Of a stretch of DNA of 64,000 nucleotides, positions 1 to 64,000 are shown in pieces. The position numbers and the translations under genes were made by a program. This DNA comes from Salinivirgaceae bacterium (GTDB taxonomy: Bacteria; Bacteroidota; Bacteroidia; Bacteroidales; SZUA-534): contig JAFYYA010000043.1 of assembly GCA_017557785.1 (NCBI GenBank), forward strand, positions 1 to 64,000. The letters run 5' to 3'. The notes beneath the pieces were generated by a model. The model worked only from the letters and a program-made list of their open reading frames with translations. It made no database searches and was not told where the DNA came from. The first letter of the stretch is position 1, and each line of letters starts with the position of its first letter.

Positions 1-1
1 C

Positions 2-154
2 GACGCCAACGGCGAACTCAAGCATTACAAAATCAAGGACCCGTCGTTCCACAACTGGCTGGGCCTTGCGCTTGCCGTCCGCAACAACGAGATTTCCGAT
101 TTCCCAATCTGCAACAAGAGTTTCGACCTTTCGTACAGCGGCCACGACCTATAA
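2..154 (+). CDS. C-terminal end of a group 4 hydrogenase-like (NuoD/HycE/EchE-type) large subunit, partial
   Basis: The reading frame enters from the left edge and ends at a TAA at 152-154, giving 50 residues. The tail DPSFHNWLGLALAVRNNEI then DFPICNKSFDLSYSG matches the end of energy-converting hydrogenase large subunits (HycE/EchE family). There the last motif is normally D-P-C-x-x-C, which supplies two of the four NiFe ligands. Here the equivalent reads D-L-S-Y-S-G, so both cysteines are replaced by Ser and Gly. This places it in the Ehr-like group (hydrogenase-related complexes without a NiFe site) rather than in a true hydrogenase. It is probably in an operon with the ferredoxin/NuoB-like gene 117 bp downstream. 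The N-terminal ligands cannot be seen. Confidence 0.7.
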   Translation, partial: DANGELKHYKIKDPSFHNWLGLALAVRNNEISDFPICNKSFDLSYSGHDL

Positions 155-271
155 CAAGGATTGATTAGTAGAATAACTGATTGATTGAACGGAAATTACG
201 AGTTATGAATTACGAATTACGAGCATATAAAATACTAACACCCAATACCTAACACCTAACACCCAAAAACA
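155..271 (+). other. Intergenic leader with short degenerate direct repeats
   Basis: AT-rich leader containing repeated short words (attacgaattacgag; cacctaacaccca). Similar low-complexity words recur in leaders near 43.0, 44.4 and 53.3 kb. No terminator is visible, so the two hydrogenase-related genes can be co-transcribed. Confidence 0.4.
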
Positions 272-1021
272 ATGTTTATCAACAATTTAAAGATATTATT
301 CCATCAGGGAAAACAGTTCATTCCCGATGTTACAACAACCGATGTTCCTGGAGTGTTCCGTGGTCGGCCTGTGATTACCGATGCAGCTTGCAACGAACAG
401 CAACTCATCGATTTATGCCCAACGGGAGCCATAAGCGGCAATCCTTTGAGCATCGATTTGGGACGCTGCACCTTCTGCGGCGAGTGCGCCTTTGCCTGCC
501 CCGAAAAAATCCGATTCACAAAAGATTACAAGTTGTCGAGCAATATTCGCGAGCGTCTGGTTGTCAGTGGTGACCAACCCATTGAAGTGGACGCCGACAA
601 GGTTCGCGCCGAAATCCACAAGTTATTCGGCCGTTCGCTCAAACTGCGCGAAGTGTCTGCCGCAGGCGACAACAGTTGCGAGTGGGAGTTGAACGCCACA
701 AGCAATGTCAACTTCGATATGGGCCGTTTCGGAATCGATTTTGTGGCATCGCCGCGTCACGCCGACGGCATTGTGGTTACAGGCCCAATCTCTGAAAATA
801 TGGCCGAAGCGCTCGAAATCTGCTATCAGGCAACCCCCGACCCGAAAATCCTGATTCTGGCTGGCACCGACGCCATTAGCGGCGGAATCTTTGCCGATAG
901 TCCCGCACTTAACCGTTCATTCTTAGATAAATACAAAGTCGATTTGTACGTTCCTGGCAATCCTGTTCACCCGCTGGCATTTGTCAATGGCGTGTTGAGT
1001 TTGGTAAAGGGGAAGAGGTAA
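272..1021 (+). CDS. Ferredoxin/NuoB-like (HycG-type) fusion subunit of an Ehr-like complex, with degenerate cluster ligands
   Basis: 249 residues. The N-terminal ferredoxin-like part (about 30-85) keeps one cysteine set: Cys66, Cys69 and Cys72 in CTFCGEC, plus Cys49 in LCPTGAI and Cys76 before a Pro. The usual first CxxCxxC motif is reduced to Cys40 alone, so probably only one [4Fe-4S] cluster forms. The C-terminal part (about 125-245) is a HycG/NuoB-type small subunit, shown by RFGIDFVASPRHAD, VTGPISENM and GGIFADSP. Of the four cysteines that normally bind the proximal cluster, only Cys136 remains. The others align with Asp133, Asp200 (GTDA for GDCA) and Asn230 (PGNP for PGCP). With the altered large subunit upstream, this suggests a membrane redox/ion-translocating complex that does not make hydrogen. 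The function is inferred. Confidence 0.75.
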   Translation: MFINNLKILFHQGKQFIPDVTTTDVPGVFRGRPVITDAACNEQQLIDLCPTGAISGNPLSIDLGRCTFCGECAFACPEKIRFTKDYKLSSNIRERLVVSGDQPIEVDADKVRAEIHKLFGRSLKLREVSAAGDNSCEWELNATSNVNFDMGRFGIDFVASPRHADGIVVTGPISENMAEALEICYQATPDPKILILAGTDAISGGIFADSPALNRSFLDKYKVDLYVPGNPVHPLAFVNGVLSLVKGKR

Positions 1022-1061
1022 ATAGTAAGAGGAAAAGGTTAATTCTTTATTGCAATATTAT

Positions 1062-2255
1062 TTAGTGAGGTATGCTAATTATGTTAAATTGAGGCTCGGC
1101 AAGAGTATTGCCGTTTGTATCAACTATTCCCCATTTTTGGTTTTGTTTCACCACTATTATGTCCATAAAAAACTCAACGAAATCATATTGAGGTTCAATA
1201 ACAAAATTGCCATTTTGGTCGATAACGCCATCTTTCCCATTTAAGGATGCTATGGCTAAACCGTTTTCTTCGAAAGGATGAGCATAACCAAATTGTGGTT
1301 TTATAACCCAATCACCATTTTTATCGATATAGCCATAACTACCATAACCGTTTTGTTTCGCAACCGCCCAACCATTTTTTGCAAAATCATAAACATCTTC
1401 AAATTGCGGTTTGATAACATAATTGCCAGTTTTGTCGATACAACCAAATTTGCCGTTAAATCTTACAACTGCCAAACCATTCTCGGCAAAATCTCTAGCA
1501 TAGTCAAATTGCGGTTTAATAGCCATCTTGCCAGTTTTGTCAATATAGCCACACTTGCCGTTTAATTCGACAAGAGCCAATCCGTTTTCGGCAAAAGTCC
1601 AAGCATAGTCAAATTGCGGTTTTATAACCAAGTTGCCAGTTTTGTCAACATAACCCCATTTGTTATTTAATTTAACTGGAGTTAATTCGCTTTTTTCGAT
1701 AAATGCTTTGACTTCGTCAAATTGTGGCTTTACAACAACACCGTTTTTATCGACAAATCCATATTTACCGTTTTGTTCTATACGGGCAAAACCATTTTCT
1801 TCGAAACCGAAGGCATCGTTAAATGGTCCAATAACAAATTTGCCGGTTTGGTCGATATAGCCACGGCCCCAACCGCCTATTCTTGCAAGAGCCAAACCGT
1901 TTTTTGCAAAAGCATAGGCATCGTAAAATTGCGGTTCGATAACAAATTCTCCTATCTTATTGATATAGCCAGTTCTATGATTTGTTGTGGCAGGTGCCAA
2001 ACCGTTATTCGAAAAATAACTGGCCCAATCAAATTGTGGTTTTATAGCCCAATTGCCAGCTTTGTCAATAAAACCCCATTTGCCAAAACGCTCATAAGCA
2101 ACTGGCGCCAACCCGTTATCACAAAAATAATTTACTATTTCAAATTGAGGTTCAATAACCCAATTGCCATTTAGGTCGATATACCCACCTTTACAACCTT
2201 TGCCGGCTACGAGAAGAATTCTATCGTCTGGTTGGGTTGTCTTAAACCATTCCAT
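1062..2255 (-). CDS. WG-repeat protein
   Basis: 397 residues built almost wholly of tandem WG repeats of about 33-36 residues. Each has the pattern (W/Y)G(F/Y)IDKxGxxVIKPQFDxxxxFxENGLAxV, and about ten are visible. There is no signal peptide or membrane segment, so it is probably cytosolic. WG repeats (KWG Leptospira family) form beta-rich scaffolds of unknown binding specificity and are common in Bacteroidetes. It stands alone on the minus strand, convergent with the ferredoxin/NuoB-like gene. Start ATG at 2255 (MEWFKTTQPDD). AT content is a little higher than in the neighbours. Family assignment is firm; the job is unknown. Confidence 0.85.
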   Translation of the reverse strand: MEWFKTTQPDDRILLVAGKGCKGGYIDLNGNWVIEPQFEIVNYFCDNGLAPVAYERFGKWGFIDKAGNWAIKPQFDWASYFSNNGLAPATTNHRTGYINKIGEFVIEPQFYDAYAFAKNGLALARIGGWGRGYIDQTGKFVIGPFNDAFGFEENGFARIEQNGKYGFVDKNGVVVKPQFDEVKAFIEKSELTPVKLNNKWGYVDKTGNLVIKPQFDYAWTFAENGLALVELNGKCGYIDKTGKMAIKPQFDYARDFAENGLAVVRFNGKFGCIDKTGNYVIKPQFEDVYDFAKNGWAVAKQNGYGSYGYIDKNGDWVIKPQFGYAHPFEENGLAIASLNGKDGVIDQNGNFVIEPQYDFVEFFMDIIVVKQNQKWGIVDTNGNTLAEPQFNIISIPH

Positions 2256-2351
2256 ACTTCGTCGGTTTTAAACGTGAAAACAAAATAAATGTCACTCAAA
2301 TATAACATTTCTAATCACATCCTTATTCTTAGGAAAAAGATTACAAATAAC

Positions 2352-2359
2352 TATATTTG
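2352..2359 (+). promoter_or_regulatory. Bacteroidetes -7 box TATATTTG for the TlpA-like gene
   Basis: TATATTTG matches TAnnTTTG exactly and lies 16 bp before the ATG. No clear TTTG -33 box is seen. Confidence 0.4.
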
Positions 2360-2375
2360 CCGAAAATAGATACAT

Positions 2376-3548
2376 ATGTATAAAAAGCCACTATACATTG
2401 CATTGGCGCTGTGTTTTGCAGCCTGCAATTCAGAGAAAAAAGAAGCAGAATACCCATTATCGGTGTCAGGAACAATTGATGGTGCCGCTGGCAAATACCT
2501 GAAAATTATCGATATGACTAAGCCGGGATTCCTTCCCGATTCAATAGTCATTGGCGATTCCGGTCGTTTTGCTTTCAATCAGAAAAGCTCTGAACCCAAA
2601 GATTTTGTGCTATACATCGAGCCTGAAAACAACATCAGGGTTCTGCCTTGTCCAAACGAAAATGTGATTGTAACCGCAACTTATCCTAATGTGGCGGAAA
2701 CATTTTCTGTTGCCGGTTCGCCTGAATCTGAACGTTTGGCTGGGCTTCTGCGCAAGCATCATCAGTCAAACTTTGTGCTCGGCACTCTGAATCAATATTA
2801 TATGGCTCATCAGCTCGACCGTAACATTGCGCAGATTGTTGCCGATGTCAGGGCCAAATCCGATTCGGTTTACCGTGCCGACCGTCAGTTGCACGAGCAG
2901 TTCATCAAAGAGCAGCCCGGTTCATTGGCAAGCTACGTGGCACTGTCGTCGAAATTGGGGTTGCGCGCCAATTTGTTCAACATTGCCGACGATTTTAAAT
3001 ATTTTGAGATGGTTGATACTGCGCTGATGAACCGCTACGACACCATCGCCATCACAATGATGCTCAATCGCTATGTTGCGCAGACGCGGGCCGCAATTGA
3101 GCTGCGTCCAAAGAAAGACGCACAGATTGCCGTTGGCGACACAATGCCCGACATTGCCCTGTCGAACCCTTACGGCGACACGATTCGAGTGTCAAATCTG
3201 AAAGCAAAATATCTGTTAGTCAGTTTTTGGGGCAGTTGGTGCCGTCCGTGCCGCGAAGCCCATCCCGAACTGCGCAAGGTGTTCCGCACCTATCGCTACC
3301 GCGGATTCGACATCTACTCGGTGGCTCTTGAGCGCAACATTGACGATTGGAAAAACACCATCCGCGAAGACCGCCTGATTTGGGTGAACCACGTGAGCGA
3401 ACTCAACTATATGGACAGCAAGGTGGCTCGCCAACTCGGCATCGATGCCGTGCCGTTCAACCTGCTCATTGACGCCGACCGCGTGGTGCTGGCCAAAAAC
3501 CTGACACCGGCGCAACTCGACGCCAAATTGGCCGAATTGTTAAAATAA
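2376..3548 (+). CDS. TlpA/ResA-like thioredoxin-fold lipoprotein (DUF4369-type N-terminus)
   Basis: 390 residues. The signal peptide ends in a lipobox (ALCFAAC, Cys17), so the protein is probably anchored in an envelope membrane and faces the periplasm. Residues about 28-120 form the beta-rich domain usual in DUF4369 proteins (SGTIDGAAGKYLKIIDM). A helical linker follows. The C-terminal AhpC/TlpA domain (about 250-390) carries the redox motif WCRPC in FWGSWCRPCREAHPEL and a cis-Pro-type segment DAVPFNLLID. The likely role is thiol-disulfide exchange on exported proteins. lpxH starts 6 bp downstream, so the two genes are probably co-transcribed. Confidence 0.85.
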   Translation: MYKKPLYIALALCFAACNSEKKEAEYPLSVSGTIDGAAGKYLKIIDMTKPGFLPDSIVIGDSGRFAFNQKSSEPKDFVLYIEPENNIRVLPCPNENVIVTATYPNVAETFSVAGSPESERLAGLLRKHHQSNFVLGTLNQYYMAHQLDRNIAQIVADVRAKSDSVYRADRQLHEQFIKEQPGSLASYVALSSKLGLRANLFNIADDFKYFEMVDTALMNRYDTIAITMMLNRYVAQTRAAIELRPKKDAQIAVGDTMPDIALSNPYGDTIRVSNLKAKYLLVSFWGSWCRPCREAHPELRKVFRTYRYRGFDIYSVALERNIDDWKNTIREDRLIWVNHVSELNYMDSKVARQLGIDAVPFNLLIDADRVVLAKNLTPAQLDAKLAELLK

Positions 3549-3554
3549 GCGCAA

Positions 3555-4304
3555 GTGGGCAAGGTTTATTTCGCATCGGATATGCACCTGGGTTACCCCG
3601 ATTTAAAGCAGGGTGAATGGCGTGAGCGGTTGTTTGTCAAATGGTTGGATACCATCAGTGCCGATGCCAATGAACTATATCTGGTTGGCGATGTGTTCGA
3701 TTTCTGGTTCGAATACCGCAATGTTGTTCCAAAAGGATTTGTGCGCACGCTGGGCAAGTTGGCGCAGATGGTTGAGAGCGGCATCAAGGTGCATTTTTTC
3801 GCTGGCAACCACGACACTTGGACGTTCGGCTACCTGCGCGATGAAATTGGAATGATTGTTCACGACGACGCGCTTGAGACCGAGATTATGGGCAAGAGTT
3901 TCTACATCTCGCACGGCGATGGTGTTGGTCCTGGCGACTGGTCGTACAAGTTTATCAAATGGCTGTTTCATAACAGGATAGTGCGGTTCATGTTCACCAA
4001 TCTGCTGCATCCCGATTGGGGAGTTTGGTTTGGGCACAAATGGTCGAACTCGAGCCGTGCGAGTCGCGAATTGGCTCATTATTTAGGCGATGAAAAAGAG
4101 ACTATCTGCATTCATTCGAAAGAACTGCTCAAGCATCAGCATTACGACTATATGGTTTACGGCCACCGGCATCTGGTGACTCAACGCGAAATTGGCCCCG
4201 GCACGCAGATGGTGATTTTGGGCGACTGGCTGCATAATTTTTCATATGGCGTTTTCGACGGACACGAATTCAGAATGATTACAGGTGCAGATAAAAACCT
4301 ATAA
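3555..4304 (+). CDS. lpxH: UDP-2,3-diacylglucosamine diphosphatase (LpxH)
   Basis: 249 residues from a GTG start, 6 bp after the TlpA-like gene. It is a calcineurin-type metallophosphoesterase with the full set of metal motifs: Asp9-x-His11, GDVFD (Asp46), GNHD (Asn85/His86), ISHGDG and GHRH near the C-terminus. The WFEYRN segment after GDVFDF is typical of the LpxH/YbbF branch. It hydrolyses UDP-2,3-diacylglucosamine to lipid X in lipid A synthesis, peripherally at the inner membrane. The next lipid A gene, lpxK, is about 3.4 kb downstream on the same strand. Another metallophosphoesterase role is possible but less likely. Confidence 0.85.
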   Translation: MGKVYFASDMHLGYPDLKQGEWRERLFVKWLDTISADANELYLVGDVFDFWFEYRNVVPKGFVRTLGKLAQMVESGIKVHFFAGNHDTWTFGYLRDEIGMIVHDDALETEIMGKSFYISHGDGVGPGDWSYKFIKWLFHNRIVRFMFTNLLHPDWGVWFGHKWSNSSRASRELAHYLGDEKETICIHSKELLKHQHYDYMVYGHRHLVTQREIGPGTQMVILGDWLHNFSYGVFDGHEFRMITGADKNL

Positions 4305-4305
4305 T

Positions 4306-4338
4306 TTTGAATTGCGTAAACTGATTTTAGTAAATTTG
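4306..4338 (+). promoter_or_regulatory. Promoter TTTG-N21-TAAATTTG for the first lipoprotein/secreted-protein pair
   Basis: The -33 TTTG is at 4306-4309 and the -7 TAAATTTG at 4331-4338, 21 bp apart. This fits the Bacteroidetes consensus and predicts a leader of about 65 nt before the ATG at 4410. Confidence 0.6.
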
Positions 4339-4409
4339 CAGATAAGGTTCTTTAACGAAACTGAAGTAAAATAGAAAAATGATATTTTAACTATTTAATT
4401 ATCAATGAT

Positions 4410-5249
4410 ATGAAAATAAGATTTATGACATTGGCAGCAGCCATGGTGGCAGTAGGCATTATGGCAGCATCGTGCTCGAGCGACGGCAAAAAAAGCCAAC
4501 CAAAGAAAAGTATCGAAGAATTGAGCGTTGAAGATGTGATTTTCGATGATGAGTCGCTGACCATCAACTATAAAATTCCTTCGCCACTCGAGATGTTCAT
4601 CCGCATGAAGAACCGCGAAGTGCCATTTAATTCAGAATTGCCGAACAAACCATCGAATGGTATACGCTATGTTACTCAATATCAGCAAGCCGTCAATATG
4701 GGTGTTTATGCTTCGGATATGGCTTACTGCTGCATTTTGGGCAATTCGCAGAACACTCTCGAATATTTCAATCTGGTAAAAAACCTTTCGATTGAAATCG
4801 GTCTTTATGAAGGTATCGACAAGGATTTGGCCGACCGCGTGCTAAACAACCTTTCAGAAACCGACACACTGCTGAGCGTCACATCTGATTCATATCACGA
4901 TGTTGTGAACTACATCGAAGAGCAGGGCTTGGTTGATATTCAGTGCCTGGTTGTTGCCGGTGCATGGATTGAGAGCCTTTATCTCTGCCTTGAGCCGATG
5001 AAACATCAGGAACTCAACGACGAAACCTATGAACTCATCCGCGACCATCAGGTTCTGCTTGAGAATTTGATTGAACTGCTCGACCAGAACAAGCAGTCAG
5101 GAAATGTTGCGAAACTTCTCGACGAGTTGAAACTCATTCAGGCTGCTTACGATGCAACATACCAGAACAAAAACGAAAAAGTAACCAAAAAACAGTTTGT
5201 GAATATTGTCAACACAGTGGCTGACGTTCGCGCAAGACTGATACAGTAA
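4410..5249 (+). CDS. Conserved lipoprotein, paralogue of the 20353-21285 lipoprotein
   Basis: 279 residues with a lipoprotein signal (VGIMAASC, Cys22). The mature part is mainly helical. No known enzymatic motif is visible. It aligns along most of its length with the lipoprotein encoded at 20353-21285. Shared anchors include SP(L/V)EM, VPFN near residue 70, QA(V/L)N(M/L)G(V/I)Y and VAGAWIESLYL against VTGMWVEGMYL. In both places the gene is followed by a small exported beta-rich protein, here 11 bp downstream. The pair probably acts together in the envelope. Function unknown. Confidence 0.75.
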   Translation: MKIRFMTLAAAMVAVGIMAASCSSDGKKSQPKKSIEELSVEDVIFDDESLTINYKIPSPLEMFIRMKNREVPFNSELPNKPSNGIRYVTQYQQAVNMGVYASDMAYCCILGNSQNTLEYFNLVKNLSIEIGLYEGIDKDLADRVLNNLSETDTLLSVTSDSYHDVVNYIEEQGLVDIQCLVVAGAWIESLYLCLEPMKHQELNDETYELIRDHQVLLENLIELLDQNKQSGNVAKLLDELKLIQAAYDATYQNKNEKVTKKQFVNIVNTVADVRARLIQ

Positions 5250-5260
5250 AAATTACCATT

Positions 5261-5872
5261 ATGAAGAAAATGCTATATGCATCGTTGTTTGTCGTAGCGG
5301 CTATGCTTCTCTCAGGTGCTTCGGCTATGGGACAGAACTGCTCGAAAAAAAAATTGGCAAGCAACGAGATGAAAGGAAAATACGATTACCGTGGTCAATC
5401 GATGTTTAAAGAGATTGCCAGCGGCGATTCGGCTACACTGAACGTGGTGCTCTACTCGAAACAAAACTACCGCCTTTTTGTGGCCAGTGAGCAGAAATTG
5501 GGAACAGTAAACTATCAAATTTACGTTCCGCGCAAGAAATTTACCCGCGTTGTCAAAGGCGTTAAGCAGAAAACCGTGCAGGTTTACAAAAAGGACCCGA
5601 TGGGCTTCTATCTGTACGACAGCAATGGTGAGAAAATACCTGACGGACACGAAATTGTGCAGGATACCATCTGGACACGCGAAACCACATCAATCAACGA
5701 TTTGGTGTTCGACAGCCGGACTTCTGACCAACCTTATTGGGAAGCCACCCCTGGGAAAACACAGAACATAACCATTCGTGTGCATGCCGAAAAAACACCA
5801 AAAAAGGTTGACGGTTGCATCGGCGTTTATGTTGGTTGCGAATATTCGAACTCATCGCAGTTCATCCGTTAA
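5261..5872 (+). CDS. Small exported protein, partner of the upstream lipoprotein
   Basis: 203 residues. Sec signal peptide (MKKMLYASLFVVAAMLLSG, cleavage probably after ASAMG). The mature protein looks beta-rich, with alternating hydrophobics such as SATLNVVLYSKQNYRLFVA and a late QNITIRVHAEK segment. Cysteines are few. Spacing to the lipoprotein gene is 11 bp. The layout resembles the 139-residue protein at 19930-20349, though that one is shorter. Not recognised as a named family; role unknown. A strong terminator follows. Confidence 0.7.
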   Translation: MKKMLYASLFVVAAMLLSGASAMGQNCSKKKLASNEMKGKYDYRGQSMFKEIASGDSATLNVVLYSKQNYRLFVASEQKLGTVNYQIYVPRKKFTRVVKGVKQKTVQVYKKDPMGFYLYDSNGEKIPDGHEIVQDTIWTRETTSINDLVFDSRTSDQPYWEATPGKTQNITIRVHAEKTPKKVDGCIGVYVGCEYSNSSQFIR

Positions 5873-5895
5873 ACCATTTAACGACAAATTATGAT

Positions 5896-5937
5896 GTGCC
5901 AAATCGTGCTTTATTGACCGGTTTGGCACTCTTTTTA
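5896..5937 (+). terminator. Rho-independent terminator after the first lipoprotein module
   Basis: Perfect 8-bp stem GTGCCAAA/TTTGGCAC followed by TCTTTTT. It separates the module from sppA. Confidence 0.75.
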
Positions 5938-5958
5938 TAACAACTTAAATCCTTAAAA

Positions 5959-7722
5959 ATGAAAGATTTCTTTAAAAGTGTATTGGCGAGTTTGGTTGCG
6001 CTGATTCTCTATTCGTTTGTTTTCTTTATCCTTTTTGCAGGTATTGCCGGTATAGTTGCCGCTTTCGGTGACAAATCTGCGCCTGTAAAGCCCAATTCGG
6101 TGCTGCATCTTAATTTCAAGTCCGCAATCACCGACCGCGCCAATGGCAACATCAGTATGACATCGCTGATGTCGGGCAATTTGCAGCAGGGTGTCGGCCT
6201 GAACGACATTTTGGAATGCATCAGCCGCGCCAAAACTGACGACAACATCAAGTGCATCTTCATCGATAACAGCGACATAAACGCCAATCTGGCCACCATT
6301 GCTGAAATCCGCAGTGCCGTAGCCGATTTCAAGCAGAGCGGCAAACCCGTTTACGCTTACGCCGATAATCTGTCGCAGGGCATCTACTATTTGGCCAGCG
6401 TGGCCGACAAAATTGAGTTGAACCCCACTGGCGAGATGCTGCTGAAGGGCTTGCAGGCACAGGTGATGTTCTACAAAGGCGCGCTCGACAAGTTGGGCGT
6501 TGAAGTGCAGGTTTTCCGTCACGGAAAGTTCAAAAGTGCGGTCGAGCCGTACATTTTGAGCGGGATGAGCGCCGAGAACCGTCTGCAATATCAGGCAATG
6601 CTCGATGCTATGTGGCAAGTCTATCTGCAGAACATTGCCGAATCGCGCAGCATCGACATTGCACAACTCAACAATATTGCCGATAATGGTCTGTCGCACG
6701 ACCCGCAGGTAGCCAAGCAGTTAGGACTGATTGATGAAGTTGCTTACCGCGACGATGTGCTGAACGAACTGGTACAACTGACTGGCGTCGAAAATATTGA
6801 TAAACTGAATTTTGTATCGGTTGGTAAATACGCCAAAGCAAAACCGTTTGCAATGCCGTCCGACAACAAGATTGCCGTGGTTTACGCTTCGGGCGAAATC
6901 AACCAGCAGTCGAGCGGTTACAGCGAGCAGGAAATTACCGAGAAGGTCTATGTTGAAGCGTTGCGCGATGTGCGTGCCGACTCGTCGATTAAGGCAGTTG
7001 TGCTGCGTGTGAACTCGCCAGGCGGCTCTGCCCAAGTGAGCGACAACATCTGGCACGAAGTGGAACTCACAAAGCAGGTTAAGCCAGTTGTGGTTTCAAT
7101 GGGCGATTATGCCGCATCGGGCGGTTATTATATCTCGTGCCCGGCAAGTTACATTGTGGCCAATGAGTACACTCTAACTGGCTCGATTGGTGTTTTCGGT
7201 CTGGCGCTCAACATCCAAAAATTGATGAGCAACAAGTTGGGAATCAATACTGAAGTGGTGAAAACAAATAAAATGTCCGATTTCGGAAACGCTTACCGCT
7301 CTTTTACGCCTGCCGAGCGTGAGATTATGCAAAGCAGCGTCGAGAAAATCTACTCAACCTTCGTGAGCCGCGTCAGCAATGGCCGCAACCTGCTGCCCGA
7401 AAGCGTTGACAGCATTGGGCAGGGCCGTGTTTGGTGCGGTGTCGATGCGTTGCGCCTGCACCTGATTGATGCTTACGGCGGCTTGACCGATGCCATTTCA
7501 ATAGCAGCCGAGATGTCGGGAACCGAGAAATATTCGCTCGTCGATTATCCGAAGCAGGAAGAAGGCTTTGAAGCGATGATGAAAATGCTGACCGAAGAAA
7601 TGGCTACCCGCAAGATTTCCAAAGAGTTGGGTGAGTTTGCCGAATCGGCCAAATACATTAAAAACCTGATTGGCTCGCAAGGCGTTCAGGCACGAATGGA
7701 AAACACCATCGAGATATATTAG
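5959..7722 (+). CDS. sppA: Signal peptide peptidase SppA, long (67-kDa) type
   Basis: 587 residues, the usual length of the E. coli-type tandem protein. One N-terminal membrane anchor (about 8-36) is followed by two crotonase-like domains. The catalytic lysine is in the first half (Lys192 in GKFKSAVEP). The nucleophile is in the second half (Ser387 in MGDYAASGGYY). Both are present, so the enzyme should be active. SppA degrades leftover signal peptides in the cytoplasmic membrane. The stop codon lies 1 bp before the lpxK start, so the two genes are translationally coupled or at least co-transcribed. Confidence 0.95.
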   Translation: MKDFFKSVLASLVALILYSFVFFILFAGIAGIVAAFGDKSAPVKPNSVLHLNFKSAITDRANGNISMTSLMSGNLQQGVGLNDILECISRAKTDDNIKCIFIDNSDINANLATIAEIRSAVADFKQSGKPVYAYADNLSQGIYYLASVADKIELNPTGEMLLKGLQAQVMFYKGALDKLGVEVQVFRHGKFKSAVEPYILSGMSAENRLQYQAMLDAMWQVYLQNIAESRSIDIAQLNNIADNGLSHDPQVAKQLGLIDEVAYRDDVLNELVQLTGVENIDKLNFVSVGKYAKAKPFAMPSDNKIAVVYASGEINQQSSGYSEQEITEKVYVEALRDVRADSSIKAVVLRVNSPGGSAQVSDNIWHEVELTKQVKPVVVSMGDYAASGGYYISCPASYIVANEYTLTGSIGVFGLALNIQKLMSNKLGINTEVVKTNKMSDFGNAYRSFTPAEREIMQSSVEKIYSTFVSRVSNGRNLLPESVDSIGQGRVWCGVDALRLHLIDAYGGLTDAISIAAEMSGTEKYSLVDYPKQEEGFEAMMKMLTEEMATRKISKELGEFAESAKYIKNLIGSQGVQARMENTIEIY

Positions 7723-7723
7723 G

Positions 7724-8758
7724 ATGAAATATCTACTGCTGCCTTTTGCGCTCATTTACAGATGCATAGCCGTCGTTCGTAACTGGCTTTTCGATTTGGG
7801 TGTGCTCAAATCGAAGGCCTACGACGTGCCTGTCATCGTAGTGGGCAACATCACGGTTGGCGGCACTGGCAAGACACCGCACGTCGAGTATCTTGTCAAG
7901 ATGCTTTGCGCGAAGCGGCGGGTGGCGGTTGTGAGTCGCGGCTATGGGCGTTCGACAAGCGGATTTGTTGAAGTGCGCCCCGAGTCGGATGCCAGAAGCG
8001 TTGGCGATGAGCCATTGCAGATAAAACGCAAGTTTTCAGACGTTTTGGTGGCTGTCGATGAAGTGCGAACCCACGCCATCGACCACCTTTTGGCCGAAAA
8101 TGCCGCCGACACATTCATTCTCGACGATGCCTTTCAGCACCGCCACGTCCGTGCAGGGCTGAACATTGTTCTGGTGGATTATAACCGACCGATTTTCAAC
8201 GATTTGATGCTGCCCGCTGGACGTTTGCGCGAACCGCGTAGTGGCATCGGCCGTGCCAACATTGTATTGGTGACCAAATGCCCCGAAACACTGTCTGACG
8301 CAGAAAGACAGGAATTTAGCCGCAAGTTGAAGTTGAAATCCGAAGTACCTGTCTTTTTCACAACATTCGGCTATGGTCAACTTGTGCCGATAGGCAATTC
8401 GCCTGTGTGCACCAAACTCAATGGTGTCACGGTGATTGTGGCGACTGGAATCGCCCGTCCCGAGCGGCTTTACGATCATTTGACCAGCGCGGGCGCAAAG
8501 GTTATCGGCCTGAAATTCCCCGACCATCATTTCTTCACGCCCGATGATATGGATAAGATTGCAAACGCTTATCAAGCAGTCGAATCGCAATTGAAAATTG
8601 TGATTGTGACCGAAAAAGACGCAATGCGCCTGACGCCCGAACTGACAGCCAGGCTCAATGGTGTGCCAGTCTATTATCTGCCAATCCAGGTGGAATTTCT
8701 TGCCGAGCAGACAAAATTCGACGCTCTTGTGTCGCAGTTTTGCGGAATTGGCGGTTGA
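7724..8758 (+). CDS. lpxK: Tetraacyldisaccharide 4'-kinase (LpxK)
   Basis: 344 residues. I chose the ATG at 7724, 1 bp after the sppA stop, because the family N-terminus (YLLLPFALIYRCIAVVRN) begins there. An in-frame upstream ATG at 7670 would run inside sppA. The N-terminal hydrophobic helix is the membrane-binding segment. The P-loop GNITVGGTGKTP spans 41-52. Further family motifs are SRGYGR, DDAFQHR and LPAGRLREP. It phosphorylates the 4' position of the lipid A disaccharide. Confidence 0.95.
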   Translation: MKYLLLPFALIYRCIAVVRNWLFDLGVLKSKAYDVPVIVVGNITVGGTGKTPHVEYLVKMLCAKRRVAVVSRGYGRSTSGFVEVRPESDARSVGDEPLQIKRKFSDVLVAVDEVRTHAIDHLLAENAADTFILDDAFQHRHVRAGLNIVLVDYNRPIFNDLMLPAGRLREPRSGIGRANIVLVTKCPETLSDAERQEFSRKLKLKSEVPVFFTTFGYGQLVPIGNSPVCTKLNGVTVIVATGIARPERLYDHLTSAGAKVIGLKFPDHHFFTPDDMDKIANAYQAVESQLKIVIVTEKDAMRLTPELTARLNGVPVYYLPIQVEFLAEQTKFDALVSQFCGIGG

Positions 8759-8867
8759 TATCAGCGATAAAAATTGCCATGCGGTTGCCAATCTTTGGTG
8801 CTTTGTATAAAAAACAGCGTTCTTATTTCAAAATAGACTATATTCGGAACATAAAATTTTATTGAAT

Positions 8868-9536
8868 ATGAAAAAGATAGTTATTCTGATGGCTGTGTTG
8901 CTGAATGCGGCATTCGCCAATTCGCAGGAAAATACACAGGCCATTTACGGCAAGGCCGTGACAATGGGCGATATGCCAGTGCGCGGTCTGACAGTTTCGT
9001 CTAAAGTGTTGGGCAGCAAGACAAAAACCGATACAACTGGCTGCTACACACTTGTTTGCGCTGAGAAGGACGTGATAATTTTTGAGGGCGAACTGTTTAA
9101 AACCGTTAAGAAAAAGGTAAAACCTAACACTTGCGACAGCGTTAATGCCGAAATGACTTTCCCAATGAGCGAAGCCAACATCGATGTGGCTATCGGCTAT
9201 GGCTATATTGCTGAAAAAGATCGTACTACAGCGGTTTCTCGTCTGCCAAAAGGCAAAGATTACTGCCGCTACACCAATATGATGGATTTGTTGAGCGAGA
9301 ATTTTACAAGTCTCTCTGTCAGTGGCGGTTGCGTGACTATCCGCGGCAACGAAACCTTCAACGGTCCGCAATGCGCTCTCTTGATTGTCGACGGCCAGGA
9401 AGTGCAGTCTCTTGATTTTGTAACGCCGTGCGATGTGAAAGATGTTTCAGTGATAAAAGACGGTGGCGCAGCCATTTACGGTAGCCGCGGTGGCAATGGC
9501 GCGGTGATTATTACACTGAAAAAGGCTGGTGAATAA
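8868..9536 (+). CDS. Exported stand-alone CarboxypepD_reg-like plus TonB-plug protein (SusC N-terminus without barrel)
   Basis: 222 residues from ATG 8868; an in-frame TTG lies 6 bp upstream. A signal peptide (about 1-19) is followed by a carboxypeptidase-regulatory-like beta domain (about 25-95, TMGDMPVRGLTVSSK). A TonB-dependent receptor plug domain (about 115-222) ends in the SusC hallmark DVKDVSVIKDGGAAIYGSR and GNGAVIITLKKAGE. SusC/RagA receptors continue from here into a 22-strand barrel. This protein stops and is followed by a terminator. It could be a decoy or adaptor for TonB/receptor interactions, or the fixed remnant of a receptor. The frame is intact, so it looks like a real gene. 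Confidence 0.75.
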   Translation: MKKIVILMAVLLNAAFANSQENTQAIYGKAVTMGDMPVRGLTVSSKVLGSKTKTDTTGCYTLVCAEKDVIIFEGELFKTVKKKVKPNTCDSVNAEMTFPMSEANIDVAIGYGYIAEKDRTTAVSRLPKGKDYCRYTNMMDLLSENFTSLSVSGGCVTIRGNETFNGPQCALLIVDGQEVQSLDFVTPCDVKDVSVIKDGGAAIYGSRGGNGAVIITLKKAGE

Positions 9537-9552
9537 GCATAATAGGAATCAT

Positions 9553-9590
9553 AAAAATGGCGCACTCGAAACCGAGTGCGCCATTTTTTT
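9553..9590 (+). terminator. Bidirectional terminator between the plug protein and clpS
   Basis: Stem TGGCGCACTCG/CGAGTGCGCCA with an A-rich left side and T7 on the right. It can serve both converging genes. Confidence 0.85.
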
Positions 9591-9612
9591 ATCTATAAAC
9601 ACCTGCGGTATT

Positions 9613-9885
9613 TTACTCAATTGAAACAGTTAATTCTCTGTCGGTTAGGCTGTTTTTCATGGGAAGCAGCCGTTTGTAGGTTCCCGATTTCACTTCGTAA
9701 CGGCCTTTGGTGTGCACAATTAATGCGCATTGTTCGGCCTGTTCGGGGGTGTGGTGGCACACATCTATCAGACTTTCAATCACATGTTCAAAAGTGTTGA
9801 AGTCGTCGTTGTAAAGGACAAGGTGAAGACGGTCTTGCTTCTCGGTAAGTTCGTCGGTTTGTCCGTCAAATTGTTCGCGATTCAT
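9613..9885 (-). CDS. clpS: ATP-dependent Clp protease adaptor ClpS
   Basis: 90 residues, normal for the family. Signature LVLYNDDFNTFEHVIESL near residues 22-39 holds the N-degron pocket. It is followed by CHHTPEQAEQCALIVHTKG, which contacts the ClpA/ClpC N-domain. It delivers N-end-rule substrates to the Clp protease in the cytosol. Single gene, convergent with the plug-protein gene. Confidence 0.95.
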   Translation of the reverse strand: MNREQFDGQTDELTEKQDRLHLVLYNDDFNTFEHVIESLIDVCHHTPEQAEQCALIVHTKGRYEVKSGTYKRLLPMKNSLTDRELTVSIE

Positions 9886-10032
9886 TGTTTTTGCGTTAAA
9901 TCACGTAAATATATCGGAAATTATTGAAGGTCAACACTGTTTGTGAATAAAAAATGCAGACAACAATAATTGCCCACGGAATAAATCCGCTTTTTTTGAA
10001 AGAGATGATGCTTTGCAGGCTTCGGTCAGGAA

Positions 10033-10779
10033 TTATTTTCCAGCAGTTTTTCGCTTGGTAATCAAACCGCTACTTGTGAAATTGCGTTGCCAGATGTTGG
10101 CTTCACCCATATAATATAGGTTGCTGCTGCCTGATATTGTAACGCCAAGTTTCTTTTTGGCATTGATTGATATTTCAGCGTAGCCCGATCCTATAACAGT
10201 GCAATAGTCTGATTGTAAGTCGAATGCGTTTACTTCGGTCTCGTCGCTGGCTTCAACGGTCAGATATTCTGTATAGCCGCGAAGCGATGCGTTTCCGTTG
10301 TCGAGAACTTTCAGTGTGCATTTTCTGGCTTTGAACTCAAAATTCAGTTTCGATGCATCGCCGCAAATAAACTCGATGTTGTCGAAATTGGCCACTTTTT
10401 CCGAATTCAGTGTAACTTCATTGAGCAGCACAACCTGCTTCAAATCTTTGAAAGCCACTGTGACGTTGAGTCTTAAGGTTTTTTTAATGGTGGGCACAAA
10501 CACGTATAGTGTGCTGTCGCTTACTGATGTTTTGAAATACGAAATCAGGTTTTCTTCCGATTCGATCTTCACATTTTCTGTTGTTTCTTGCGACAGGAAC
10601 AACTCAACCTGACCTTGGACAACCACGCGGTTGAATCCGCTGACTTGTCTTACGTCGGTTTTTATTTTGCCGTTTCCTTTGATGTTTTGGGCGTTTGTGG
10701 CGATTGGTGCGAATGCGATTGTCAGCGCAATAATGGCGAATAGCCTGAATATGTTGTGTTTTGACATGATCTTTAACAT
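10033..10779 (-). CDS. Exported DUF2807 (head GIN domain) protein
   Basis: 248 residues; a second in-frame ATG (10767) gives a cleaner signal peptide ending in PIATNAQ. The mature part has the GIN-domain pattern: GNGKIKTDVRQVSGFNRVVV then a repetitive beta-helix-like region rich in short strands (VEASDETEVNAFDLQSD; VTISGSSNLYYMG). These domains occur in exported Bacteroidetes proteins and are suspected to bind surfaces; the function is not established. It is separated from the LytTR gene by about 160 bp. Confidence 0.8.
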   Translation of the reverse strand: MLKIMSKHNIFRLFAIIALTIAFAPIATNAQNIKGNGKIKTDVRQVSGFNRVVVQGQVELFLSQETTENVKIESEENLISYFKTSVSDSTLYVFVPTIKKTLRLNVTVAFKDLKQVVLLNEVTLNSEKVANFDNIEFICGDASKLNFEFKARKCTLKVLDNGNASLRGYTEYLTVEASDETEVNAFDLQSDYCTVIGSGYAEISINAKKKLGVTISGSSNLYYMGEANIWQRNFTSSGLITKRKTAGK

Positions 10780-10815
10780 TTAGCGGGCAAATGTCAGTAT
10801 TTTTCAATTAATTGA

Positions 10816-10823
10816 CAAACGTA
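10816..10823 (-). promoter_or_regulatory. -7 box TACGTTTG for the DUF2807 gene, next to a small inverted repeat
   Basis: TACGTTTG (TAnnTTTG) reads on the minus strand 36 bp from the start codon. Just upstream at 10837-10850 is TGCAAC-TT-GTTGCA, a 6-bp inverted repeat that could be an operator. The operator role is a guess. Confidence 0.4.
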
Positions 10824-10939
10824 TAACTCGTAAAAATGCAACTTGTTGCATAATCTTTCACGATTTTTGGCAAAAAATTCGTAATCAAATGTCTGAACTT
10901 GATGATTTTATCTGCCAAAAAAGCAGAGTGGGGCAGATG

Positions 10940-11704
10940 CTAATTCTTGCGCTGAATGTTCGACGCCATTTCTTCAAGGAACTGGTTTCGTTTGCGGCGC
11001 GACAGAATGGCAACCGAACCGCCTTCCATTATCACATCGCCGTCGAATCGCGACACTTTTTGCACATAATTCAAGTTCACCAGATGCGACTGGTGTGTGC
11101 GGAAGAACGGGAAATCTTCAAGCATATTTTCAAATTCACCCAAGTTCTTCGATACCAGCAAATCGTTGCGCCCTTTGATGTGCAGCGTGCTGTAGTTGCC
11201 GTCTGATTGAATGTGTATAATATCCTTAACATTCACAAACTCAATTGATTCGGCTGTGGCCAAAACAATTTTTTCGGGTTTGTCCAGTTTCGAGTTTTGC
11301 AGTAGGGCGTTGAATTGTTCTTCGTGCTTGCTGTTGGTGCCGCGACTGATGATTTTCTTGATGGCGGCATCCATATCGTTGTAGTCGAACGGCTTTAGCA
11401 GATAGTCTATTGCGCTGTATTTGAACGCCTTAATGGCATATTGGTTGAATGCCGTGACAAAAATCACATCGAAATCGCGTTTCGAGAGTTTTTCCAGAAT
11501 ATCGAACCCGCTGCCATCGGGCAACTCAATGTCCATAAACACCAGGTCGGCATCTGCTTTTGACAGCAATTCAACGGCCGTTTTGACGCTGTTGGCTGTG
11601 CCTAAAATATTGAACGACGGATATTTGTCGGCTATAAACGACTTCACAGACTCAACACCGTGAGCCTCGTCATCAATAATCACAACTTTAATATCCGTTT
11701 TCAT
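10940..11704 (-). CDS. LytTR-family response regulator
   Basis: 254 residues. The receiver domain (1-120) has the acidic pair IDDE, the phospho-acceptor Asp in LVFMDIELPDGSG, Thr in FVTAF and Lys in LLKPFD. The C-terminal LytTR DNA-binding domain spans about 155-254 (IHIQSDGNYSTLHIKG, FFRTHQSHLVNLNYV). No histidine kinase is adjacent; its partner must be encoded elsewhere. It is the last gene of a run from the coiled-coil protein through rsmI, 27 bp after rsmI. Confidence 0.9.
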   Translation of the reverse strand: MKTDIKVVIIDDEAHGVESVKSFIADKYPSFNILGTANSVKTAVELLSKADADLVFMDIELPDGSGFDILEKLSKRDFDVIFVTAFNQYAIKAFKYSAIDYLLKPFDYNDMDAAIKKIISRGTNSKHEEQFNALLQNSKLDKPEKIVLATAESIEFVNVKDIIHIQSDGNYSTLHIKGRNDLLVSKNLGEFENMLEDFPFFRTHQSHLVNLNYVQKVSRFDGDVIMEGGSVAILSRRKRNQFLEEMASNIQRKN

Positions 11705-11731
11705 TTCCCCAAAAAAGTGGTTAAATATAAA

Positions 11732-12433
11732 CTAATTTTCTTCTTCCGATACTTTTTCGGCACCTTTATTTCCTTCAACCACTATCACAATTTCACCTTT
11801 CACGCCGGTTTCGGTGAAGTGGGCGATGCCCTCGCTGATGGTCCCGCGATAGTTTTCTTCGTGAATTTTAGATATTTCGCGCGATACGCACACTCTGCGG
11901 TCGGGACCGAAAACATCGGCAAACTGCTCGAGCGCCTTCAGCAGACGGTAGGGCGATTCGTAGAAAATCATTGCCCGTTCTTCGTTCCTTACGGCCTCGA
12001 TGCGCTTCTGGCGGCCTTTTTTCTGCGGCAGAAAACCTTCGAAGCAGAAACGGTCGTTGGCGAAACCGCTGTTGATGAGCGCTGGCACAAAAGCCGTAGC
12101 ACCTGGCAGACATTCAACTTCAATATCGTTCTGAATGCATTGTTTAACAAGCAGATAACCAGGGTCTGAAATTCCAGGCGTGCCTGCATCGCTGATGAGC
12201 ACGGCCGATTTAGCAGTGGCCACCATATCGGCGTAATGCGCCACCTGCTGGTGCTCGTTGAATTTGTGGTAGGGGATGAGTTTGTTCTTTATCTCGTAGT
12301 GGTTCAGCAAGATACCAGATGTGCGAGTGTCTTCAGCCATAATAAAGTCGGCTTCTTTCAAGAGCCGCAGCGCGCGCAGCGTGATGTCCTCGAGATTGCC
12401 GACAGGCGTTGGAACGAGATAAAGTTTGCCCAT
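11732..12433 (-). CDS. rsmI: 16S rRNA (cytidine-1402-2'-O)-methyltransferase RsmI
   Basis: 233 residues from the ATG at 12433 (MGKLYLVPTPVGNLEDITLR), the family N-terminus. A longer frame to 12559 would lie inside the preceding gene. Tetrapyrrole-methylase fold with AEDTR, ISDAGTPGISDPG and LPGATAFVPAL motifs. It uses S-adenosylmethionine to 2'-O-methylate C1402 of 16S rRNA. It starts 4 bp after the stop of the coiled-coil gene. Confidence 0.95.
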   Translation of the reverse strand: MGKLYLVPTPVGNLEDITLRALRLLKEADFIMAEDTRTSGILLNHYEIKNKLIPYHKFNEHQQVAHYADMVATAKSAVLISDAGTPGISDPGYLLVKQCIQNDIEVECLPGATAFVPALINSGFANDRFCFEGFLPQKKGRQKRIEAVRNEERAMIFYESPYRLLKALEQFADVFGPDRRVCVSREISKIHEENYRGTISEGIAHFTETGVKGEIVIVVEGNKGAEKVSEEEN

Positions 12434-12437
12434 CGTT

Positions 12438-13406
12438 TTACGATTTAAAACGTTGATATACAAGTTCAAGGAAGTCAATAACAGTCTCGTCTTCCTGATT
12501 CCAGTTGCGGTTGTTGAAAATGTTCGACAGCGCCTCGTTGATGTTGGCCGACTGCTCAATCATATCAATCGTCTGTTCGTATTGGATGCTGTCTCGCTCA
12601 AACAACTCATTGACAAACCTTATACGGTCGTTTATTTTGATGGCTTTGCGAAGGTTGGTTATCGGGCGGCTGTTGAACCGCGATGCCAGATTGGCCTTCT
12701 TTTCAAGCCCTGCCAGCACGTCGTTCACCGATGGCGTGTTCTGCTGGAATTTGTCGGCCAAAGTGCTCGGTTTGCTCTCGGCTTTTGCGGGTTCGGTCGG
12801 TGCCGATGCATCGGCTTGTTGCTCATCTTCTGCATTATATGTCTGCTCAACATCGGCAGTGTTGTCGGCAAACATATCGGCCAGCGATTTGGCTTTCTTG
12901 GCTTCTTCTTCGGCGGCCTTTCGAGCGGCTTCGGCTTCAGCGGCTTTGCGGGCCAACTCATCAGCGGCTTTGCGAGCGGCTTCGGCCTCGGCAATTCTTC
13001 GTGCTTCCTCTTCTGCGGCTTTTCGTGCGGCCTCTTCAGCAGCCATCCTGCGTGCATTTTCTTCTGCTTTTCTGGTTTCTTCAGCAGCAATTCTTCGTGC
13101 TTCTTCTTCGGCTGCAGCCTTTCGTGCGGCTTCGGCCTCTGCTTTTTTGCGGGCCTCTTCCTCGGCGGCTTTCCGCAGTTCTTCGGCTTCGGCAAGTTTG
13201 CGTGCTTCCTCATCCGCGGCTGCACTGTCAGCATCCGCCCCGATTGACGACAAATGAACGGCAATATTGTTCAAATCGCGAATTTTGCTTTGCAGCATTT
13301 CAACTGCAAATGGCTGAATATCACCGTCGTCGGGTAAACTTTCAATCATCGATACAAGAACCGTCGCCTCGGCCTTGATTATTTTGATAAGATTTTTTGT
13401 TTGCAT
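12438..13406 (-). CDS. Coiled-coil protein with Ala/Glu/Lys/Arg repeats and a conserved C-terminal helical domain
   Basis: 322 residues. A short N-terminal helical region (1-60) is followed by about 120 residues of AEEARKAAEEEA-type heptads (about 62-185) forming a long charged coiled coil. Next come an acidic/proline linker and a conserved C-terminus (about 250-322): LRKAIKINDRIRFVNELFERD and DFLELVYQRF. That C-terminal domain recurs in Bacteroidetes proteins of unknown function. No signal peptide is seen, so it is probably cytosolic. First gene of the minus-strand run with rsmI and the LytTR regulator, divergent from tdk. The repetitive coding strand creates long false frames on the other strand. 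Confidence 0.8.
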   Translation of the reverse strand: MQTKNLIKIIKAEATVLVSMIESLPDDGDIQPFAVEMLQSKIRDLNNIAVHLSSIGADADSAAADEEARKLAEAEELRKAAEEEARKKAEAEAARKAAAEEEARRIAAEETRKAEENARRMAAEEAARKAAEEEARRIAEAEAARKAADELARKAAEAEAARKAAEEEAKKAKSLADMFADNTADVEQTYNAEDEQQADASAPTEPAKAESKPSTLADKFQQNTPSVNDVLAGLEKKANLASRFNSRPITNLRKAIKINDRIRFVNELFERDSIQYEQTIDMIEQSANINEALSNIFNNRNWNQEDETVIDFLELVYQRFKS

Positions 13407-13486
13407 CGCTCTCGATAAAGATTTATTTTGCCAAAAATAACGATTGATGTTAAATCAAATTGTCGCACAACGAATTTTTTAATGAT

Positions 13487-14083
13487 ATGTTTTTGGAAAA
13501 TGGCAACGCCGACGGCGGACGGATTGAAGTGATTTGTGGTTCAATGTTTTCGGGCAAGACCGAAGAACTGATTCGGCGTCTGCGTCGGGCGAAGTTCGCG
13601 CGGCAGCGTGTCGAGATTTTCAAGCCTGCTGTCGATGTGCGCTATTCGGCCGTCAACGTGGTGTCGCACGACGAGAATTCAATTCCTTCGACGCCCGTCG
13701 AGAGCGCGCAGAACATTCTGCTTTTGGCCAGCAACGTGCAGGTTGTCGGAATCGATGAAGCACAGTTCTTCGACGATGGCCTTGTCGATGTGTGCAATCA
13801 GTTGGCTAACAGCGGTGTGCGCGTCATTGTGGCGGGGCTCGATATGGATTATCTTGGCAAGCCGTTTGGCCCGATGCCTAAACTTATGGCCATTGCCGAC
13901 GATGTGCTGAAGGTTCACGCCGTGTGCGTCAGATGTGGTGCGTTGGCGCAATTCTCGCACCGCCTTGCTAAAACCGACAAATTGGTTCTTCTTGGCGAAA
14001 CCGACAGTTACGAGCCTCTTTGCCGCCGCTGCTTTTTGCAGGCCGTGGCTGATGATGGGGCAAAAAAAACGGACAACCCGTAA
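13487..14083 (+). CDS. tdk: Thymidine kinase, type II
   Basis: 198 residues from ATG 13487; a TTG at 13460 would add nine residues, but the ATG fits the family length better. P-loop [10 protein letters not shown], substrate-loop region [19 protein letters not shown] with the catalytic acid, and two zinc-binding pairs (CVRC and CRRC). It phosphorylates thymidine in the salvage pathway. Close match to the Bacteroides enzyme in layout. Its 3' end overlaps the terminator of the convergent aminotransferase gene. Confidence 0.95.
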
Positions 14084-14094
14084 AAGATTGTCCG
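14062..14094 (-). terminator. Terminator of the aminotransferase transcript, overlapping the 3' end of tdk
   Basis: Read on the minus strand: CGGACAA-TCTTTTACGGG-TTGTCCG followed by an eight-T run. The tdk stop codon lies in the loop region. Confidence 0.7.
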
Positions 14095-14117
14095 TTAATC
14101 GTTTTCCGAAACGACTG

Positions 14118-15317
14118 TTAAATCGTCCTTCCCGGATATTGCTCAAGCGCAACGGCCAGCACGTTGAGAGCCTGCGCCAAATCCTCTTTCTTTAGCACGT
14201 AAGCGATGCGCGCCTCGTTGCGGCCCAGTTCGGGTGTGGTGTAGAATCCGCTTGCGGGGGCCAACATAACTGTCTGACCTTCATACTCAAAGTCGCGCAG
14301 CAACCATTCGCAGAACTTGTCGATGTCGTCCACTGGCAGTTTGGCCACCGTGTAGAACGCGCCCATTGGTATCGGCGTGTAGCAGCCTGGAATCTTGTTC
14401 AGCCCGTCAATCAGGAACTTACGGCGCTCAACAAACTCGTCGTAGGTGTTGAGCATATAATCTTCAGGCGTGTCGATTGACGCTTCGGCAATTATCTGTC
14501 CGATGAGCGGCGGACACAACCTCGCCTGGCAGAATTTCATTACGCACGCGCGGACCTCTTCGTTCTTTGTGATGAGCGCGCCAATGCGGATACCGCACTC
14601 GCTGTATCGTTTTGAAACAGAGTCGATTAAAATTACATTCTGTTCAATTCCCTCAAGGTTGAACGCCGAAATGTAGGGCGCACCCGTGTAGCAGAACTCG
14701 CGGTAAACCTCGTCAGAGAAAAGGAACAGGTTGTATTTCTTCACAATGTCGCGCAACTGGTTCATTTCCTTGCGGGTATAAAGGTAGCCCGTCGGGTTGT
14801 TGGGGTTGCAGATTAGGATGCCCTTTGTGCGTTCGGTAATCAGCGCCTCGAATTTGTCCATTGATGGAAGCGCAAAACCGTCGTCGATGCTCGACGGAAT
14901 GGTCTTGATGACCGCACCAGCCGAAATCGCGAAAGCCATATAGTTGGCGTAAGCAGGCTCTGGCACAATGATTTCGTCGCCTGGGTCAAGGCACGACATA
15001 AACGAGAACAGCACCGCCTCCGAGCCGCCCGTGGTGATGATAATGTCCTCAACGTTGGCGTTGATGTTGAATTTGGCGTAGTACGACACCAACTTCGCTC
15101 GCAGGCTCAAAAGTCCCTCGCTGGGGGTGTATTCCAATACTTTACGGTCGATTTTCTTCATCGCTTCCAAACCCACTTCAGGTGTTGGAAGGTCGGGCTG
15201 GCCAATGTTCAGGTGATAAACCTTTATTCCCTTCTTTTTTGCAGCGTTTGCAAGCGGAACCAGTCGTCTGATTGGCGACGATGGCATAATAATTCCGCGT
15301 TCTGATATTTTTGGCAT
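14118..15317 (-). CDS. Class I/II PLP-dependent aminotransferase (AspC-like)
   Basis: 399 residues, usual length. PLP motifs are complete: NPNNPTG (171-177), Asp202 in FSDEVY, and the Schiff-base lysine Lys236 in DSVSKRYSECG, with the Arg-Ile-Gly that follows. Substrate is probably aspartate or an aromatic/branched amino acid; the sequence alone does not decide. A second ATG at residue 11 is possible. It follows the DUF1573 gene with a 2-bp gap and ends in a terminator. Confidence 0.9.
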   Translation of the reverse strand: MPKISERGIIMPSSPIRRLVPLANAAKKKGIKVYHLNIGQPDLPTPEVGLEAMKKIDRKVLEYTPSEGLLSLRAKLVSYYAKFNINANVEDIIITTGGSEAVLFSFMSCLDPGDEIIVPEPAYANYMAFAISAGAVIKTIPSSIDDGFALPSMDKFEALITERTKGILICNPNNPTGYLYTRKEMNQLRDIVKKYNLFLFSDEVYREFCYTGAPYISAFNLEGIEQNVILIDSVSKRYSECGIRIGALITKNEEVRACVMKFCQARLCPPLIGQIIAEASIDTPEDYMLNTYDEFVERRKFLIDGLNKIPGCYTPIPMGAFYTVAKLPVDDIDKFCEWLLRDFEYEGQTVMLAPASGFYTTPELGRNEARIAYVLKKEDLAQALNVLAVALEQYPGRTI

Positions 15318-15319
15318 TG

Positions 15320-15727
15320 TTATTCTTTGTTTTCGATTTCTTCCATTGTACCCTTGATATTCAGTTCGATAGGCTCGGTGCTGAAGTTGGTGTACACATA
15401 TATTGTCTTGCTGAAAATGCCGATGCGCGATGCGTCATAGGCCACTTTCACGGTTGCTATTTTGCCACTTTTCACAGGGCGTTTCGAGTAGGTTGGCGTG
15501 GTGCAGCCGCACGATGTGCTGATGTTGCTGATGACCAGCGCCAAAGTGCTGTCGTTCTTTATGTTAAACTCGAATTCGGTTTTAGTGTATTGCGGATGAG
15601 TGCCGAAATCGTGTGTCATTTCGTTGATGCTCAGGTGCATACCAGGAATTGGCTGCCACTCTTGCGCTTGTGCGTTCGCCGCGCCCAACATTAGAGCCAT
15701 TGCGGCAATCAAAAAAGTCTTTTTCAT
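15320..15727 (-). CDS. Exported DUF1573 protein
   Basis: 135 residues. Signal peptide MKKTFLIAAMALMLGAANAQA. The DUF1573 immunoglobulin-like domain is clear: MTHDFGTHPQYTKTEFEF, then ISTSCGCTTP with its Cys-x-Cys, VKSGKIATVKVAYD and the final strands. The family is frequent in Bacteroidetes periplasm and has no assigned function. It is 2 bp before the aminotransferase gene and probably co-transcribed with it. Confidence 0.85.
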   Translation of the reverse strand: MKKTFLIAAMALMLGAANAQAQEWQPIPGMHLSINEMTHDFGTHPQYTKTEFEFNIKNDSTLALVISNISTSCGCTTPTYSKRPVKSGKIATVKVAYDASRIGIFSKTIYVYTNFSTEPIELNIKGTMEEIENKE

Positions 15728-15802
15728 TGTTATCGAATTTCAAAAGTCCACAAAAATATCATTTTAACAAATCATTATGCCGATTCTCGCAAAATAATGC
15801 GG

Positions 15803-18661
15803 CTAATCAACCCTCACTTTTATCGCGCCCTGCCGCGTGCCAACAATGTAAATGCCGCTGTGTGGCGCGCTTATCGCGATGTGTCGGGCGGGGCGGGCGG
15901 TGGCAATCAGCCTTCCAGCAATGTCGAACACGGTCACCGTCGCGTCAGCGTTCTCAACCACAATGGTGCGTCCAATGGTGTAGGCGGTCAAGCCGATGTG
16001 GGTTCTAGAGATTCCAACCGTTGTGGTGTCGGGCTCTTGCGGCTTCTGTTCCTCGGGCTTTTGCTCTTCAGGTTTCGATTGTTCAGGCTTCCGTGGTCTG
16101 ACGAGTTTCACAATGTCGTCGGCCGAACGCGGAATCAGCCTGTAACTGTTGTCGGTCGATGTGTAGTACACAATTCCCGTGATGCGGTACATTGAGTCGA
16201 TTTCGAGAGCAAAGTCGCTGATTCTGTATTTGTTATAGATGAGAATGCTGTTTGTTGAGTCGCTCACCGCGAACAGATTTTCGAACCCGCCAGTGCAGAT
16301 AACGCTGTCAATTGTGACAATTGCATTCTGATAAGCCGTTGATAATGCGTCTTCTACAATGATTGTGTCGGTTATTACTTTGCCGCCTGATTGAGTGATG
16401 GTTAGACTTTCAAGTTCTTCAATTCGTATGCTGTTCGGTAATTCAGTCACCCGTCCTGTAACTTGAATTTTGTCACCAATCTTCGTGTTTCCTGCGAATT
16501 TGTTTTCCGCATCAATCACCATAATTCCCGACCACATTCCGGCGCTGTCCTGAATGTAAAGTTCAGTGTTTTTGGCCGTTGAGTTGGCAAAAGTGACAGT
16601 TCCATTGGTGGTTACAAATTTGCCGATGTACGGGTTGGAATTGCTGTTATTATGCTTGATTTGCCCGATAGTGCAGAATGTCGATTGTACTGTAAATTGG
16701 TCAATTACAACCTTATAGCGATGTTCCGATTCGTCTTCGGCTTTGACCGTAACAAATACCGAATCAAGTGGATTAAATAGTTGTAAATCAGCGGTATCGA
16801 TAGTGGCGTCATTAACCATGACTGTTGCCGTTGCCTTATTGTCGTTTGTCGCAACAGAAATGCGTTTAGGTGTTGCTAAATCTTTGAAATACAATGTGTC
16901 GGCATTCAATCCATTTTGTCCGCCAATGGTAAGTCCAGCCAATGTGGTGTCGTTGCTATAGATATAAAAATCTGCAGGCACTTCAGAGCGCGGCCAGATT
17001 TCTTTTCTCTTTTTCGAGTCTATGCCAACCGCACCTGTAATGTCATATTTTCGGCCTTCTTTTAAATAATTGTTAGTGTTTGAGAATAAGGTGTTGGCGT
17101 AAATTATTGAATCTCTGCCGTTATAAAAGATTTTGTTTTTGTTGATTACATTCTTAACCGTTACAATTACATTTATAAGTCCTTTATTTGCAATAATTTC
17201 GGGTATGCTTACAATGCGTGGCGTTGGTAGTTCATGGCCCGAATTAATTCTTGTGACAATTGTTGTTGAACTGCTTCCTATTTTAATCATATTAGTTGTC
17301 ATTCCCACAATGCCTTCCGCATATACGCTGTCGCCAATGGCAATCTCGGTATTCGAATTGTTAGTCACGTATGTGGCACAGAAATCGCCCGTACCGTCTT
17401 GAATGGTGAAACTGCTTGATTTGGTTCCTGTTACAAGTCCTTTCACTCTCACAATATCGCTTTTGAAAACAGATTCGCCTTTATTAGTTGTGTCTATTAC
17501 AAGTTGTCTTATTGTAATGGTCGGAACGATGGTGAAATTTCCCGATTCGCTTTCAATCTCACCGCTGATAATTTTTAGTTTATAATCACTACCATAGGTG
17601 TCTTCGTCGCAGGGTGTGTTGCCGAACAGAATATCGGCTTCGCCATCGGTTATGCTGATTTTCTGGCATAAAATCTGTGTGTTATCTTTCGATAGGATTA
17701 TGTAGTCCTTGTCAGTCGAAGCAGAGAAATTTGTTGCGGTCCAGGTTATCCGTGCCGTCTCGCCCCAATAATATTTGTCGCTTATCTCGCCCAAAGTGAT
17801 TATTTTCTGCACTGCTGAAAGTGTTGTGGCACTGACAATTGTCGAATCATTCTGCACGTTGTCGGCAGTGTCTTTTGCAATCAGGTAAACATTGTAGGTC
17901 GTTTCCGGCTCAAGTTCTGATATTGTAGCCGTGTATTCTGCATTTCCGGTTTCAACCGCTATTGTTTTGTCCGAAGCCATTAACTCGCCCTTGGTTGGTG
18001 CAGTTCCGCCTTCAGCCACAACCTTATAGAAAACCGTGCAAGGTTCACTTGCTTTTACCTTCAGGTCGAAACTGTTTTTTGTTACGTTGTCTGTTTGGGG
18101 GTAGCCAGTCGTAAATGTTGGTGGGTTAACGTCTTCTAATGGGGTATCACCCTGTGTATAAATGATTTTAATGGTTGCAATTCTGCAGTTTTCAGAACTG
18201 GTAGATATTTGAAAGAACCCAACATCATTTATAGTGTTAGTAACGGTATCGCTTCGGCTTGTTAAATTTATGCCAATATTATTTGATTTATTGTATTCGT
18301 TCAAAATGGTTGTACTAAAGTAAACTCCGTAGTATGCTTTACTTGACACACCTGTTGCGTAGTTTATTATGATAGAATCAATTGTTCCAAGGCTCTCCGT
18401 ATTATATATATATCCTTTGTTTTTACAAAACATAATGTAGTTGGCGTTGCTGCTTTTGTAGATTCCTACTGCATAGAAGTCGAAGTTGTTAATAGAATAT
18501 GATGTAGCGATTTCGTCACCAGGGCTGGATGATGGTAGTGAAGGGCTGAATGTGTAGTTATAACTAATTGTAATTGATTCGCCATAGCCATACCTGGGAC
18601 AAATAGCAATTGCAATCAGCAAGCCAATCGAAGCCAATATTTTCCGTGTAAATACTTGCAT
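15803..18661 (-). CDS. Large multidomain secreted protein with T9SS-like C-terminal sorting domain
   Basis: 952 residues from ATG 18661, which opens a good signal peptide (VFTRKILASIGLLIAIAIC). A start at 18697 would put 12 extra residues before it. Order: beta domain (about 30-155); fibronectin-III-like domain with PETTYNVYLIAKDTADN (about 165-275); Ig-like segment (about 280-370); an OB-fold-like domain (FTIQDGTGDFCATYV); a second OB-like domain (ELYIQDSAGMWSGIMVID); a Pro/Glu/Lys linker (KPEEQKPEEQKP). The last about 70 residues (TIVVENADATVTVFDIAGR, HSGIYIVGTRQGAIKVRVD) resemble a type A T9SS C-terminal domain. It is probably surface-attached. No catalytic domain is recognised; adhesion or binding is likely. 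The 5' half is AT-richer than its neighbours. Confidence 0.8.
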   Translation of the reverse strand: MQVFTRKILASIGLLIAIAICPRYGYGESITISYNYTFSPSLPSSSPGDEIATSYSINNFDFYAVGIYKSSNANYIMFCKNKGYIYNTESLGTIDSIIINYATGVSSKAYYGVYFSTTILNEYNKSNNIGINLTSRSDTVTNTINDVGFFQISTSSENCRIATIKIIYTQGDTPLEDVNPPTFTTGYPQTDNVTKNSFDLKVKASEPCTVFYKVVAEGGTAPTKGELMASDKTIAVETGNAEYTATISELEPETTYNVYLIAKDTADNVQNDSTIVSATTLSAVQKIITLGEISDKYYWGETARITWTATNFSASTDKDYIILSKDNTQILCQKISITDGEADILFGNTPCDEDTYGSDYKLKIISGEIESESGNFTIVPTITIRQLVIDTTNKGESVFKSDIVRVKGLVTGTKSSSFTIQDGTGDFCATYVTNNSNTEIAIGDSVYAEGIVGMTTNMIKIGSSSTTIVTRINSGHELPTPRIVSIPEIIANKGLINVIVTVKNVINKNKIFYNGRDSIIYANTLFSNTNNYLKEGRKYDITGAVGIDSKKRKEIWPRSEVPADFYIYSNDTTLAGLTIGGQNGLNADTLYFKDLATPKRISVATNDNKATATVMVNDATIDTADLQLFNPLDSVFVTVKAEDESEHRYKVVIDQFTVQSTFCTIGQIKHNNSNSNPYIGKFVTTNGTVTFANSTAKNTELYIQDSAGMWSGIMVIDAENKFAGNTKIGDKIQVTGRVTELPNSIRIEELESLTITQSGGKVITDTIIVEDALSTAYQNAIVTIDSVICTGGFENLFAVSDSTNSILIYNKYRISDFALEIDSMYRITGIVYYTSTDNSYRLIPRSADDIVKLVRPRKPEQSKPEEQKPEEQKPQEPDTTTVGISRTHIGLTAYTIGRTIVVENADATVTVFDIAGRLIATARPARHIAISAPHSGIYIVGTRQGAIKVRVD

Positions 18662-18723
18662 AGCACGTCTGTACAACAAACCTTTGAAGATATGCATTTT
18701 CTGCGTACAAACTGCACTCTGCT

Positions 18724-19266
18724 TCAGAAAGTTTCCAGCAAGTCGAACATCGGTTTAAACCGTTCGTTGTAAAGCATTTGCTTGAAGTTGGGAAGTTCGT
18801 TGCGGTAGATTTCTGCCATTCGTTGATTGTGCGCTACCGAGTACGAAAAATTCGCCAGCCGGTCGCAGAGTTTCACAAAAGTGGCGGTTTCAAGCGCTCG
18901 TATTCCATTGTAGTATTTGTCGTTGGCACGTTCCTCGCGTGTGCGGCCTTTCTCGTTGGTCAGTGCGTAAACAATTTCGGCAACTTCATAGCCGCAACGC
19001 TTTTTCACATCGTTGTATGTTTGGCGCGTGTCTTCAATTGTATCGTGAGTCCAACAGGCAGCAAGAACGGGTTCAATTTCTTCGTTATGAAGCAGATGAG
19101 CGAATTTGCAACCAAAGTCGTACACCATTTTCAAGTGGATGGTGTAGGGGTGGTTATCGTATTTCTGATTGGTGCCGATGTGACATTCGGCCGCATATTC
19201 CATTGCATTTCTGATGGCTTCAGTGTCGAAGCCATTGTTCAGTTTGCAAAAATCGTCCAATTTCAT
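18724..19266 (-). CDS. HD-domain (RelA/SpoT hydrolase-type, MESH1-like) phosphohydrolase
   Basis: 180 residues. HD-fold metal ligands are visible: His29, His44, His74-Asp75 in CWTHDTIEDT and Asp135 in KLCDRLAN. This is the arrangement of the (p)ppGpp hydrolase domain of SpoT and of small MESH1-type hydrolases. No synthetase domain is attached. The likely role is hydrolysis of (p)ppGpp or a related 3'-phosphorylated nucleotide. It overlaps the gmhA stop by 4 bp (ATGA), so the two are translationally coupled, an unusual pairing of alarmone-type and LPS-sugar functions. Confidence 0.75.
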   Translation of the reverse strand: MKLDDFCKLNNGFDTEAIRNAMEYAAECHIGTNQKYDNHPYTIHLKMVYDFGCKFAHLLHNEEIEPVLAACWTHDTIEDTRQTYNDVKKRCGYEVAEIVYALTNEKGRTREERANDKYYNGIRALETATFVKLCDRLANFSYSVAHNQRMAEIYRNELPNFKQMLYNERFKPMFDLLETF

Positions 19267-19862
19267 TGTGGTTGATTCGTGTTTTTGCCAAACAAATCTT
19301 CTTCAACAATTTGGCAGAAAATGTGTCCTAGCAATATGTGTGCTTCTTGAATGCGTGGTGTGTCGGTCGATGGCACATTAAGTAAAAAATCAACCACATC
19401 CTTCATTTTTCCGCCCGATTCGCCAGTCATTGCCACCGTGACCAATCCTTTGTTTTTTGCCACTTGTAAGGCCCGCAGAATGTTCTCTGAATTACCCGAT
19501 GTTGAAATGCCGATCAGCACATCGCCTTTTTTACCAACACCGTTCACGTAGCGCGAATAAATCTCGTCGTATGAATAGTCGTTGGCAACGGCTGTAACAT
19601 AAGACGAGTTCACATGTAGCGCTTCAGCATCGAGTGGGGGGCGGTCGAAATAGAACCGGCCGGATAGTTCAGCAGCCAGATGTTGTGCGTCGGCAGCGCT
19701 GCCGCCGTTGCCACAGAACAGCACCTTTCCGCCGTTGCGGTAGCAGAGCGTTATGGCATCGGCAATCTTGCCAACGGTGTTCATGAGTGTCTGACCGCCA
19801 ATGATGGCTTGTTTGGTGGCAATTGAGCCTTCAATTATCCGTTTTATTCCATTTATGTCCAT
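19263..19862 (-). CDS. gmhA: Phosphoheptose isomerase-type SIS-domain protein (GmhA)
   Basis: 199 residues, normal size. SIS motifs FCGNGGSAADAQHLAAELSGRF and ISTSGNSENI, with the C-terminal helix IQEAHILLGHIFCQIVE. These match GmhA/DiaA, which converts sedoheptulose 7-phosphate to heptose 7-phosphate for the LPS core. The active-site Glu in AAELSGRF and His in EAHILLGH are present, which favours GmhA over the replication factor DiaA. It begins 18 bp after a terminator, so it starts a new transcript with the HD gene. Confidence 0.88.
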   Translation of the reverse strand: MDINGIKRIIEGSIATKQAIIGGQTLMNTVGKIADAITLCYRNGGKVLFCGNGGSAADAQHLAAELSGRFYFDRPPLDAEALHVNSSYVTAVANDYSYDEIYSRYVNGVGKKGDVLIGISTSGNSENILRALQVAKNKGLVTVAMTGESGGKMKDVVDFLLNVPSTDTPRIQEAHILLGHIFCQIVEEDLFGKNTNQPQ

Positions 19863-19880
19863 TTCGCCATTCGCTTAAAC

Positions 19881-19912
19881 AAAAAAAGGATGCTTTTGAC
19901 ATCCTTTTATTT
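19881..19912 (-). terminator. Terminator of the second lipoprotein/secreted-protein module
   Basis: Minus strand AAAAGGATG-TCAAAAG-CATCCTTTT followed by more T. It ends the transcript of the 139-residue secreted protein. Confidence 0.75.
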
Positions 19913-19929
19913 TGTCTGTTTTTAGTGAA

Positions 19930-20349
19930 CTATTTTGTTATGTACGACATTATTATCACCGCCGCACCTTCCTTGTTGTTCTTGAACGAACAGAAGATAT
20001 TGTACATGCCGGTCTTCTGACACGAGAAACCAACTGCTTCAGCAAACGAGCCGTCAGGTTTCAAGTTAGAGACAAGAGCATTGCTTCCTTCAGAAAGTTG
20101 AATGACAGCCTTGCCTTCATAACCTTCAGCGTTGCACACAACAAACTTGTAAACAAAGCCTTTGGTCAGAATCACACTGAACTTTTGTGCAGGTGAGTTG
20201 GCTGGTAATTTAACTTTGAAGTCTTTCAAATATGTTGCATTGCCAATTCCTAATGCGCACACGTTTACCAAGTCGTCACTCTGTGCGAAAGAATGATTCA
20301 TGGTCAGTGTCAGCATCAGAACTGATAATATTTTAAGAGCGTGTTTCAT
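19930..20349 (-). CDS. Small exported protein, partner of the second lipoprotein
   Basis: 139 residues with signal peptide (MKHALKILSVLMLTLTMNHSFA). The mature part is beta-rich (FSVILTKGFVYKFVVCNAEGYEG; CQKTGMYNIFCSFKNN) and looks like a compact sandwich. It begins 3 bp after the lipoprotein gene. Size, export and position mirror the gene at 5261-5872, and the strand pattern F-x-V-x-L...Y-(R/K)-(L/F)-F-V is shared, though overall identity is low. Function unknown. Confidence 0.7.
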   Translation of the reverse strand: MKHALKILSVLMLTLTMNHSFAQSDDLVNVCALGIGNATYLKDFKVKLPANSPAQKFSVILTKGFVYKFVVCNAEGYEGKAVIQLSEGSNALVSNLKPDGSFAEAVGFSCQKTGMYNIFCSFKNNKEGAAVIIMSYITK

Positions 20350-20352
20350 AGA

Positions 20353-21285
20353 TTACAGGTTGATTATCATTGTACGTGCGTTTTCGATAGCGGCAATAAT
20401 TTTTGCCAGTGTCTCATCAGAGATGTCAATGATTTGCTGTTCATTCGATTTGAACATAAGCATACCATCAACTTCTACCATTTCTGGTTCACCCGGAATT
20501 ACCTGTATTGACACGTTTTCGTATTCTTTCTTAATCTTTTCGATTTCTTTAACCAAATTCGCAAATGAAGAATTTGATTTGTAGTTCTTCAAAATCAGCA
20601 GCAAGTCTGACAATACGATTTTTGAGTCACCAATACGCTCAACAAGTTGGTCGTGTGGCGATTCTTTGACAACTTGGCAAGCCAGATACATACCTTCAAC
20701 CCACATTCCGGTTACAAGCAACGAACTGATGTTGCTGCGGTTGTTCTCTCGCAGGTACTCATCCATATTGTTGAAACTCGATACCGATATGTACATCAGT
20801 GAGTCGATGTTCTCGTTGTTTGTCGCCAAACGTTTGATGGTGTTGAAATCGAAGAAGTGTCCGATGCGCAGTTGATCGGCAAGTTTCTTGATGGCTTGCA
20901 TGCTGCTGATAATCGAACCGGTTTTCTCGTACATGTTGAGATAACCCAGGTCGCAACCATAGATGCCAAGGTTCAAGGCTTGCTTGAAGTCGGTGTCCAG
21001 ATTGTCAACTTTGTTTGTCGGTGCAAGGAACTTCTGGTTGAATGGCACACCTGTTGATTTTATCAAAGCAGCCATCTCAACTGGCGACGATATGTTGTCA
21101 ATGATATCGTTCATTGCTTCCTTCGATATCATCAGTGGTTTGTCTTTGAAAATTGAATCAGGAATGGCAAAGTCATCGTTTTTCTTTGCTTTGCTTCCGT
21201 CACCTTGGCAGTTGACCATCAGCAGTGAACCGCCTGCAATCAGTATTGCTAATACTGTGGAAATTTTTCTATTCATGAAATTCAT
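20353..21285 (-). CDS. Conserved lipoprotein, paralogue of the 4410-5249 lipoprotein
   Basis: 310 residues; the second ATG (21276, MNRKISTVLAILIAGG) may be the true start. Lipobox LLMVNC at about residue 26. The mature protein is largely helical and aligns with the lipoprotein at 4410-5249 over SPVEMAALI, VPFNQKF, QALNLGIYGCDLGY and LLVTGMWVEGMYLA. It lies 52 bp after the ABCG transporter gene with no obvious terminator between, so read-through from the Sia/Che operon is possible. Function unknown. Confidence 0.75.
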   Translation of the reverse strand: MNFMNRKISTVLAILIAGGSLLMVNCQGDGSKAKKNDDFAIPDSIFKDKPLMISKEAMNDIIDNISSPVEMAALIKSTGVPFNQKFLAPTNKVDNLDTDFKQALNLGIYGCDLGYLNMYEKTGSIISSMQAIKKLADQLRIGHFFDFNTIKRLATNNENIDSLMYISVSSFNNMDEYLRENNRSNISSLLVTGMWVEGMYLACQVVKESPHDQLVERIGDSKIVLSDLLLILKNYKSNSSFANLVKEIEKIKKEYENVSIQVIPGEPEMVEVDGMLMFKSNEQQIIDISDETLAKIIAAIENARTMIINL

Positions 21286-21336
21286 TTTTTTTGCGCGATA
21301 AAAGTAATCTTTTTTGCTATTTGATTATATCAATTG

Positions 21337-24300
21337 TTATTCTTTTTTATCAGTTTCTGTGGCTTCCTTTTTTGCGAATTTGCCGAAGAACGCTGAGATT
21401 TTTTTCATTGCGTTGTTGGTTACTTCGGGGAAGAAGTCCATTGAGCGTTTCAACCAGTCGTAGTACAATGCCACATAGCAGAACGCTGTCATCAGCCACA
21501 CAACCCACATGTTGAACCAGAATGTGTTGAATTCGTGGCCCAGGAAGTATTTCACTGGTGAGTAGAATTGTGCGCGATAGTCGAAAATGTTATTTGCCCA
21601 CGGAATCTCATAAATGGGATTTTTCATTTGAATCAGATGGTCCTTGTACGCTTTAATAGGCGTTTTTTCGTATGTGTTCCATACAATATCGTCCACGGCC
21701 TCGTTCTGATATGCTTGTTTCAAGCGGTTATGAGAGTTGTGGCTCTTTTCGTTCCAATAGTCTATAATGGCGTTCTTTTTATTGGTGGCCTCGTTTTCCA
21801 TTCTTGAGTAGTAGCCATTAAGTTTTTGAATGAATTCATTGGTATTCAATCCTACTTCCGGCGTAAATCTTTCTGGTGTAAGGTCTTCAATGTAGTTGAA
21901 TTCAATGTCGGGCACACGAACCATCTCTTTCGACAACTCATTTTTGAGCAGTGCCAGTTTCCATTTGTAATCTTCTATCTCTTCGTTTGTTGTCAGGTCT
22001 TGAATCTTTGTCGAAGAGCAATAGTCGACACGTTCGATTAATTCTGGCAAATAGTGTGTCGTTTTATAACTTCCAACACTTATCTGTTGGTCGATATCGT
22101 AGAATTTCTTCTCGTACTCATTGTCTTTGAATTGACGCACCATCAGTCCCTCATATACCCAGCGTGTTGCAATGAATTCGCAAATTGGTGGAACACCCTC
22201 AATGCTGCCGATGGCGCGGTTCAACTTGTCGAAACTGAACATTGCACCGCCTAGAGCCATCTGCGGAATCATCACAAGCGGAATCATAATGTAGATGGTA
22301 ACGGCAGAGTTGAAGGTCGATGACAGAATCAGGCCTACAAGGTTCGAGAAGGTTGCGATTGTGAACATCGCCCACCAGTATTCAAACCATAATCCTTTGA
22401 CGCTCAGTATCGAATTGGCAACCAGTACAAACAAAATTGATTGAATGGCTGAAATAATGAACAGAATTGAAATTTTTGCCACCAGATATGTCGAACGGCT
22501 CAGATTCAGGAATTTCTCGCGGTTCAGAATTTTCTGGTCTTTGAAAATTTCCTCGCCACTTACCATCAAACCAAGGAACATGGCCACAATCAGGCTCATG
22601 AATATATATATAGGTATGTTGGCGTTCTCTCTGAATATGTAGATATTCGAGTTCGGGTCGGCAATGTATCTGATTAAGAACGAAAGAATTAAACCCAATG
22701 CTGGTGCTTCGAGTATATTCAGAACCAAATACTGTGTATTGCTGATTTTTGCAAGGAAATCGCGTTTGAAGTATATCTTCACTTGCTGGAACCACCCTGG
22801 AATATCCAACGATTTAGGCGGTGTTTCGTGCAAGTCTTTAAGTTTGATTTTCTCAATGCATTCCTTGTATTTCTCGTGGAATTTCAAGTCAAGGCGCTCA
22901 AGTTCGCGTGCCTTTTCCTGTGGTTCCTCATCGCCTTTGGCAATGCGTGCCTGCTCTTCAGCATATTTCTCAAGATATTTCGGATCAGTCTGACTGATAA
23001 TGCTTTGTTCGCGTTTCTTTTCCCATTCGGGTGGTGTAACCTTACGCTTATTGGTGTATTTACCAAATTCGTCGACCACCTGAGCGTCAATAATATTGAA
23101 TATAAGTTCAGGGTTGACGTTACCGCAGGCTGGGCATTCGCCCACATCGGCATTCAACTGGCCGTCGATTTTCTTGAAATAGGTGACGGCATCAACCGGG
23201 TTACCATAATATATAAGGTATCCGCCTGTGTCCAAAATCACCATCTTATCGAACATCTTGTAGATTTCCGACGATGGCTGGTGGATAACGACAAACACGA
23301 GTTTGCCCTTCATGGCAAGTTCTCGAAGTAAGTCCATTACGTTCTCTGAGTCGCGCGATGACAAACCCGATGTCGGCTCGTCGACAAACAGGATTGGCGG
23401 TTCGCGGATAAGTTCCAGCGCAATGTTAAGTCGTTTGCGCTGACCGCCACTGATGGTTTTGTGCAGTGGTGAGCCTACTTTCAGGTCTTTTCTGTCGAGC
23501 AGGCCAAGGTTTGCGAGAGTCTTCTCGCAGCGTTCCTTTATCTCTTCTTCGGTCATGTCTTTGAAACATAACTTGGCGTTGAAATAAAGGTTTTCGTAAA
23601 CTGTCAGTTCCTCAATCAGAAGGTCGTCTTGCGGGATGTAGCCGATAACGCCTTCCATCTTTTCTTTTTCGGTGTGCAGATTGATGCCGTTTATCAGCAC
23701 TTCGCCTTTCGACGGGCTCTCGTTGCCGGTAAGCACATTGAGCAGCGTTGTTTTACCGGCGCCGCTGGCACCCATGATGCCAACCAAGCGGCCTTGCTCT
23801 TCTGAAAGGTTGATGTTTCGCAGGCCGATGGCTCCGTTCTTGAATCGGAACTCAAGGTCGTTGACATTATAGGTGACTTTTGCCGATGTAATGTCCGACA
23901 GGTATTTCGACACCACATCGCTGTAGTAAACCGGTTTGCCTTTCGGGAAACGAATGGCACTGCCGTTTGCAAACAAGTAAATTTTGTTGCTCTTTATCGG
24001 CAGACCGTTGAGCACCAACTCGTGCGAGCCAAAATATTTTGTGAAGTAAAGGTCAACGCTCTTTATCTGAAGAATGACAAGCTCTTTGTCCAATTCTTCA
24101 ATCTGGATGTGTTTGGCCTGATTTAGTTCGAGTTCTTTGTCGTTGATTATAAGAATATTAGGAATGTCGAGTTCTTCGACAGTTTCCTTACGACAGAAGT
24201 TCTCGGTACTTTCAAATTCTTCGGCAGAGATGTTAAATACCTCTGCCGCAGTGTTGATGATGGCCATTCTTTGGTCGGTAAACTGCCGGTCGGCAGCCAC

Positions 24301-24627
24301 CAACTCAAACAGACGAACTAGAACGACAACCTTCTGCTGTTGGGTCAGAGTCTTGTTGATCTTTTTGCAGATACCAAGAATCTTTACCGAGTCCTTAACG
24401 GATGTGAGTTTTACCTCTTCCTCTTCAGAATTCTCATGTAGTGAGTTACGATCCTTTATGCCTACGTGCTTGTAGAATAGGGCTAAATATTCCTCAACAA
24501 AGTCGGAACTAAGTTGGGAAGTAAGAAAATTCTCGACAAAGTCGATTTCGCTGTCTTTAACGCCTCCGTCCTGTTTGGCAATGATTGCAAACAGTTGCAT
24601 TAAGGCCTTCAGAATCTCTTCACTCAT
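21337..24627 (-). CDS. ABCG-type transporter (ATPase-permease fusion) with TerB-like and FHA-like N-terminal regions
   Basis: 1096 residues. Residues 1-145 form an acidic all-helical TerB-like domain. Residues about 155-240 are beta-rich and resemble the late part of an FHA domain (VLNGLPIKSNKIYLFANGSA), but the Arg and Ser-x-x-His of phosphopeptide-binding FHA domains are not evident. The ABC ATPase spans about 250-490: Walker A GASGAGKTT (286-294), Q-loop IPQDDLL, signature ISGGQRKR, Walker B ILFVDEPTSGLSS and switch VIHQPSSE. A soluble insertion with Cys-Pro-Ala-Cys follows. The ABC2 membrane domain starts near 620, with a last helix near 1050. ABCG half-transporters usually move lipids or hydrophobic molecules. 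It is the last gene of the Sia/Che operon, 35 bp after siaC. Confidence 0.88.
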   Translation of the reverse strand: MSEEILKALMQLFAIIAKQDGGVKDSEIDFVENFLTSQLSSDFVEEYLALFYKHVGIKDRNSLHENSEEEEVKLTSVKDSVKILGICKKINKTLTQQQKVVVLVRLFELVAADRQFTDQRMAIINTAAEVFNISAEEFESTENFCRKETVEELDIPNILIINDKELELNQAKHIQIEELDKELVILQIKSVDLYFTKYFGSHELVLNGLPIKSNKIYLFANGSAIRFPKGKPVYYSDVVSKYLSDITSAKVTYNVNDLEFRFKNGAIGLRNINLSEEQGRLVGIMGASGAGKTTLLNVLTGNESPSKGEVLINGINLHTEKEKMEGVIGYIPQDDLLIEELTVYENLYFNAKLCFKDMTEEEIKERCEKTLANLGLLDRKDLKVGSPLHKTISGGQRKRLNIALELIREPPILFVDEPTSGLSSRDSENVMDLLRELAMKGKLVFVVIHQPSSEIYKMFDKMVILDTGGYLIYYGNPVDAVTYFKKIDGQLNADVGECPACGNVNPELIFNIIDAQVVDEFGKYTNKRKVTPPEWEKKREQSIISQTDPKYLEKYAEEQARIAKGDEEPQEKARELERLDLKFHEKYKECIEKIKLKDLHETPPKSLDIPGWFQQVKIYFKRDFLAKISNTQYLVLNILEAPALGLILSFLIRYIADPNSNIYIFRENANIPIYIFMSLIVAMFLGLMVSGEEIFKDQKILNREKFLNLSRSTYLVAKISILFIISAIQSILFVLVANSILSVKGLWFEYWWAMFTIATFSNLVGLILSSTFNSAVTIYIMIPLVMIPQMALGGAMFSFDKLNRAIGSIEGVPPICEFIATRWVYEGLMVRQFKDNEYEKKFYDIDQQISVGSYKTTHYLPELIERVDYCSSTKIQDLTTNEEIEDYKWKLALLKNELSKEMVRVPDIEFNYIEDLTPERFTPEVGLNTNEFIQKLNGYYSRMENEATNKKNAIIDYWNEKSHNSHNRLKQAYQNEAVDDIVWNTYEKTPIKAYKDHLIQMKNPIYEIPWANNIFDYRAQFYSPVKYFLGHEFNTFWFNMWVVWLMTAFCYVALYYDWLKRSMDFFPEVTNNAMKKISAFFGKFAKKEATETDKKE

Positions 24628-24662
24628 CTATACGTTGTTTGTATTGACCGTTCACCTGATTG

Positions 24663-25046
24663 TTAGTCAAGCGAATAACTGATTTGCTCGAATGGTACGT
24701 CAACAATGTCGGCATATTCTTCGCCGGCTTCTTCCATATCTTCGTCATCCTCAGGATAATGCCATCTTACAAGCACGTCTTTGCCTGCTTCGTGCATCTC
24801 TTCCAGTTTCAGAAGTATGTCCAGAATCATTTTTGAAGATGCCGTGTTGAAATACACCAACTTAAAGTTGAAGATGGTTTTACCCGTAGCCTCTTCCGAA
24901 TAGCGGTCAATCCAGTCAAGGATAGGCTCATAGAATACTGCAACATCTTCCGGAAGCGATCTTCCTGATATTTCAAATATTTCATTTGCAACATCCAAAG
25001 TTACGCTTGGGGTGTCATCCGTTCCAACAATTTTTATAACCTCCAT
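24663..25046 (-). CDS. siaC: SiaC-family (DUF1987) regulatory phosphoprotein
   Basis: 127 residues, the family length. The segment FKLVYFNTASSK carries Thr68, the same number as the phospho-threonine of Pseudomonas SiaC. The STAS-like fold is evident from ISGRSLPEDVAVFYEPILDW and the C-terminal strand VRWHYPEDDEDMEE. In the known system SiaB phosphorylates this threonine, SiaA (a PP2C phosphatase) removes it, and free SiaC binds a diguanylate cyclase. Here kinase and phosphatase genes are adjacent but no GGDEF protein is. The target is probably another protein, possibly the transporter encoded next. Confidence 0.9.
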   Translation of the reverse strand: MEVIKIVGTDDTPSVTLDVANEIFEISGRSLPEDVAVFYEPILDWIDRYSEEATGKTIFNFKLVYFNTASSKMILDILLKLEEMHEAGKDVLVRWHYPEDDEDMEEAGEEYADIVDVPFEQISYSLD

Positions 25047-25068
25047 AGTAAAATTAATTAATTATATG

Positions 25069-25653
25069 TTAATCAAAATTTTGAGTTCTCGATATGGTCG
25101 ACGATATGATGAAGAATGAATACTCATTGTTGATGGGAACAAATTTGTAATCCAATGGGTTTCCAGTCTTCTTTGCAATGTCGATAAAACCTAAGCCGGC
25201 TCCGCCTTTTTCTGACAGACGGCCTTCTTTTATTTGTTGTTTGTACAACGCTTTCAGTCCTTCTTTGTCAAGAGAATTGATTTTGTCCAACACATCTGCA
25301 ATAGCACCTTCTTTCTCTTTGAGCAGTACGTTGCCAGTTGTGATGACGTAGTTCTCTTCGTCTTTACACATAAGGAACACACCGCTGCCTTCTTCATGAC
25401 TTTCTTCGTTGGTCATGTAATCAGCGTGCTTGCTGATGTTCTGAAGAAATTCCACAATCACATGGAACACCTTCTTCTGAACAGAGTTGGGTTCCTCTTC
25501 AACCATCATGTTGGTTTCTGTAATCGACGTGAAAGCCTTGGTCACTTGGTGAGTTATTTCTCCCTTGTAGACCAATTTAACGTCCTTGCTTTCCATCGAC
25601 TCGTTAAAACTATAGACAAACTCTAGAAATTCGTTGTTCCCATCCATAGCCAT
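25069..25653 (-). CDS. siaB: SiaB-family protein kinase (DUF6272)
   Basis: 194 residues. GHKL-like ATP-binding features: VFHVIVEFLQNISKHAD with the N-box type Asn, and GGAGLGFIDIAKKTG as the glycine-rich lid. This is the single-domain SiaB type, related to anti-sigma-factor kinases. It is expected to phosphorylate Thr68 of the SiaC encoded 22 bp downstream. The phosphatase gene is 16 bp upstream. A second in-frame start is at Met3. Confidence 0.88.
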   Translation of the reverse strand: MAMDGNNEFLEFVYSFNESMESKDVKLVYKGEITHQVTKAFTSITETNMMVEEEPNSVQKKVFHVIVEFLQNISKHADYMTNEESHEEGSGVFLMCKDEENYVITTGNVLLKEKEGAIADVLDKINSLDKEGLKALYKQQIKEGRLSEKGGAGLGFIDIAKKTGNPLDYKFVPINNEYSFFIISSTISRTQNFD

Positions 25654-25669
25654 GTCGTTTTATTTAATT

Positions 25670-28297
25670 TTAAAATTCAATTCCTATTAACAATATATCG
25701 TCGACTTGTTTATAGTCGCCTTTGTATGCTATGAAATCATCGTATATGATTTTTTCATAGTCGTAAATTTCCACATCATAGTGTTCCACAAGCAAATCAC
25801 GAATGCGGCTTGCCTGATATTTCCGTCCGGTTTCGCCACTGACTTGGTCTGGCAGACCATCAGAGAAAAAGAACACTCTGTCTTTGGGCTTCAAATTTAT
25901 TAAATGATTTTCAAAATCCGCTTCAGGTTTTTTACCTAATGGTATGCCACCAATAGCCTTATGACTACCTTTGTATTGGGTTAACTCGTTGCCCCTCAAT
26001 AAGTAAAGTGGTCTGTGAGCACCTGCAAATTCAAGAATATTTTTCTTCAAGTTTATTTTGCAGAGCGCAACGTCCATACCGTCACGAGCCTCGGTGTCGA
26101 TTCGGTCTTGTTTCAAAGTGGTGCGAACACCTTCATGAAGTTTGTCGAGAATCACACCTGCGTCGATATTGTCGTAGTGGTCGACCACATTGTTAAGCGT
26201 GAAGTAACCGATGAACGAAAGCAGTGCGCCTGGCACGCCGTGACCTGTACAGTCGACAACTGCAATAAACAGGTCGTCGCCTTTCTTGAAGAACCACGGG
26301 AAGTCGCCGCTGACCACGTCTTTCGGGCGGTAGAAGATGAACGATTTCGGCAGGAACTCCTGAATGAACTTGGTGTTCGGCAGAATGGCCGTCTGAATAC
26401 GTTTTGCGTAGTTGATACTTTCGGTGATGGCCTTGTTCTTCTCCTGAATCTCGATTTCAACCATCTTCTGCTCGGTGATGTCATGGGCAACGAACAAGAT
26501 TGTTTCCAACTCTTTGTTGTCATCGCTGAACTCAGGGATGGCGTTCACCTGCATAATGCGGTCGCCAAATGTGGTTGGGAAGGTCACCTCTGCATCATGC
26601 TTGCTGTTGGTGCTTCTTACGGTTTTCACAGCATCGCTGAAGAACTCTTTGATGGTTGGCTCGAAGGCCACATCGTCAAGGTTCTTGTTTATGATGTCGG
26701 AAATTTCAATTCCGGTGAATGTCTTTACCATAGGGTTCGCGTAGAAGAATTGTCCGTTGGTTCCGATACGCAGAATCAAGTCGAGAGAGTTCTCTGACAA
26801 TGACTGCATTTTACTCTTCATACGCTCTTCTTTTTCGGCTCGCTTGCGTTCGGTGATATCGCGAGAGTTGATAATCAAACCGTTGATTGCGGGGTCATCG
26901 AGCAGGTTGCGGCAGGTTGATTCAATGTAAATCTTCTGGCCATCCTTACGCATATATGTATATTGTATGGTGGCAGTCGAACTTGCGTCTTCAGCAACCT
27001 TGCGCAATGTTTCAGTAAATTCTTTCACGCCTTTGGCGGTCAGACGGTCGATGTCTTTGCCGTCAATCATTTCCTGTATGGTGTATCCGTAGATGTTCAC
27101 CACTGAAGGACTGATGTATTTGAGTTTCAATTCTTCATCATATATCGATATGATTTCGGATGCGTTCTCGAGCAATGCGTGCTGACGTTTTTGTGCATTT
27201 TCAACGGCACGGATCTGGGTTTGCAGATTCGAGTTGGTTTTCTCCAGTTCCTCGTGTGTGGCACGCATCTCTTCTGCATTCTGACGCAACTCTTCTTCGT
27301 TTTCCTGAAGTTCCTCGGTCATCTCCTGGGCGTCTTTCAGCAGTTTCTCAGTGCGGGTGTTGACTTTCAGGTTGAAGATGGTGCGGGCGATGATGTCGCT
27401 CAGTTCTTTCAGGAATCTGATTTTCAGTTCGCTGATGTCGTCTTTCAACGATGCGAATTCAAGTACGCCTTGCAGTTTCTCGTCGGTGATAAGCGGAACC
27501 AAAAGCAGTGAGTTGGGTTTCTTGTCGCCCAAAATACCGCTTGTGATGGTTACAAACTCATCGGGAATCTCGCGGCGGTAAATCACATCCATCTCGTAAG
27601 CGCACTGGCCTACAAGTCCTTCGCCAATCTGGAATTTCGCGTCGATGTATTTCCTGCGGTTGTAAGCGTAGGTTGCAGTGTTTTCGAGTGTTTTGTCTTC
27701 TTCGTTGTAGATGTAGAACGCACCCTGGATGACATCGATATACTTAATGAGTTCAACCAAGGTGAGATACGAAAGGTTGCCCAAATCATTCTGCAGACGC
27801 AGAATGTCGGAAATAGTATCCTTTCCTTTGGCAATCCAGTTCTGCTCTTTCTCTTTCTCGTTAGTCAGCGCAAGGTTCTCGCGCATTTTTTTCAGCGAGT
27901 GGCCAAGAATGTCGTTGTCGTTGATTTCAGCGTCGTTGGCAGCAAGGTCGCCTTCACCAATCTTCTTTGCGAAAAGGGCGTTCATGTTGATTACGTGATC
28001 CTTTTCGGTAATCTGGGTTTCGAGAGAGTCGATAGTTTCCTGCTGCGATTTTGTGAAGGCATAGCCCAATATTCCCATAAAAATAGGCAGCAGATCAATG
28101 ATAAAGTATGCTGGCGAAGTCTTGTGCAGTTCAACAAGGCTGCTCAGCGATGCGGTGTAACCGCCTTTTATAAAACCAAGTATCCATGACAGAACAAGAA
28201 TCACTACACTTAAACCTACTAAGGTGGGGGTGAAGTTGATCCTATTGTTCACCTTGTATATGAATAACTTTTTTATTTTGTCGATAAACGCTTCCAT
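25670..28297 (-). CDS. Membrane GAF-PAS-PAS sensor with SpoIIE/PP2C phosphatase domain (SiaA-like role)
   Basis: 875 residues. Two membrane helices (about 25-45 and 62-82), a HAMP-like linker, GAF domain (about 150-310), coiled coil rich in Glu (312-372), PAS domain (373-485), second PAS domain (500-612), then a PPM/SpoIIE phosphatase domain (about 625-875). The phosphatase metal motifs SGDF, VDCTGHGVPGALLS, RDGMDVALC and DDILLIG are intact. It is expected to dephosphorylate SiaC-P in response to signals read by the GAF and PAS domains. Unlike Pseudomonas SiaA, which senses through a periplasmic domain, almost all sensing here is cytoplasmic. Confidence 0.9.
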   Translation of the reverse strand: MEAFIDKIKKLFIYKVNNRINFTPTLVGLSVVILVLSWILGFIKGGYTASLSSLVELHKTSPAYFIIDLLPIFMGILGYAFTKSQQETIDSLETQITEKDHVINMNALFAKKIGEGDLAANDAEINDNDILGHSLKKMRENLALTNEKEKEQNWIAKGKDTISDILRLQNDLGNLSYLTLVELIKYIDVIQGAFYIYNEEDKTLENTATYAYNRRKYIDAKFQIGEGLVGQCAYEMDVIYRREIPDEFVTITSGILGDKKPNSLLLVPLITDEKLQGVLEFASLKDDISELKIRFLKELSDIIARTIFNLKVNTRTEKLLKDAQEMTEELQENEEELRQNAEEMRATHEELEKTNSNLQTQIRAVENAQKRQHALLENASEIISIYDEELKLKYISPSVVNIYGYTIQEMIDGKDIDRLTAKGVKEFTETLRKVAEDASSTATIQYTYMRKDGQKIYIESTCRNLLDDPAINGLIINSRDITERKRAEKEERMKSKMQSLSENSLDLILRIGTNGQFFYANPMVKTFTGIEISDIINKNLDDVAFEPTIKEFFSDAVKTVRSTNSKHDAEVTFPTTFGDRIMQVNAIPEFSDDNKELETILFVAHDITEQKMVEIEIQEKNKAITESINYAKRIQTAILPNTKFIQEFLPKSFIFYRPKDVVSGDFPWFFKKGDDLFIAVVDCTGHGVPGALLSFIGYFTLNNVVDHYDNIDAGVILDKLHEGVRTTLKQDRIDTEARDGMDVALCKINLKKNILEFAGAHRPLYLLRGNELTQYKGSHKAIGGIPLGKKPEADFENHLINLKPKDRVFFFSDGLPDQVSGETGRKYQASRIRDLLVEHYDVEIYDYEKIIYDDFIAYKGDYKQVDDILLIGIEF

Positions 28298-28311
28298 TGT
28301 GCTTCAATTCT

Positions 28312-29067
28312 TTATAGCGGGGCAACACCGCCTATTGCATTTGAAATCTCGTCTATTTTATTTACAAACCCATTTTCAAAGGGCTTAAAGGTAGCGATTT
28401 CTATCAATCCAACAGCATTGTCGTCCTTTAAAATTGGAATTATTGCCAAATTGTTCACTTCTATCTGTCCCAAACCCGAAACAATCATCAGACTTTTGCT
28501 CGGTAAGTCGTTCAAAAACATTGGTTTCCTGTCTTTTGCAACTTGTCCCGACAAACCTTCGCCAATTTTGAACGATTGCGGCATCTCATCGTTGTAGTAG
28601 GCGAATGTTGCAACGGGGCTGAATTCATCGTCGGTGTTTTGGAATACGATGCCGACTGCAACGTCCATTTGTTTTGAGAAAGCGTAGAGCAGAGCATCGC
28701 CAAAACTCTTCCAGTCGCTGTTTTTCCCTGTTTTGTCGAGCAGTGATTTCAAATCGAATCCTGAATCGGCGGTTTCCTTCATCTTTTGGTCAACTTCCTT
28801 CTCGTATTGGTCGTCGATGATTTGGCTGGTGGCGGCGCGCTCATCTTCGGATTTCATGTAGATGGATGTGATTTTAGTACCCATCAGTCCGATTTTTGAT
28901 GCAATGAGTATTTGCGCCACAATAATCACAAGCAGTATGAGCGCGTAACTGTTTTTGCCAAAATTCGGGGCGGCGGCCAGCATTATTGCTATGGCGGCAA
29001 CGCTGATGGCGATTAGGAAAATCGTCCATCCTGTAATTTTTTGCCGATATTTCAGAAGTTCGTCCAT
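28312..29067 (-). CDS. Two-helix membrane protein with GAF domain
   Basis: 251 residues. Membrane helices at about 15-33 and 40-58, a short charged coiled linker, then a GAF domain (about 100-250) with AVGIVFQNTDDEFSPVATFAY, KIGEGLSGQVAKDRKPMFLND and LAIIPILKDDNAVGLIEIA. The GAF domain resembles the one in the downstream phosphatase (FQIGEGLVGQCA). It has no output domain, so it probably works as a partner or modulator of the phosphatase. Spacing is 14 bp to the phosphatase gene and 3 bp from cheB. Confidence 0.8.
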   Translation of the reverse strand: MDELLKYRQKITGWTIFLIAISVAAIAIMLAAAPNFGKNSYALILLVIIVAQILIASKIGLMGTKITSIYMKSEDERAATSQIIDDQYEKEVDQKMKETADSGFDLKSLLDKTGKNSDWKSFGDALLYAFSKQMDVAVGIVFQNTDDEFSPVATFAYYNDEMPQSFKIGEGLSGQVAKDRKPMFLNDLPSKSLMIVSGLGQIEVNNLAIIPILKDDNAVGLIEIATFKPFENGFVNKIDEISNAIGGVAPL

Positions 29068-29070
29068 AAA

Positions 29071-29634
29071 TCAGGCTAATTTAAGTAAAAAATCAATAAT
29101 TTGTTTCGTGCTGAACACATAATCCACTTTTGTGGCGTTCATTGATGCTGTTGTCATTGTCGGCACCTGGCACTCTTTGGGGTCCTGAACGATGGTCAGG
29201 CCGCCGTTGTCGGTAATGCTCTTCAGTCCAAGCGCGCCGTCTTTGTTGGCTCCGCTCAGGATGATGCCCACCAGTTTCCGCTTGAAATTGTACGATGCCG
29301 AGAAGAACGACAAGTCGATTGACGGACGCGAGTGGTTCACCACATCTTCTGTCGAGAGAGAGAAGCGGTTGCCCAACTCGATGTACATGTGATAGTTGGC
29401 GGGCGCAAGATAGATGCGTCCTGCTTTGAGCGGCTCTTTGTCGTGCGGCTCGATTATTGGCAGGTTCGATTTTATCGACAATGCTTCGACGAATCCCGAA
29501 CGGATGTGTTTCAAACGGTGCAGACACATCAGAATCGGCAGCGGATAGTTGGCTGGCAGCGCCGCTATAATTCGGCTAACTACTTGAAAACTACCTGCCG
29601 AACCACCAATCATTATGGCTTTGTAATCATTCAT
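29071..29634 (-). CDS. cheB: Stand-alone CheB-type methylesterase domain
   Basis: 187 residues, only the esterase domain with no receiver. The catalytic triad is complete: Ser12 in GGSAGS, His39 in CLHRLKH and Asp132 in SGANKDGALGL. CheB removes methyl groups from glutamates of chemoreceptor-like helices. No chemoreceptor gene is in the window, so the target is elsewhere or is one of the coiled-coil sensors in this operon. Start overlaps the preceding stop by 1 nt (TGATG). Confidence 0.9.
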   Translation of the reverse strand: MNDYKAIMIGGSAGSFQVVSRIIAALPANYPLPILMCLHRLKHIRSGFVEALSIKSNLPIIEPHDKEPLKAGRIYLAPANYHMYIELGNRFSLSTEDVVNHSRPSIDLSFFSASYNFKRKLVGIILSGANKDGALGLKSITDNGGLTIVQDPKECQVPTMTTASMNATKVDYVFSTKQIIDFLLKLA

Positions 29635-30464
29635 CAGTCAACCCTTTTTTTATAAATTTTTTCGTTTGCGTTCACAATTTGCAATTTCTTGCTCGCTTCT
29701 GAATATTCAAGCGTTTCCATGTTGCCAATCACCAGATAGCCGCCAATCTCAAGGCTGTCGACCAGTTTACGTATAACCTTGTCGTACAGCGGAATATTGA
29801 ATTGCAGCAGTTTGTTGCGGTAAATCACCATCTTGTATTTCTTTGACGGACTGGCGTTCAGAATGTCGGTCTGCACATCGAGTGTGACGTCGTTGAGCAG
29901 TGTCGGCTTCATTATGGCCCGATTGTCAGAGAGTGTGTAGTATGATGCGAATTGTGTCTTGCCCACATATCGTGTGTAGTTGGCTTCGCTCACTTCGATT
30001 TTCTTCTGATCGTAGTTGCCGCCTTTTTTAACGAGTTCAACATGTTTTTGTGACGGGCACGAAGCGTCAATTTTTATCTTGCCTTGCAGGCCACCTTCGT
30101 TCATGACGATTGCCAAAGAGAACAACTCGTCGCCCGAAGTGACGTTGGGCATCCAAATTCGGCTGTCGGCGGCGCGGCTGATTTCCGAAAGGTACTTGTC
30201 GCGCAGTTCGCGCCACAGCGACGGGTCGCGGAAGAATTCGGTGACTTCGAGCGACACGGTGAACAGGAAGTCGTCGAGAGCGATGACTTTTTTGCGGATT
30301 TTGTCGGCGAAATCGTCGGCCGAGTGGCTGCCAAAAGTGTTTATGGCGTGAATCAGCCGCCGCTTGAGTATCGTGAACGTGTAATCCGACATATCAAAGC
30401 CGTAGGTGTCAGTTACAGCGCTGATAATGTTTCGAGTATCTACTATGCCTATATTCTCAACCAT
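29634..30464 (-). CDS. Degenerate CheR-like methyltransferase homologue, probably inactive
   Basis: 276 residues. The N-terminal helical CheR domain is recognisable (FTILKRRLIHAINTF, VTEFFRDPSLWREL). The SAM-binding core is eroded. The CheR motif WSAGCSTGEEPYS reads WMPNVTSGDELFS, losing Gly-Cys and the usual Glu-Glu. The FDLIFCRNVLIYF region reads YKMVIYRNKLLQF. The fold seems kept, with GGYLVIGNMETL near the end like GGYLILGSHESI. The frame is open and the gene sits between an intact cheR and cheB. It is more likely a non-catalytic binding partner than a pseudogene. Confidence 0.75.
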   Translation of the reverse strand: MVENIGIVDTRNIISAVTDTYGFDMSDYTFTILKRRLIHAINTFGSHSADDFADKIRKKVIALDDFLFTVSLEVTEFFRDPSLWRELRDKYLSEISRAADSRIWMPNVTSGDELFSLAIVMNEGGLQGKIKIDASCPSQKHVELVKKGGNYDQKKIEVSEANYTRYVGKTQFASYYTLSDNRAIMKPTLLNDVTLDVQTDILNASPSKKYKMVIYRNKLLQFNIPLYDKVIRKLVDSLEIGGYLVIGNMETLEYSEASKKLQIVNANEKIYKKRVD

Positions 30465-30466
30465 AA

Positions 30467-31309
30467 CTACATCTGTTTTTTCTTGTAAAATCCTTTCGAC
30501 CGCTCGAAATTGTTGGCCGAAGCGCCCAAAATGCTTTCGTGCGAGCCTAAAATAAGATATCCGTCGCGGTTCAGACTGCCGTTGAACATGTCGATGACGC
30601 GGCTTTGCAACTTGTTGTTGAAGTAGATAATCACGTTGCGGCAGAATATCAGGTCGAACTTCGAGTAGAAGACGTTGCCGTCCTTCACAAGGTCGTGCTT
30701 GCGGAAAACGGCTTTCTCGCGCAGGAACGGCTTCATCTGGATGGTGTCTTTCACCTTGTCGATGTCGAAATATTTCTCGTAGGGCACGTCAACCTTGTCT
30801 TCGAAGTTGAAGGGGTTTTCCTTTATCACCTTGTCGAAATTGTCGAGATAGCCCAAGTTGAATCGGTATTTGTATTGTCCCGCCTTGGCGGCTTCGAGCA
30901 TGTCGGTGTTGATGTCGGTGGCGAACACTTTGGCCTGGTCGAACATTCCCAACTCGTTGAGCAGGATGAGCATCGAGTAGATTTCCTGACCGCTTGAGCA
31001 GCCTGCGTGCCAAATGAATATCGAGCGGTTCTTCTTGAATTTCGGAAGTATGTGATAGCGAAGTGTTTGCCACATTTCGGGGTTGCGGAACAACTCTGTG
31101 GTGTTGACGGTGATGTCTTTGACCATCTGCTCAAGGAAATCTTTGTCTTTGCCAATCTTGTGGATGAGTTGGTTTAGGTCCATATTGTTGTCTAACAATA
31201 TTTTCTCAATCCTTCGGCAGAACGATTTGTCAGAATAGTCCGTGAAATCGTAAGTAGACGATGTCTTGATGGCTGTAATTAATCTCGCTGCATCTTCATT
31301 TGTGACCAT
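30467..31309 (-). CDS. cheR: CheR-type protein-glutamate methyltransferase
   Basis: 280 residues. The N-terminal CheR domain has VKDITVNTTELFRNPEMWQTL. SAM-binding motif I is intact (WHAGCSSGQEIYSM), as are the acidic motif (VFATDINTDMLEAAK) and FDLIFCRNVIIYFN. It transfers methyl groups from SAM to glutamates of receptor-like helices. First gene of an eight-gene minus-strand operon with gaps of 35 bp or less. An AT-rich leader upstream holds the likely promoter. Confidence 0.92.
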   Translation of the reverse strand: MVTNEDAARLITAIKTSSTYDFTDYSDKSFCRRIEKILLDNNMDLNQLIHKIGKDKDFLEQMVKDITVNTTELFRNPEMWQTLRYHILPKFKKNRSIFIWHAGCSSGQEIYSMLILLNELGMFDQAKVFATDINTDMLEAAKAGQYKYRFNLGYLDNFDKVIKENPFNFEDKVDVPYEKYFDIDKVKDTIQMKPFLREKAVFRKHDLVKDGNVFYSKFDLIFCRNVIIYFNNKLQSRVIDMFNGSLNRDGYLILGSHESILGASANNFERSKGFYKKKQM

Positions 31310-31363
31310 ACAATATTCATTCTAATCCTTCACAGACCATCTTTTTCGCGATGACCGTATTTG

Positions 31364-31371
31364 TAAAAGTA
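31364..31371 (-). promoter_or_regulatory. Possible -7 box TACTTTTA for the Sia/Che operon
   Basis: TACTTTTA on the minus strand, one base off TAnnTTTG, 55 bp before the cheR start. No convincing -33 TTTG at the usual distance. Confidence 0.35.
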
Positions 31372-31661
31372 GTAATTTTTGTAAAAAAAAAAGTTTTGTG
31401 AAGAAAATTTTGCATGCCCGCGAACTCTGCCCGAAAAGGTGCGGCTATTGGCTGACATTCAATCGGATTTTGCGGTTTCGGATGGTTCATGCAACTAGTA
31501 TTTTTTGTTGCCGACGGTCGGAAAGGTTGGGTTGCCGCCTTCGGCAATGCATTTTTTTTGACGGAATAATCCGCCGTCGACGGAAACATTGTGTCGGTCT
31601 TGTCAGTGCGAACTGATTTTTCATCGGCATACCATATAATAATAGTAACCGAATACTTTTT
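31372..31661. other. Gene-free region with three small palindromes
   Basis: About 290 bp between the cheR promoter and the SemiSWEET gene without a credible gene. It holds CCGAC-G-GTCGG (31511-31521), TTGCCG-CCTT-CGGCAA followed by TGCA and T8 (31532-31559), and CCGTCGACGG (31574-31583). Frames on both strands here have no recognisable protein. It may be a small RNA or a decayed repeat. Confidence 0.4.
31532..31559 (+). terminator. Terminator-like hairpin without an assigned gene
   Basis: TTGCCG-CCTT-CGGCAA with a T8 tract on the plus strand. The nearest plus-strand gene is far upstream, so it may end an unrecognised short transcript. Confidence 0.4.
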
Positions 31662-31916
31662 TCACTTGTATTTGATTTTATATGCCAGAATGACGCTTGC
31701 GAAGCAAAGTGTTATGCCGTTGGCCAAAACCACTGGCAATGTACGCGTTACGATGCCGTAGATAAGCCAGCCCAGCACTCCGATTGAGAACAGCGCGTAC
31801 ATTCCAAGCGAGATGCTTTTGGTGTCTTTCGTCTTGATGATTTTTGCGGCTTGCGGTACAAACGATATGGTTGTGAGCACAGCAGCAATGTAGCCTACAA
31901 TTTCGATTGGTTCCAT
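31662..31916 (-). CDS. SemiSWEET sugar transporter (PQ-loop, three-helix)
   Basis: 84 residues with three membrane helices and the PQ motif in ISFVPQAAKIIKTKDTKSIS. This single triple-helix bundle is the bacterial half-size SWEET, which dimerises to make a passive sugar pore in the cytoplasmic membrane. The Asn in the third helix (VLANGITL) that lines the sugar site is present. Single gene with its own -7 box; no sugar-utilisation neighbours. Confidence 0.88.
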   Translation of the reverse strand: MEPIEIVGYIAAVLTTISFVPQAAKIIKTKDTKSISLGMYALFSIGVLGWLIYGIVTRTLPVVLANGITLCFASVILAYKIKYK

Positions 31917-31939
31917 TTTGTCTTCTTTTTAAACGGCCG

Positions 31940-31947
31940 CAAAAGTA
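31940..31947 (-). promoter_or_regulatory. -7 box TACTTTTG for the SemiSWEET gene
   Basis: Exact TAnnTTTG on the minus strand, 24 bp before the start codon. A TTTG lies nearer than the usual 19 bp, so the -33 element is uncertain. Confidence 0.45.
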
Positions 31948-32015
31948 AGCGATTATTGGCAAAGTGGCGGGGTATTTATATTAAATATGGTGTGAGGAAA
32001 GTGGGTGTACTTATT

Positions 32016-32048
32016 ATTGGAATTGAGGCAGATTTATTGATATATTTG
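32016..32048 (+). promoter_or_regulatory. Promoter ATTG-N21-TATATTTG for the 32078 lipoprotein
   Basis: -7 TATATTTG at 32041-32048 and TTG at 32017-32019, 21 bp apart. The leader is about 25 nt. Confidence 0.5.
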
Positions 32049-32077
32049 TGGAACACAATCTAAGATTTAAAAGAATA

Positions 32078-33652
32078 ATGAAACACATTTTAAAAATTGG
32101 CCTAATAGCAGGCTTTGCAGCAGCTTGTATCTTTTCGGGTTGCAAAAAAGATGATGAGGAACCCCCAAAAAAAGAAGAACCAATAGTGAACGACACAACA
32201 CCAACTGTTGACACGACACCGCAGGTGCCTGATACTATTGATATTGCTGAAATTGTTAAAATTCAAGTGGGTACACCATTTGTCAATGGCGTTATTGATA
32301 AGTTGTTGCCTGCGGACAAATCAACTGCGGTTGGCATGTTTGACAAGCCGCAAGTGATTCTAAACGTGCCGCTGAATACTGATACAGCAATTAGTTGGTC
32401 GTCAGTTTACCGCATATCTGTTGCGGAGTTTACGCTTGCAAAGTCGGACGGAACAAAGATTAACGGGACATTCTCGAATAGCAATGATAACCTGACAAGT
32501 TATTTCAATATGCAGGAGCCTTACGAAAACGGGGCAAGTTATAAGGCTTTTGTAAAAGTCCGTTTTGAGCAGAAGGTTGGCAAAGAATGGCAAATAATTA
32601 AAGATGAGAACGGCAACGACTATACCGAAGAACAAACCACAGAGTTTACGGCAGGCAATCGGCAGTCCACTTTCGACCCTAATCATATACTTTATGCCTA
32701 TCCGGCCGACCGACAGTACGCTTTTCTCGCAAAAGAAACAGACGAAGCCTATATGATTCTCGATTTCGACTACACTTTTCTGTTCAATGAGTACAAGGCA
32801 AAAGGTTATGAGCAGAAAATCCGCATAACGCCTTTTGGCGGCGAGACAACCACTGTCGATTTCACGTACAAAACAGTTACTAATGGTGTTGGATGCGCCG
32901 AGATTGATTACTCAATTAACCAATTGAATCTTTCAAACAATGTGATATACCACCTTGCCATAGTAAACATTGCAAAAGATTCATCCGAAACCGATGCAAG
33001 TGTGCCATACGAGATATACGCCATTGATTTCAGAACAAGTTATTATAACACAATTTCCGAAAAAATGGATAATGCTATTATTGGTGGTATAGTGATGTGG
33101 CAATTGTACCCCTATGTGAATAACATAAAATGTAACTGGTTGTTAGGTGATGGAGAATCAAAAGACGAGCCGTTTGACGATTACGATTACAACAAAGATG
33201 AACCGTCGCGCAGCATAATTCACGTTGACCTTGATTATGACAATTGTGAATGGTATAAGAAATATATGGCACCACTGCTATACGAAAACGAAGATGTGCT
33301 GTCGATTGTGGGCAATTACACGCCGCCGGTTGATGTGCATTATCTTTCTGGCGCTCAAAAAAATATTCTGAGCGACGATGAAGTGGCAACTGGTAATTTG
33401 GAAAGACGTTCGAGGTGGATGTGTATGAATTGGCATGGACAAGAAGCAATGGATAAAGATTACCAAAAAGTCAGGGATATACTTTTTAACTACAGCCAAA
33501 AAAGTCCGGTTAGGAAAGGTGTCGAAGAATTTTTAAAAACCAATAATATTCCTTCGACAACAACAGGCGATTACCCAATGATATTGAAATATGTGTTGCC
33601 TGGCAAAAATATTGTTACTTCAACGTTGAAAATCAATCAGGTATATGAATGA
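32078..33652 (+). CDS. Large lipoprotein of unknown function
   Basis: 524 residues from ATG 32078, chosen because the lipoprotein signal (ILKIGLIAGFAAACIFSGC) starts there; an upstream in-frame ATG at 32048 lies within the promoter. After the Cys comes an acidic, Thr/Pro-rich linker (about 25-60), then beta-rich domains. The first (about 60-200) has an Ig-like look (WSSVYRISVAEFTLAKSDG), with a later domain around DFDYTFLFNEYKAKGYEQK. No enzyme motif is seen. The linker suggests presentation away from the membrane, possibly on the surface. Single-gene unit with promoter and terminator. Confidence 0.7.
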   Translation: MKHILKIGLIAGFAAACIFSGCKKDDEEPPKKEEPIVNDTTPTVDTTPQVPDTIDIAEIVKIQVGTPFVNGVIDKLLPADKSTAVGMFDKPQVILNVPLNTDTAISWSSVYRISVAEFTLAKSDGTKINGTFSNSNDNLTSYFNMQEPYENGASYKAFVKVRFEQKVGKEWQIIKDENGNDYTEEQTTEFTAGNRQSTFDPNHILYAYPADRQYAFLAKETDEAYMILDFDYTFLFNEYKAKGYEQKIRITPFGGETTTVDFTYKTVTNGVGCAEIDYSINQLNLSNNVIYHLAIVNIAKDSSETDASVPYEIYAIDFRTSYYNTISEKMDNAIIGGIVMWQLYPYVNNIKCNWLLGDGESKDEPFDDYDYNKDEPSRSIIHVDLDYDNCEWYKKYMAPLLYENEDVLSIVGNYTPPVDVHYLSGAQKNILSDDEVATGNLERRSRWMCMNWHGQEAMDKDYQKVRDILFNYSQKSPVRKGVEEFLKTNNIPSTTTGDYPMILKYVLPGKNIVTSTLKINQVYE

Positions 33653-33677
33653 TTGACAATATGGTTAATTAAATTAT

Positions 33678-33716
33678 CGCCCAATCAGCCAAAAACTGAT
33701 TGGGCGTTTTTCTTTT
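33678..33716 (+). terminator. Terminator after the 32078 lipoprotein
   Basis: Perfect 11-bp stem CGCCCAATCAG/CTGATTGGGCG, 7-nt loop, then TTTTTCTTTT. Confidence 0.9.
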
Positions 33717-33813
33717 GTAGGGCAGCCCTAAGGCTGCAACCTTTCCGTGTTTTTCGTGCTTTCCGTGGTTAATATTTTCCTAAATTCGTGCCAAACAAAA
33801 TTAAGATACAGTT
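33717..33813 (+). other. pepP leader with a small palindrome and Bacteroidetes-type repeat text
   Basis: GCAGCC-CTAA-GGCTGC is at 33722-33737, followed by near-repeats ttccgtg/ttcgtgc/ttccgtgg. TAAATTCG at 33781-33788 could be a weak -7 box for pepP. Confidence 0.35.
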
Positions 33814-35223
33814 ATGGAAATGTTTTCGAAAGAAACCTATATAGCCCGTCGCGCGGCTTTAGCAAAGGCTATGGGCAAAGGCGTGGGACTGTTTTTAGGC
33901 AATGCCGAATCGCCGATGAACTATGCCGACAACACGTATAATTTCCGGCAGGACAGCACGTTCCTTTATTTCTTCGGGCTGCGCAAGCCTAATCTGGCGG
34001 CGGTTGTCGATTTTGAGTCGGGCGACGAGTGGCTTTTTGGCGACGACGCCGACATTGACGATGTGGTGTGGACTGGTCCGCTGCCGTCGGTGGCCGATTT
34101 TGCCGCAACGTGCGGTGTGGCTCACGCAGAGCCGATGTCGGGTTTGGCCAAGTTGCTGTCGAAACTGGTGGGGAAGGGGCGCAAAATCCATTATCTGCCG
34201 CCTTATCGCACCGACACAATGCTTTGGTTGTCAGCGCTTCTCGACAAAAAAATATCGGAAGTGGGGCAGCAGTGCTCGCTCGAACTGATTAAGGCTGTCA
34301 TCGACTTGCGTGCCGTGAAATCGGACGAAGAGATTGCCGAAATTGAGCGTGCGTGCGCCATCGGCTACGAGATGCACACCGCAGCCATGCGTTTGGCGCG
34401 GACGGCCGACAGCGAGCGTGCCATTCACAGCATTGTCGACAGCATACCATTAAAATATGGCGGCACCACATCGTTCACCACAATTCTGACGCAGAACGGG
34501 CAAACGCTTCATAACCACTTGCACGACAAGCCGATAACACCTGGAAGGCTGATGCTTGTCGATGCTGGCGCCGAAACGCCGATGGGCTATGCGTCGGATT
34601 TCACGCGTACGTTCCCTGTCAGTGGCAAATTCACTCAACGTCAGAAAGATATCTATCAGATTGTGCTCGACACCAACGACCGTGCTCTTGAACTGGCCCG
34701 CCCTGGCGTGACCTATCAGAGTGTGCACCTTGAGTGCTGCAAGACGATTGCATCGGGACTGAAGGCTTTGGGGCTGATGCGCGGCGATGTTGACGAAGCC
34801 GTTGCCGCGGGCGCTCATGCGCTGTTCCTGCCGCACGGGTTGGGCCACATGATGGGGCTCGATGTTCACGATATGGAAAATTTAGGGCAGATTTATGTGG
34901 GGTACAACAACGAGACGCGCCCGATTGAGCAGTTTGGCACGTCGTCGCTGCGGATGGGACGCAAGTTGCAGCCTGGCTTTGTTGTGACCGACGAGCCTGG
35001 AATCTACTTCATTCCCGAACTGTTTGAAAAATGGCGCGCCGAGCACCTTCACGAGCAGTTTATCAACTACGCCGAAGTGGCCAAATATCTCGATTTTGGC
35101 GGAATCCGAATCGAAGACGACCTGCTGATAACCACCGATGGCGCCCGCCGGTTGGGTGAGCGGCGCATTCCTGCCACCATCAGCGATATTGAAGAAGAAA
35201 TGACCAAAACTCTTTCATTATGA
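33814..35223 (+). CDS. pepP: Xaa-Pro aminopeptidase (M24B, PepP-like)
   Basis: 469 residues. N-terminal creatinase-like domain (about 1-170) and C-terminal pita-bread metallopeptidase domain. The dimetal ligands are visible: Asp in VDAGAETPMGYASDFTRTFP, His in LPHGLGHMMGLDVHD, Glu in VTDEPGIYF and Glu in IRIEDDLLIT. It removes N-terminal residues preceding proline, in the cytosol. Its stop overlaps the serpin start by 4 bp (ATGA), tying peptidase and protease inhibitor into one unit. Confidence 0.92.
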   Translation: MEMFSKETYIARRAALAKAMGKGVGLFLGNAESPMNYADNTYNFRQDSTFLYFFGLRKPNLAAVVDFESGDEWLFGDDADIDDVVWTGPLPSVADFAATCGVAHAEPMSGLAKLLSKLVGKGRKIHYLPPYRTDTMLWLSALLDKKISEVGQQCSLELIKAVIDLRAVKSDEEIAEIERACAIGYEMHTAAMRLARTADSERAIHSIVDSIPLKYGGTTSFTTILTQNGQTLHNHLHDKPITPGRLMLVDAGAETPMGYASDFTRTFPVSGKFTQRQKDIYQIVLDTNDRALELARPGVTYQSVHLECCKTIASGLKALGLMRGDVDEAVAAGAHALFLPHGLGHMMGLDVHDMENLGQIYVGYNNETRPIEQFGTSSLRMGRKLQPGFVVTDEPGIYFIPELFEKWRAEHLHEQFINYAEVAKYLDFGGIRIEDDLLITTDGARRLGERRIPATISDIEEEMTKTLSL

Positions 35224-36401
35224 GATGGATAATTGCACTGTGCCTGACGGTTGCGGCATCAGCAACGGCTTGCGGGCAGTGGGTTGGGCCGCTGTCGCGC
35301 GATGTGAACGGATTCGCGATGGGCGCGTATGCTAGGCTGGCCGAAGCGGGCGATAATTTTGTCTTCTCACCGTTGAGCCTGAATTTTGCAATGCGTATGG
35401 TTGAAGAAGGTGCGCGCCGCACTACAAGTGCTGAAATGGCGGCTGTGCTGAACCCTGCTGAAGGCACGGAGCGGATTGGTGCCAATGTGCGGCGGTATCA
35501 GGCGAGTTTGAACGGCAACGGCGCTTGCGACCTGACTGTTGCCAATTCGGTTTGGGTGGCGAAAGGCTATGGTTTGCTGCCTGCGTTTGTCGATACGCTG
35601 AAATCGTGCTACGACGCGGCTTGCGGACAGTTGAACTTTGCCACAAGGCGGGCTTGCCGTCAGGCTTGCGCCGAAGTCAACCGTTGGGTGGCTGGACAAA
35701 CCAACGGGAAAATTACCAACCTGCTCACCGATAATATGTTGAATGCCAACACGCGGCTGGTTCTGGTCAACGCCATAAACTTTAAATGTCAGTGGTTGAA
35801 CAAGTTCAAACCGAAAAACAGCACGGGCAAAGATTTTTATTCAATCGACGGAAGCACCAAAAACATAACCTTCATGTCAAAAACTGACGATTTTGACTAT
35901 TGCGAAACTGCTGATTTTAAGGCCATTGAACTGCCATACGAAGGCGGCCGTTTTGCAATGCTCATTGTCATGCCCGTTGAAGGACAGTTTGGTAAGTTTG
36001 AAGCCAATCTCACGTCGGATTTTTTGAATGGTTTGGTAGATAGCCTTAATAATGAGCACGTTGCATTGTCGATGCCGAAGTTCAACGCGGCGTCGTCAGT
36101 CGATTTCGGGCAGATTCTGAAGGCAATGGGCATTGTTGACGCATTCGGCGGCAAGGCCGATTTTTCGGGAATGTCAGGCAAACCCGATCTGCAACTCTCG
36201 AAAGTGGTGCAAAAAACTGTGGTTGAAGTAGATGAGTCAGGCACAGAAGCGGCATCGGCCACGGCTGCCACAATGATGGTCAAAGGTGCTTATTTTCCTA
36301 AAACAAAGCATTTTGACATCGACCACCCGTTTGTCTATTTCATCCGCGACACGCAGACCAATATTATTTTGTTCGCAGGGCGTTACGTCAAGGCTCAATA
36401 A
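35220..36401 (+). CDS. Serpin, exported, with inhibitory-type hinge
   Basis: 393 residues. The N-terminus is a signal peptide, possibly a lipoprotein one (ASATAC, Cys18). Serpin core features are present: NFVFSPLSLNFAMRMVEEGA, ANSVWVAKGY, LVLVNAINFKCQWLNKF, ELPYEGGRFAMLIVMP and DHPFVYFIRD. The reactive-loop hinge ESGTEAASATAA (339-350) fits the E-x-G-T-E-A-A-x-A-T consensus of inhibitory serpins, so it should trap a protease. Counting from the hinge puts P1 at Lys355; counting back from DHPF suggests the Tyr358-Phe359 region. The loop is about four residues longer than in alpha-1-antitrypsin. Bacterial serpins are uncommon; in gut bacteria they may act against host or competitor proteases. 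Confidence 0.92.
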   Translation: MRWIIALCLTVAASATACGQWVGPLSRDVNGFAMGAYARLAEAGDNFVFSPLSLNFAMRMVEEGARRTTSAEMAAVLNPAEGTERIGANVRRYQASLNGNGACDLTVANSVWVAKGYGLLPAFVDTLKSCYDAACGQLNFATRRACRQACAEVNRWVAGQTNGKITNLLTDNMLNANTRLVLVNAINFKCQWLNKFKPKNSTGKDFYSIDGSTKNITFMSKTDDFDYCETADFKAIELPYEGGRFAMLIVMPVEGQFGKFEANLTSDFLNGLVDSLNNEHVALSMPKFNAASSVDFGQILKAMGIVDAFGGKADFSGMSGKPDLQLSKVVQKTVVEVDESGTEAASATAATMMVKGAYFPKTKHFDIDHPFVYFIRDTQTNIILFAGRYVKAQ

Positions 36402-36969
36402 TCTCGCCTATAATTTCCTGACCGTCAGCGGTCAGCAGATATTTGCGCGAGAATGTCTCTTTGGGCAGCGAGCCTTGCCGACCAACGAATGTACAGCATT
36501 GAATGCGGCCAATGACTGAATCGCCCATTTGTTTGTATTGCGCTGATTTGCAAATGATTGAATTCAGGCTCGTGCTTTCGGGGTGGTTTGTGTAGGCATC
36601 GATAATCTGCAGAGCGCGTTCGCGTTTGTTTTCCATCGATCTGATTCCCATTGCGATAGCCTTTTTCATCGGGGCGTCGTTTTCGCGTTCGGCTTTTTGG
36701 TGCGCATCGGCAATGGAAACGGCGAGCGAGTCGATGAAACTTTGCTGAATGCCAATGAGTTGCTCTTTCTGCTTTTGATATTCGTTGTTGCAGATTACAA
36801 GGCTGTCGGCAGCTGTGAATGCTTCTAATTTGCTGATTTCAAGAATCTTTGCAATCTTGATTTGATGCCGTTCCAATTCGTATCGCGCAACGTGACATGG
36901 CACCTTCTCTGTGCAGGCCGATGCCATGGCGAGCAACGCAAAAACCGATATTTTGAGTGCGCGATTCAT
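36388..36969 (-). CDS. Small lipoprotein of unknown function
   Basis: 193 residues. Lipobox LLAMASAC (Cys19). The mature part is helical and charged (about 30-150), with a C-terminal tail GSLPKETFSRKYLLTADGQ that looks beta. No known family. Converges with the serpin gene and overlaps its end by 14 bp. It lies downstream of tRNA-Gln on the same strand, separated by the tRNA terminator. Confidence 0.65.
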   Translation of the reverse strand: MNRALKISVFALLAMASACTEKVPCHVARYELERHQIKIAKILEISKLEAFTAADSLVICNNEYQKQKEQLIGIQQSFIDSLAVSIADAHQKAERENDAPMKKAIAMGIRSMENKRERALQIIDAYTNHPESTSLNSIICKSAQYKQMGDSVIGRIQCCTFVGRQGSLPKETFSRKYLLTADGQEIIGEIIEP

Positions 36970-36982
36970 ATCGCCGTAAAAA

Positions 36983-37014
36983 TAAAAAAACCTTCAGAAA
37001 AATATCTGAAGGTT
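36983..37014 (-). terminator. Terminator of tRNA-Gln
   Basis: Minus strand AACCTTCAGA-TATTTT-TCTGAAGGTT followed by TTTTT, starting 1 nt after the tRNA. Confidence 0.85.
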
Positions 37015-37015
37015 G

Positions 37016-37086
37016 TTGGCGTACAGGGACTCGAACCTTGACTGGCAGAACCAAAATCTGATGTGCTACCATTACACCATACGCCA
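37016..37086 (-). tRNA. trnQ: tRNA-Gln (anticodon UUG)
   Basis: 71 nt on the minus strand. Acceptor stem TGGCGTA/TACGCCA, D-arm with GGTGTAATGGTAGC, anticodon loop TTTTGGT giving UUG, and T-arm AAGGTTCGAGTCCTT. CCA is not encoded. A consensus promoter and a strong terminator flank it. Confidence 0.95.
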
Positions 37087-37103
37087 ATGCTTTGATGCGG
37101 GTG

Positions 37104-37134
37104 CAAAAGTAATGTAAGTTTTCGTAAGTGCAAA
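37104..37134 (-). promoter_or_regulatory. Promoter TTTG-N19-TACTTTTG of tRNA-Gln
   Basis: Minus strand -33 TTTG (37131-37134) and -7 TACTTTTG (37104-37111), exactly 19 bp apart. Same layout as the SRP RNA promoter. Confidence 0.8.
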
Positions 37135-37211
37135 GGTTTTGTTTGTTGGTTCGATAAAAAGTGAGTTGACGGCACATCTGATTGAATCACAGTGGTAAAT
37201 GCGACTGCATC

Positions 37212-38360
37212 CTAACTTTTAGGGAACAACTGCAACACCGATTCGAATGCGGCTGCCGCTTTTTCGATGTCATCTTTGGTGTGGCTTGCCGAAAGATTTA
37301 GAACCAGTCGGCATTGGTCTTTGCTGACAAACGGCGTGGTGAGAGCCGCCACCAGAACGCCCTTTTTTGCTAATTTTTTCACTATTGTTTCGGTATTGCC
37401 GCTGTCGCCAACCATCACGGCAAAGCGCGACGACATTGTTGGCGGAATCTCAAGTCCCAAGCAGTAGAGTTTCTTGATGAAATAGTTTGTAATCTGCAAG
37501 ATGTATTGCCGTTCGGTGTCTGATTTGACGATGCTGTCGATGGCGGCACAGGTGGCGGAAATGTTTTGCGGTGTCAGCGGGGCCGATGCTTGTATGCCCG
37601 AAGGCTGCTGGCGCAGAAAGTCGATAATCTCGCGCCGTCCAGCAACGTAAGCGCCATTTGAGCCAAAATATTGCAGTGAGCCCATCTGGATTTCGGGTGC
37701 GTCGGTGGTGTCGAAAAGCCCGAGAATGCCACTGCCGCCTTGCCCGATGAGCCCTGCCGAGAGTGTTTGGTCGATGGTCACAACGGCTTTGTATCGGTTG
37801 GCGAGTTCGAAAATGCGGTTCAGCGGTGCAATGTTGCCCGAAGCCAAATCAATGGCATCAACAATCAGCAGCCTGTTTTGCTGTGCTTGTGACAGTTTCA
37901 GTTGTTTTTCGATATCGTCGATGTCGAAGCCATGATACTTGTATTTCGTGGCGCGGCAGAAGGTCGGTCCACCGCTTAAGGCAAACTGGCTTAATGCGTT
38001 GTAAATCACGGCATCGGCGCGGCCAAGCAGATGGTTTGTCAGTGTGCAGTTGGCATCGGAAGATGAGTTGTAGAGAATGCAGTCGTCGGCATTGAGCAGA
38101 CGGGCGATTCTCGCTTCAAGTGTTGCCGCGGTCTCGTTCTGGCTTCCTTCGGCTTGACCGACATTTTGGCAACCATTCAGCGCAAATGGGGCAGGGGTGC
38201 TGAAATTCAGTAATTTCTGCCCGCCCGTCTCAATAACGGCATCGGCCGACACGATGGTACCAAGGCTGTTGTAAAGCCCAGCATCGTTGATGGCGGCAAG
38301 GCGGCTGCACAGTTGTTCGCGAAAGTCGGTGTACATTGCATTTGCTGTTTCTGCGGGCAA
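37212..38360 (-). CDS. Alpha-oxoamine synthase (KBL/BioF/SPT)-fold protein lacking the PLP lysine
   Basis: 382 residues with the alpha-oxoamine synthase layout: INDAGLYNSLGTI, LEARIARLLNADDCILYNSSSDAN, LIVDAIDLASGNIAPL, VTIDQTLSAGLIGQGGSG and YVAGRREIIDFLR. Key residues are missing. The Schiff-base motif GTLGKALG reads GSLQYFG (about 227-233), so the lysine is gone. The ring-stacking His (DELNHAS) is Gln125 and the His of D-x-A-H is Leu200. Asp197 is kept. It cannot be an ordinary PLP enzyme. It may be a non-catalytic partner, as LCB1 is in eukaryotic serine palmitoyltransferase, or have a new function. The frame is intact. It is 52 bp downstream of the radical SAM gene. Confidence 0.8.
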   Translation of the reverse strand: MPAETANAMYTDFREQLCSRLAAINDAGLYNSLGTIVSADAVIETGGQKLLNFSTPAPFALNGCQNVGQAEGSQNETAATLEARIARLLNADDCILYNSSSDANCTLTNHLLGRADAVIYNALSQFALSGGPTFCRATKYKYHGFDIDDIEKQLKLSQAQQNRLLIVDAIDLASGNIAPLNRIFELANRYKAVVTIDQTLSAGLIGQGGSGILGLFDTTDAPEIQMGSLQYFGSNGAYVAGRREIIDFLRQQPSGIQASAPLTPQNISATCAAIDSIVKSDTERQYILQITNYFIKKLYCLGLEIPPTMSSRFAVMVGDSGNTETIVKKLAKKGVLVAALTTPFVSKDQCRLVLNLSASHTKDDIEKAAAAFESVLQLFPKS

Positions 38361-38412
38361 AACTACATTAAATAATTGAAGGATTGAAGGTGTCAGAGCT
38401 GTTGAACGATAA

Positions 38413-39357
38413 TTATCTCAACCTTCCCTGCCAAGTGTCGCGCCGTTCCAATTCCTTGTCAATCAGCGCCACAACTTCAAAATTCTTCATTCGGTTCCAG
38501 CGGGGGGCAATCACTTTTTCGGCGGGCGAGACGCTCACAAAGCGCTCAACCACAATGTCGGGCGACAGGTGCTCAAGAAAAGTCACCACAGTGGCAATGT
38601 AATCGTTGAGCGAGATGGTGCGGACAAAATCGGGATTCTTTTGGCAGATGGCGGCCAGCGGTGTGCCGCTGATTATCTGTAACTGATGCAGTTTCAGTGT
38701 TTTCAGTGGTAAGGCCGATACTCGCCGGGCGTGTTCAAGGAAATCGGCTTCTGTTTCGCCCGGAAGGCCCAGAATCAGGTGGGCGCCTGTTTGCAGACCG
38801 TGGTTTGCGCACATTTCTGCGGCTTTCACCGAGTCGGCCCAGGTGTGGTGGCGGTTGATGAGTTCCAGAGTGCGGTCGGCAGTGCTTTCCATTCCAAGTT
38901 CAACGGCCACAGGCACAATCTGGTTGATGCGTGCCAGCATATCGAGCAGTTCGGTGTTGATGCAGTCGGGGCGGGTGCCGATAATGAGCCCTGCAATGCC
39001 GTTGCCCATGGCTTCGCGGTAGAGCGCTTCGAGCGTTTCAACTGGTGCGTAAGTGTTGGTATAACTTTGGAAATAAGCAATATACCGCATATCGGTATAT
39101 TTGCGCGAGAAAAACTCTCGGCCTTTGCGCAGTTGCTCGCTTATGTTGTCGGCGGCGTTGCAGTAGGCTGGAGTGAATGCGGTGTTGTCGCAGTAGATGC
39201 AGCCGCCCGTGCCTTTGGTGCCGTCGCGGTTGGGGCACGAAAGCCCCACATTGACCGATATTTTCTGCACGCGCCCGCCAAACTTGTTCTTTATGAACGA
39301 CGAATAGTCGTTGAATCGGCGGCTTGTGCCCCAAGCAAAGGTGTGTTTTTCAGACAT
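38413..39357 (-). CDS. Radical SAM protein of the YhcC family (TIGR01212)
   Basis: 314 residues. The family N-terminus RFNDYSSFIKNKFGGRVQKI leads to the cluster cysteines in GLSCPNRDG and GGCIYC, followed by NTAFTPAYC. TIM-barrel motifs IAYFQSYTNTYAP, IGTRPDCI, ELGMES and HLILGLPGE follow. It is expected to cleave SAM reductively; the substrate is unknown, although relatives act on RNA. It is adjacent to the tonB-like gene (stop and start abut), so they are in one operon. Confidence 0.9.
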   Translation of the reverse strand: MSEKHTFAWGTSRRFNDYSSFIKNKFGGRVQKISVNVGLSCPNRDGTKGTGGCIYCDNTAFTPAYCNAADNISEQLRKGREFFSRKYTDMRYIAYFQSYTNTYAPVETLEALYREAMGNGIAGLIIGTRPDCINTELLDMLARINQIVPVAVELGMESTADRTLELINRHHTWADSVKAAEMCANHGLQTGAHLILGLPGETEADFLEHARRVSALPLKTLKLHQLQIISGTPLAAICQKNPDFVRTISLNDYIATVVTFLEHLSPDIVVERFVSVSPAEKVIAPRWNRMKNFEVVALIDKELERRDTWQGRLR

Positions 39358-40233
39358 TTATTGCTGAATGAAAGTGTAGGTGATGGTGCCAACCTGCACT
39401 TCGGCGGCATTGGGATCGGAATTGAATCTGGCTTTGAGAGCGGCTGCTTTTGCTGCTTCGCGCAAAACAGGGTCGTTGGTTGTGGTTCCAGCCTTGCCTG
39501 GCGATGCGCTAATGACCTTTCCGCTGCGGTCGACACGGATTTCAACCACCACTTTGCCTTCCGATTTGCTGTTGTATTCAGGTTTTGGTGGTGTTGTGCC
39601 GAACGAACGTCCATCGAGTTTGAAGTTGATGCCGTTTCCGCTTCCGCCACCGACACGATTCTTCGAGTTCGGGTCGCCGTTGAGTGAGCCTTGGTTGCCT
39701 GGTTTGTTTGAGTCGCCTTCGCCACTTGTGCCGCCGTTAACATTGCGGCCTGCAAACGCACTGGCAGCCTTTGTGTTGATGGCTTGCTGTTGTTGCTGCT
39801 GCTGGCGTTGGATTTCTTCCTGCCGTTTGCGTTCTTCTTCCTTCCTGCGTTCTTCTTCAATGCGCTGACGTTCAATCTCTTGCTGGCGTTTCAACTCTTC
39901 GTCTTGACGTTTTTTCTGCTCGGCCTTCTTTTTTTGTTCAATCACTGCCGACTCTTCAAAATCTTGATTCACAACTTCTTCTTCACCGGTTTGTTGTGGC
40001 GCAGGTTCGGGTGGCGTTGGTGTTGGTGGCGGTGTTGGAATGTTTTGTGCAACGGCGGGGCGCGGTTCAACTTCGCCCATACCTTGCTCGGTGTCGCCAA
40101 AATTCACAAGCACACCTTCTTCTTCTTCCGTCGGGTCGTTTATAAATCTGACCAGTACCAGCATAAAAAGAAACAGGACGCAGAAAATGGCTGTCCCGGC
40201 AGTGGCAATCCGTTGTTCTTTGGTGGTCATCAT
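39358..40233 (-). CDS. TonB-family energy-transducing protein
   Basis: 291 residues. One N-terminal membrane helix (about 10-32), a Pro-rich stretch (TPPPTPTPPEPAP), a long Glu/Lys/Arg/Gln-rich charged segment (about 100-150), a Gly/Asn/Ser-rich linker, and a TonB-like C-terminal domain (about 215-291, KVVVEIRVDRSGKVISASPG). With ExbB and ExbD upstream it would transmit proton-motive force to outer-membrane receptors or a Tol-like function. Overlaps exbD by 4 bp. Confidence 0.9.
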   Translation of the reverse strand: MMTTKEQRIATAGTAIFCVLFLFMLVLVRFINDPTEEEEGVLVNFGDTEQGMGEVEPRPAVAQNIPTPPPTPTPPEPAPQQTGEEEVVNQDFEESAVIEQKKKAEQKKRQDEELKRQQEIERQRIEEERRKEEERKRQEEIQRQQQQQQQAINTKAASAFAGRNVNGGTSGEGDSNKPGNQGSLNGDPNSKNRVGGGSGNGINFKLDGRSFGTTPPKPEYNSKSEGKVVVEIRVDRSGKVISASPGKAGTTTNDPVLREAAKAAALKARFNSDPNAAEVQVGTITYTFIQQ

Positions 40234-40640
40234 TTCTTTGGACGTGTGGCCAGAATGAGTTTGTATTTGTGGTCTTTGGCAATGTTCATCACCTTCACAA
40301 CGTGCTCAATGGCAACGCTTTGGTCGGCGTGAAGCGAGATGGTGGGCGGTTCGGGATAGTTCTCGGCGGGGCCCACGCGGTTCACCAGCGACTGCTCAAG
40401 TTGTTCGAAGTTGACATATTGTCCTTCAATAGCATATCGCAGGTCTTTGGTTATCGACACAGTGGTGATTGGCTTGGTGGCCATTGTCTGGTTGTTGCTT
40501 TGCGGAAGCAGCAGTTTCAAGGCGTTGGGTGCAATCAGCGTCGATGTCATCATGAAGAAAATCAGCAGCAGAAACACAAGGTCGCTCATCGACGACGACG
40601 AAAACTCGCCGCTGACTTTCGAGTGTCGTTTGAGTGCCAT
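40230..40640 (-). CDS. exbD: ExbD/TolR-type biopolymer transport protein
   Basis: 136 residues. The single N-terminal helix contains the conserved Asp (SMSDLVFLLLIFFMMTSTL), followed by a periplasmic domain (ISLHADQSVAIEHVVKVM). It forms the proton channel with ExbB. It starts 6 bp after exbB and overlaps the TonB-like gene by 4 bp. Confidence 0.92.
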   Translation of the reverse strand: MALKRHSKVSGEFSSSSMSDLVFLLLIFFMMTSTLIAPNALKLLLPQSNNQTMATKPITTVSITKDLRYAIEGQYVNFEQLEQSLVNRVGPAENYPEPPTISLHADQSVAIEHVVKVMNIAKDHKYKLILATRPKK

Positions 40641-40646
40641 AACTGA

Positions 40647-41351
40647 TTAACTTACAGGTTCGTTCAACAGATCCATAAATTCGGTTGTGCGGGCTTCCAT
40701 CTCGTTCACAACCTTCTCAACTCGCGTTGCAAGGTAGTTGTGCGCAAAGTAGGCGATGACGCCCACAATCAGGCCCGCAACAGTGGTCACCATCGCAACG
40801 TAGATGCCGCCTGCCAGCATCGAGACATCGATGTTGTTGCCAGCCTGCGACATATTGTAGAATGCCTGAATCATACCAACCACGGTGCCAAGGAAGCCGA
40901 TCATCGGGCCGCCGCCAGCAGTGGTGGCAAGCAATGGAATGCCTTTCTCAAGTTTCGCCACTTCAATGTTGCCTACGTTCTCGATTGCGGTGTTGATGTC
41001 GCCCAGCGGACGGCCAAGGCGGCTGATACCCTTCTCAATCATACGCACAATCGGGTTGTCGATTGACTGGCACAAAGCTGTGGCCGATTCTATCTTGCCG
41101 TCGTGGATGTAGTCTTTGATGCGGTTCATAAAGTTTTCATCGAGTTTCGAAGCCTTGTTGATGACCAGTAGGCGCTCAATGAAGATGTAAACCGACAGGA
41201 TGAGCAGTGCGGCCAGCGGAATCATAATCACGCCGCCCTTCAATGTCAGGTCGAGCAGTGATATTGTCGCTTCTGAAGCGGCTTCGGCGGTTTCAACGGC
41301 GGCATCAGCGGCGCCGTTAACCTGAATCTGAAGAAGTGTTGAAAGAATCAT
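40647..41351 (-). CDS. exbB: ExbB/TolQ/MotA-type proton channel protein
   Basis: 234 residues from ATG 41351; a longer frame to 41486 would run into the regulatory region of the divergent efflux operon. Three membrane helices (about 33-55, 130-152, 170-195), with the conserved LATTAGGGPMIGFLGTVVGMIQAF and VTTVAGLIVG segments. First gene of the exbB-exbD-tonB-radical SAM unit. Confidence 0.92.
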   Translation of the reverse strand: MILSTLLQIQVNGAADAAVETAEAASEATISLLDLTLKGGVIMIPLAALLILSVYIFIERLLVINKASKLDENFMNRIKDYIHDGKIESATALCQSIDNPIVRMIEKGISRLGRPLGDINTAIENVGNIEVAKLEKGIPLLATTAGGGPMIGFLGTVVGMIQAFYNMSQAGNNIDVSMLAGGIYVAMVTTVAGLIVGVIAYFAHNYLATRVEKVVNEMEARTTEFMDLLNEPVS

Positions 41352-41489
41352 TCTTTTAGTGTTTGAAATTTGCGGAAGCGAAAATAAGAAAACAATCGCG
41401 CTGTGTATGGGGGTGTTTAAGGTAGTTTTGAACAGATGGGTGGGGATAAGATTGGCGGAATGAACCGATTCGCTGCCCCGCCACATTCT

Positions 41490-41546
41490 TGTAAAACCTG
41501 TAAAGCAACTGTAAACCCACTGTAAAGAACTTTACACTTTTTTACA
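41490..41546 (+). promoter_or_regulatory. Phased TGTAAA/TTTACA box array upstream of the tolC sigma-54 promoter
   Basis: TGTAAA occurs at 41490, 41499, 41510 and 41521, then inverted as TTTACA at 41531 and 41541. The last five steps are 11, 11, 10 and 10 bp, so the boxes lie on one face of the helix. The centre (41521-41536) is the palindrome TGTAAA-GAAC-TTTACA. Located about 75-130 bp before the predicted transcription start, the right place for an enhancer-binding NtrC-type regulator. One is encoded at 58688-60070. Confidence 0.7.
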
Positions 41547-41591
41547 CTTTCCAAAAATACGATTTTGTTGATTATCAGTGGTATGTGATTT

Positions 41592-41608
41592 TTGGCACGG
41601 GTTGTGCC
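41592..41608 (+). promoter_or_regulatory. Sigma-54 promoter of the efflux operon
   Basis: TTGGCACGGGTTGTGCC has the -24 GG (41594-41595) and the -12 GC (41606-41607) exactly 10 bp apart, with TGGCACG fully consensus. It ends 32 bp before the tolC ATG. Confidence 0.85.
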
Positions 41609-41640
41609 ATTGTTTTGGCAGAAAATTACAAAAACGTAAA

Positions 41641-42987
41641 ATGATTATGAAAAAACAACTGATAATCGGCATTCTGATGGCAATCGCGCCAAGCACATTC
41701 GGGGCAAACGCTTCGGACAGTGTCCGCACAATGACGCTGAAAGAGTGTATGGAATATGCCGTTTCCAACTCAACAAAAATCCGCATTAGCGAAGCCGCCG
41801 TGGGTGATGCGCAGATTGCGCGCCGCGACGCCATTCTGGCGGCACTCACACCGCAGGTTGATGCGAGCGCAAGCGCAGGCTACAATTTCGGCCGCAGTAT
41901 CGACCCGCAGACAAACACCTATTTCAATACCACGTCGTTCAGCAACAGTTACAGCATATCGGCGGGAATCACCCTTTTCAACGGGTTCCAGGCCGTGAAC
42001 AATATGCGTGTGTCAAAGACGTCGCTGGCCATTTCGCGAACTGAGCAGGAACAGGCCGAAGCCGACATTTGCCTTGCAGTGATGGAGGCCTACTACAACG
42101 TGGTTTACTACTGCCGTCTGTGCCAACTGTTTGATGAACAGATTGCTACAGCCCGCACCGCGCTCGATAAGATGCGCCGTCAGGAGGAGATTGGACAGAA
42201 GAGCCGCGCCGATGTCATTCAACTTGAGGCCGACCTTGCCGACCGCGAGTACGACCTTGTCAGCACACGCCAGATGCGCGACGAGCAGATTATGACGCTT
42301 TCCGATTTGATGTTCTTTCCTATGGATGAGCAGTTTGCGGTGGACACAACAATGCCTTTGGCCACCGCCGACAATCAAACCGAGGATGAGATTGTCAACT
42401 ATGCGCTGGGCAACAACCCCAACGTGAAGATTGCCAACTGGCGCGCCGAAAACGCCCGCCGCGAACTCTCGACAGCCCGCTGGCAACTGTTGCCGCGGTT
42501 AAGTGCGAGCGCGGGCTGGAGCACTGGTTACTTCACCTATCAGGGCGTTGAGGGAGATTCGTTTGGCTCACAATTTCAAAACAACGGTGGCGAGTACGTG
42601 GGCGTGTCACTCTCGATACCCATTTTCAACCGCCTGAACCGCTACTCTGAAATATCGCGCAAGCGCAACTCATACGCCCGCGCCAACGCCGAACTCGACC
42701 AAAAAAACCGCGAGACGGAATCGGCTGTGCGCAAGGCTTTCAACGATTGCCGCACCGCTCTGGCCGCCTATCAGCAGGCTTGCAAAAAGACTGAAATTCA
42801 GCATGAAGCCTATCAACTCAATCAAAAACGGATGGAGCAGGGCCTGATTTCGGGACTTGAGTATCAGACGGCCGTCAACAACTATCTGAAAACCAAATCC
42901 GACGATATGAAATCGCTTTTTACCTATCTGATAAAGCAAAGTGTATTAAAGTATTACAGCGGAGTGGAGTATGTGAATCAATTATAA
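41641..42987 (+). CDS. TolC-family outer-membrane efflux protein
   Basis: 448 residues from ATG 41641. The signal peptide ends near STFGANA. Two outer-membrane-efflux repeats follow: first MTLKECMEYAVSNSTKIRISEAAV with the LFNGFQAVNNM segment, second IVNYALGNNPNVKIANW with VSLSIPIFNRL. Long coiled helices lie between beta segments, as expected for a trimeric tunnel. It is the outer-membrane exit of the tripartite system with the adaptor and ABC proteins that follow. First gene after the sigma-54 promoter. Confidence 0.9.
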   Translation: MIMKKQLIIGILMAIAPSTFGANASDSVRTMTLKECMEYAVSNSTKIRISEAAVGDAQIARRDAILAALTPQVDASASAGYNFGRSIDPQTNTYFNTTSFSNSYSISAGITLFNGFQAVNNMRVSKTSLAISRTEQEQAEADICLAVMEAYYNVVYYCRLCQLFDEQIATARTALDKMRRQEEIGQKSRADVIQLEADLADREYDLVSTRQMRDEQIMTLSDLMFFPMDEQFAVDTTMPLATADNQTEDEIVNYALGNNPNVKIANWRAENARRELSTARWQLLPRLSASAGWSTGYFTYQGVEGDSFGSQFQNNGGEYVGVSLSIPIFNRLNRYSEISRKRNSYARANAELDQKNRETESAVRKAFNDCRTALAAYQQACKKTEIQHEAYQLNQKRMEQGLISGLEYQTAVNNYLKTKSDDMKSLFTYLIKQSVLKYYSGVEYVNQL

Positions 42988-43103
42988 AATGGTGAATCGG
43001 ATAACTGTTGAATCGGATAATCGAAAGTTGACATTCAGTTCACCGATTATACAATTCACCAGTTCAACAATAAATCAGTTAATCAATTAATCAATAAATA
43101 ATT

Positions 43104-44360
43104 ATGGACTACATTATCGAACAAAAGAAAGGATTTGCGGCGGCTTTTACAAAGAAAGCGGTGCCGTTTTGGTTGGGCGGAGCAGTGGTGGCCGCGGTGG
43201 TTTACCTGCTTCTGCAGAGCGACTCGCGGTCGCTGAAAGTTGATGCTGAAACGTTGGCAATCAGTAATGTAACGCGCAGCGAGTTTAACGATTACGTGCG
43301 AATCAGCGGGCAGGTGGTGCCGCAGACAACCATTCAGTTGAGCCCGCTCGAAGGCGGCGTGGTGGAACGCATTGTGGCAGAGGAAGGTACAAGGCTTAAG
43401 GCTGGCGACCCCATTCTGGTCTTGTCGAACGAAAACCTTGATATGCAGATTCTTAACTCGGAAGCCGAACTTGCCGAAAAGGAGAATATGCTGCGCAACA
43501 CGGTTATTCAGATGGAACAGCAGAAACTCTCAAACAGGCAGAGCGAAATCGAACTCGGCATTGAGGTGAAACGCAACAAGCGCCACTACGAGCAGCAGAA
43601 GGCTCTGTTTGAGGACAAACTGATTGCGCGTGAGGAATATACGAAGGCCGAAGAGGACTATTTTCTGTCGGTTGAGAAGTACGAACTGGTTCGCGAGCGC
43701 CTGAAACAGGACAGCGCCTACCGTAGCATTGAGGTCCACAGGCTTGAGGAGAGTCTGGAGAATATGCAGAAGAATATGAAAATCATTCGTCGCCGCAAGG
43801 AGAACCTGGTGATTAAGGCGCCCATTGACGGCGAACTCGGCCTGCTCGACGCTGTTCTGGGACAGTCGATTCAGGCGGGTGTGAAAATCGGGCAGATAAA
43901 CTCGGTTGGCACCTATAAGATTGAGGCACAGATTGATGAACACTATATCGACCGCGTGACACTCGGACTTTCGGCCACATTCGACCGCCAAGGCGAGGTG
44001 TTCAACGCAACCGTCCGCAAGGTGTACCCCGAGGTGCGCAGCGGCAAGTTCCAGGCCGATTTCCGTATCGACGGCACTCAGCCAGCCAATATCCGCAGCG
44101 GCCAGACCTACTATCTGAACCTGCAACTCGGCCAGAGCGAGGAGGCGGTGATTATCCCGCGCGGCTCGTTCTATCAGTCAACGGGCGGCAAATGGATTTT
44201 CGTGGTATCGCCCAGCGGCGACAAAGCCGTCAAGCGCGAAATCCGCATTGGCCGCCAGAACCCGAAATACTACGAGGTGCTCGACGGTCTGGAGCCAGGC
44301 GAGAAGGTAATCACTTCGTCGTACGAGAGTTACGGCGACTGCGAGGTGCTGGTGTTCTGA
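43104..44360 (+). CDS. HlyD/MacA-type periplasmic adaptor
   Basis: 418 residues. One N-terminal membrane helix (about 22-38), a barrel-sandwich half (VRISGQVVPQTTIQLSPLEG, VERIVAEEGTRLKAGDP), a long coiled-coil hairpin (about 110-235), then the second lipoyl half (ENLVIKAPIDGELG) and beta-barrel and membrane-proximal domains. It links the inner-membrane ABC permeases to TolC. The 116-bp leader has repeated short words (gaatcggataa; ttaatcaa). Confidence 0.9.
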   Translation: MDYIIEQKKGFAAAFTKKAVPFWLGGAVVAAVVYLLLQSDSRSLKVDAETLAISNVTRSEFNDYVRISGQVVPQTTIQLSPLEGGVVERIVAEEGTRLKAGDPILVLSNENLDMQILNSEAELAEKENMLRNTVIQMEQQKLSNRQSEIELGIEVKRNKRHYEQQKALFEDKLIAREEYTKAEEDYFLSVEKYELVRERLKQDSAYRSIEVHRLEESLENMQKNMKIIRRRKENLVIKAPIDGELGLLDAVLGQSIQAGVKIGQINSVGTYKIEAQIDEHYIDRVTLGLSATFDRQGEVFNATVRKVYPEVRSGKFQADFRIDGTQPANIRSGQTYYLNLQLGQSEEAVIIPRGSFYQSTGGKWIFVVSPSGDKAVKREIRIGRQNPKYYEVLDGLEPGEKVITSSYESYGDCEVLVF

Positions 44361-44423
44361 AAAAAGGGGAGAAGGTAAGAAGTTAAGATGTTGAGAAACA
44401 ACTTCTAACCCCCAAACCTTTCT

Positions 44424-44493
44424 AAACAGCGAAGCGCTAAACCCTAAACAAGCGAAGCGACTAAACTTTAAACAAGCGAAGCGACTAAACTTT
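44424..44493 (+). repeat. Three tandem 22-24-bp repeats in the ABC ATPase leader
   Basis: Units AAACaGCGAAGCGctAAAC-type: 44424-44445 (22 bp, diverged), then two identical 24-bp copies at 44446-44469 and 44470-44493 containing AAGCGAAGCGACTAAAC. Single copies of the core agCGAAGCG(a)CTaAAC recur before permeases 3 and 4 and before the response regulator. Confidence 0.8.
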
Positions 44494-44519
44494 AAATAAA
44501 TAACTTAAAACTTAAAACA

Positions 44520-45200
44520 ATGATTAAAGTATCAAATTTATCGAAAGTGTTCCGTACAGAGGAAATTGAGACCGTTGCATTGAACGGCGTATCGTTTGAA
44601 ATCAAAGAAGGCGAGTTTGTCGCCATTATGGGGCCGTCGGGTTGCGGCAAGTCAACACTGATGAACGTTCTGGGCCTGCTCGACTCGCCCACAGGCGGCT
44701 CGTACGAACTGCTTGGCACCGAGGTGTCGGGGCTGAAGGAGAAAGAGCGCACAAACTTCCGCAAGGGCAATATCGGCTTTGTGTTCCAGAGTTTCAACCT
44801 GATTGACGAACTGAACGTGTACGACAATATCGAGTTGCCGCTCAAATATCTGAATATCAGCGCCGCCGAGCGCAAGCAACGCGTCGCCGAGATTATGAAA
44901 CGAATGGCTATCAGCCACCGCGCAAAGCACTATCCGCAGCAGTTGTCGGGTGGTCAGCAGCAGCGAGTGGCCATTGCGCGCGCCGTGGTTGCCAACCCCA
45001 AACTCATTCTGGCCGACGAGCCCACTGGTAACCTTGACTCGAAGAACGGCCGCGAGGTGATGACGCTTTTGAGCGAACTCAACGCCGACGGCACCACCGT
45101 GATTATGGTGACGCACTCGCCCAAAGACGCCGCCGTTGCGCAACGCACAATCAACCTGTTCGACGGTCAGATTGTGTCGGACGTGAAGAATGAATTGTAG
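44520..45200 (+). CDS. LolD/MacB-type ABC ATPase
   Basis: 226 residues. Walker A GPSGCGKST, Q-loop VFQSFNLI, signature LSGGQQQRVAIARA, Walker B LILADEPTGNLD and switch His in MVTHS. This is the family that pairs with FtsX/MacB-type permeases (mechanotransmission ABC systems). It is the only ATPase gene in the cluster, so it probably serves all five permeases. Confidence 0.93.
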   Translation: MIKVSNLSKVFRTEEIETVALNGVSFEIKEGEFVAIMGPSGCGKSTLMNVLGLLDSPTGGSYELLGTEVSGLKEKERTNFRKGNIGFVFQSFNLIDELNVYDNIELPLKYLNISAAERKQRVAEIMKRMAISHRAKHYPQQLSGGQQQRVAIARAVVANPKLILADEPTGNLDSKNGREVMTLLSELNADGTTVIMVTHSPKDAAVAQRTINLFDGQIVSDVKNEL

Positions 45201-45222
45201 AAATTGAAAATGAATGGGTTGC

Positions 45223-45250
45223 GTGGAGACGATGAGCGCATCGTCTCTAC
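45223..45250. repeat. REP-like palindrome 1 (GAGACG-type)
   Basis: GAGACGATG-AGCG-CATCGTCTC (45226-45247) with a TAC end. Same family of GAGACG/CGTCTC-type hairpins as the elements at 47941, 50595 and 53637, each just before a permease gene. Confidence 0.6.
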
Positions 45251-45308
45251 AAATACCCAAACACTCTTTACTAACACAACAACAACTAACAACTAAAACC
45301 ACAAAGCG

Positions 45309-47699
45309 ATGAAAAGTTACCTGAAATTCCTATCTCGCAACAAGTTGTACACAGCCATTGAAGCGTTGGGGCTGATTGTGAGTCTGGCGTTTGTGATTCT
45401 GATTGGCAGCTACGTGGTGCAGCAGTACCAGGTGGCGCACGAGAATCCTGACTGGAAGCGCATTTATTCTCTTGGCAATGACAAAACCACAGGCTTGGGC
45501 TACTGGGACAAAGAAGAGCTCGAAATGAACATTCCCGAGGTAGAGAAAGTCTGCCGGGTGTCGATGTCGCTTTTTGGAGGCGTAATTGAGTTCAATGGAG
45601 AAAAAATACAGGGCAGGCTTCCTTCCAACCTTACCGTTGACCCGGAGTTGTTCGACTTGTTCCCATACTTGCGTTGGGTGGAAGGTTCGGTAAGTGATTT
45701 CTGTGGACAAAACAAAGTTGTCATCAGTGAGTCGTTTGCCCGCGAACTTCTTAGCATTGAGCATAGCGACAATATGTCATCGCTCATAGGTAAAAGCATT
45801 CTTTTCGGTGATAGCAACAATACGATTGTCGGGGTGTTGCAAGACCTTAAAGGAACTTTCCTTTCGGAAATGAGCATCATTTCAATCTTCGGGAAAATTG
45901 ATGAAGAGAAGAATTTCAACAGCATAGGCAACTGCTCAACGCTGTACCGAATCAGAGCCGACATTCCACGCGAAGAGGCTGACGCCAAGATTATGGACCT
46001 TGTCAGAAAGGATTACGGGCCAACCTATGGCGACCAGACAATGAGCTGGCGTACGTGGCGGTTCGATGAGATTTTCTGGCTGGGCATACATGCAAACAGA
46101 GGTTTTTCTCGTGTCGGGAACAAACAACAAGTATATCTGCTCACTCTGGTGGTGTTCCTGCTTCTGCTTTCGGCCGTCTTCAACTACATCAATTTAAGTT
46201 TCGCTTTAAGCGGAAAACGTGCCAAGGAGATGGCTACACGCCGATTGTTGGGCGAGAGCCAAGGTGGTATTCTTCGGAAGATTATTACCGAATCGGTGGC
46301 GTTCACCGCCGTCTGCTTTGCTGGTGCGCTGGTGCTGGCAGCATTGCTGGTTCCATTTATGAACGGATTGCTTGGCGAGGAAGTCCAATTGTCGATTGAT
46401 TCAAATGTCAGGCTGCAAGTTCTTCTAACGCCCGGCTACATTGTTGCCTATATTCTGACGGTGCTGGTGTTGGGTGCGGCCAACGGTCTTGTTCCGGCTT
46501 TGGCAACATCGCGCTACCAACCAATTGATATCATCAAAGGCACGCTGCGCCGCAAGAACCGGATGGTGTTCAGCCGGGTATTCATCATTATTCAGAACGT
46601 TTTGGCAGTGATGCTTATCGCGATGGGATTGGTGATGGAGTTGCAGATGAAGCATATGCTGGAGCGCCCCACTCACTCGCAGACAAAGAACCGATTTTAT
46701 TTCTATTCTATGGCGTTCACCTATGACCAAACTAAACTTTTCAAGGACAAGGTTGAGCAACTGCCTTTTGTTACCAAAGTGGGGTTAGGAAGTGATTTGC
46801 CAGGAACGCTTAATGGTTGGCAAGGATTTATGCTTGACGATGGCACCGAAATCAAACTGTCTGTTATTGTGGCCGACACCAACTATTTCGACTTGATGGG
46901 GCTTGAGATTCTTGAAGATTTTCAGCACCCGAAGATGCATTCGGTATGGCTTGGCCAGACAGCTTACAGGGCGGCGAACCTTTCCGACACTTCGACGGTT
47001 TTCGCCCGCAAGTTCAATGTCAGAGGCGTCCAAGCCGAGTACATTGGCGGCGTTGTGGCAGATTTTCCAAGTAACTCGGCAGCAGCAGGTGATGAAGGTA
47101 TTCAGAATGTCTGCGTCATTATAGCCAAACCCGAGGAGACGTATTTCTCGCACAATCTGCTCATCGAAACCATTGGCGAAAGCAAGGAGTACGAACAGCA
47201 GATTCTCAAGGCCTACAGAGACTATCGGATGGAGCAGTTCGGTATCTACCAGGAACCTCTTCGTGCAGGATTCATCCGTGATGTTTACCGTCAGCAACTG
47301 GCATCAGCCCGCAAAACAATGCGACTGTTGGAACTTTTTGCGGCGTTGTCCGTCCTGATAGCATTATTAGGTCTGCTGGCTATGAGCACCTACTTTGCCG
47401 ACGAGAACACCAAGCAGATAGCCATTCGCAAGGTTTTCGGTTCCGATGTTACGCGCGAAACCTGGCGCAATGTGCGAAGTTATATGACTCTGGCCGGGAT
47501 AGCCTGCGTCATTGGTATTCCGTTAGCCGTTTGGGCAGCGCGGCTCTATCTGGAGCGTTTTGCCTACCGGATTGAGAACTACGGCTGGCTGTTTGTGGTG
47601 GCCATTCTTATATCGCTAGCAATAGCATTTGTATCAGTGATTTGGCAGGTTGTCGGTGCCGCCCGCACCAACCCCGCCGAGGCGCTGAAAAAGGAGTGA
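45309..47699 (+). CDS. FtsX/MacB-type ABC permease 1
   Basis: 796 residues, double-FtsX layout with about eight membrane helices. Helix 1 near residues 15-35, periplasmic core (about 45-270), helices near 275-420, a second half starting with a helix near 425-450, second periplasmic core, and a last helix bundle from about 680. Conserved FtsX motifs: KRAKEMATRRLLGES, IRKVFGSD and NPAEALKKE at the end. The first about 32 codons are nearly identical in DNA to permease 3 while the rest differs, suggesting recombination. It probably works with the single ATPase as a tripartite exporter or envelope mechanotransmitter. Confidence 0.9.
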   Translation: MKSYLKFLSRNKLYTAIEALGLIVSLAFVILIGSYVVQQYQVAHENPDWKRIYSLGNDKTTGLGYWDKEELEMNIPEVEKVCRVSMSLFGGVIEFNGEKIQGRLPSNLTVDPELFDLFPYLRWVEGSVSDFCGQNKVVISESFARELLSIEHSDNMSSLIGKSILFGDSNNTIVGVLQDLKGTFLSEMSIISIFGKIDEEKNFNSIGNCSTLYRIRADIPREEADAKIMDLVRKDYGPTYGDQTMSWRTWRFDEIFWLGIHANRGFSRVGNKQQVYLLTLVVFLLLLSAVFNYINLSFALSGKRAKEMATRRLLGESQGGILRKIITESVAFTAVCFAGALVLAALLVPFMNGLLGEEVQLSIDSNVRLQVLLTPGYIVAYILTVLVLGAANGLVPALATSRYQPIDIIKGTLRRKNRMVFSRVFIIIQNVLAVMLIAMGLVMELQMKHMLERPTHSQTKNRFYFYSMAFTYDQTKLFKDKVEQLPFVTKVGLGSDLPGTLNGWQGFMLDDGTEIKLSVIVADTNYFDLMGLEILEDFQHPKMHSVWLGQTAYRAANLSDTSTVFARKFNVRGVQAEYIGGVVADFPSNSAAAGDEGIQNVCVIIAKPEETYFSHNLLIETIGESKEYEQQILKAYRDYRMEQFGIYQEPLRAGFIRDVYRQQLASARKTMRLLELFAALSVLIALLGLLAMSTYFADENTKQIAIRKVFGSDVTRETWRNVRSYMTLAGIACVIGIPLAVWAARLYLERFAYRIENYGWLFVVAILISLAIAFVSVIWQVVGAARTNPAEALKKE

Positions 47700-47714
47700 T
47701 TAGTTAGGATTTTG

Positions 47715-47986
47715 AAAATGGCTAACAAACTCAATATATATGAACGTCTGAAAGACGTGATTTGCATAACCGGCCGCAAGCGCAGCGCAGCCGCCGGTTT
47801 CAACGCAGCCGAGGCAACAATCTGGAAGATTGAACTTTACAAAGGTTCAGTCTTTCAGATTGGTTTCCATAGTTTGGCTTTTCCGTGTGTTGCGCTTCGC
47901 TTACCCGCGGTTATGCAGATTTTGTCCTTCGGACAATTTTGTACGGACGCGGCGTGCCACGTCCCTACGTCTAAACTTTCTCAACT
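47715..47986 (+). repeat. 272-bp intergenic repeat, copy 1
   Basis: Aligns without gaps and over 90% identical with 50369-50640 (constant offset 2654). It contains chained small hairpins: ACGTCTgaAAGACGT, a CCGGC...GCCGG segment, TGTCC-TTC-GGACA and GTACGGACGCGGC/GCCACGTCCCTAC (47941-47968). A 95-codon frame runs through both copies, but its text is the hairpin sequence, so I treat it as a repeat. It fills most of the gap between permeases 1 and 2. Confidence 0.85.
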
Positions 47987-48017
47987 TTCTAAACCCTAAA
48001 CAGGACAATAAATTACA

Positions 48018-50351
48018 ATGAAAAAGAAAACGGACATATTGATTAAAGTTTTGTCGCTGGGCATTGGCTTGGCTGTGGGAATTGTGCTGATTGCAAAAGT
48101 GTTTTTTGAATGCAGTTACGATAGTTTCTATAAAGATATTGACAGAGTCTTTACCATTAGGACTTGGTTCTCGCAGCAAGGTGATGAGGGTGATTATGGT
48201 CAGGTGAGCGGTGCTGTGTCCGTGGGTTTTATGGAGGAAGTTCCTGGAGTTGAGGCTGGCACGCGCACAACCTTCATTTTCAGCGGCAACACCTATCTTG
48301 ACGAGGAAGGCAATAAATTGAAAGCAAGGCTTGTTTGTGCCGACACTTGCTTCTTCCACGTTTTTGACAGGCCGATTCTTGCTGGCGACCCTGCAAAGGC
48401 TTTAGGCAAAGCGGGTTGCGCAATGGTGAGCCGTAGTTTTGCCGAAAAACTCGGTGGCAATGTTATCGGCAGGCAGATTTACAACGAAGACAGGCCTGAT
48501 ATGAGAGTGACTATCGAAGGTGTGTTTGAAGATTTTCCGAAAAACGGAACTTTGGATTACGATATTCTGCTCTCGATGGACACCTACCCGAAATGGAGCA
48601 CCGACAACTGGATGGGCAACGACCGCTACAAAGGTTATGTGAAACTGCTGCCTGGCGTTGACCCCAATACTTTGGCCGACGGCATCCGCAAGATGCAAGA
48701 AGCGCATCAGTCTTTGGATGAGTTTGAGGCACAGGGCTTGCGAATTAAATATTATCTGAAACCTTTCAGTACCCTGCATACATCGGACAGCGAGGTTAGG
48801 TCGCAGGTGATTCTGCTGTCGATTGTTGCCGCACTGCTCATCATCATCAGTCTACTCAACTACATTCTGATTGTGATTTCATCAATGGTGAAACGTTCAA
48901 GGGAAGTGGGTGTTCGCAAGTGCTACGGAGCCGAGGCAAAGAACATCTATCAGATGCTCTCGGGTGAGGCTTTGACGCATCTATCGCTTTCATTGGTGCT
49001 GGCTGCGGCGATTGTTTTTGCCGGGCGTGGCATTATTGAGAATCTGCTGGGCGTGCCGTTCCGGACTCTGCTTGTTCCGCAGAGCGTGGCTGCCATTGTG
49101 GCGTTGCTGGTGTTTGTGCTCATTGTCTCGATTGTGGTTCCGTCTGAATTGTACCGACGGATTCCAATCTACGCGGCATTGAAAAACTATACCGAAAACT
49201 CGCGCCGGTGGAAACTTGGGCTTTTGGGCGTGCAGGTGCTTATCAATGTTTTCCTGGTGGTGATGATGTTAATCATCGGCCGGCAGAACGATGTGGTGTC
49301 TCACAGCAATCCGGGCTACAATTATGAGAATCTATATTTCTTTGATATGTACGATGGCAACCGCGAGGCGCAGATGCGAGCAGTGGAAACCCTTCGGAGC
49401 ATTCCTGATGTGACGGGAGTGGCCGTTAGTTACAACCTGCCATACGAAGGTTCGAGCGGCGACAATGTCTATCTGCCCAACGATGAACGCGAACTATTCA
49501 ACATCGCTGACCAATACGAGTGTTCAACTGATTTCTATGAGTTGATGGGCATTCAGTTTGTGGCTGGCCGTGCGCCGCGCGATTCAAATGAAATTGTTGT
49601 GGATGAGAAGTTTGTCAAAAAAATAGCCGAGTTTGCCGATTGGAGCGACGGAGCGGTGGGCAAGCAGGTTTTTGTTACCGGACACAGCAAAGTAATCGAT
49701 TACACGTCGAAATCATATTACACCATTTCGGGTGTTTATAAGAGTTATCTTATTGGTAATCTAAAAGAAGTCGACCGCCGACCGAGTGTGCTTTTCTATG
49801 GCGAAATGGGTTCGGCTGATTGTTGGATGCATCATATCTTGTTTAAAATGCAGCCTGGCTCGCTTGATAAGGTGCGTGAAACTTTGGAAGGCGTTCTCGA
49901 AGGCCGAGAAATAAACATAATTTCATACGCCGAAGAGATGCGTGCGGCATACGACGACAGTAAGAAAATGCATAACACTATGGCTCTTGGCGCAGTGTTC
50001 TCGTTACTGATTGCTTTACTGGGACTTATCGGCTTCATCAAAGACGAATCGTTGCGCCGCAGCAAGGAGATGGCTGTTCGCAAGATTAACGGCGCAACCA
50101 CACGCGACATTCTGGAAACATTTGCCATCGACATTATGAAACTATCGGTAATAATGGCGGTGGTGGCTTCTATCGGAGCATTTCTTGTGGCGCGCGAATG
50201 GCTTGAGCAGTTTGCCGAAAAAGTTTCCCTGACACCAATCTTTTTCATTGGTGGCTCGGCTTTGGTTTTGCTGGTGGTGCTGGGCGTTGTGATAATCAAT
50301 TGTTTGAGAATAGCCAATGCGAATCCTGTGGAATCGTTGAGGAACGAATAA
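48018..50351 (+). CDS. FtsX/MacB-type ABC permease 2
   Basis: 777 residues, double-FtsX architecture like its neighbours. Helix 1 near 8-28, helices near 265-410, a mid helix near 390-420 and a last bundle after about 650. Conserved motifs KRSREVGVRKCYGAE, RRSKEMAVRKINGAT and ANPVESLRNE. The N-terminus (MKKKTDILIKVLSLGIGLAVG) differs from permeases 1 and 3. The periplasmic parts are the most diverged, consistent with different substrates or partners. Confidence 0.9.
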   Translation: MKKKTDILIKVLSLGIGLAVGIVLIAKVFFECSYDSFYKDIDRVFTIRTWFSQQGDEGDYGQVSGAVSVGFMEEVPGVEAGTRTTFIFSGNTYLDEEGNKLKARLVCADTCFFHVFDRPILAGDPAKALGKAGCAMVSRSFAEKLGGNVIGRQIYNEDRPDMRVTIEGVFEDFPKNGTLDYDILLSMDTYPKWSTDNWMGNDRYKGYVKLLPGVDPNTLADGIRKMQEAHQSLDEFEAQGLRIKYYLKPFSTLHTSDSEVRSQVILLSIVAALLIIISLLNYILIVISSMVKRSREVGVRKCYGAEAKNIYQMLSGEALTHLSLSLVLAAAIVFAGRGIIENLLGVPFRTLLVPQSVAAIVALLVFVLIVSIVVPSELYRRIPIYAALKNYTENSRRWKLGLLGVQVLINVFLVVMMLIIGRQNDVVSHSNPGYNYENLYFFDMYDGNREAQMRAVETLRSIPDVTGVAVSYNLPYEGSSGDNVYLPNDERELFNIADQYECSTDFYELMGIQFVAGRAPRDSNEIVVDEKFVKKIAEFADWSDGAVGKQVFVTGHSKVIDYTSKSYYTISGVYKSYLIGNLKEVDRRPSVLFYGEMGSADCWMHHILFKMQPGSLDKVRETLEGVLEGREINIISYAEEMRAAYDDSKKMHNTMALGAVFSLLIALLGLIGFIKDESLRRSKEMAVRKINGATTRDILETFAIDIMKLSVIMAVVASIGAFLVAREWLEQFAEKVSLTPIFFIGGSALVLLVVLGVVIINCLRIANANPVESLRNE

Positions 50352-50368
50352 TTAGAAATCGAAAGTTG

Positions 50369-50640
50369 AAAATGACTAACAAACTCAATATATATAAACG
50401 TCTGAAAGACGTGATTTGCATAACCGGCCGCAAGCGCAGCGCAGCCGCCGGTTTCAACGCAACCGAGGCAACAATTTGGAAGATTGAACTTTATAAAGGT
50501 TCAGTCTTTCAGACTGGTTCCCATAGTTTGGCTTTCCCGTGGGTTGCGCTTCGCTTACCCGCGGTTATGCAGATTTTGTCCTTCGGACAATTTTGTACGG
50601 ACGCGGCGCGCCACGTCCCTACGTCTAAACTTTCTCAACC
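50369..50640 (+). repeat. 272-bp intergenic repeat, copy 2
   Basis: Second copy of the 47715-47986 element, between permeases 2 and 3. It has the same hairpin chain (palindrome GTACGGACGCGGC/GCCACGTCCCTAC at 50595-50622) and is followed by a ttctcaacc triplication and a GCGAAGCGACTAAAC core. Confidence 0.85.
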
Positions 50641-50715
50641 TTCTCAACCTTCTCAACCCTAAACAGCGAAGCGACTAAACTTCTAAACACTAAACTTTTA
50701 AAAAACTTTACTCAA

Positions 50716-53019
50716 ATGAAATCGTACCTGAAATTCCTGTCGCGCAACAAGTTGTACACAGCCATTGAAGCGTTGGGGCTGATTGTGAGTCTGGCGTTTG
50801 TGATTGTGATATCGTGCTACACCTGGCAGCAGTTTGCCGTTACGCGCGAGGCTAACGACTACCAACGGCTCTACTCGCTGAATTTGGGCTATGAGGATGG
50901 TCTATTGGCTAGACCCGGCGAAATGGCTTTGGCTCTCGACCGCATACCTGGTGTTGAGGCGGGCGGACGAATCTCTTGTTATGGAACAAAAGTTAAGTAT
51001 GAAGGAAATGAACTTCCTGGGCATCCCGATATTTGCCAAATCGACCCTGTGATTTGCGATTTCTTTCAGTTCGATTTTGTCGAGGGCACAAAAGATGTGT
51101 TAAACGATAAAAAACAAGTTATTCTTGACGAGGATTTTGCAAGAAAAATATCGCCCGATATCGACCCTGTGGGACGAACAATCATTGTCTTGAGAGACAC
51201 CTGCACTGTCGGAGGCATTGTTCGCGCCAACAACCATTCCATTTTAGAAAAACACGATATTTATATGGCAATCGCCGACCCCGATGTTGCTTCCGACGGT
51301 TACTACTTTTTTATGGATGCGGTTTTTATACGCTTTCGCGAAGGCGCCGACCACGAGGCCGTTCGTACGCTGATTGACACCGTTATGCGGCGCGAATTGA
51401 ATATCGATAGGCTGTATTCGCCGTTAAGTCTGACTATTCCATACAAGGAAATCTATTTTTCACCGCGAGGCCGCCACTGCAACGCTCTCAAACACGGCAA
51501 TCTGACAATGGTTTACGTGCTGATAGCCGTTGGAATTCTGCTTTTGGCGTCGGCGCTTTTCAACTACATAAACTTGAGCGTGGCGCTTGCCGGAAAACGG
51601 GCAAAAGAAATGGCTATACGCACGGCTTTGGGCGAACGGCGCGGCGCGGTTTTCCGTCGATATATTGTTGAGGCAGTGCTGTTTACTGGTGCGTGCATTG
51701 TGTTGGCGGCGGTGCTTGCCAAAGCATTTGTGCCTGTTTTCAACCGATATGTTGCGGGTGATATCGGGCTTGATATTGCTTTCTCGCCGGCCTACATTGC
51801 GCTCTACGCTTTGCTGGCGCTGATTGTCGGACTAATATCGGGCGCCATTCCTGCTGCTATCACGTTGAGTTACAATCCCGTAGCCGTCATAAAAGGCGAG
51901 CAGCGCCGTCAGACGAAAACCGTCTTCTCACGCGTTTTCATTGTCATTCAGAACATTATCACCGTCGCGCTCATATCGCTTGCAATAGTGATGGAATTAC
52001 AATACAACCATTTGATTAATATGCCGTTAGGTGCAAATGTTGACGGACTTTATTTCATACAGTGTGGCGATGTGGGTGCCGACCAACTTGCCGCAAAGCC
52101 TTACGTTGATAAGATTGGACTTTCTGACAGTTACCCTGGTCGTATGCATATGCAAATGCAAACAGCCGTTGACGGCCGTAGTATATATATCAACACATTC
52201 AGTTGCGACAAAAATGCGTTCGATTTATTCGGATTCGAAATAGTTAGAGATTACCAAGTACCGGGCGGTAAAGGTATGTGGCTCACCGAGTCGACAGCAA
52301 ATATCTTTGCAATTGACCGGGAAAACCCGGTAAAACCGAAGGAATTGCCTTGGTTCAATAGCGATTCGCTAGTTGCCGGTATTATTAAAGATTACGCTGT
52401 ATGCAAACTGTCGGAAATGGATGGAAATCATTTTGGAATAGTAGATGTCTGCGATTTTGTTGATTATACACCCAATGCTATATTGAAACTAAACCGATTT
52501 GACACCGAAGTGCGTGCTGATTTACGGAAACTTGCAGAAGAGGAAAGTATCCGCCGCTATGGCGATACAAGAATTGCCGATATGTACGGCTATATTCCCG
52601 AACTGATTGAAAAGAGTTTGACGGAGACTCGCAATTTCATAACTCTGATAGAGTTGTTTATGCTGCTTGCCACGCTCATATCGCTTTTGGGCCTGGTGGC
52701 GATGAGCGCCTACTACGTCGGTCTGCAGACGCGTAACATTGCCGTGCGCAAGGTTTTCGGCGGCACCGTTGCAACCGAGGCGCACCGCGCAGTGCGTGAG
52801 TATATGCTGCTTGTCGGAATCGCTGTCTTGATTGGTGTTCCGGTTGCCATCTATTTTGCTAATAAGTATTTAATGCAGTTCTACTACCGGATTGACGGCT
52901 ACGGCTGGGTGTTCGCTGTGGCGGCCATAATCGCCCTTGCAATATCGTTCCTTGCCGTTCTCTCGCAAACACTCAAGGCGGCCAAAGCCAATCCTGCGGT
53001 GGAGTTGAAGAAGGAGTGA
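50716..53019 (+). CDS. FtsX/MacB-type ABC permease 3
   Basis: 767 residues, double-FtsX layout. The N-terminal 32 residues (SYLKFLSRNKLYTAIEALG) match permease 1. Motifs KRAKEMAIRTALGER, VRKVFGGTV and NPAVELKKE. The two periplasmic cores are distinct from permease 1. Last gene of the first transcription unit: a terminator follows within 60 bp. Confidence 0.9.
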   Translation: MKSYLKFLSRNKLYTAIEALGLIVSLAFVIVISCYTWQQFAVTREANDYQRLYSLNLGYEDGLLARPGEMALALDRIPGVEAGGRISCYGTKVKYEGNELPGHPDICQIDPVICDFFQFDFVEGTKDVLNDKKQVILDEDFARKISPDIDPVGRTIIVLRDTCTVGGIVRANNHSILEKHDIYMAIADPDVASDGYYFFMDAVFIRFREGADHEAVRTLIDTVMRRELNIDRLYSPLSLTIPYKEIYFSPRGRHCNALKHGNLTMVYVLIAVGILLLASALFNYINLSVALAGKRAKEMAIRTALGERRGAVFRRYIVEAVLFTGACIVLAAVLAKAFVPVFNRYVAGDIGLDIAFSPAYIALYALLALIVGLISGAIPAAITLSYNPVAVIKGEQRRQTKTVFSRVFIVIQNIITVALISLAIVMELQYNHLINMPLGANVDGLYFIQCGDVGADQLAAKPYVDKIGLSDSYPGRMHMQMQTAVDGRSIYINTFSCDKNAFDLFGFEIVRDYQVPGGKGMWLTESTANIFAIDRENPVKPKELPWFNSDSLVAGIIKDYAVCKLSEMDGNHFGIVDVCDFVDYTPNAILKLNRFDTEVRADLRKLAEEESIRRYGDTRIADMYGYIPELIEKSLTETRNFITLIELFMLLATLISLLGLVAMSAYYVGLQTRNIAVRKVFGGTVATEAHRAVREYMLLVGIAVLIGVPVAIYFANKYLMQFYYRIDGYGWVFAVAAIIALAISFLAVLSQTLKAAKANPAVELKKE

Positions 53020-53074
53020 TGGATGAATTAAATAATTGAGCATTATAAAAGTTGATATGTTTATTTGTGAAGAG

Positions 53075-53107
53075 CACGGAATCAGAATTGGTTCCGTGTT
53101 TTTTTAT
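53075..53107 (+). terminator. Terminator after permease 3
   Basis: CACGGAA-TCAGAATTGG-TTCCGTG followed by TTTTTTT. It ends the first unit before the second box array and promoter. Confidence 0.8.
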
Positions 53108-53129
53108 TTGCAGCTATATGTCAAAAACC

Positions 53130-53205
53130 TGTAAAGCAACTATAAACCCACTGTAAAAAACTTTACACTTTTTTACACTTTACAAATTATTAAAATTGTT
53201 GTAAA
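53130..53205 (+). promoter_or_regulatory. Second TGTAAA/TTTACA box array
   Basis: TGTAAA at 53130, TATAAA at 53141, TGTAAA at 53152, TTTACA at 53162, 53172 and 53179, TGTAAA at 53200. The stretch from 53123 to 53178 is nearly identical to 41492-41547 upstream of tolC. Placed about 20-95 bp before the second sigma-54-like element. Confidence 0.65.
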
Positions 53206-53221
53206 TCAGTAAAATAAAACT

Positions 53222-53238
53222 TTGGCACACACCATGTA
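53222..53238 (+). promoter_or_regulatory. Sigma-54-like promoter for the second unit (imperfect -12)
   Basis: TTGGCACACACCATGTA has a perfect -24 TGGCAC and G at -12 after N10, but T instead of C next to it. A second TTTGGCAC begins at 53244 without a matching -12. Same position relative to the boxes as the consensus promoter at 41592. Confidence 0.5.
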
Positions 53239-53407
53239 ATAAGTTTGGCACAAGAGTTTTGTAAAATGAAAAATTAAAATTTAAAAATGAAAAATGATGG
53301 GGATTAGGACTACAGACAACGGACTTCGGACAACAGACTGTTTAATGCCTAATGCCTGACACCTAACACCAAGAACTTATAACGTAAAACTTAAAAAACA
53401 TAAAACT
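53239..53407 (+). other. Long leader of the second efflux unit
   Basis: AT-rich, with repeated short words (gactacagacaacggact; cctaatgcctgacacctaacacc). No gene seen. With the small frame that follows, it separates the promoter from permease 4 by about 430 bp. Confidence 0.4.
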
Positions 53408-53530
53408 ATGATTACAACAACTATCAGAATCGAATCATGGCGCCGCAGCGGCCGCCGCTCGATGCAGCAAAACCGTCGTCACGCAATGGCTAACCAGGCT
53501 TTGACAAGCATTAAGACGATAAAAGGTTAA
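53408..53530 (+). CDS. Small basic protein (40 residues), tentative
   Basis: ATG at 53408 after an A-rich leader like those of the permease genes; TAA at 53528. The product starts MITTTIRIESWRRSGRRSM and contains nine Arg among 40 residues. No membrane helix. It would be the first gene of the second sigma-54-type unit. Not recognised. The length and basic composition leave room for chance, but codon use is in line with its neighbours. Confidence 0.4.
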   Translation: MITTTIRIESWRRSGRRSMQQNRRHAMANQALTSIKTIKG

Positions 53531-53636
53531 AAGGTTAGGGTTTAGAAGTTTAGAATTTGAAAAAACTGAACTTCTAAACTTCTTAACAGCGAAGCGACTC
53601 AACATTGAAACTTATAATTTCGAAAACTTAAAACTT

Positions 53637-53664
53637 GTACAGACGTGCCACGGCGCGTCTCTAC
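53637..53664. repeat. REP-like palindrome 4 (AGACG-type)
   Basis: GTACAGACGTGCC-AC-GGCGCGTCTCTAC, two mismatches. It sits 17 bp before the permease 4 start. Confidence 0.6.
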
Positions 53665-53681
53665 ATAAAACTAAAACAGAT

Positions 53682-56114
53682 ATGACTTCAATATTTCGAA
53701 AAGGCAAAACGACACGCGCATCGTTCATAATCAACACTTTGGGAATGGGTGTGGCCATTGCGGCGTTCTACATTCTGGCGGTGCAGGTGCATTTTATGTT
53801 CACCTACAACAAAAATCTGCCCGACCACGAGAACATCTATGTAATGCACGTTCCGCGGTTCAGCGGCGAGGGGCGTATGACATCGATTAGCCGACCACTG
53901 GCCGAGCGGCTCATCAGTGAACTGCCCGAGATTGCCGCTGGCGGTGAGTTTGGGCCGTGGGGTCAGAGTTGGCGCAGTTACAGTCTGCAAGCCGAAGGCG
54001 AACACGGAAGCGCCGAGAATGGTTTCCCGCGCAACGTGAACACCCAATTAACTCTTGTGTCGAAACCGACCATCGAAATACTTGGTTATGAGTTTATTCA
54101 GGGTTCGTGGGCCGATATGGAAGGCGACGACAGCCATCTGGCCATTTCGGAATCGCTGGCAAAGAAATTCGACCTGCAGGTGGGCGACATCATTCAAGAG
54201 AACGCCGACGATGGCAAGAAAATGTGCGAGGTGGTGGCCATCTTCAAAGATGCGCCAAAAAACAGCGACCTTGAGAGGTTCGACGTTTTATGTGATATTT
54301 GCAACGAATCTATAGACAGTTGGAGCGAGGGCAGTTTCACCTACATTGTGAAACCCGCCGCCGGACTTACACCCGACGACCTTGACCGCGCCGCCGACAC
54401 CCGCCTACGCCGCGCCTGGACCGAGGGCGGTTTCTTCCCCGAATGGTTCGGCACTCCTGAAGACGCCGAGGAACTTGAAGAGGCTATGGGTGAGGTGAAT
54501 GTCAAATTCATTCCCATTGCCGACCTATATTTTTCCGAAATAGGGTCGAACTATATGCGCCAAGGTAACAAGGGTATGGCCTACGGTTGGATTGCCATCG
54601 CTTTGCTCATCTTGTTTGTGGCCATCATCAACTATGTGAATATGTTTTTTGCGCTGGTGCCGGTGAAAATGCGTGGCATCAACACCCGCAAGATACTGGG
54701 CAGCAGCCGCGCGAGCCTGACAATGAGCGTGGTTTTGGAGGCTGTGACAATGACGGCGGTGGCGGTTGGCGTGGCGGCCGTTCTGATTCTTCTGCTGCAG
54801 ACGACAACCTACGCTGGCCTTATGGCAAGCAGCATATCAATGGCTCGGAACGCTGGCGTGGCCGTGCTTTGCGCTGTTGGCGCCATTGTGGTGGCCGTGG
54901 GTTCGAGCCTTTACCCCGCGCTCTACATCACATCGTTTGAGCCCGCGTTTGCGCTCAAGGCGAATTTCGGCGCAAGTCAAACAGGCAGAACTCTGCGCTA
55001 TGCGCTTGTTATGGTGCAGTTTACGGTTGCCATCGCATTCATTATTATGACAATTTTGGTCGATATTCAGAACCGATTCCTGCTGAAACACGATATGGGC
55101 TTCGACCGCGAGAACATTGTGGTGGCGCACGTGTCGAACAAAGTGGGCAACGAGACAACCACCGTTGAGTCGGCGCTGAAACAGAATCCGCAGGTGAAAG
55201 ACGTGGCTTGGGGCGACGACAGGTTAGTGTATTGGGGACGAATGTCGTGGGGAAGGCAGATTGACGGCAACCAATGTCTGTGGGATGTGTATCCGTGTTC
55301 GTGGAATATGCTTGATTTTCTGGGGATTGAGATTGTGGAAGGCCGCAACTTCACGCAGTCTGACACGCAAACCGAGACGGGCGTATTCATCTTCAATGAG
55401 ACGACCCGCAATCAGTACGGCTTCACGCCTGGGAAAATGATTCCTGGTCACACCGATAAAGACGCCGAGATTGTCGGCATCTGCAAAGATTTCAACGCCT
55501 GGCCAATGAGCCAAGCCGTCCGCCCGTACTGCTTCTACGTTTGGGGCGACAACGGCTATCGTCCTTGCACCGAACTGTTTGTACGCACGACCGCGAGCGC
55601 CGATATCCGCGAGGTTTTCAAACACATTGAGCGGACCGTTATGGGCTTCGACGAGAAACTCACCGCCGAAGACATCAATGTGCATCTGTTCGACAACGAC
55701 TTGCAACAATTATACACTGACGTCGCAAAATTCGCGAAACTGACTCGTATGCTGTCGATTATCACCATCATCATTGCGCTTCTGGGCGTGTTCGGGCTGG
55801 TGCTTTTCGAGACCGAATACCGCCGCAAGGAGATTGGCATCCGCCGCGTGAACGGCGCCACCATTGCCGACGTGCTGCGAATGTTCAACCGCCGCTATGT
55901 GCTGATTGTGCTGGCTTGCTTCGGCATTGCCGCGCCTGTCAGTTATGTGGTCATAAGCGCCTATCTGCAGCAGTTCGCCTACCGCACGCCTATGCACTTG
56001 TGGGTGTTCTTGGTGGCCCTGCTGGCGGTGCTGACCTTGACGGTGGTCATTGTGACGCTGCGCTCGCTGCGGGCGGCCACTTGCAATCCGGTGGAATCAC
56101 TTCGCAGTGAATAA
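53682..56114 (+). CDS. FtsX/MacB-type ABC permease 4
   Basis: 810 residues, double-FtsX layout. The N-terminus (SIFRKGKTTRASFIINTLGMG) is different from permeases 1, 3 and 5. Helix 1 near 20-38, helices near 300-435, second half from about 450 and a last bundle from about 690. Motifs VKMRGINTRKILGSS, YRRKEIGIRRVNGAT and NPVESLRSE. The end motif resembles permease 2 (NPVESLRNE), whereas 1, 3 and 5 end in LKKE, so the five fall into two subgroups. Confidence 0.9.
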   Translation: MTSIFRKGKTTRASFIINTLGMGVAIAAFYILAVQVHFMFTYNKNLPDHENIYVMHVPRFSGEGRMTSISRPLAERLISELPEIAAGGEFGPWGQSWRSYSLQAEGEHGSAENGFPRNVNTQLTLVSKPTIEILGYEFIQGSWADMEGDDSHLAISESLAKKFDLQVGDIIQENADDGKKMCEVVAIFKDAPKNSDLERFDVLCDICNESIDSWSEGSFTYIVKPAAGLTPDDLDRAADTRLRRAWTEGGFFPEWFGTPEDAEELEEAMGEVNVKFIPIADLYFSEIGSNYMRQGNKGMAYGWIAIALLILFVAIINYVNMFFALVPVKMRGINTRKILGSSRASLTMSVVLEAVTMTAVAVGVAAVLILLLQTTTYAGLMASSISMARNAGVAVLCAVGAIVVAVGSSLYPALYITSFEPAFALKANFGASQTGRTLRYALVMVQFTVAIAFIIMTILVDIQNRFLLKHDMGFDRENIVVAHVSNKVGNETTTVESALKQNPQVKDVAWGDDRLVYWGRMSWGRQIDGNQCLWDVYPCSWNMLDFLGIEIVEGRNFTQSDTQTETGVFIFNETTRNQYGFTPGKMIPGHTDKDAEIVGICKDFNAWPMSQAVRPYCFYVWGDNGYRPCTELFVRTTASADIREVFKHIERTVMGFDEKLTAEDINVHLFDNDLQQLYTDVAKFAKLTRMLSIITIIIALLGVFGLVLFETEYRRKEIGIRRVNGATIADVLRMFNRRYVLIVLACFGIAAPVSYVVISAYLQQFAYRTPMHLWVFLVALLAVLTLTVVIVTLRSLRAATCNPVESLRSE

Positions 56115-56120
56115 TTGAAG

Positions 56121-56138
56121 TCCCGATAGTTATCGAGA
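56121..56138. repeat. Small palindrome TCCCGATA-GT-TATCGAGA
   Basis: 8-bp inverted repeat with one mismatch between permeases 4 and 5. Of the CCCGATAG/TATCGGG kind, different from the AGACG elements before the other permeases. Confidence 0.5.
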
Positions 56139-56186
56139 TGAATGATTGAATAATTGAAAATGTAAAATTTATAATTGATAATTGAA

Positions 56187-58541
56187 ATGAAAAGTTTCTG
56201 GAATTTCTTGAAAAAGAACAAATTGTATGGTTTTGTAAACCTTGTCGGACTGACGGTTTCAATGGCGTTTGTGCTGTTGCTGGCGGCGTATGTCCAACGG
56301 CAGTTGACAACCGACTCATTTCAAAAGAATGCCGACCGCACCTATCTGATTGCCAACGATGCGCAACTATGTTCGGCTTATTGGCTCGACAAACATCTGA
56401 AGAACAATTTCCCTGAAATTGAAAAAAGCTGCTGTGTGGCGAATATGTCTTCGGCGTGTGAATTTGAGTTGGACGGAGCCACCGTCTACGGAAGCCTGAC
56501 TTGCGCTGACAGCAACTTCTTCGATATTTTCAGTTACGAACTGGTTGCTGGCAACAAATCAGACTGGCACGTGTCGGCCGACCAATGTATGATAAGCCAA
56601 AAGTTTGCCAATACTTATTTTGCTGACAAAGAGCCGCTTGGACAGGTAATCACCCTAAAAGACAATAACGGCGACTTTTCGCTCACCATTTGCGGTGTTT
56701 ACAGCGATTTTGGCAATTCAATTCTGAAAACACCCGATGTGTTGGCTCGGGGCGATGTGATGCCGAAATGCAACCCGTCGCACGATGAGAGAATGAGTAA
56801 CGCTGGCGCTGGCATCTGTTTCGTTATGGCTTATCCGCAAGCCGACCTTCAGGCGCGGCAGAACGATATGCTTGACTGGATGGAAGAGAACTATTGGGTT
56901 TATTCTGCCGCGTACGACAAAGTTCGAATGATTCCTTTGCGCGATGTCTATTTTCTAAAAGAGGCTAACGGAGACTGGACTGGCACTCTGCACCTTGGCA
57001 ACCGCACTTTTGTAACTCTTCTGCTCGCAATGTGCCTTCTTCTGCTTGCGTTTGCAGTGCTCAACTATGTGAATATGAGCACAGCGCTTATGGGCTTCCG
57101 TGCCAAAGAGATGGCAACGCGGCGGCTGGTGGGTGCTGGCAAAGGTGGAATCTTCCTGAAAATCATTGCTGAAAGCACCGTTGTCTGCTTCATATCGATG
57201 CTACTGGCCGTTGTGCTGGGCGAACTCTTTGCCCCTGCAGCATCACGATTGTTGAATTATCAGGTTTCAGTCTTTGGTGCCGTCTCGCCCGTGAGCATAC
57301 TGCTTGTGCTGGCATTCATCGTTGTTTTGGGATTCGTGGCCGGACTTGTGCCTGCTCTGCTCATACAAAAGACACAACCAATCGAGATTGTGCGTGGCAC
57401 GCTTCGGCGCAAGACCAAAACCGTTTACAGCCGCGTTATTATTGTGGTTCAGAACGTTGTGGCTGTAGTGATGCTTGTGGCGGCGCTCACAATGTGGCTT
57501 CAGATTCGCCATATGATTAACGCCGATTTAGGCTACAACACCAAAGATATCCTTGTATTTGAAAATGATTTATATACAACGGGTGAACTTCGTCCAGTGA
57601 TTGATAAACTGAATGCGACGTCGTGCGTCGAGATGGTCGGTTTGGGCAATGGCATCCCGCTTGAGCACACCAACAACTTTACTATGAAGATGGAAGATGA
57701 CAGTTGGGTGTCATTCCAAGAGATACAAGGCGATGACAACTATTTCCGGATTCTGGGGTTGAGAGAGAAACAGGACAATCATTTGGGACAGAAACAAGGT
57801 GAAAATGACGACCAATGGATTACTTGGCTTAATGAGTACGCATTTAAGCAGATAGGTATCGACGAAACGGCTTCTGAATTTGTCTCACCAGGCAACGGCA
57901 CAATCCAGATAGGCGGAATCTATTACGATTTCAAGATTCAACCGCTTGAAGCCCGCCAATGTGCAGCAATGATTACAAACTGGGGCGAGAGTTCTGATAA
58001 CGACTATCCCTGGACGATGATTATCAAGACAACAGGCGACCACGCCACTGCCCGTCAGCAGGTTGAGGCTGCATTCAAGTCGGTATTCCCCGATAAAATC
58101 TTCGAAGCCAAGTATATAGAGGAAATAATCGAGCAGGGCTTCCGCGACGAGCGCCGTGTGCTCAGCGTGGTGTTCATTTTCACTCTGTTGTCAATTCTGG
58201 TGTCGGCTTTGGGTTTGTTTGCAATGAGTTCGTACTATATGCAGCAGGAGATTCGGAGCGTGTCGGTCAAGAAGGTGTTTGGTGCCGAATACAGTGGTGT
58301 GTTGCGCGAACTCGTGCTGTCGTTTATGAAGATGGTTGGTGTGGCCTTTGTTCTGGGCATTCCGTTAGGATGGTACGTTATGAACCGCTGGCTTTCCGGT
58401 TTCGGCCACCGCATCGACCTGTACTGGTGGATTTTCGCCCTTGCCGGACTTACCGTGGCGCTGATTGCCGCCGCGTCGGTGCTCTACCAAAGCGTGAAAA
58501 CCGCAAGCACCAATCCTGCAGATGCGCTGAAGAAAGAATGA
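56187..58541 (+). CDS. FtsX/MacB-type ABC permease 5
   Basis: 784 residues from ATG 56187 (MKSFWNFLKKNKLYGFVNLVG), chosen over an in-frame ATG 12 bp upstream because the family begins MKS. Double-FtsX layout. Motifs FRAKEMATRRLVGAG, SVKKVFGAE and NPADALKKE. Belongs to the LKKE-ending subgroup with permeases 1 and 3. It ends 146 bp before the response regulator gene with no terminator between, so regulator and kinase are probably co-transcribed with it. Confidence 0.9.
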   Translation: MKSFWNFLKKNKLYGFVNLVGLTVSMAFVLLLAAYVQRQLTTDSFQKNADRTYLIANDAQLCSAYWLDKHLKNNFPEIEKSCCVANMSSACEFELDGATVYGSLTCADSNFFDIFSYELVAGNKSDWHVSADQCMISQKFANTYFADKEPLGQVITLKDNNGDFSLTICGVYSDFGNSILKTPDVLARGDVMPKCNPSHDERMSNAGAGICFVMAYPQADLQARQNDMLDWMEENYWVYSAAYDKVRMIPLRDVYFLKEANGDWTGTLHLGNRTFVTLLLAMCLLLLAFAVLNYVNMSTALMGFRAKEMATRRLVGAGKGGIFLKIIAESTVVCFISMLLAVVLGELFAPAASRLLNYQVSVFGAVSPVSILLVLAFIVVLGFVAGLVPALLIQKTQPIEIVRGTLRRKTKTVYSRVIIVVQNVVAVVMLVAALTMWLQIRHMINADLGYNTKDILVFENDLYTTGELRPVIDKLNATSCVEMVGLGNGIPLEHTNNFTMKMEDDSWVSFQEIQGDDNYFRILGLREKQDNHLGQKQGENDDQWITWLNEYAFKQIGIDETASEFVSPGNGTIQIGGIYYDFKIQPLEARQCAAMITNWGESSDNDYPWTMIIKTTGDHATARQQVEAAFKSVFPDKIFEAKYIEEIIEQGFRDERRVLSVVFIFTLLSILVSALGLFAMSSYYMQQEIRSVSVKKVFGAEYSGVLRELVLSFMKMVGVAFVLGIPLGWYVMNRWLSGFGHRIDLYWWIFALAGLTVALIAAASVLYQSVKTASTNPADALKKE

Positions 58542-58687
58542 GAAATGGTGAATCGAAGTTGAGAAAGTTTAGAATCTCAACCTTCTCAACAGCGAAGCGC
58601 TAAACCTTCTAAACCTTAAAAACAATATATTTGTGAGCAGAAATTAACGCGCGATTTGGTGCGCAACTATCACTAATACCGATATTT

Positions 58688-60070
58688 ATGGCTTCCAAAA
58701 CAGGAAAAATCCTTGTTGTTGACGACAACGCTAGCATTCGGCAAACGCTGAAACTGCTTCTGCCACTGCATTTTGCACGGGTTGAGACACTTCCGTCGCC
58801 TTCGACGCTCATTGCCACCATAGGCACATTCAAGCCCGACGTGGTGCTGCTCGATATGAATTTCAAAACCGAGGTGAACACAGGAAACGAAGGCCTGTAC
58901 TGGACTCGCGAACTGAAAGAGATTGCGCCGCAAATCGAGATTGTGCTTTTCACGGCCTACGCCGACATTGAACTGGCGGTGGAAGGAATGAAGCGCGGCG
59001 CGTTCGATTTTGTTGTGAAGCCGTGGGATAACGCAAAACTGGTTTCGGTGCTGACAGCGGCCTGCAACAAGGCGGCGCAGAACGCTGGCGGCGGCTCGTC
59101 GCGCCAAGCGAAAAAGACTGCCGAAGCACGCACAGCCGCATCAAAGGCTGGCGCCGATATGTTCTGGGGGACAAGTCCTGCAATGGAACAAATCCGACGC
59201 ACCGTTGAGAAGATTGCGCCGACTGACGCCACCGTGCTCATTACGGGCGAGAACGGAACGGGTAAAGACGTAATGGCTAGGCAGATACACGCCTTGAGTG
59301 CTCGCAACGGCAAGCCAATGGTGGCCGTCGATGCGGGAGCCATTCCCGAAACGCTGTTCGAGAGCGAACTATTCGGCCACGTGAAAGGCGCCTTCACCGA
59401 CGCCCACACCGACCACGAAGGCCGTTTTGAGCAGGCCAACGGCGGCACGCTCTTCCTTGACGAAGTGGGCAATCTGCCGCTTCATCTGCAGGCCAAACTG
59501 TTGAGAGCCATACAGTCGCGCAGCATTGTGCGGGTGGGCGGGACACAGCCTGTGGCCGTCGATATTCGCCTAATCTGCGCCACCAATATGAACCTTGAGC
59601 AGTTGGTGGCCGAGGGGCATTTCCGCGAGGACCTTTACTACCGCATAAACACCGTGCACATTGAGTTGCCGCCTTTGCGAAACCGCGCGTCCGACATTAT
59701 TCCGCTTGCCGAACGGTTCCTGGCCGACAACGCCGTGAAGTACCATCGTAGCCTTACGGGAATCGACGAGCGTGCGCAGCAAATGCTCACCAACCACCGC
59801 TGGAACGGCAACATTCGCGAGTTGCAGAACTGCATTGAGAAGGCGGTGATTATGTCGGAAGGCACAACGCTGACTGGCAGCGATTTGCAACTGAACGCCA
59901 CCCGCACCGACGACCTTTCGGCGGGCCTGGGCCGATACAGCGACGAAGACGAAGAACAGATTGTGCGCCAAGCCGTTAGCCGTTGCCGCGGCAATGTTTC
60001 GGCGGCAGCCAAAATGCTGAACATCAGTCGCCCGACACTCTACGCAAAAATGAAAAAATACGGATTATGA
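58688..60070 (+). CDS. NtrC-type sigma-54-dependent response regulator
   Basis: 460 residues. Receiver domain (1-125) with VVDD, Asp56 in LLDMNF, Thr in FTAYAD and Lys111 in VVKPW. AAA+ domain (about 155-395) with Walker A GENGTGKD (187-194), the sigma-54 loop as GAFTDA (234-239; classical form GAFTGA) and Walker B TLFLDEVG. C-terminal Fis-type helix-turn-helix (about 420-460, GNVSAAAKMLNISRPTLYAKM). It should activate sigma-54 promoters from upstream sites. The TGTAAA arrays and sigma-54 elements of this cluster are the obvious targets. The stop overlaps the kinase start (ATGA). Confidence 0.95.
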   Translation: MASKTGKILVVDDNASIRQTLKLLLPLHFARVETLPSPSTLIATIGTFKPDVVLLDMNFKTEVNTGNEGLYWTRELKEIAPQIEIVLFTAYADIELAVEGMKRGAFDFVVKPWDNAKLVSVLTAACNKAAQNAGGGSSRQAKKTAEARTAASKAGADMFWGTSPAMEQIRRTVEKIAPTDATVLITGENGTGKDVMARQIHALSARNGKPMVAVDAGAIPETLFESELFGHVKGAFTDAHTDHEGRFEQANGGTLFLDEVGNLPLHLQAKLLRAIQSRSIVRVGGTQPVAVDIRLICATNMNLEQLVAEGHFREDLYYRINTVHIELPPLRNRASDIIPLAERFLADNAVKYHRSLTGIDERAQQMLTNHRWNGNIRELQNCIEKAVIMSEGTTLTGSDLQLNATRTDDLSAGLGRYSDEDEEQIVRQAVSRCRGNVSAAAKMLNISRPTLYAKMKKYGL

Positions 60071-60942
60071 GTTGGTCTCTGATTCTGCTGATAACCTTGA
60101 CTGCGGTGGTTTTAGCCATCATCGCGACAGCGCTCATTGTGCACCGTCACCTTGTGAACAAGGTCACCTATATGATGGACTCGCTCGAAGACGGCGAACT
60201 GAACTTCCGCTTTGTCGAGAACAGCCGCTTCAACCGCGCGCTGAACCGCATCCGCTACATCTACGAGCAGCAGCGGCAGCAGTACGAGCAGGATTCGTGG
60301 ACGAAACTCATCCGCGTGCTCACCCACGAGATTATGAACACCGTGGCGCCCATTGCATCGCTGAGCGACGCGCTATCGAAATCGGTTGACGAGAACGGCA
60401 TTTCCGAAATGGACATAAAAGCAGGATTATCAATTATTTCCGACTCGTCGAACAACCTGATAAAATTTGTGCAGACCTACCGTCAGTTGAGCGGCGTGGC
60501 ACGGCCAGTGCGAAAATCGCTCAATCTGAAAGAGTTGATTGACAAGATTATAACGCTTGAAAGCGAACAAATTGCAAGCCACAACGCGCGCTGCACCTAC
60601 TCAACCGAAAACATCGACCTTCTCATCTACGCCGACGAAGGCCAACTATCGCAAATTATTATCAATCTGATAAAAAACGCGCTTCAGGCAAATGCTTCGC
60701 AGATTACCATCACATCGGGCAACGGCAACGGCGACGACGTTTGGCTGCGCGTGACAAACAACGGCGACCCCATTCCGCTGAGCAACCAAGAGCAGATTTT
60801 CATTCCTTTCTTCACCACCAAAGCCGAAGGCAGCGGCATCGGTCTGAGCATCTCGCGCCAGATTCTGCGCCAGCACAACGCCACCATCGCCCTTCTGCGA
60901 AGCGGCGATAATGAGACGGTGTTTGAGATGGTGTTTAAGTAG
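60067..60942 (+). CDS. Sensor histidine kinase, partner of the NtrC-type regulator
   Basis: 291 residues from ATG 60067, overlapping the regulator stop by 4 bp. One N-terminal membrane helix (about 4-26) and a short HAMP-like linker. The H-box is VLTHEIMNTVAPI with His87. N-box NLIKNALQANA, then G-boxes VTNNGDPIP and GSGIGLSISRQI. There is no periplasmic sensor domain, so the stimulus is probably intramembrane or comes from partner proteins such as the permeases, as in Bce-type systems. This last point is inference. Confidence 0.93.
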   Translation: MSWSLILLITLTAVVLAIIATALIVHRHLVNKVTYMMDSLEDGELNFRFVENSRFNRALNRIRYIYEQQRQQYEQDSWTKLIRVLTHEIMNTVAPIASLSDALSKSVDENGISEMDIKAGLSIISDSSNNLIKFVQTYRQLSGVARPVRKSLNLKELIDKIITLESEQIASHNARCTYSTENIDLLIYADEGQLSQIIINLIKNALQANASQITITSGNGNGDDVWLRVTNNGDPIPLSNQEQIFIPFFTTKAEGSGIGLSISRQILRQHNATIALLRSGDNETVFEMVFK

Positions 60943-60969
60943 ACCCGATTTGCCGCAGTATAGAAACCG

Positions 60970-60981
60970 CCGGAATTCCGG
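60970..60981. other. 12-bp palindrome CCGGAATTCCGG between converging genes
   Basis: Lies between the histidine kinase and pepT ends. No T tract, so it is at best a weak bidirectional terminator. Confidence 0.3.
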
Positions 60982-60982
60982 T

Positions 60983-62212
60983 TCAGCCTTTATTCGCGTA
61001 CAATTCCAAAATCTTCAAAATTGTTTCCGATGCCTTTTCCATGCTCTCGACGGGCACAAACTCGAAGCGGCTATGGAAGTTGTGGCCGCCAGCAAACAGG
61101 TTCGGTGTGGGCAGACCCATATATGAAAGTCGTGCGCCGTCGGTGCCGCCGCGGATGGGTTGCACTTTCGGCTCGATGCCGATTTGCCGCATTGCTTCAA
61201 CGGCCGTGTCAACAATGTGCATATGCGGTTCAATCATTTCGCGCATATTGCGATACTGGTCGGTAATTTCAATCTTGATGTAATCGCCGCCGTATTCTTT
61301 GCAAAGTGCTTCGGCAGAGTCGGTTAGCCATTTTTTCTTTTGTTCGAACAAATTGGCGTCGTGGTCGCGGATGAGCACTTCGGCACTGGCATGCTCAACA
61401 TCGCCTTCAACCTTGAAAAAGTGGAAGAATCCCTGATAGCCATCGGTGTAGCGTGGTGTGGAACTAATTGGCACAGAGCCGATTATGCGACTAATGAGCA
61501 AGGTGGCATTCACCATTTTGTCTTTGGCGCTGCCTGGGTGCACGCTCTTGCCCGTGACGGTGATTTTCGCGTAAGCGGCGTTAAAATTCTCATATTCAAT
61601 CTCGCCAATGCCGCCACCATCGACCGTGTAGGCGAAATCGGCACCAAACTGCTTCACATCGAACAAGTTGGCACCGCGGCCAATCTCTTCGTCGGGAGTG
61701 AAGGCGATTTTTATCGGACCGTGCTTGAAATCGGGATTATTCTGCACATATTCAGCCGTTTGCATAATTGCCGCAACGCCAGCCTTGTCGTCGGCGCCCA
61801 AAAGCGTGGTGCCGTCGGTGGTGATGATGTCCTGGCCAACATAATTGCGCAGTTCGGGGAAATCGGCGGGCGACATTACAATGTTCTGCGCTTCGTTCAG
61901 AACAATGTCGCCGCCATCGTAATTGCTGATAATCTGCGGTTTGACATTTTCCGAAGGCGCGTCGGGGCTGACATCGATATGCGCGATGAACCCGATGGCG
62001 GGCACAGCATACGGCACGTTCGACGGAATGGTGGCAAACAAGTAGCCATTGCCATCAATGTCTATCTTTGTGAGTCCCAAATCGTTAAGTTCGCTTGCCA
62101 GCGATTTTATCAGATTGAACTGCTTGGCAGTGCTCGGGCACGTTGTCGAGCGCTCATCCGACTGTGTATCAATCCGCGCATAGCGCATAAATCTTTCGGC
62201 AATCTTTTTCAT
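60983..62212 (-). CDS. pepT: Peptidase T (tripeptide aminopeptidase)
   Basis: 409 residues, family length. Metal site: His78-x-Asp80 in IAHIDVSPDAP, Asp in LLGADDKAG, Glu-Glu in TPDEEIGRGA, Asp in TVDGGGIGE and His in AGGHNFHSRFE. An M20 lid domain is in the middle (KSVHPGSAKDKMVNA). It releases N-terminal residues from tripeptides in the cytosol. It follows the YgjP-like gene by 12 bp. Confidence 0.95.
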   Translation of the reverse strand: MKKIAERFMRYARIDTQSDERSTTCPSTAKQFNLIKSLASELNDLGLTKIDIDGNGYLFATIPSNVPYAVPAIGFIAHIDVSPDAPSENVKPQIISNYDGGDIVLNEAQNIVMSPADFPELRNYVGQDIITTDGTTLLGADDKAGVAAIMQTAEYVQNNPDFKHGPIKIAFTPDEEIGRGANLFDVKQFGADFAYTVDGGGIGEIEYENFNAAYAKITVTGKSVHPGSAKDKMVNATLLISRIIGSVPISSTPRYTDGYQGFFHFFKVEGDVEHASAEVLIRDHDANLFEQKKKWLTDSAEALCKEYGGDYIKIEITDQYRNMREMIEPHMHIVDTAVEAMRQIGIEPKVQPIRGGTDGARLSYMGLPTPNLFAGGHNFHSRFEFVPVESMEKASETILKILELYANKG

Positions 62213-62224
62213 AATCGTAGTGTC

Positions 62225-62941
62225 TTATATCTGTATCTTATACTTATTCAATTCTTTATCAAGTAGTTTTTCTTTCCCGCCAACCAGCGAGTCGAGTAGC
62301 GCGTGGAACTGCGGTCCGTGGTTCTTGTGAACGGTGTGGCAAAGTTCGTGCAAAATTACAAAGTCCGACAAATATTCAGGCAGCGTCATCAGGCAGATGT
62401 TCAGATTGATGTTGTTCCGCACCGAACAACTTCCCCAACGCGTGTGTACATTCTTGACTGTCAGTTGCTTGTAACTGAATCCGTGGGCGGCTGCCAGTTT
62501 TGCCACTCTGTCGGGCAGATAGTGTTTTGCTTCATTCCGCAGCAATTCTGTCAGAAACATACGGATTTGTCGCTGAACCTGCGCCGAACTGAAGTCGGTG
62601 TCGGCAGGAAAACGCATCTCGTAGCCGCCTTCGGCCTTCACAGCCTGCACGCAGCGCGTCTGGCATCGGCTGAACCGAACCGTGTGATAACGCGTGCTGA
62701 ACGGCCGTTCTTCGTTGTAAATATTTGATTTTAAGGCAGAATCTATCTGTTGAAGATGACTGGCAATCCATTCGCGGTTTTCAAGGGCGAAGCGGTAACC
62801 CATATCGAAAGTCGCAAAGCGCGGAACCACCACTGCGGGCGGCTGCCCTGGCTTCAGTTTGATTGAGATTCGGTGTGCCTGGTGGTGCTTGCGGACGACT
62901 ATCCCCCCAACGTCTTCAAGCGTATATGATTTGCTATTCAT
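62225..62941 (-). CDS. YgjP-like metallopeptidase-domain protein (DUF45, M48-related)
   Basis: 238 residues. Zinc site HELCHTVHKNHGPQFH (His198, Glu199, His202, His208), with the family motif TRWGSCSVRNNINLN about 30 residues before. No membrane segment, so it is cytosolic, unlike HtpX. Substrates unknown. Co-directional with pepT, 12 bp apart. Confidence 0.88.
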   Translation of the reverse strand: MNSKSYTLEDVGGIVVRKHHQAHRISIKLKPGQPPAVVVPRFATFDMGYRFALENREWIASHLQQIDSALKSNIYNEERPFSTRYHTVRFSRCQTRCVQAVKAEGGYEMRFPADTDFSSAQVQRQIRMFLTELLRNEAKHYLPDRVAKLAAAHGFSYKQLTVKNVHTRWGSCSVRNNINLNICLMTLPEYLSDFVILHELCHTVHKNHGPQFHALLDSLVGGKEKLLDKELNKYKIQI

Positions 62942-62956
62942 TCGCGCATAAAAAAA

Positions 62957-63053
62957 GGGTAAGCAACTTATATCGCACCGCTACAACCGCCTACCCTTGC
63001 TTCCTTCCAGACCTGGGGGAGTTCAGCAGGAGCTGGTCGTATAAGACTTACCC
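62957..63053 (-). ncRNA. ffs: Signal recognition particle RNA (small, 4.5S-type)
   Basis: 97 nt on the minus strand. The conserved apical part reads GGTCTGGAAGGAAGCAAGGG with the GGAA tetraloop and the asymmetric internal loop that bind Ffh. The ends pair (GGGTAAGTCTTA with TAAGTTGCTTACCC), and a T6 run follows as terminator. A consensus promoter lies directly upstream. Confidence 0.95.
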
Positions 63054-63057
63054 GCCG

Positions 63058-63088
63058 CAAAAGTAGAAATAATTCGGTTTGGTGCAAA
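63058..63088 (-). promoter_or_regulatory. Promoter TTTG-N19-TACTTTTG of the SRP RNA
   Basis: Minus strand -33 TTTG (63085-63088) and -7 TACTTTTG (63058-63065), 19 bp apart, identical in layout to the tRNA-Gln promoter. Confidence 0.85.
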
Positions 63089-63123
63089 TTGGTTTTATAA
63101 CCCAAATTTTTCATTCCGCACCC

Positions 63124-63154
63124 GTTGCCGCGCAACAATTAAAATGTATTTTCG
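63124..63154 (+). promoter_or_regulatory. Promoter TTG-N19-TATTTTCG of porX
   Basis: TTG at 63125-63127 and -7 TATTTTCG (one base off) at 63147-63154; leader about 15 nt. Confidence 0.45.
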
Positions 63155-63174
63155 TTCTCATAAAAACATTTGCC

Positions 63175-64000
63175 ATGCAGAAGGAAATCAGCATTCTTTG
63201 GGTTGACGATGAAATCGACTTGCTCAAGCCGCACATAATCTTCTTGGAATCAAAGGGATATAAGGTTGATACCATCAACAACGGCACCGATGCCATTGCA
63301 ATGGTCCGCAACAGCCAGTACGATTTGGTTTTTCTCGATGAGAATATGCCTGGACTGAACGGACTTGAGACGTTGGCACAAATCAAGCACATCCGCAACT
63401 CGCTGCCAATCATTATGATAACAAAGAGTGAAGAAGAGTTTATTATGGACGAAGCCATCGGGTCGCAGATTGCCGATTATCTGATTAAACCCGTCAATCC
63501 GATGCAGATTCTGATGACAATCAAGAAGATAACCGACCAGCGGAGACTTGTGAGCCAAAAAACCACAATGAACTATCAGTCGCAGTTCAACGATTTGGGC
63601 GTTGAAATCAACAATGCAGAAAGCGCTGATGACTGGAAGGCTATACATAAAAAACTGATTTTTTGGACGTTGGAATTGCAAAAAAACAGCGTCGCAAGCA
63701 TGGAGCAAATCCTGCAAATGCAGAAAAGCGAAGCCGACAAGCGTTTTGTGCGCTACATCATAACCAACTACGAGTCGTGGTTTGCCGACCGCAGCAGTGA
63801 AGCGCCAATTCTTTCGCCTAACGCGTTCAAGCACAAGGTTTTCCCTGCTTTGTCGAGTGGCGAGCAGGTGGTTGTGGTGGTCATCGACAATCTGCGCTTC
63901 GACCAGTGGAAGTGCATCGAGCCAATGATTGCACCATACTATAATGTTGACGATGATGACATTATGTTCAGCATCCTGCCCACAGCCACGCAGTTTGCGC
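63175..64000 (+). CDS. porX: PorX-type response regulator with PglZ domain (T9SS regulator), partial
   Basis: The first 275 residues are visible; the frame runs off the right edge. Receiver domain (1-125): acidic pair in ILWVDDEID, phospho-acceptor Asp55 in VFLDENMPGLNG and Lys in YLIKPVNP. A helical bundle (about 125-195) follows, then the start of the alkaline-phosphatase-like PglZ domain (EQVVVVVIDNLRFDQWK, with the metal-binding Asp). PorX works with the kinase PorY and controls T9SS gene expression in Bacteroidetes. This fits the T9SS-like cargo at 15803-18661. Confidence 0.9.
   Translation, partial: MQKEISILWVDDEIDLLKPHIIFLESKGYKVDTINNGTDAIAMVRNSQYDLVFLDENMPGLNGLETLAQIKHIRNSLPIIMITKSEEEFIMDEAIGSQIADYLIKPVNPMQILMTIKKITDQRRLVSQKTTMNYQSQFNDLGVEINNAESADDWKAIHKKLIFWTLELQKNSVASMEQILQMQKSEADKRFVRYIITNYESWFADRSSEAPILSPNAFKHKVFPALSSGEQVVVVVIDNLRFDQWKCIEPMIAPYYNVDDDDIMFSILPTATQFA

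Follow-up and report, generated by a model that had tools for sequence, protein, structure and literature searches.

We found that the window, the whole 64,000-nucleotide stretch of DNA analyzed here, carries a ten-gene operon on the minus strand (19930-31309, from its open reading frames) that probably encodes a SiaABC-type partner switch with an ABC exporter, not a diguanylate cyclase, as its output, and with CheR and CheB acting on a sensor other than an MCP; we place the probability of this reading at roughly 0.6. It starts from gene content and order, conservation, active-site motifs, the co-occurrence of SiaC with one transporter family, and searches in which no cyclase or MCP was found. 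In the proposed mechanism, SiaC would be phosphorylated at Thr68 by the kinase SiaB and dephosphorylated by SiaA, a sensor phosphatase that carries GAF and PAS domains. In its unphosphorylated form, SiaC would bind the cytoplasmic part of the ABCG protein (its TerB, FHA-fold, or ATPase domain) and switch the transporter, and phosphorylation would release it. The exporter would work with the exported lipoprotein lp310 and periplasmic s139. As an accessory block, CheR, pseudo-CheR, CheB, and the GAF protein would methylate a sensor that is no MCP, most likely at the linker helix of SiaA, to reset its sensitivity. Direct SiaC-transporter binding, the sign of the switch, the target of methylation, the export of lp310 and s139, and the substrate are the parts of this scheme that we infer.

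Gene content and conservation of the operon

The initial annotation had described an operon of eight genes. Their identities, coordinates, and strand were right, and the gaps inside the eight do not exceed 35 bp by their coordinates, as claimed, but the operon extends two genes further, with gaps of 51 bp between abcg and lp310 and 3 bp between lp310 and s139 (Table 1). By eye, both additional genes downstream of the transporter are predicted to encode exported proteins. Searches with Pfam and NCBIfam agreed with the earlier domain assignments, finding CheR, a weaker CheR, CheB, GAF, PAS/GAF/SpoIIE, SiaB, SiaC, and ABC_tran/ABC2_membrane with an N-terminal TerB. The earlier reading had overlooked the SiaC paralogues and, in the N-terminus of the transporter, a probable FHA fold, besides the two exported-looking partners.

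Table 1. Genes of the operon, in order of transcription
Gene	Position	Strand	Product
cheR	30467..31309	-	Intact CheR-type methyltransferase, 280 aa; PF01739, 141 bits
pseudo-CheR	29634..30464	-	CheR family without SAM and RN motifs, 276 aa; PF01739, 70 bits
cheB	29071..29634	-	Methylesterase domain alone, no receiver, 187 aa; PF01339, 161 bits
GAF protein	28312..29067	-	Hydrophobic N-terminus, membrane anchor by eye, 251 aa; PF13185, 44 bits
SiaA-like sensor phosphatase	25670..28297	-	Hydrophobic N-terminus (by eye), GAF, two PAS, SpoIIE/PP2C, 875 aa; PF07228, 67 bits
siaB	25069..25653	-	SiaB-family kinase, 194 aa; NF038262 (SiaB_fam_kinase), 165.6 bits, cut-off 85
siaC	24663..25046	-	STAS-like phosphoprotein, 127 aa, predicted phosphosite Thr68; PF09345, 141 bits, cut-off 24.5
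abcg	21337..24627	-	ABCG-type half-transporter, 1096 aa; N-terminal TerB, probable FHA-fold domain
lp310	20353..21285	-	Predicted lipoprotein (by eye), 310 aa, mostly helical; operon core
s139	19930..20349	-	Small predicted secreted protein (by eye), 139 aa

Conservation was surveyed at 80 named loci anchored on the TerB-FHA-ABCG gene, a design to which CheRB genes without that core are invisible. Loci too short to hold a given gene were excluded from that gene's denominator, and a six-frame scan was applied to 16 loci because longer opposite-strand frames had hidden genes; all counts reported include this correction. We found siaC upstream of the TerB-FHA-ABCG gene at 75 of the 77 loci with room for it, with a median siaC-abcg gap of 37 bp (at most 356 bp in 75 loci), and siaB was kept at 75 of 76. 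A siaA gene was present at 68 of 72 loci, one being of the TPR-SpoIIE type, and lp310 and s139 were present wherever there was room (71/71 and 69/69, respectively). The GAF protein gene was found at 63 of 69 loci, and the six gaps are the same six loci that lack CheB. The CheR/CheB/GAF block as a whole is absent at 6 of 69 transporter loci, five of which retain siaB and siaC; the sixth (L092) has siaB and abcg, and siaC was not found there. A lack of conserved SiaC linkage in relatives would have counted against the initial annotation, and the survey instead found this linkage across many genera. As judged from gene order and sequence, the ten-gene operon is conserved in Bacteroidales. Its hosts include the named strains Alkaliflexus imshenetskii DSM 15055 (L115) and Breznakibacter xylanolyticus DSM 6779 (L111), as well as Labilibacter (L098 and L103).

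Partner-switch proteins and the transporter

Conservation of Thr68, claimed earlier for SiaC, holds in 74 of 75 aligned rows, the window included, and the one row without it (L057) is a short 94-aa frame. SiaB has E68, Q71, N72, and GGAGLG in all 76 rows, and the Asp/Gly motifs of the SiaA PP2C domain, with the metal-binding Asp, are present in 69 to 70 of 70. With a SiaB-family kinase, a SiaC that has Thr68, and a SpoIIE/PP2C phosphatase, the operon has the components of a SiaABC partner switch, the catalysis of which is predicted. None of the operon proteins reaches the SiaA, SiaB, and SiaC equivalog cut-offs of the SiaABCD biofilm system; the NCBIfam SiaA model matches the operon phosphatase over residues 611 to 873 with 178 bits, below its cut-off of 700.

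A search of the window's own genome gave 11 SiaC matches and not one. Two of these (L009 and L012) may be one gene counted twice, leaving about 10 copies, because they share an aminotransferase neighbor and an 871-aa neighbor and the assembly has 7% contamination. Most relatives of the family have 8 to 17 SiaC copies each, and most copies in the own genome have no adjoining transporter, so further partners of SiaC proteins are likely. Ten neighbors of the own orphan SiaC genes, scanned for a common effector, had no shared theme (peptidase, OmpA, aminotransferase [twice], glycosyltransferase, CNNM, DUF3078, DUF5698, acyl-CoA dehydrogenase, and rhomboid). In a SiaC tree of 43 rows, the transporter-linked proteins did not form one clade (3 changes), although they clustered, and 15 of 17 rows classed as "other" fell beyond a 90/89 branch; from this tree, the SiaC-transporter link cannot be said to have arisen only once.

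The transporter has PF00005 at residues 269 to 420 and PF01061 at 614 to 805 and thus, with the NBD before the TMD in one chain and an ABC2 membrane domain, the architecture of an ABCG exporter. Its N-terminus probably contains an FHA fold, in which L206-N207-G208 is invariant (52/52 rows). FHA domains bind pThr. We do not claim this one as a canonical reader of SiaC-pT68, since the Arg and first Asn of the pocket do not look conserved when compared by hand with FHA motifs. In lp310, Cys26 is at least 90% conserved, and an AF2 model has a pLDDT of 82.8. A profile search with lp310 against solved structures gave weak, unrelated matches (the best, at E 0.0014, to a kinetochore subunit), and a Foldseek search with the model gave no match below E 1 and no convincing PDB match. 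The s139 protein has a signal-peptide-like N-terminus ending in AQ, with Q23 invariant; it matched no Pfam family, and its best profile match was LM2363 (E 0.017).

Co-occurrence of SiaC with the transporter and the probable output of the switch

Both SiaC and the TerB-FHA-ABCG family are present in the same 28 of 40 relatives, and neither is present in the other 12. The pattern was the same among 20 same-order genomes from 20 families (8 with both, 12 with neither), and of 296 genomes sampled across the phylum, the 5 with the transporter all fell among the 18 with SiaC and were the only sampled SiaC genomes of their class. The best ABCG match has SiaC within 0.5 kb in 25 of the 28 genomes, and an operon-type ABCG was not seen in three (G314, G318, and G323). 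A second, diverged ABCG with SiaC within ~3.3 kb, on the other strand, occurs in 18 of the 28, the own example being L006. In the phylum sample, siaBC did not adjoin the TerB-ABCG gene at seven of 13 loci. What gene neighborhood and co-occurrence demonstrate is membership of one pathway; they do not demonstrate gating.

The initial annotation had noted that no cyclase is encoded in the operon, and this holds for the whole assembly (94% complete) and 39 other relatives: GGDEF was found in 0 of these 40 genomes (the control was found in 8 of 14 named genomes) and in 0 of 4 class-mates with the transporter. A SiaD-type output as in SiaABCD was therefore not found in the genome or the 39 relatives, which also leaves the earlier alternative, SiaC binding only an unlinked cyclase, without a candidate there. 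Gating of the transporter by SiaC phosphorylation, as proposed at the outset, is the best-supported output given the conserved linkage and the lack of a GGDEF candidate, although the contact itself is a step that we infer.

Among SiaC genomes sampled from other classes, GGDEF was found in 13 of 13, and a siaD-like GGDEF gene follows siaC at 3 of 17 loci fetched from such genomes. Ten genes after or near siaC in these classes were scanned and comprised three histidine kinases, one nucleotide cyclase, one SpoIIE phosphatase, two AAA ATPases, a methyltransferase, a glycosidase, and one gene without a family. The gene after siaC is often no signaling enzyme, so position alone proves no effector, and the idea of an effector slot at this position is suggestive only. 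A broader hypothesis is one that we hold tentatively: SiaC may be a general partner-switch adaptor whose effector is swapped via the gene directly after siaC. That gene would encode a diguanylate cyclase, a nucleotide cyclase, or a histidine kinase, and in Bacteroidales an ABC exporter opened directly by dephosphorylated SiaC. In this lineage, CheR/CheB would then have moved fully out of chemotaxis to become the adaptation arm of the switch; they would methylate the linker helix of SiaA, and pseudo-CheR would be a component without catalytic activity.

The same data bear on two other explanations. One, which we consider unlikely, is a transcriptional partner switch in which SiaB is an anti-sigma-type kinase and SiaC the antagonist, so that the switch sets operon expression and the transporter is a mere target gene. 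The conserved ATPase-type N and G boxes of SiaB, which resemble those of anti-sigma kinases, and the many unlinked SiaC paralogues are consistent with this. So is the structural likeness of SiaC to anti-sigma antagonists described in an excerpt of PMC7647112. However, no sigma factor occurs among the operon genes or among the ten scanned of twelve recurring flanking families, and a transcriptional switch alone does not predict the joint absence of SiaC and transporter from 12 of 40 relatives. It is also improbable that SiaABC, CheRB, and the transporter are merely co-transcribed for the same envelope stress while SiaC works through unlinked partners. A genome with many SiaC copies does offer many possible partners, and the own orphan SiaC genes adjoin unrelated genes, but in three genomes (G049, G146, and G186) the single SiaC is the operon copy, and a second pair of paralogues, differently arranged, shows the SiaC-ABCG link again.

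The CheR/CheB block and comparison with known systems

In the favored reading, with the exporter as output, CheR and CheB would serve adaptation of the switch. The CheR directly preceding pseudo-CheR has a SAM motif that fits the exact pattern at 31 of 33 loci and an RN motif at 33 of 33; both motifs are absent from pseudo-CheR at 56 of 57 loci, the exception (L110) having the SAM motif only. CheB has GGSAGS, H39, and D132 in 58 to 59 of 59 rows. The operon copy is the sole CheB found in 7 of 8 genomes searched, the own genome included, and the eighth (G045) had no CheB and no operon-type cluster. The usual substrate of chemotaxis adaptation was not found: PF00015 was detected in 0 of 11 members of the genus (the control gave a positive result in 7 of 14), and no MCP was detected in four class-mates. 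CheR and CheB are thus retained in genomes that yielded no chemotaxis receptor, and the earlier proposal of methylation as an adaptation layer gains support from the operon-only CheB and the missing MCPs. That the block is the real controller, modifying the transporter or SiaA upon a GAF-protein response with SiaBC secondary, would also fit these two observations but is very improbable, given the six loci that retain the transporter without the block.

The SiaA linker (approximately residues 317 to 366) is E/Q-rich, helix-like, and strongly conserved. E343 is present in all 59 rows from loci labeled with both cheR and cheB and in 66 of 69 rows overall (lost only in L092, which is not a homologous phosphatase, and L100; L076 has a gap), and E342 is absent from seven of those 59. 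The EE pair is kept at L093 without CheB, and E343 is kept at L109, where the block is missing. Because conservation does not separate loci with the block from those without it, we name neither E343 nor E342 as a methylation site.

Among the matches listed from open-licence papers, we found no title on SiaC together with an ABC transporter in Bacteroidetes. PknF, the Mycobacterium tuberculosis partner of Rv1747, is a Hanks-type kinase; that system is not known to include a SiaC, whereas the switch here is a STAS-like protein and the usual pThr residues seem to be missing from the FHA-like domain. With chemotaxis adaptation the operon shares intact CheR and CheB motifs; it differs in that no MCP was found in the genome or genus, CheB has no receiver, and a conserved pseudo-CheR lies alongside.

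A STAS-type protein also adjoins an ABC transporter in MlaFEDB of E. coli. In passages of PMC7367683, the STAS protein MlaB binds the ABC ATPase MlaF, contacting it near a Thr that matches a phosphosite of other STAS proteins, and Thr52Glu weakens binding; the same passages report no evidence of MlaB phosphorylation, and the question of phosphorylation control of ABC transporters by STAS-type proteins, raised there for MlaB, is left open in them. In the operon described here, in contrast, the STAS-like protein has a kinase and a phosphatase encoded next to it, and the transporter belongs to the ABCG type. With all four in one operon, the question becomes testable with one cloned operon.

Another close comparison is with Pseudomonas aeruginosa SiaABCD, described in portions of PMC7647112 and PMC8457831 as a PP2C sensor SiaA, a kinase SiaB, a SiaC with Thr68, and an effector co-transcribed with siaABC, all of which are shared; in the latter source, SiaC is STAS-related and its unphosphorylated form activates SiaD. 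The operon differs in having an ABCG exporter after siaC, with no SiaD or GGDEF found in the genome, other SiaA sensor domains, an added CheR/CheB/GAF block, and two exported-looking proteins. These differences suggest that SiaABC switches have outputs beyond c-di-GMP.

Gene content and conservation of the operon

All eight genes of the initial annotation were confirmed; they run along the minus strand between 31309 and 21337, and the gaps among them are at most 35 bp, as it had claimed. The unit takes in two genes more, encoding a predicted lipoprotein (lp310) and a predicted secreted protein (s139); the lipobox of the former and the signal peptide of the latter, like the membrane anchors, were assigned by eye. 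Downstream of s139, on the same strand (18724 to 19862), lie a gene for a SIS-type isomerase-like protein of 199 aa and one for an HD-type protein of 180 aa, both named by eye; frames of 199 and 180 aa also come next in loci L041, L042, and L044.

Features of the operon in gene order
Feature	Position	Strand	Basis
CheR, weaker CheR, CheB (methylesterase domain alone), GAF protein (gafTM)		minus	family search
GAF-PAS-PAS-SpoIIE phosphatase (SiaA), SiaB kinase, SiaC		minus	family search
ABCG half-transporter with N-terminal TerB domain (abcg)	21337-24627	minus	family search
310-aa predicted lipoprotein (lp310)	20353-21285 (51 bp past abcg)	minus	lipobox by eye
139-aa predicted secreted protein (s139)	19930-20349 (3 bp past lp310)	minus	signal peptide by eye

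A profile search of genome contigs with the transporter N-terminus supplied the loci for comparison, the best 80 of at least 428 confirmed relatives. By record title these are Bacteroidota, save one titled Chlorobiota, and they include many Salinivirgaceae, Marinilabiliaceae, or Bacteroidales MAGs and two titled Rikenella. Gene counts include a six-frame re-scan of 16 loci, have as denominators the loci long enough for the gene in question, and come from related species, so that they are not independent events. This neighborhood survey, of the kind that had been proposed but anchored on the transporter, found siaC linked to abcg in 75 of 77 loci, with siaB in 75 of 76, siaA in 68 of 72 (including one TPR-SpoIIE type), gafTM and cheB in 63 of 69 each, lp310 in 71 of 71, and s139 in 69 of 69. 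Both cheB and gafTM are missing from an identical six loci (L092, L093, L100, L109, L112, and L119), and the cheR-cheR-cheB-gaf block runs inverted in L102. Flanking families are less widespread than the operon genes: the three commonest, namely two GAF-PAS sensors (33 and 25 of the 80 loci) and an upstream CheR (26), are themselves variants of genes in the cluster, and the first unrelated-looking one occurs in 23. On these counts, the five genes siaB-siaC-abcg-lp310-s139 are the core, to which the phosphatase and the CheR/CheB/GAF block form front ends that can be exchanged.

Some individual loci depart from this layout. L109, L112, and L119 (Marinilabiliaceae N1Y90, Carboxylicivirga) keep the five genes and are without the CheR/CheB/GAF block, siaA not being in place; the SiaA homologue of L109 is on the opposite strand, about 4 kb beyond the operon. 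In L092 a TPR-SpoIIE protein (6711 to 9971) stands in place of the phosphatase, and a six-frame re-scan found no siaC between siaB and abcg.

Co-occurrence of SiaC and transporter, and the gene after siaC

Among 40 relatives, own genome included, SiaC and the TerB-FHA-ABCG family occur in the identical 28, and neither is found in the other 12. The subset of 20 same-order genomes from 20 families has both in 8 and neither in 12, a match with a chance of about 1 in 126,000 (20 choose 8) if families are independent. In a phylum sample of 296 genomes, SiaC is found in 18 and the transporter in 5, all within the 18; these 5 are the only SiaC genomes of their class in the sample, and in three of them (G049, G146, and G186) the genome's single SiaC is the operon copy. 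Linked siaBC is absent at 7 of 13 transporter loci from this sample. Of the 28 relatives, 25 have a SiaC at most 0.5 kb from the best ABCG, whereas in the other 3 (G314, 65% complete; G318; G323) only diverged ABCGs were found. In at least 18 genomes a second, diverged ABCG has a SiaC no more than about 3.3 kb away, on the opposite strand; in the own-genome case (C37, L006), siaB-siaC faces the ABCG together with an lp310-like gene and one of 142 aa.

The initial annotation had noted that no diguanylate cyclase is encoded here, and this extends to the relatives: GGDEF matches were found in 0 of the 40, own genome among them, and in 0 of 4 transporter-bearing class-mates, while a control search was positive in 8 of 14 named genomes. 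With the own assembly at 94% completeness, a GGDEF gene could have been overlooked in that genome alone, but hardly in all 40. All 13 SiaC genomes from outside the class have GGDEF, 7 of them with one weak match only (46 to 67 bits). Of the 20 SiaC loci in these genomes, 17 were retrieved; 3 have the order siaA-siaB-siaC-GGDEF (L125, L128, and L129, with broken frames in L129), and two cyclases tested score 173 and 177 bits against NCBIfam SiaD, not reaching the equivalog cut-off of 290. A histidine kinase directly follows siaC in three loci and a class III nucleotide cyclase in one (L126, L127, L142, and L137 together); the other genes examined behind siaC encode a SpoIIE protein, AAA ATPases, a methyltransferase, a glycosidase, and a family-less protein. 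Thus, the gene after siaC differs among loci and here is an exporter, which hints that the effector slot behind siaC may be exchangeable.

The CheR/CheB/GAF block

The cheR previously called degenerate proved to be so in nearly all loci: both methyltransferase motifs are missing from the CheB-adjacent CheR in 56 of 57 loci. An intact CheR immediately precedes it in 33 of these (SAM motif, as an exact pattern, in 31; RN motif in 33) and, in 20 of the remaining 24, is separated from it by one gene on the upstream side, all 20 having both motifs; in G049, G146, and G186 there is a single CheR. In 7 of the 8 genomes searched for CheB, the operon encodes the only one, and the eighth, G045, has neither CheB nor an operon-type cluster. 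At some Marinilabiliaceae loci (L098, L118), another CheB, this one with a receiver, lies immediately upstream.

No MCPs were found in 11 genus members or 4 class-mates; other family genomes have 2 to 14 matches, except one with none. CheR and CheB are therefore unlikely to serve MCPs in the genus members and class-mates. The best methylation candidate is the conserved E/Q-rich linker of SiaA (residues 317 to 366), for which the evidence is weak. In other Bacteroidales, one cluster opens with a GAF-PAS sensor lacking a kinase, with sub-threshold HAMP and Cache matches (L057:1884-4256), and another with a full receiver-CheB and a GAF-PAS protein (L098:209-3321); these are possible methyl-accepting partners.

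SiaC as a candidate switch of the exporter

Thr68 of SiaC, described earlier as conserved, is kept in 74 of 75 rows, and the motifs of SiaB, SiaA, and CheB are kept in nearly all. The own genome has 11 SiaC matches, all with Thr or Ser at position 68; 10 other genus members have 8 to 10, G330 has 20, and the rest of the family has 6 to 17, the 6 being from a genome 65% complete. Two of the own matches, L009 and L012, look like one SiaC gene counted twice. Because there are many copies per genome, and most of the own copies have unrelated neighbors and no linked transporter, SiaC probably has further roles. A gene adjoining siaC (L014:8358-9482) encodes 374 aa with two tandem SiaB-like stretches (residues 10 to 186 and 199 to 374), and G045 has a similarly long SiaB-like gene (L140, 364 aa).

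Neighborhood, co-occurrence, motifs, and single-chain folds are most simply fitted by SiaC acting as a switch of the ABCG exporter: SiaB and SiaA would set the state of SiaC, which would bind the exporter and switch it. SiaC has a STAS-related domain and is described as activating SiaD when unphosphorylated (PMC8457831). The STAS protein MlaB is described as binding MlaF, an ABC ATPase, close to a Thr whose phosphomimic weakens the interaction; the authors leave open whether MlaB is controlled by phosphorylation (PMC7367683). For the ABC exporter Rv1747, a Ser/Thr kinase from the same operon is described as a positive modulator (PMC3908365).
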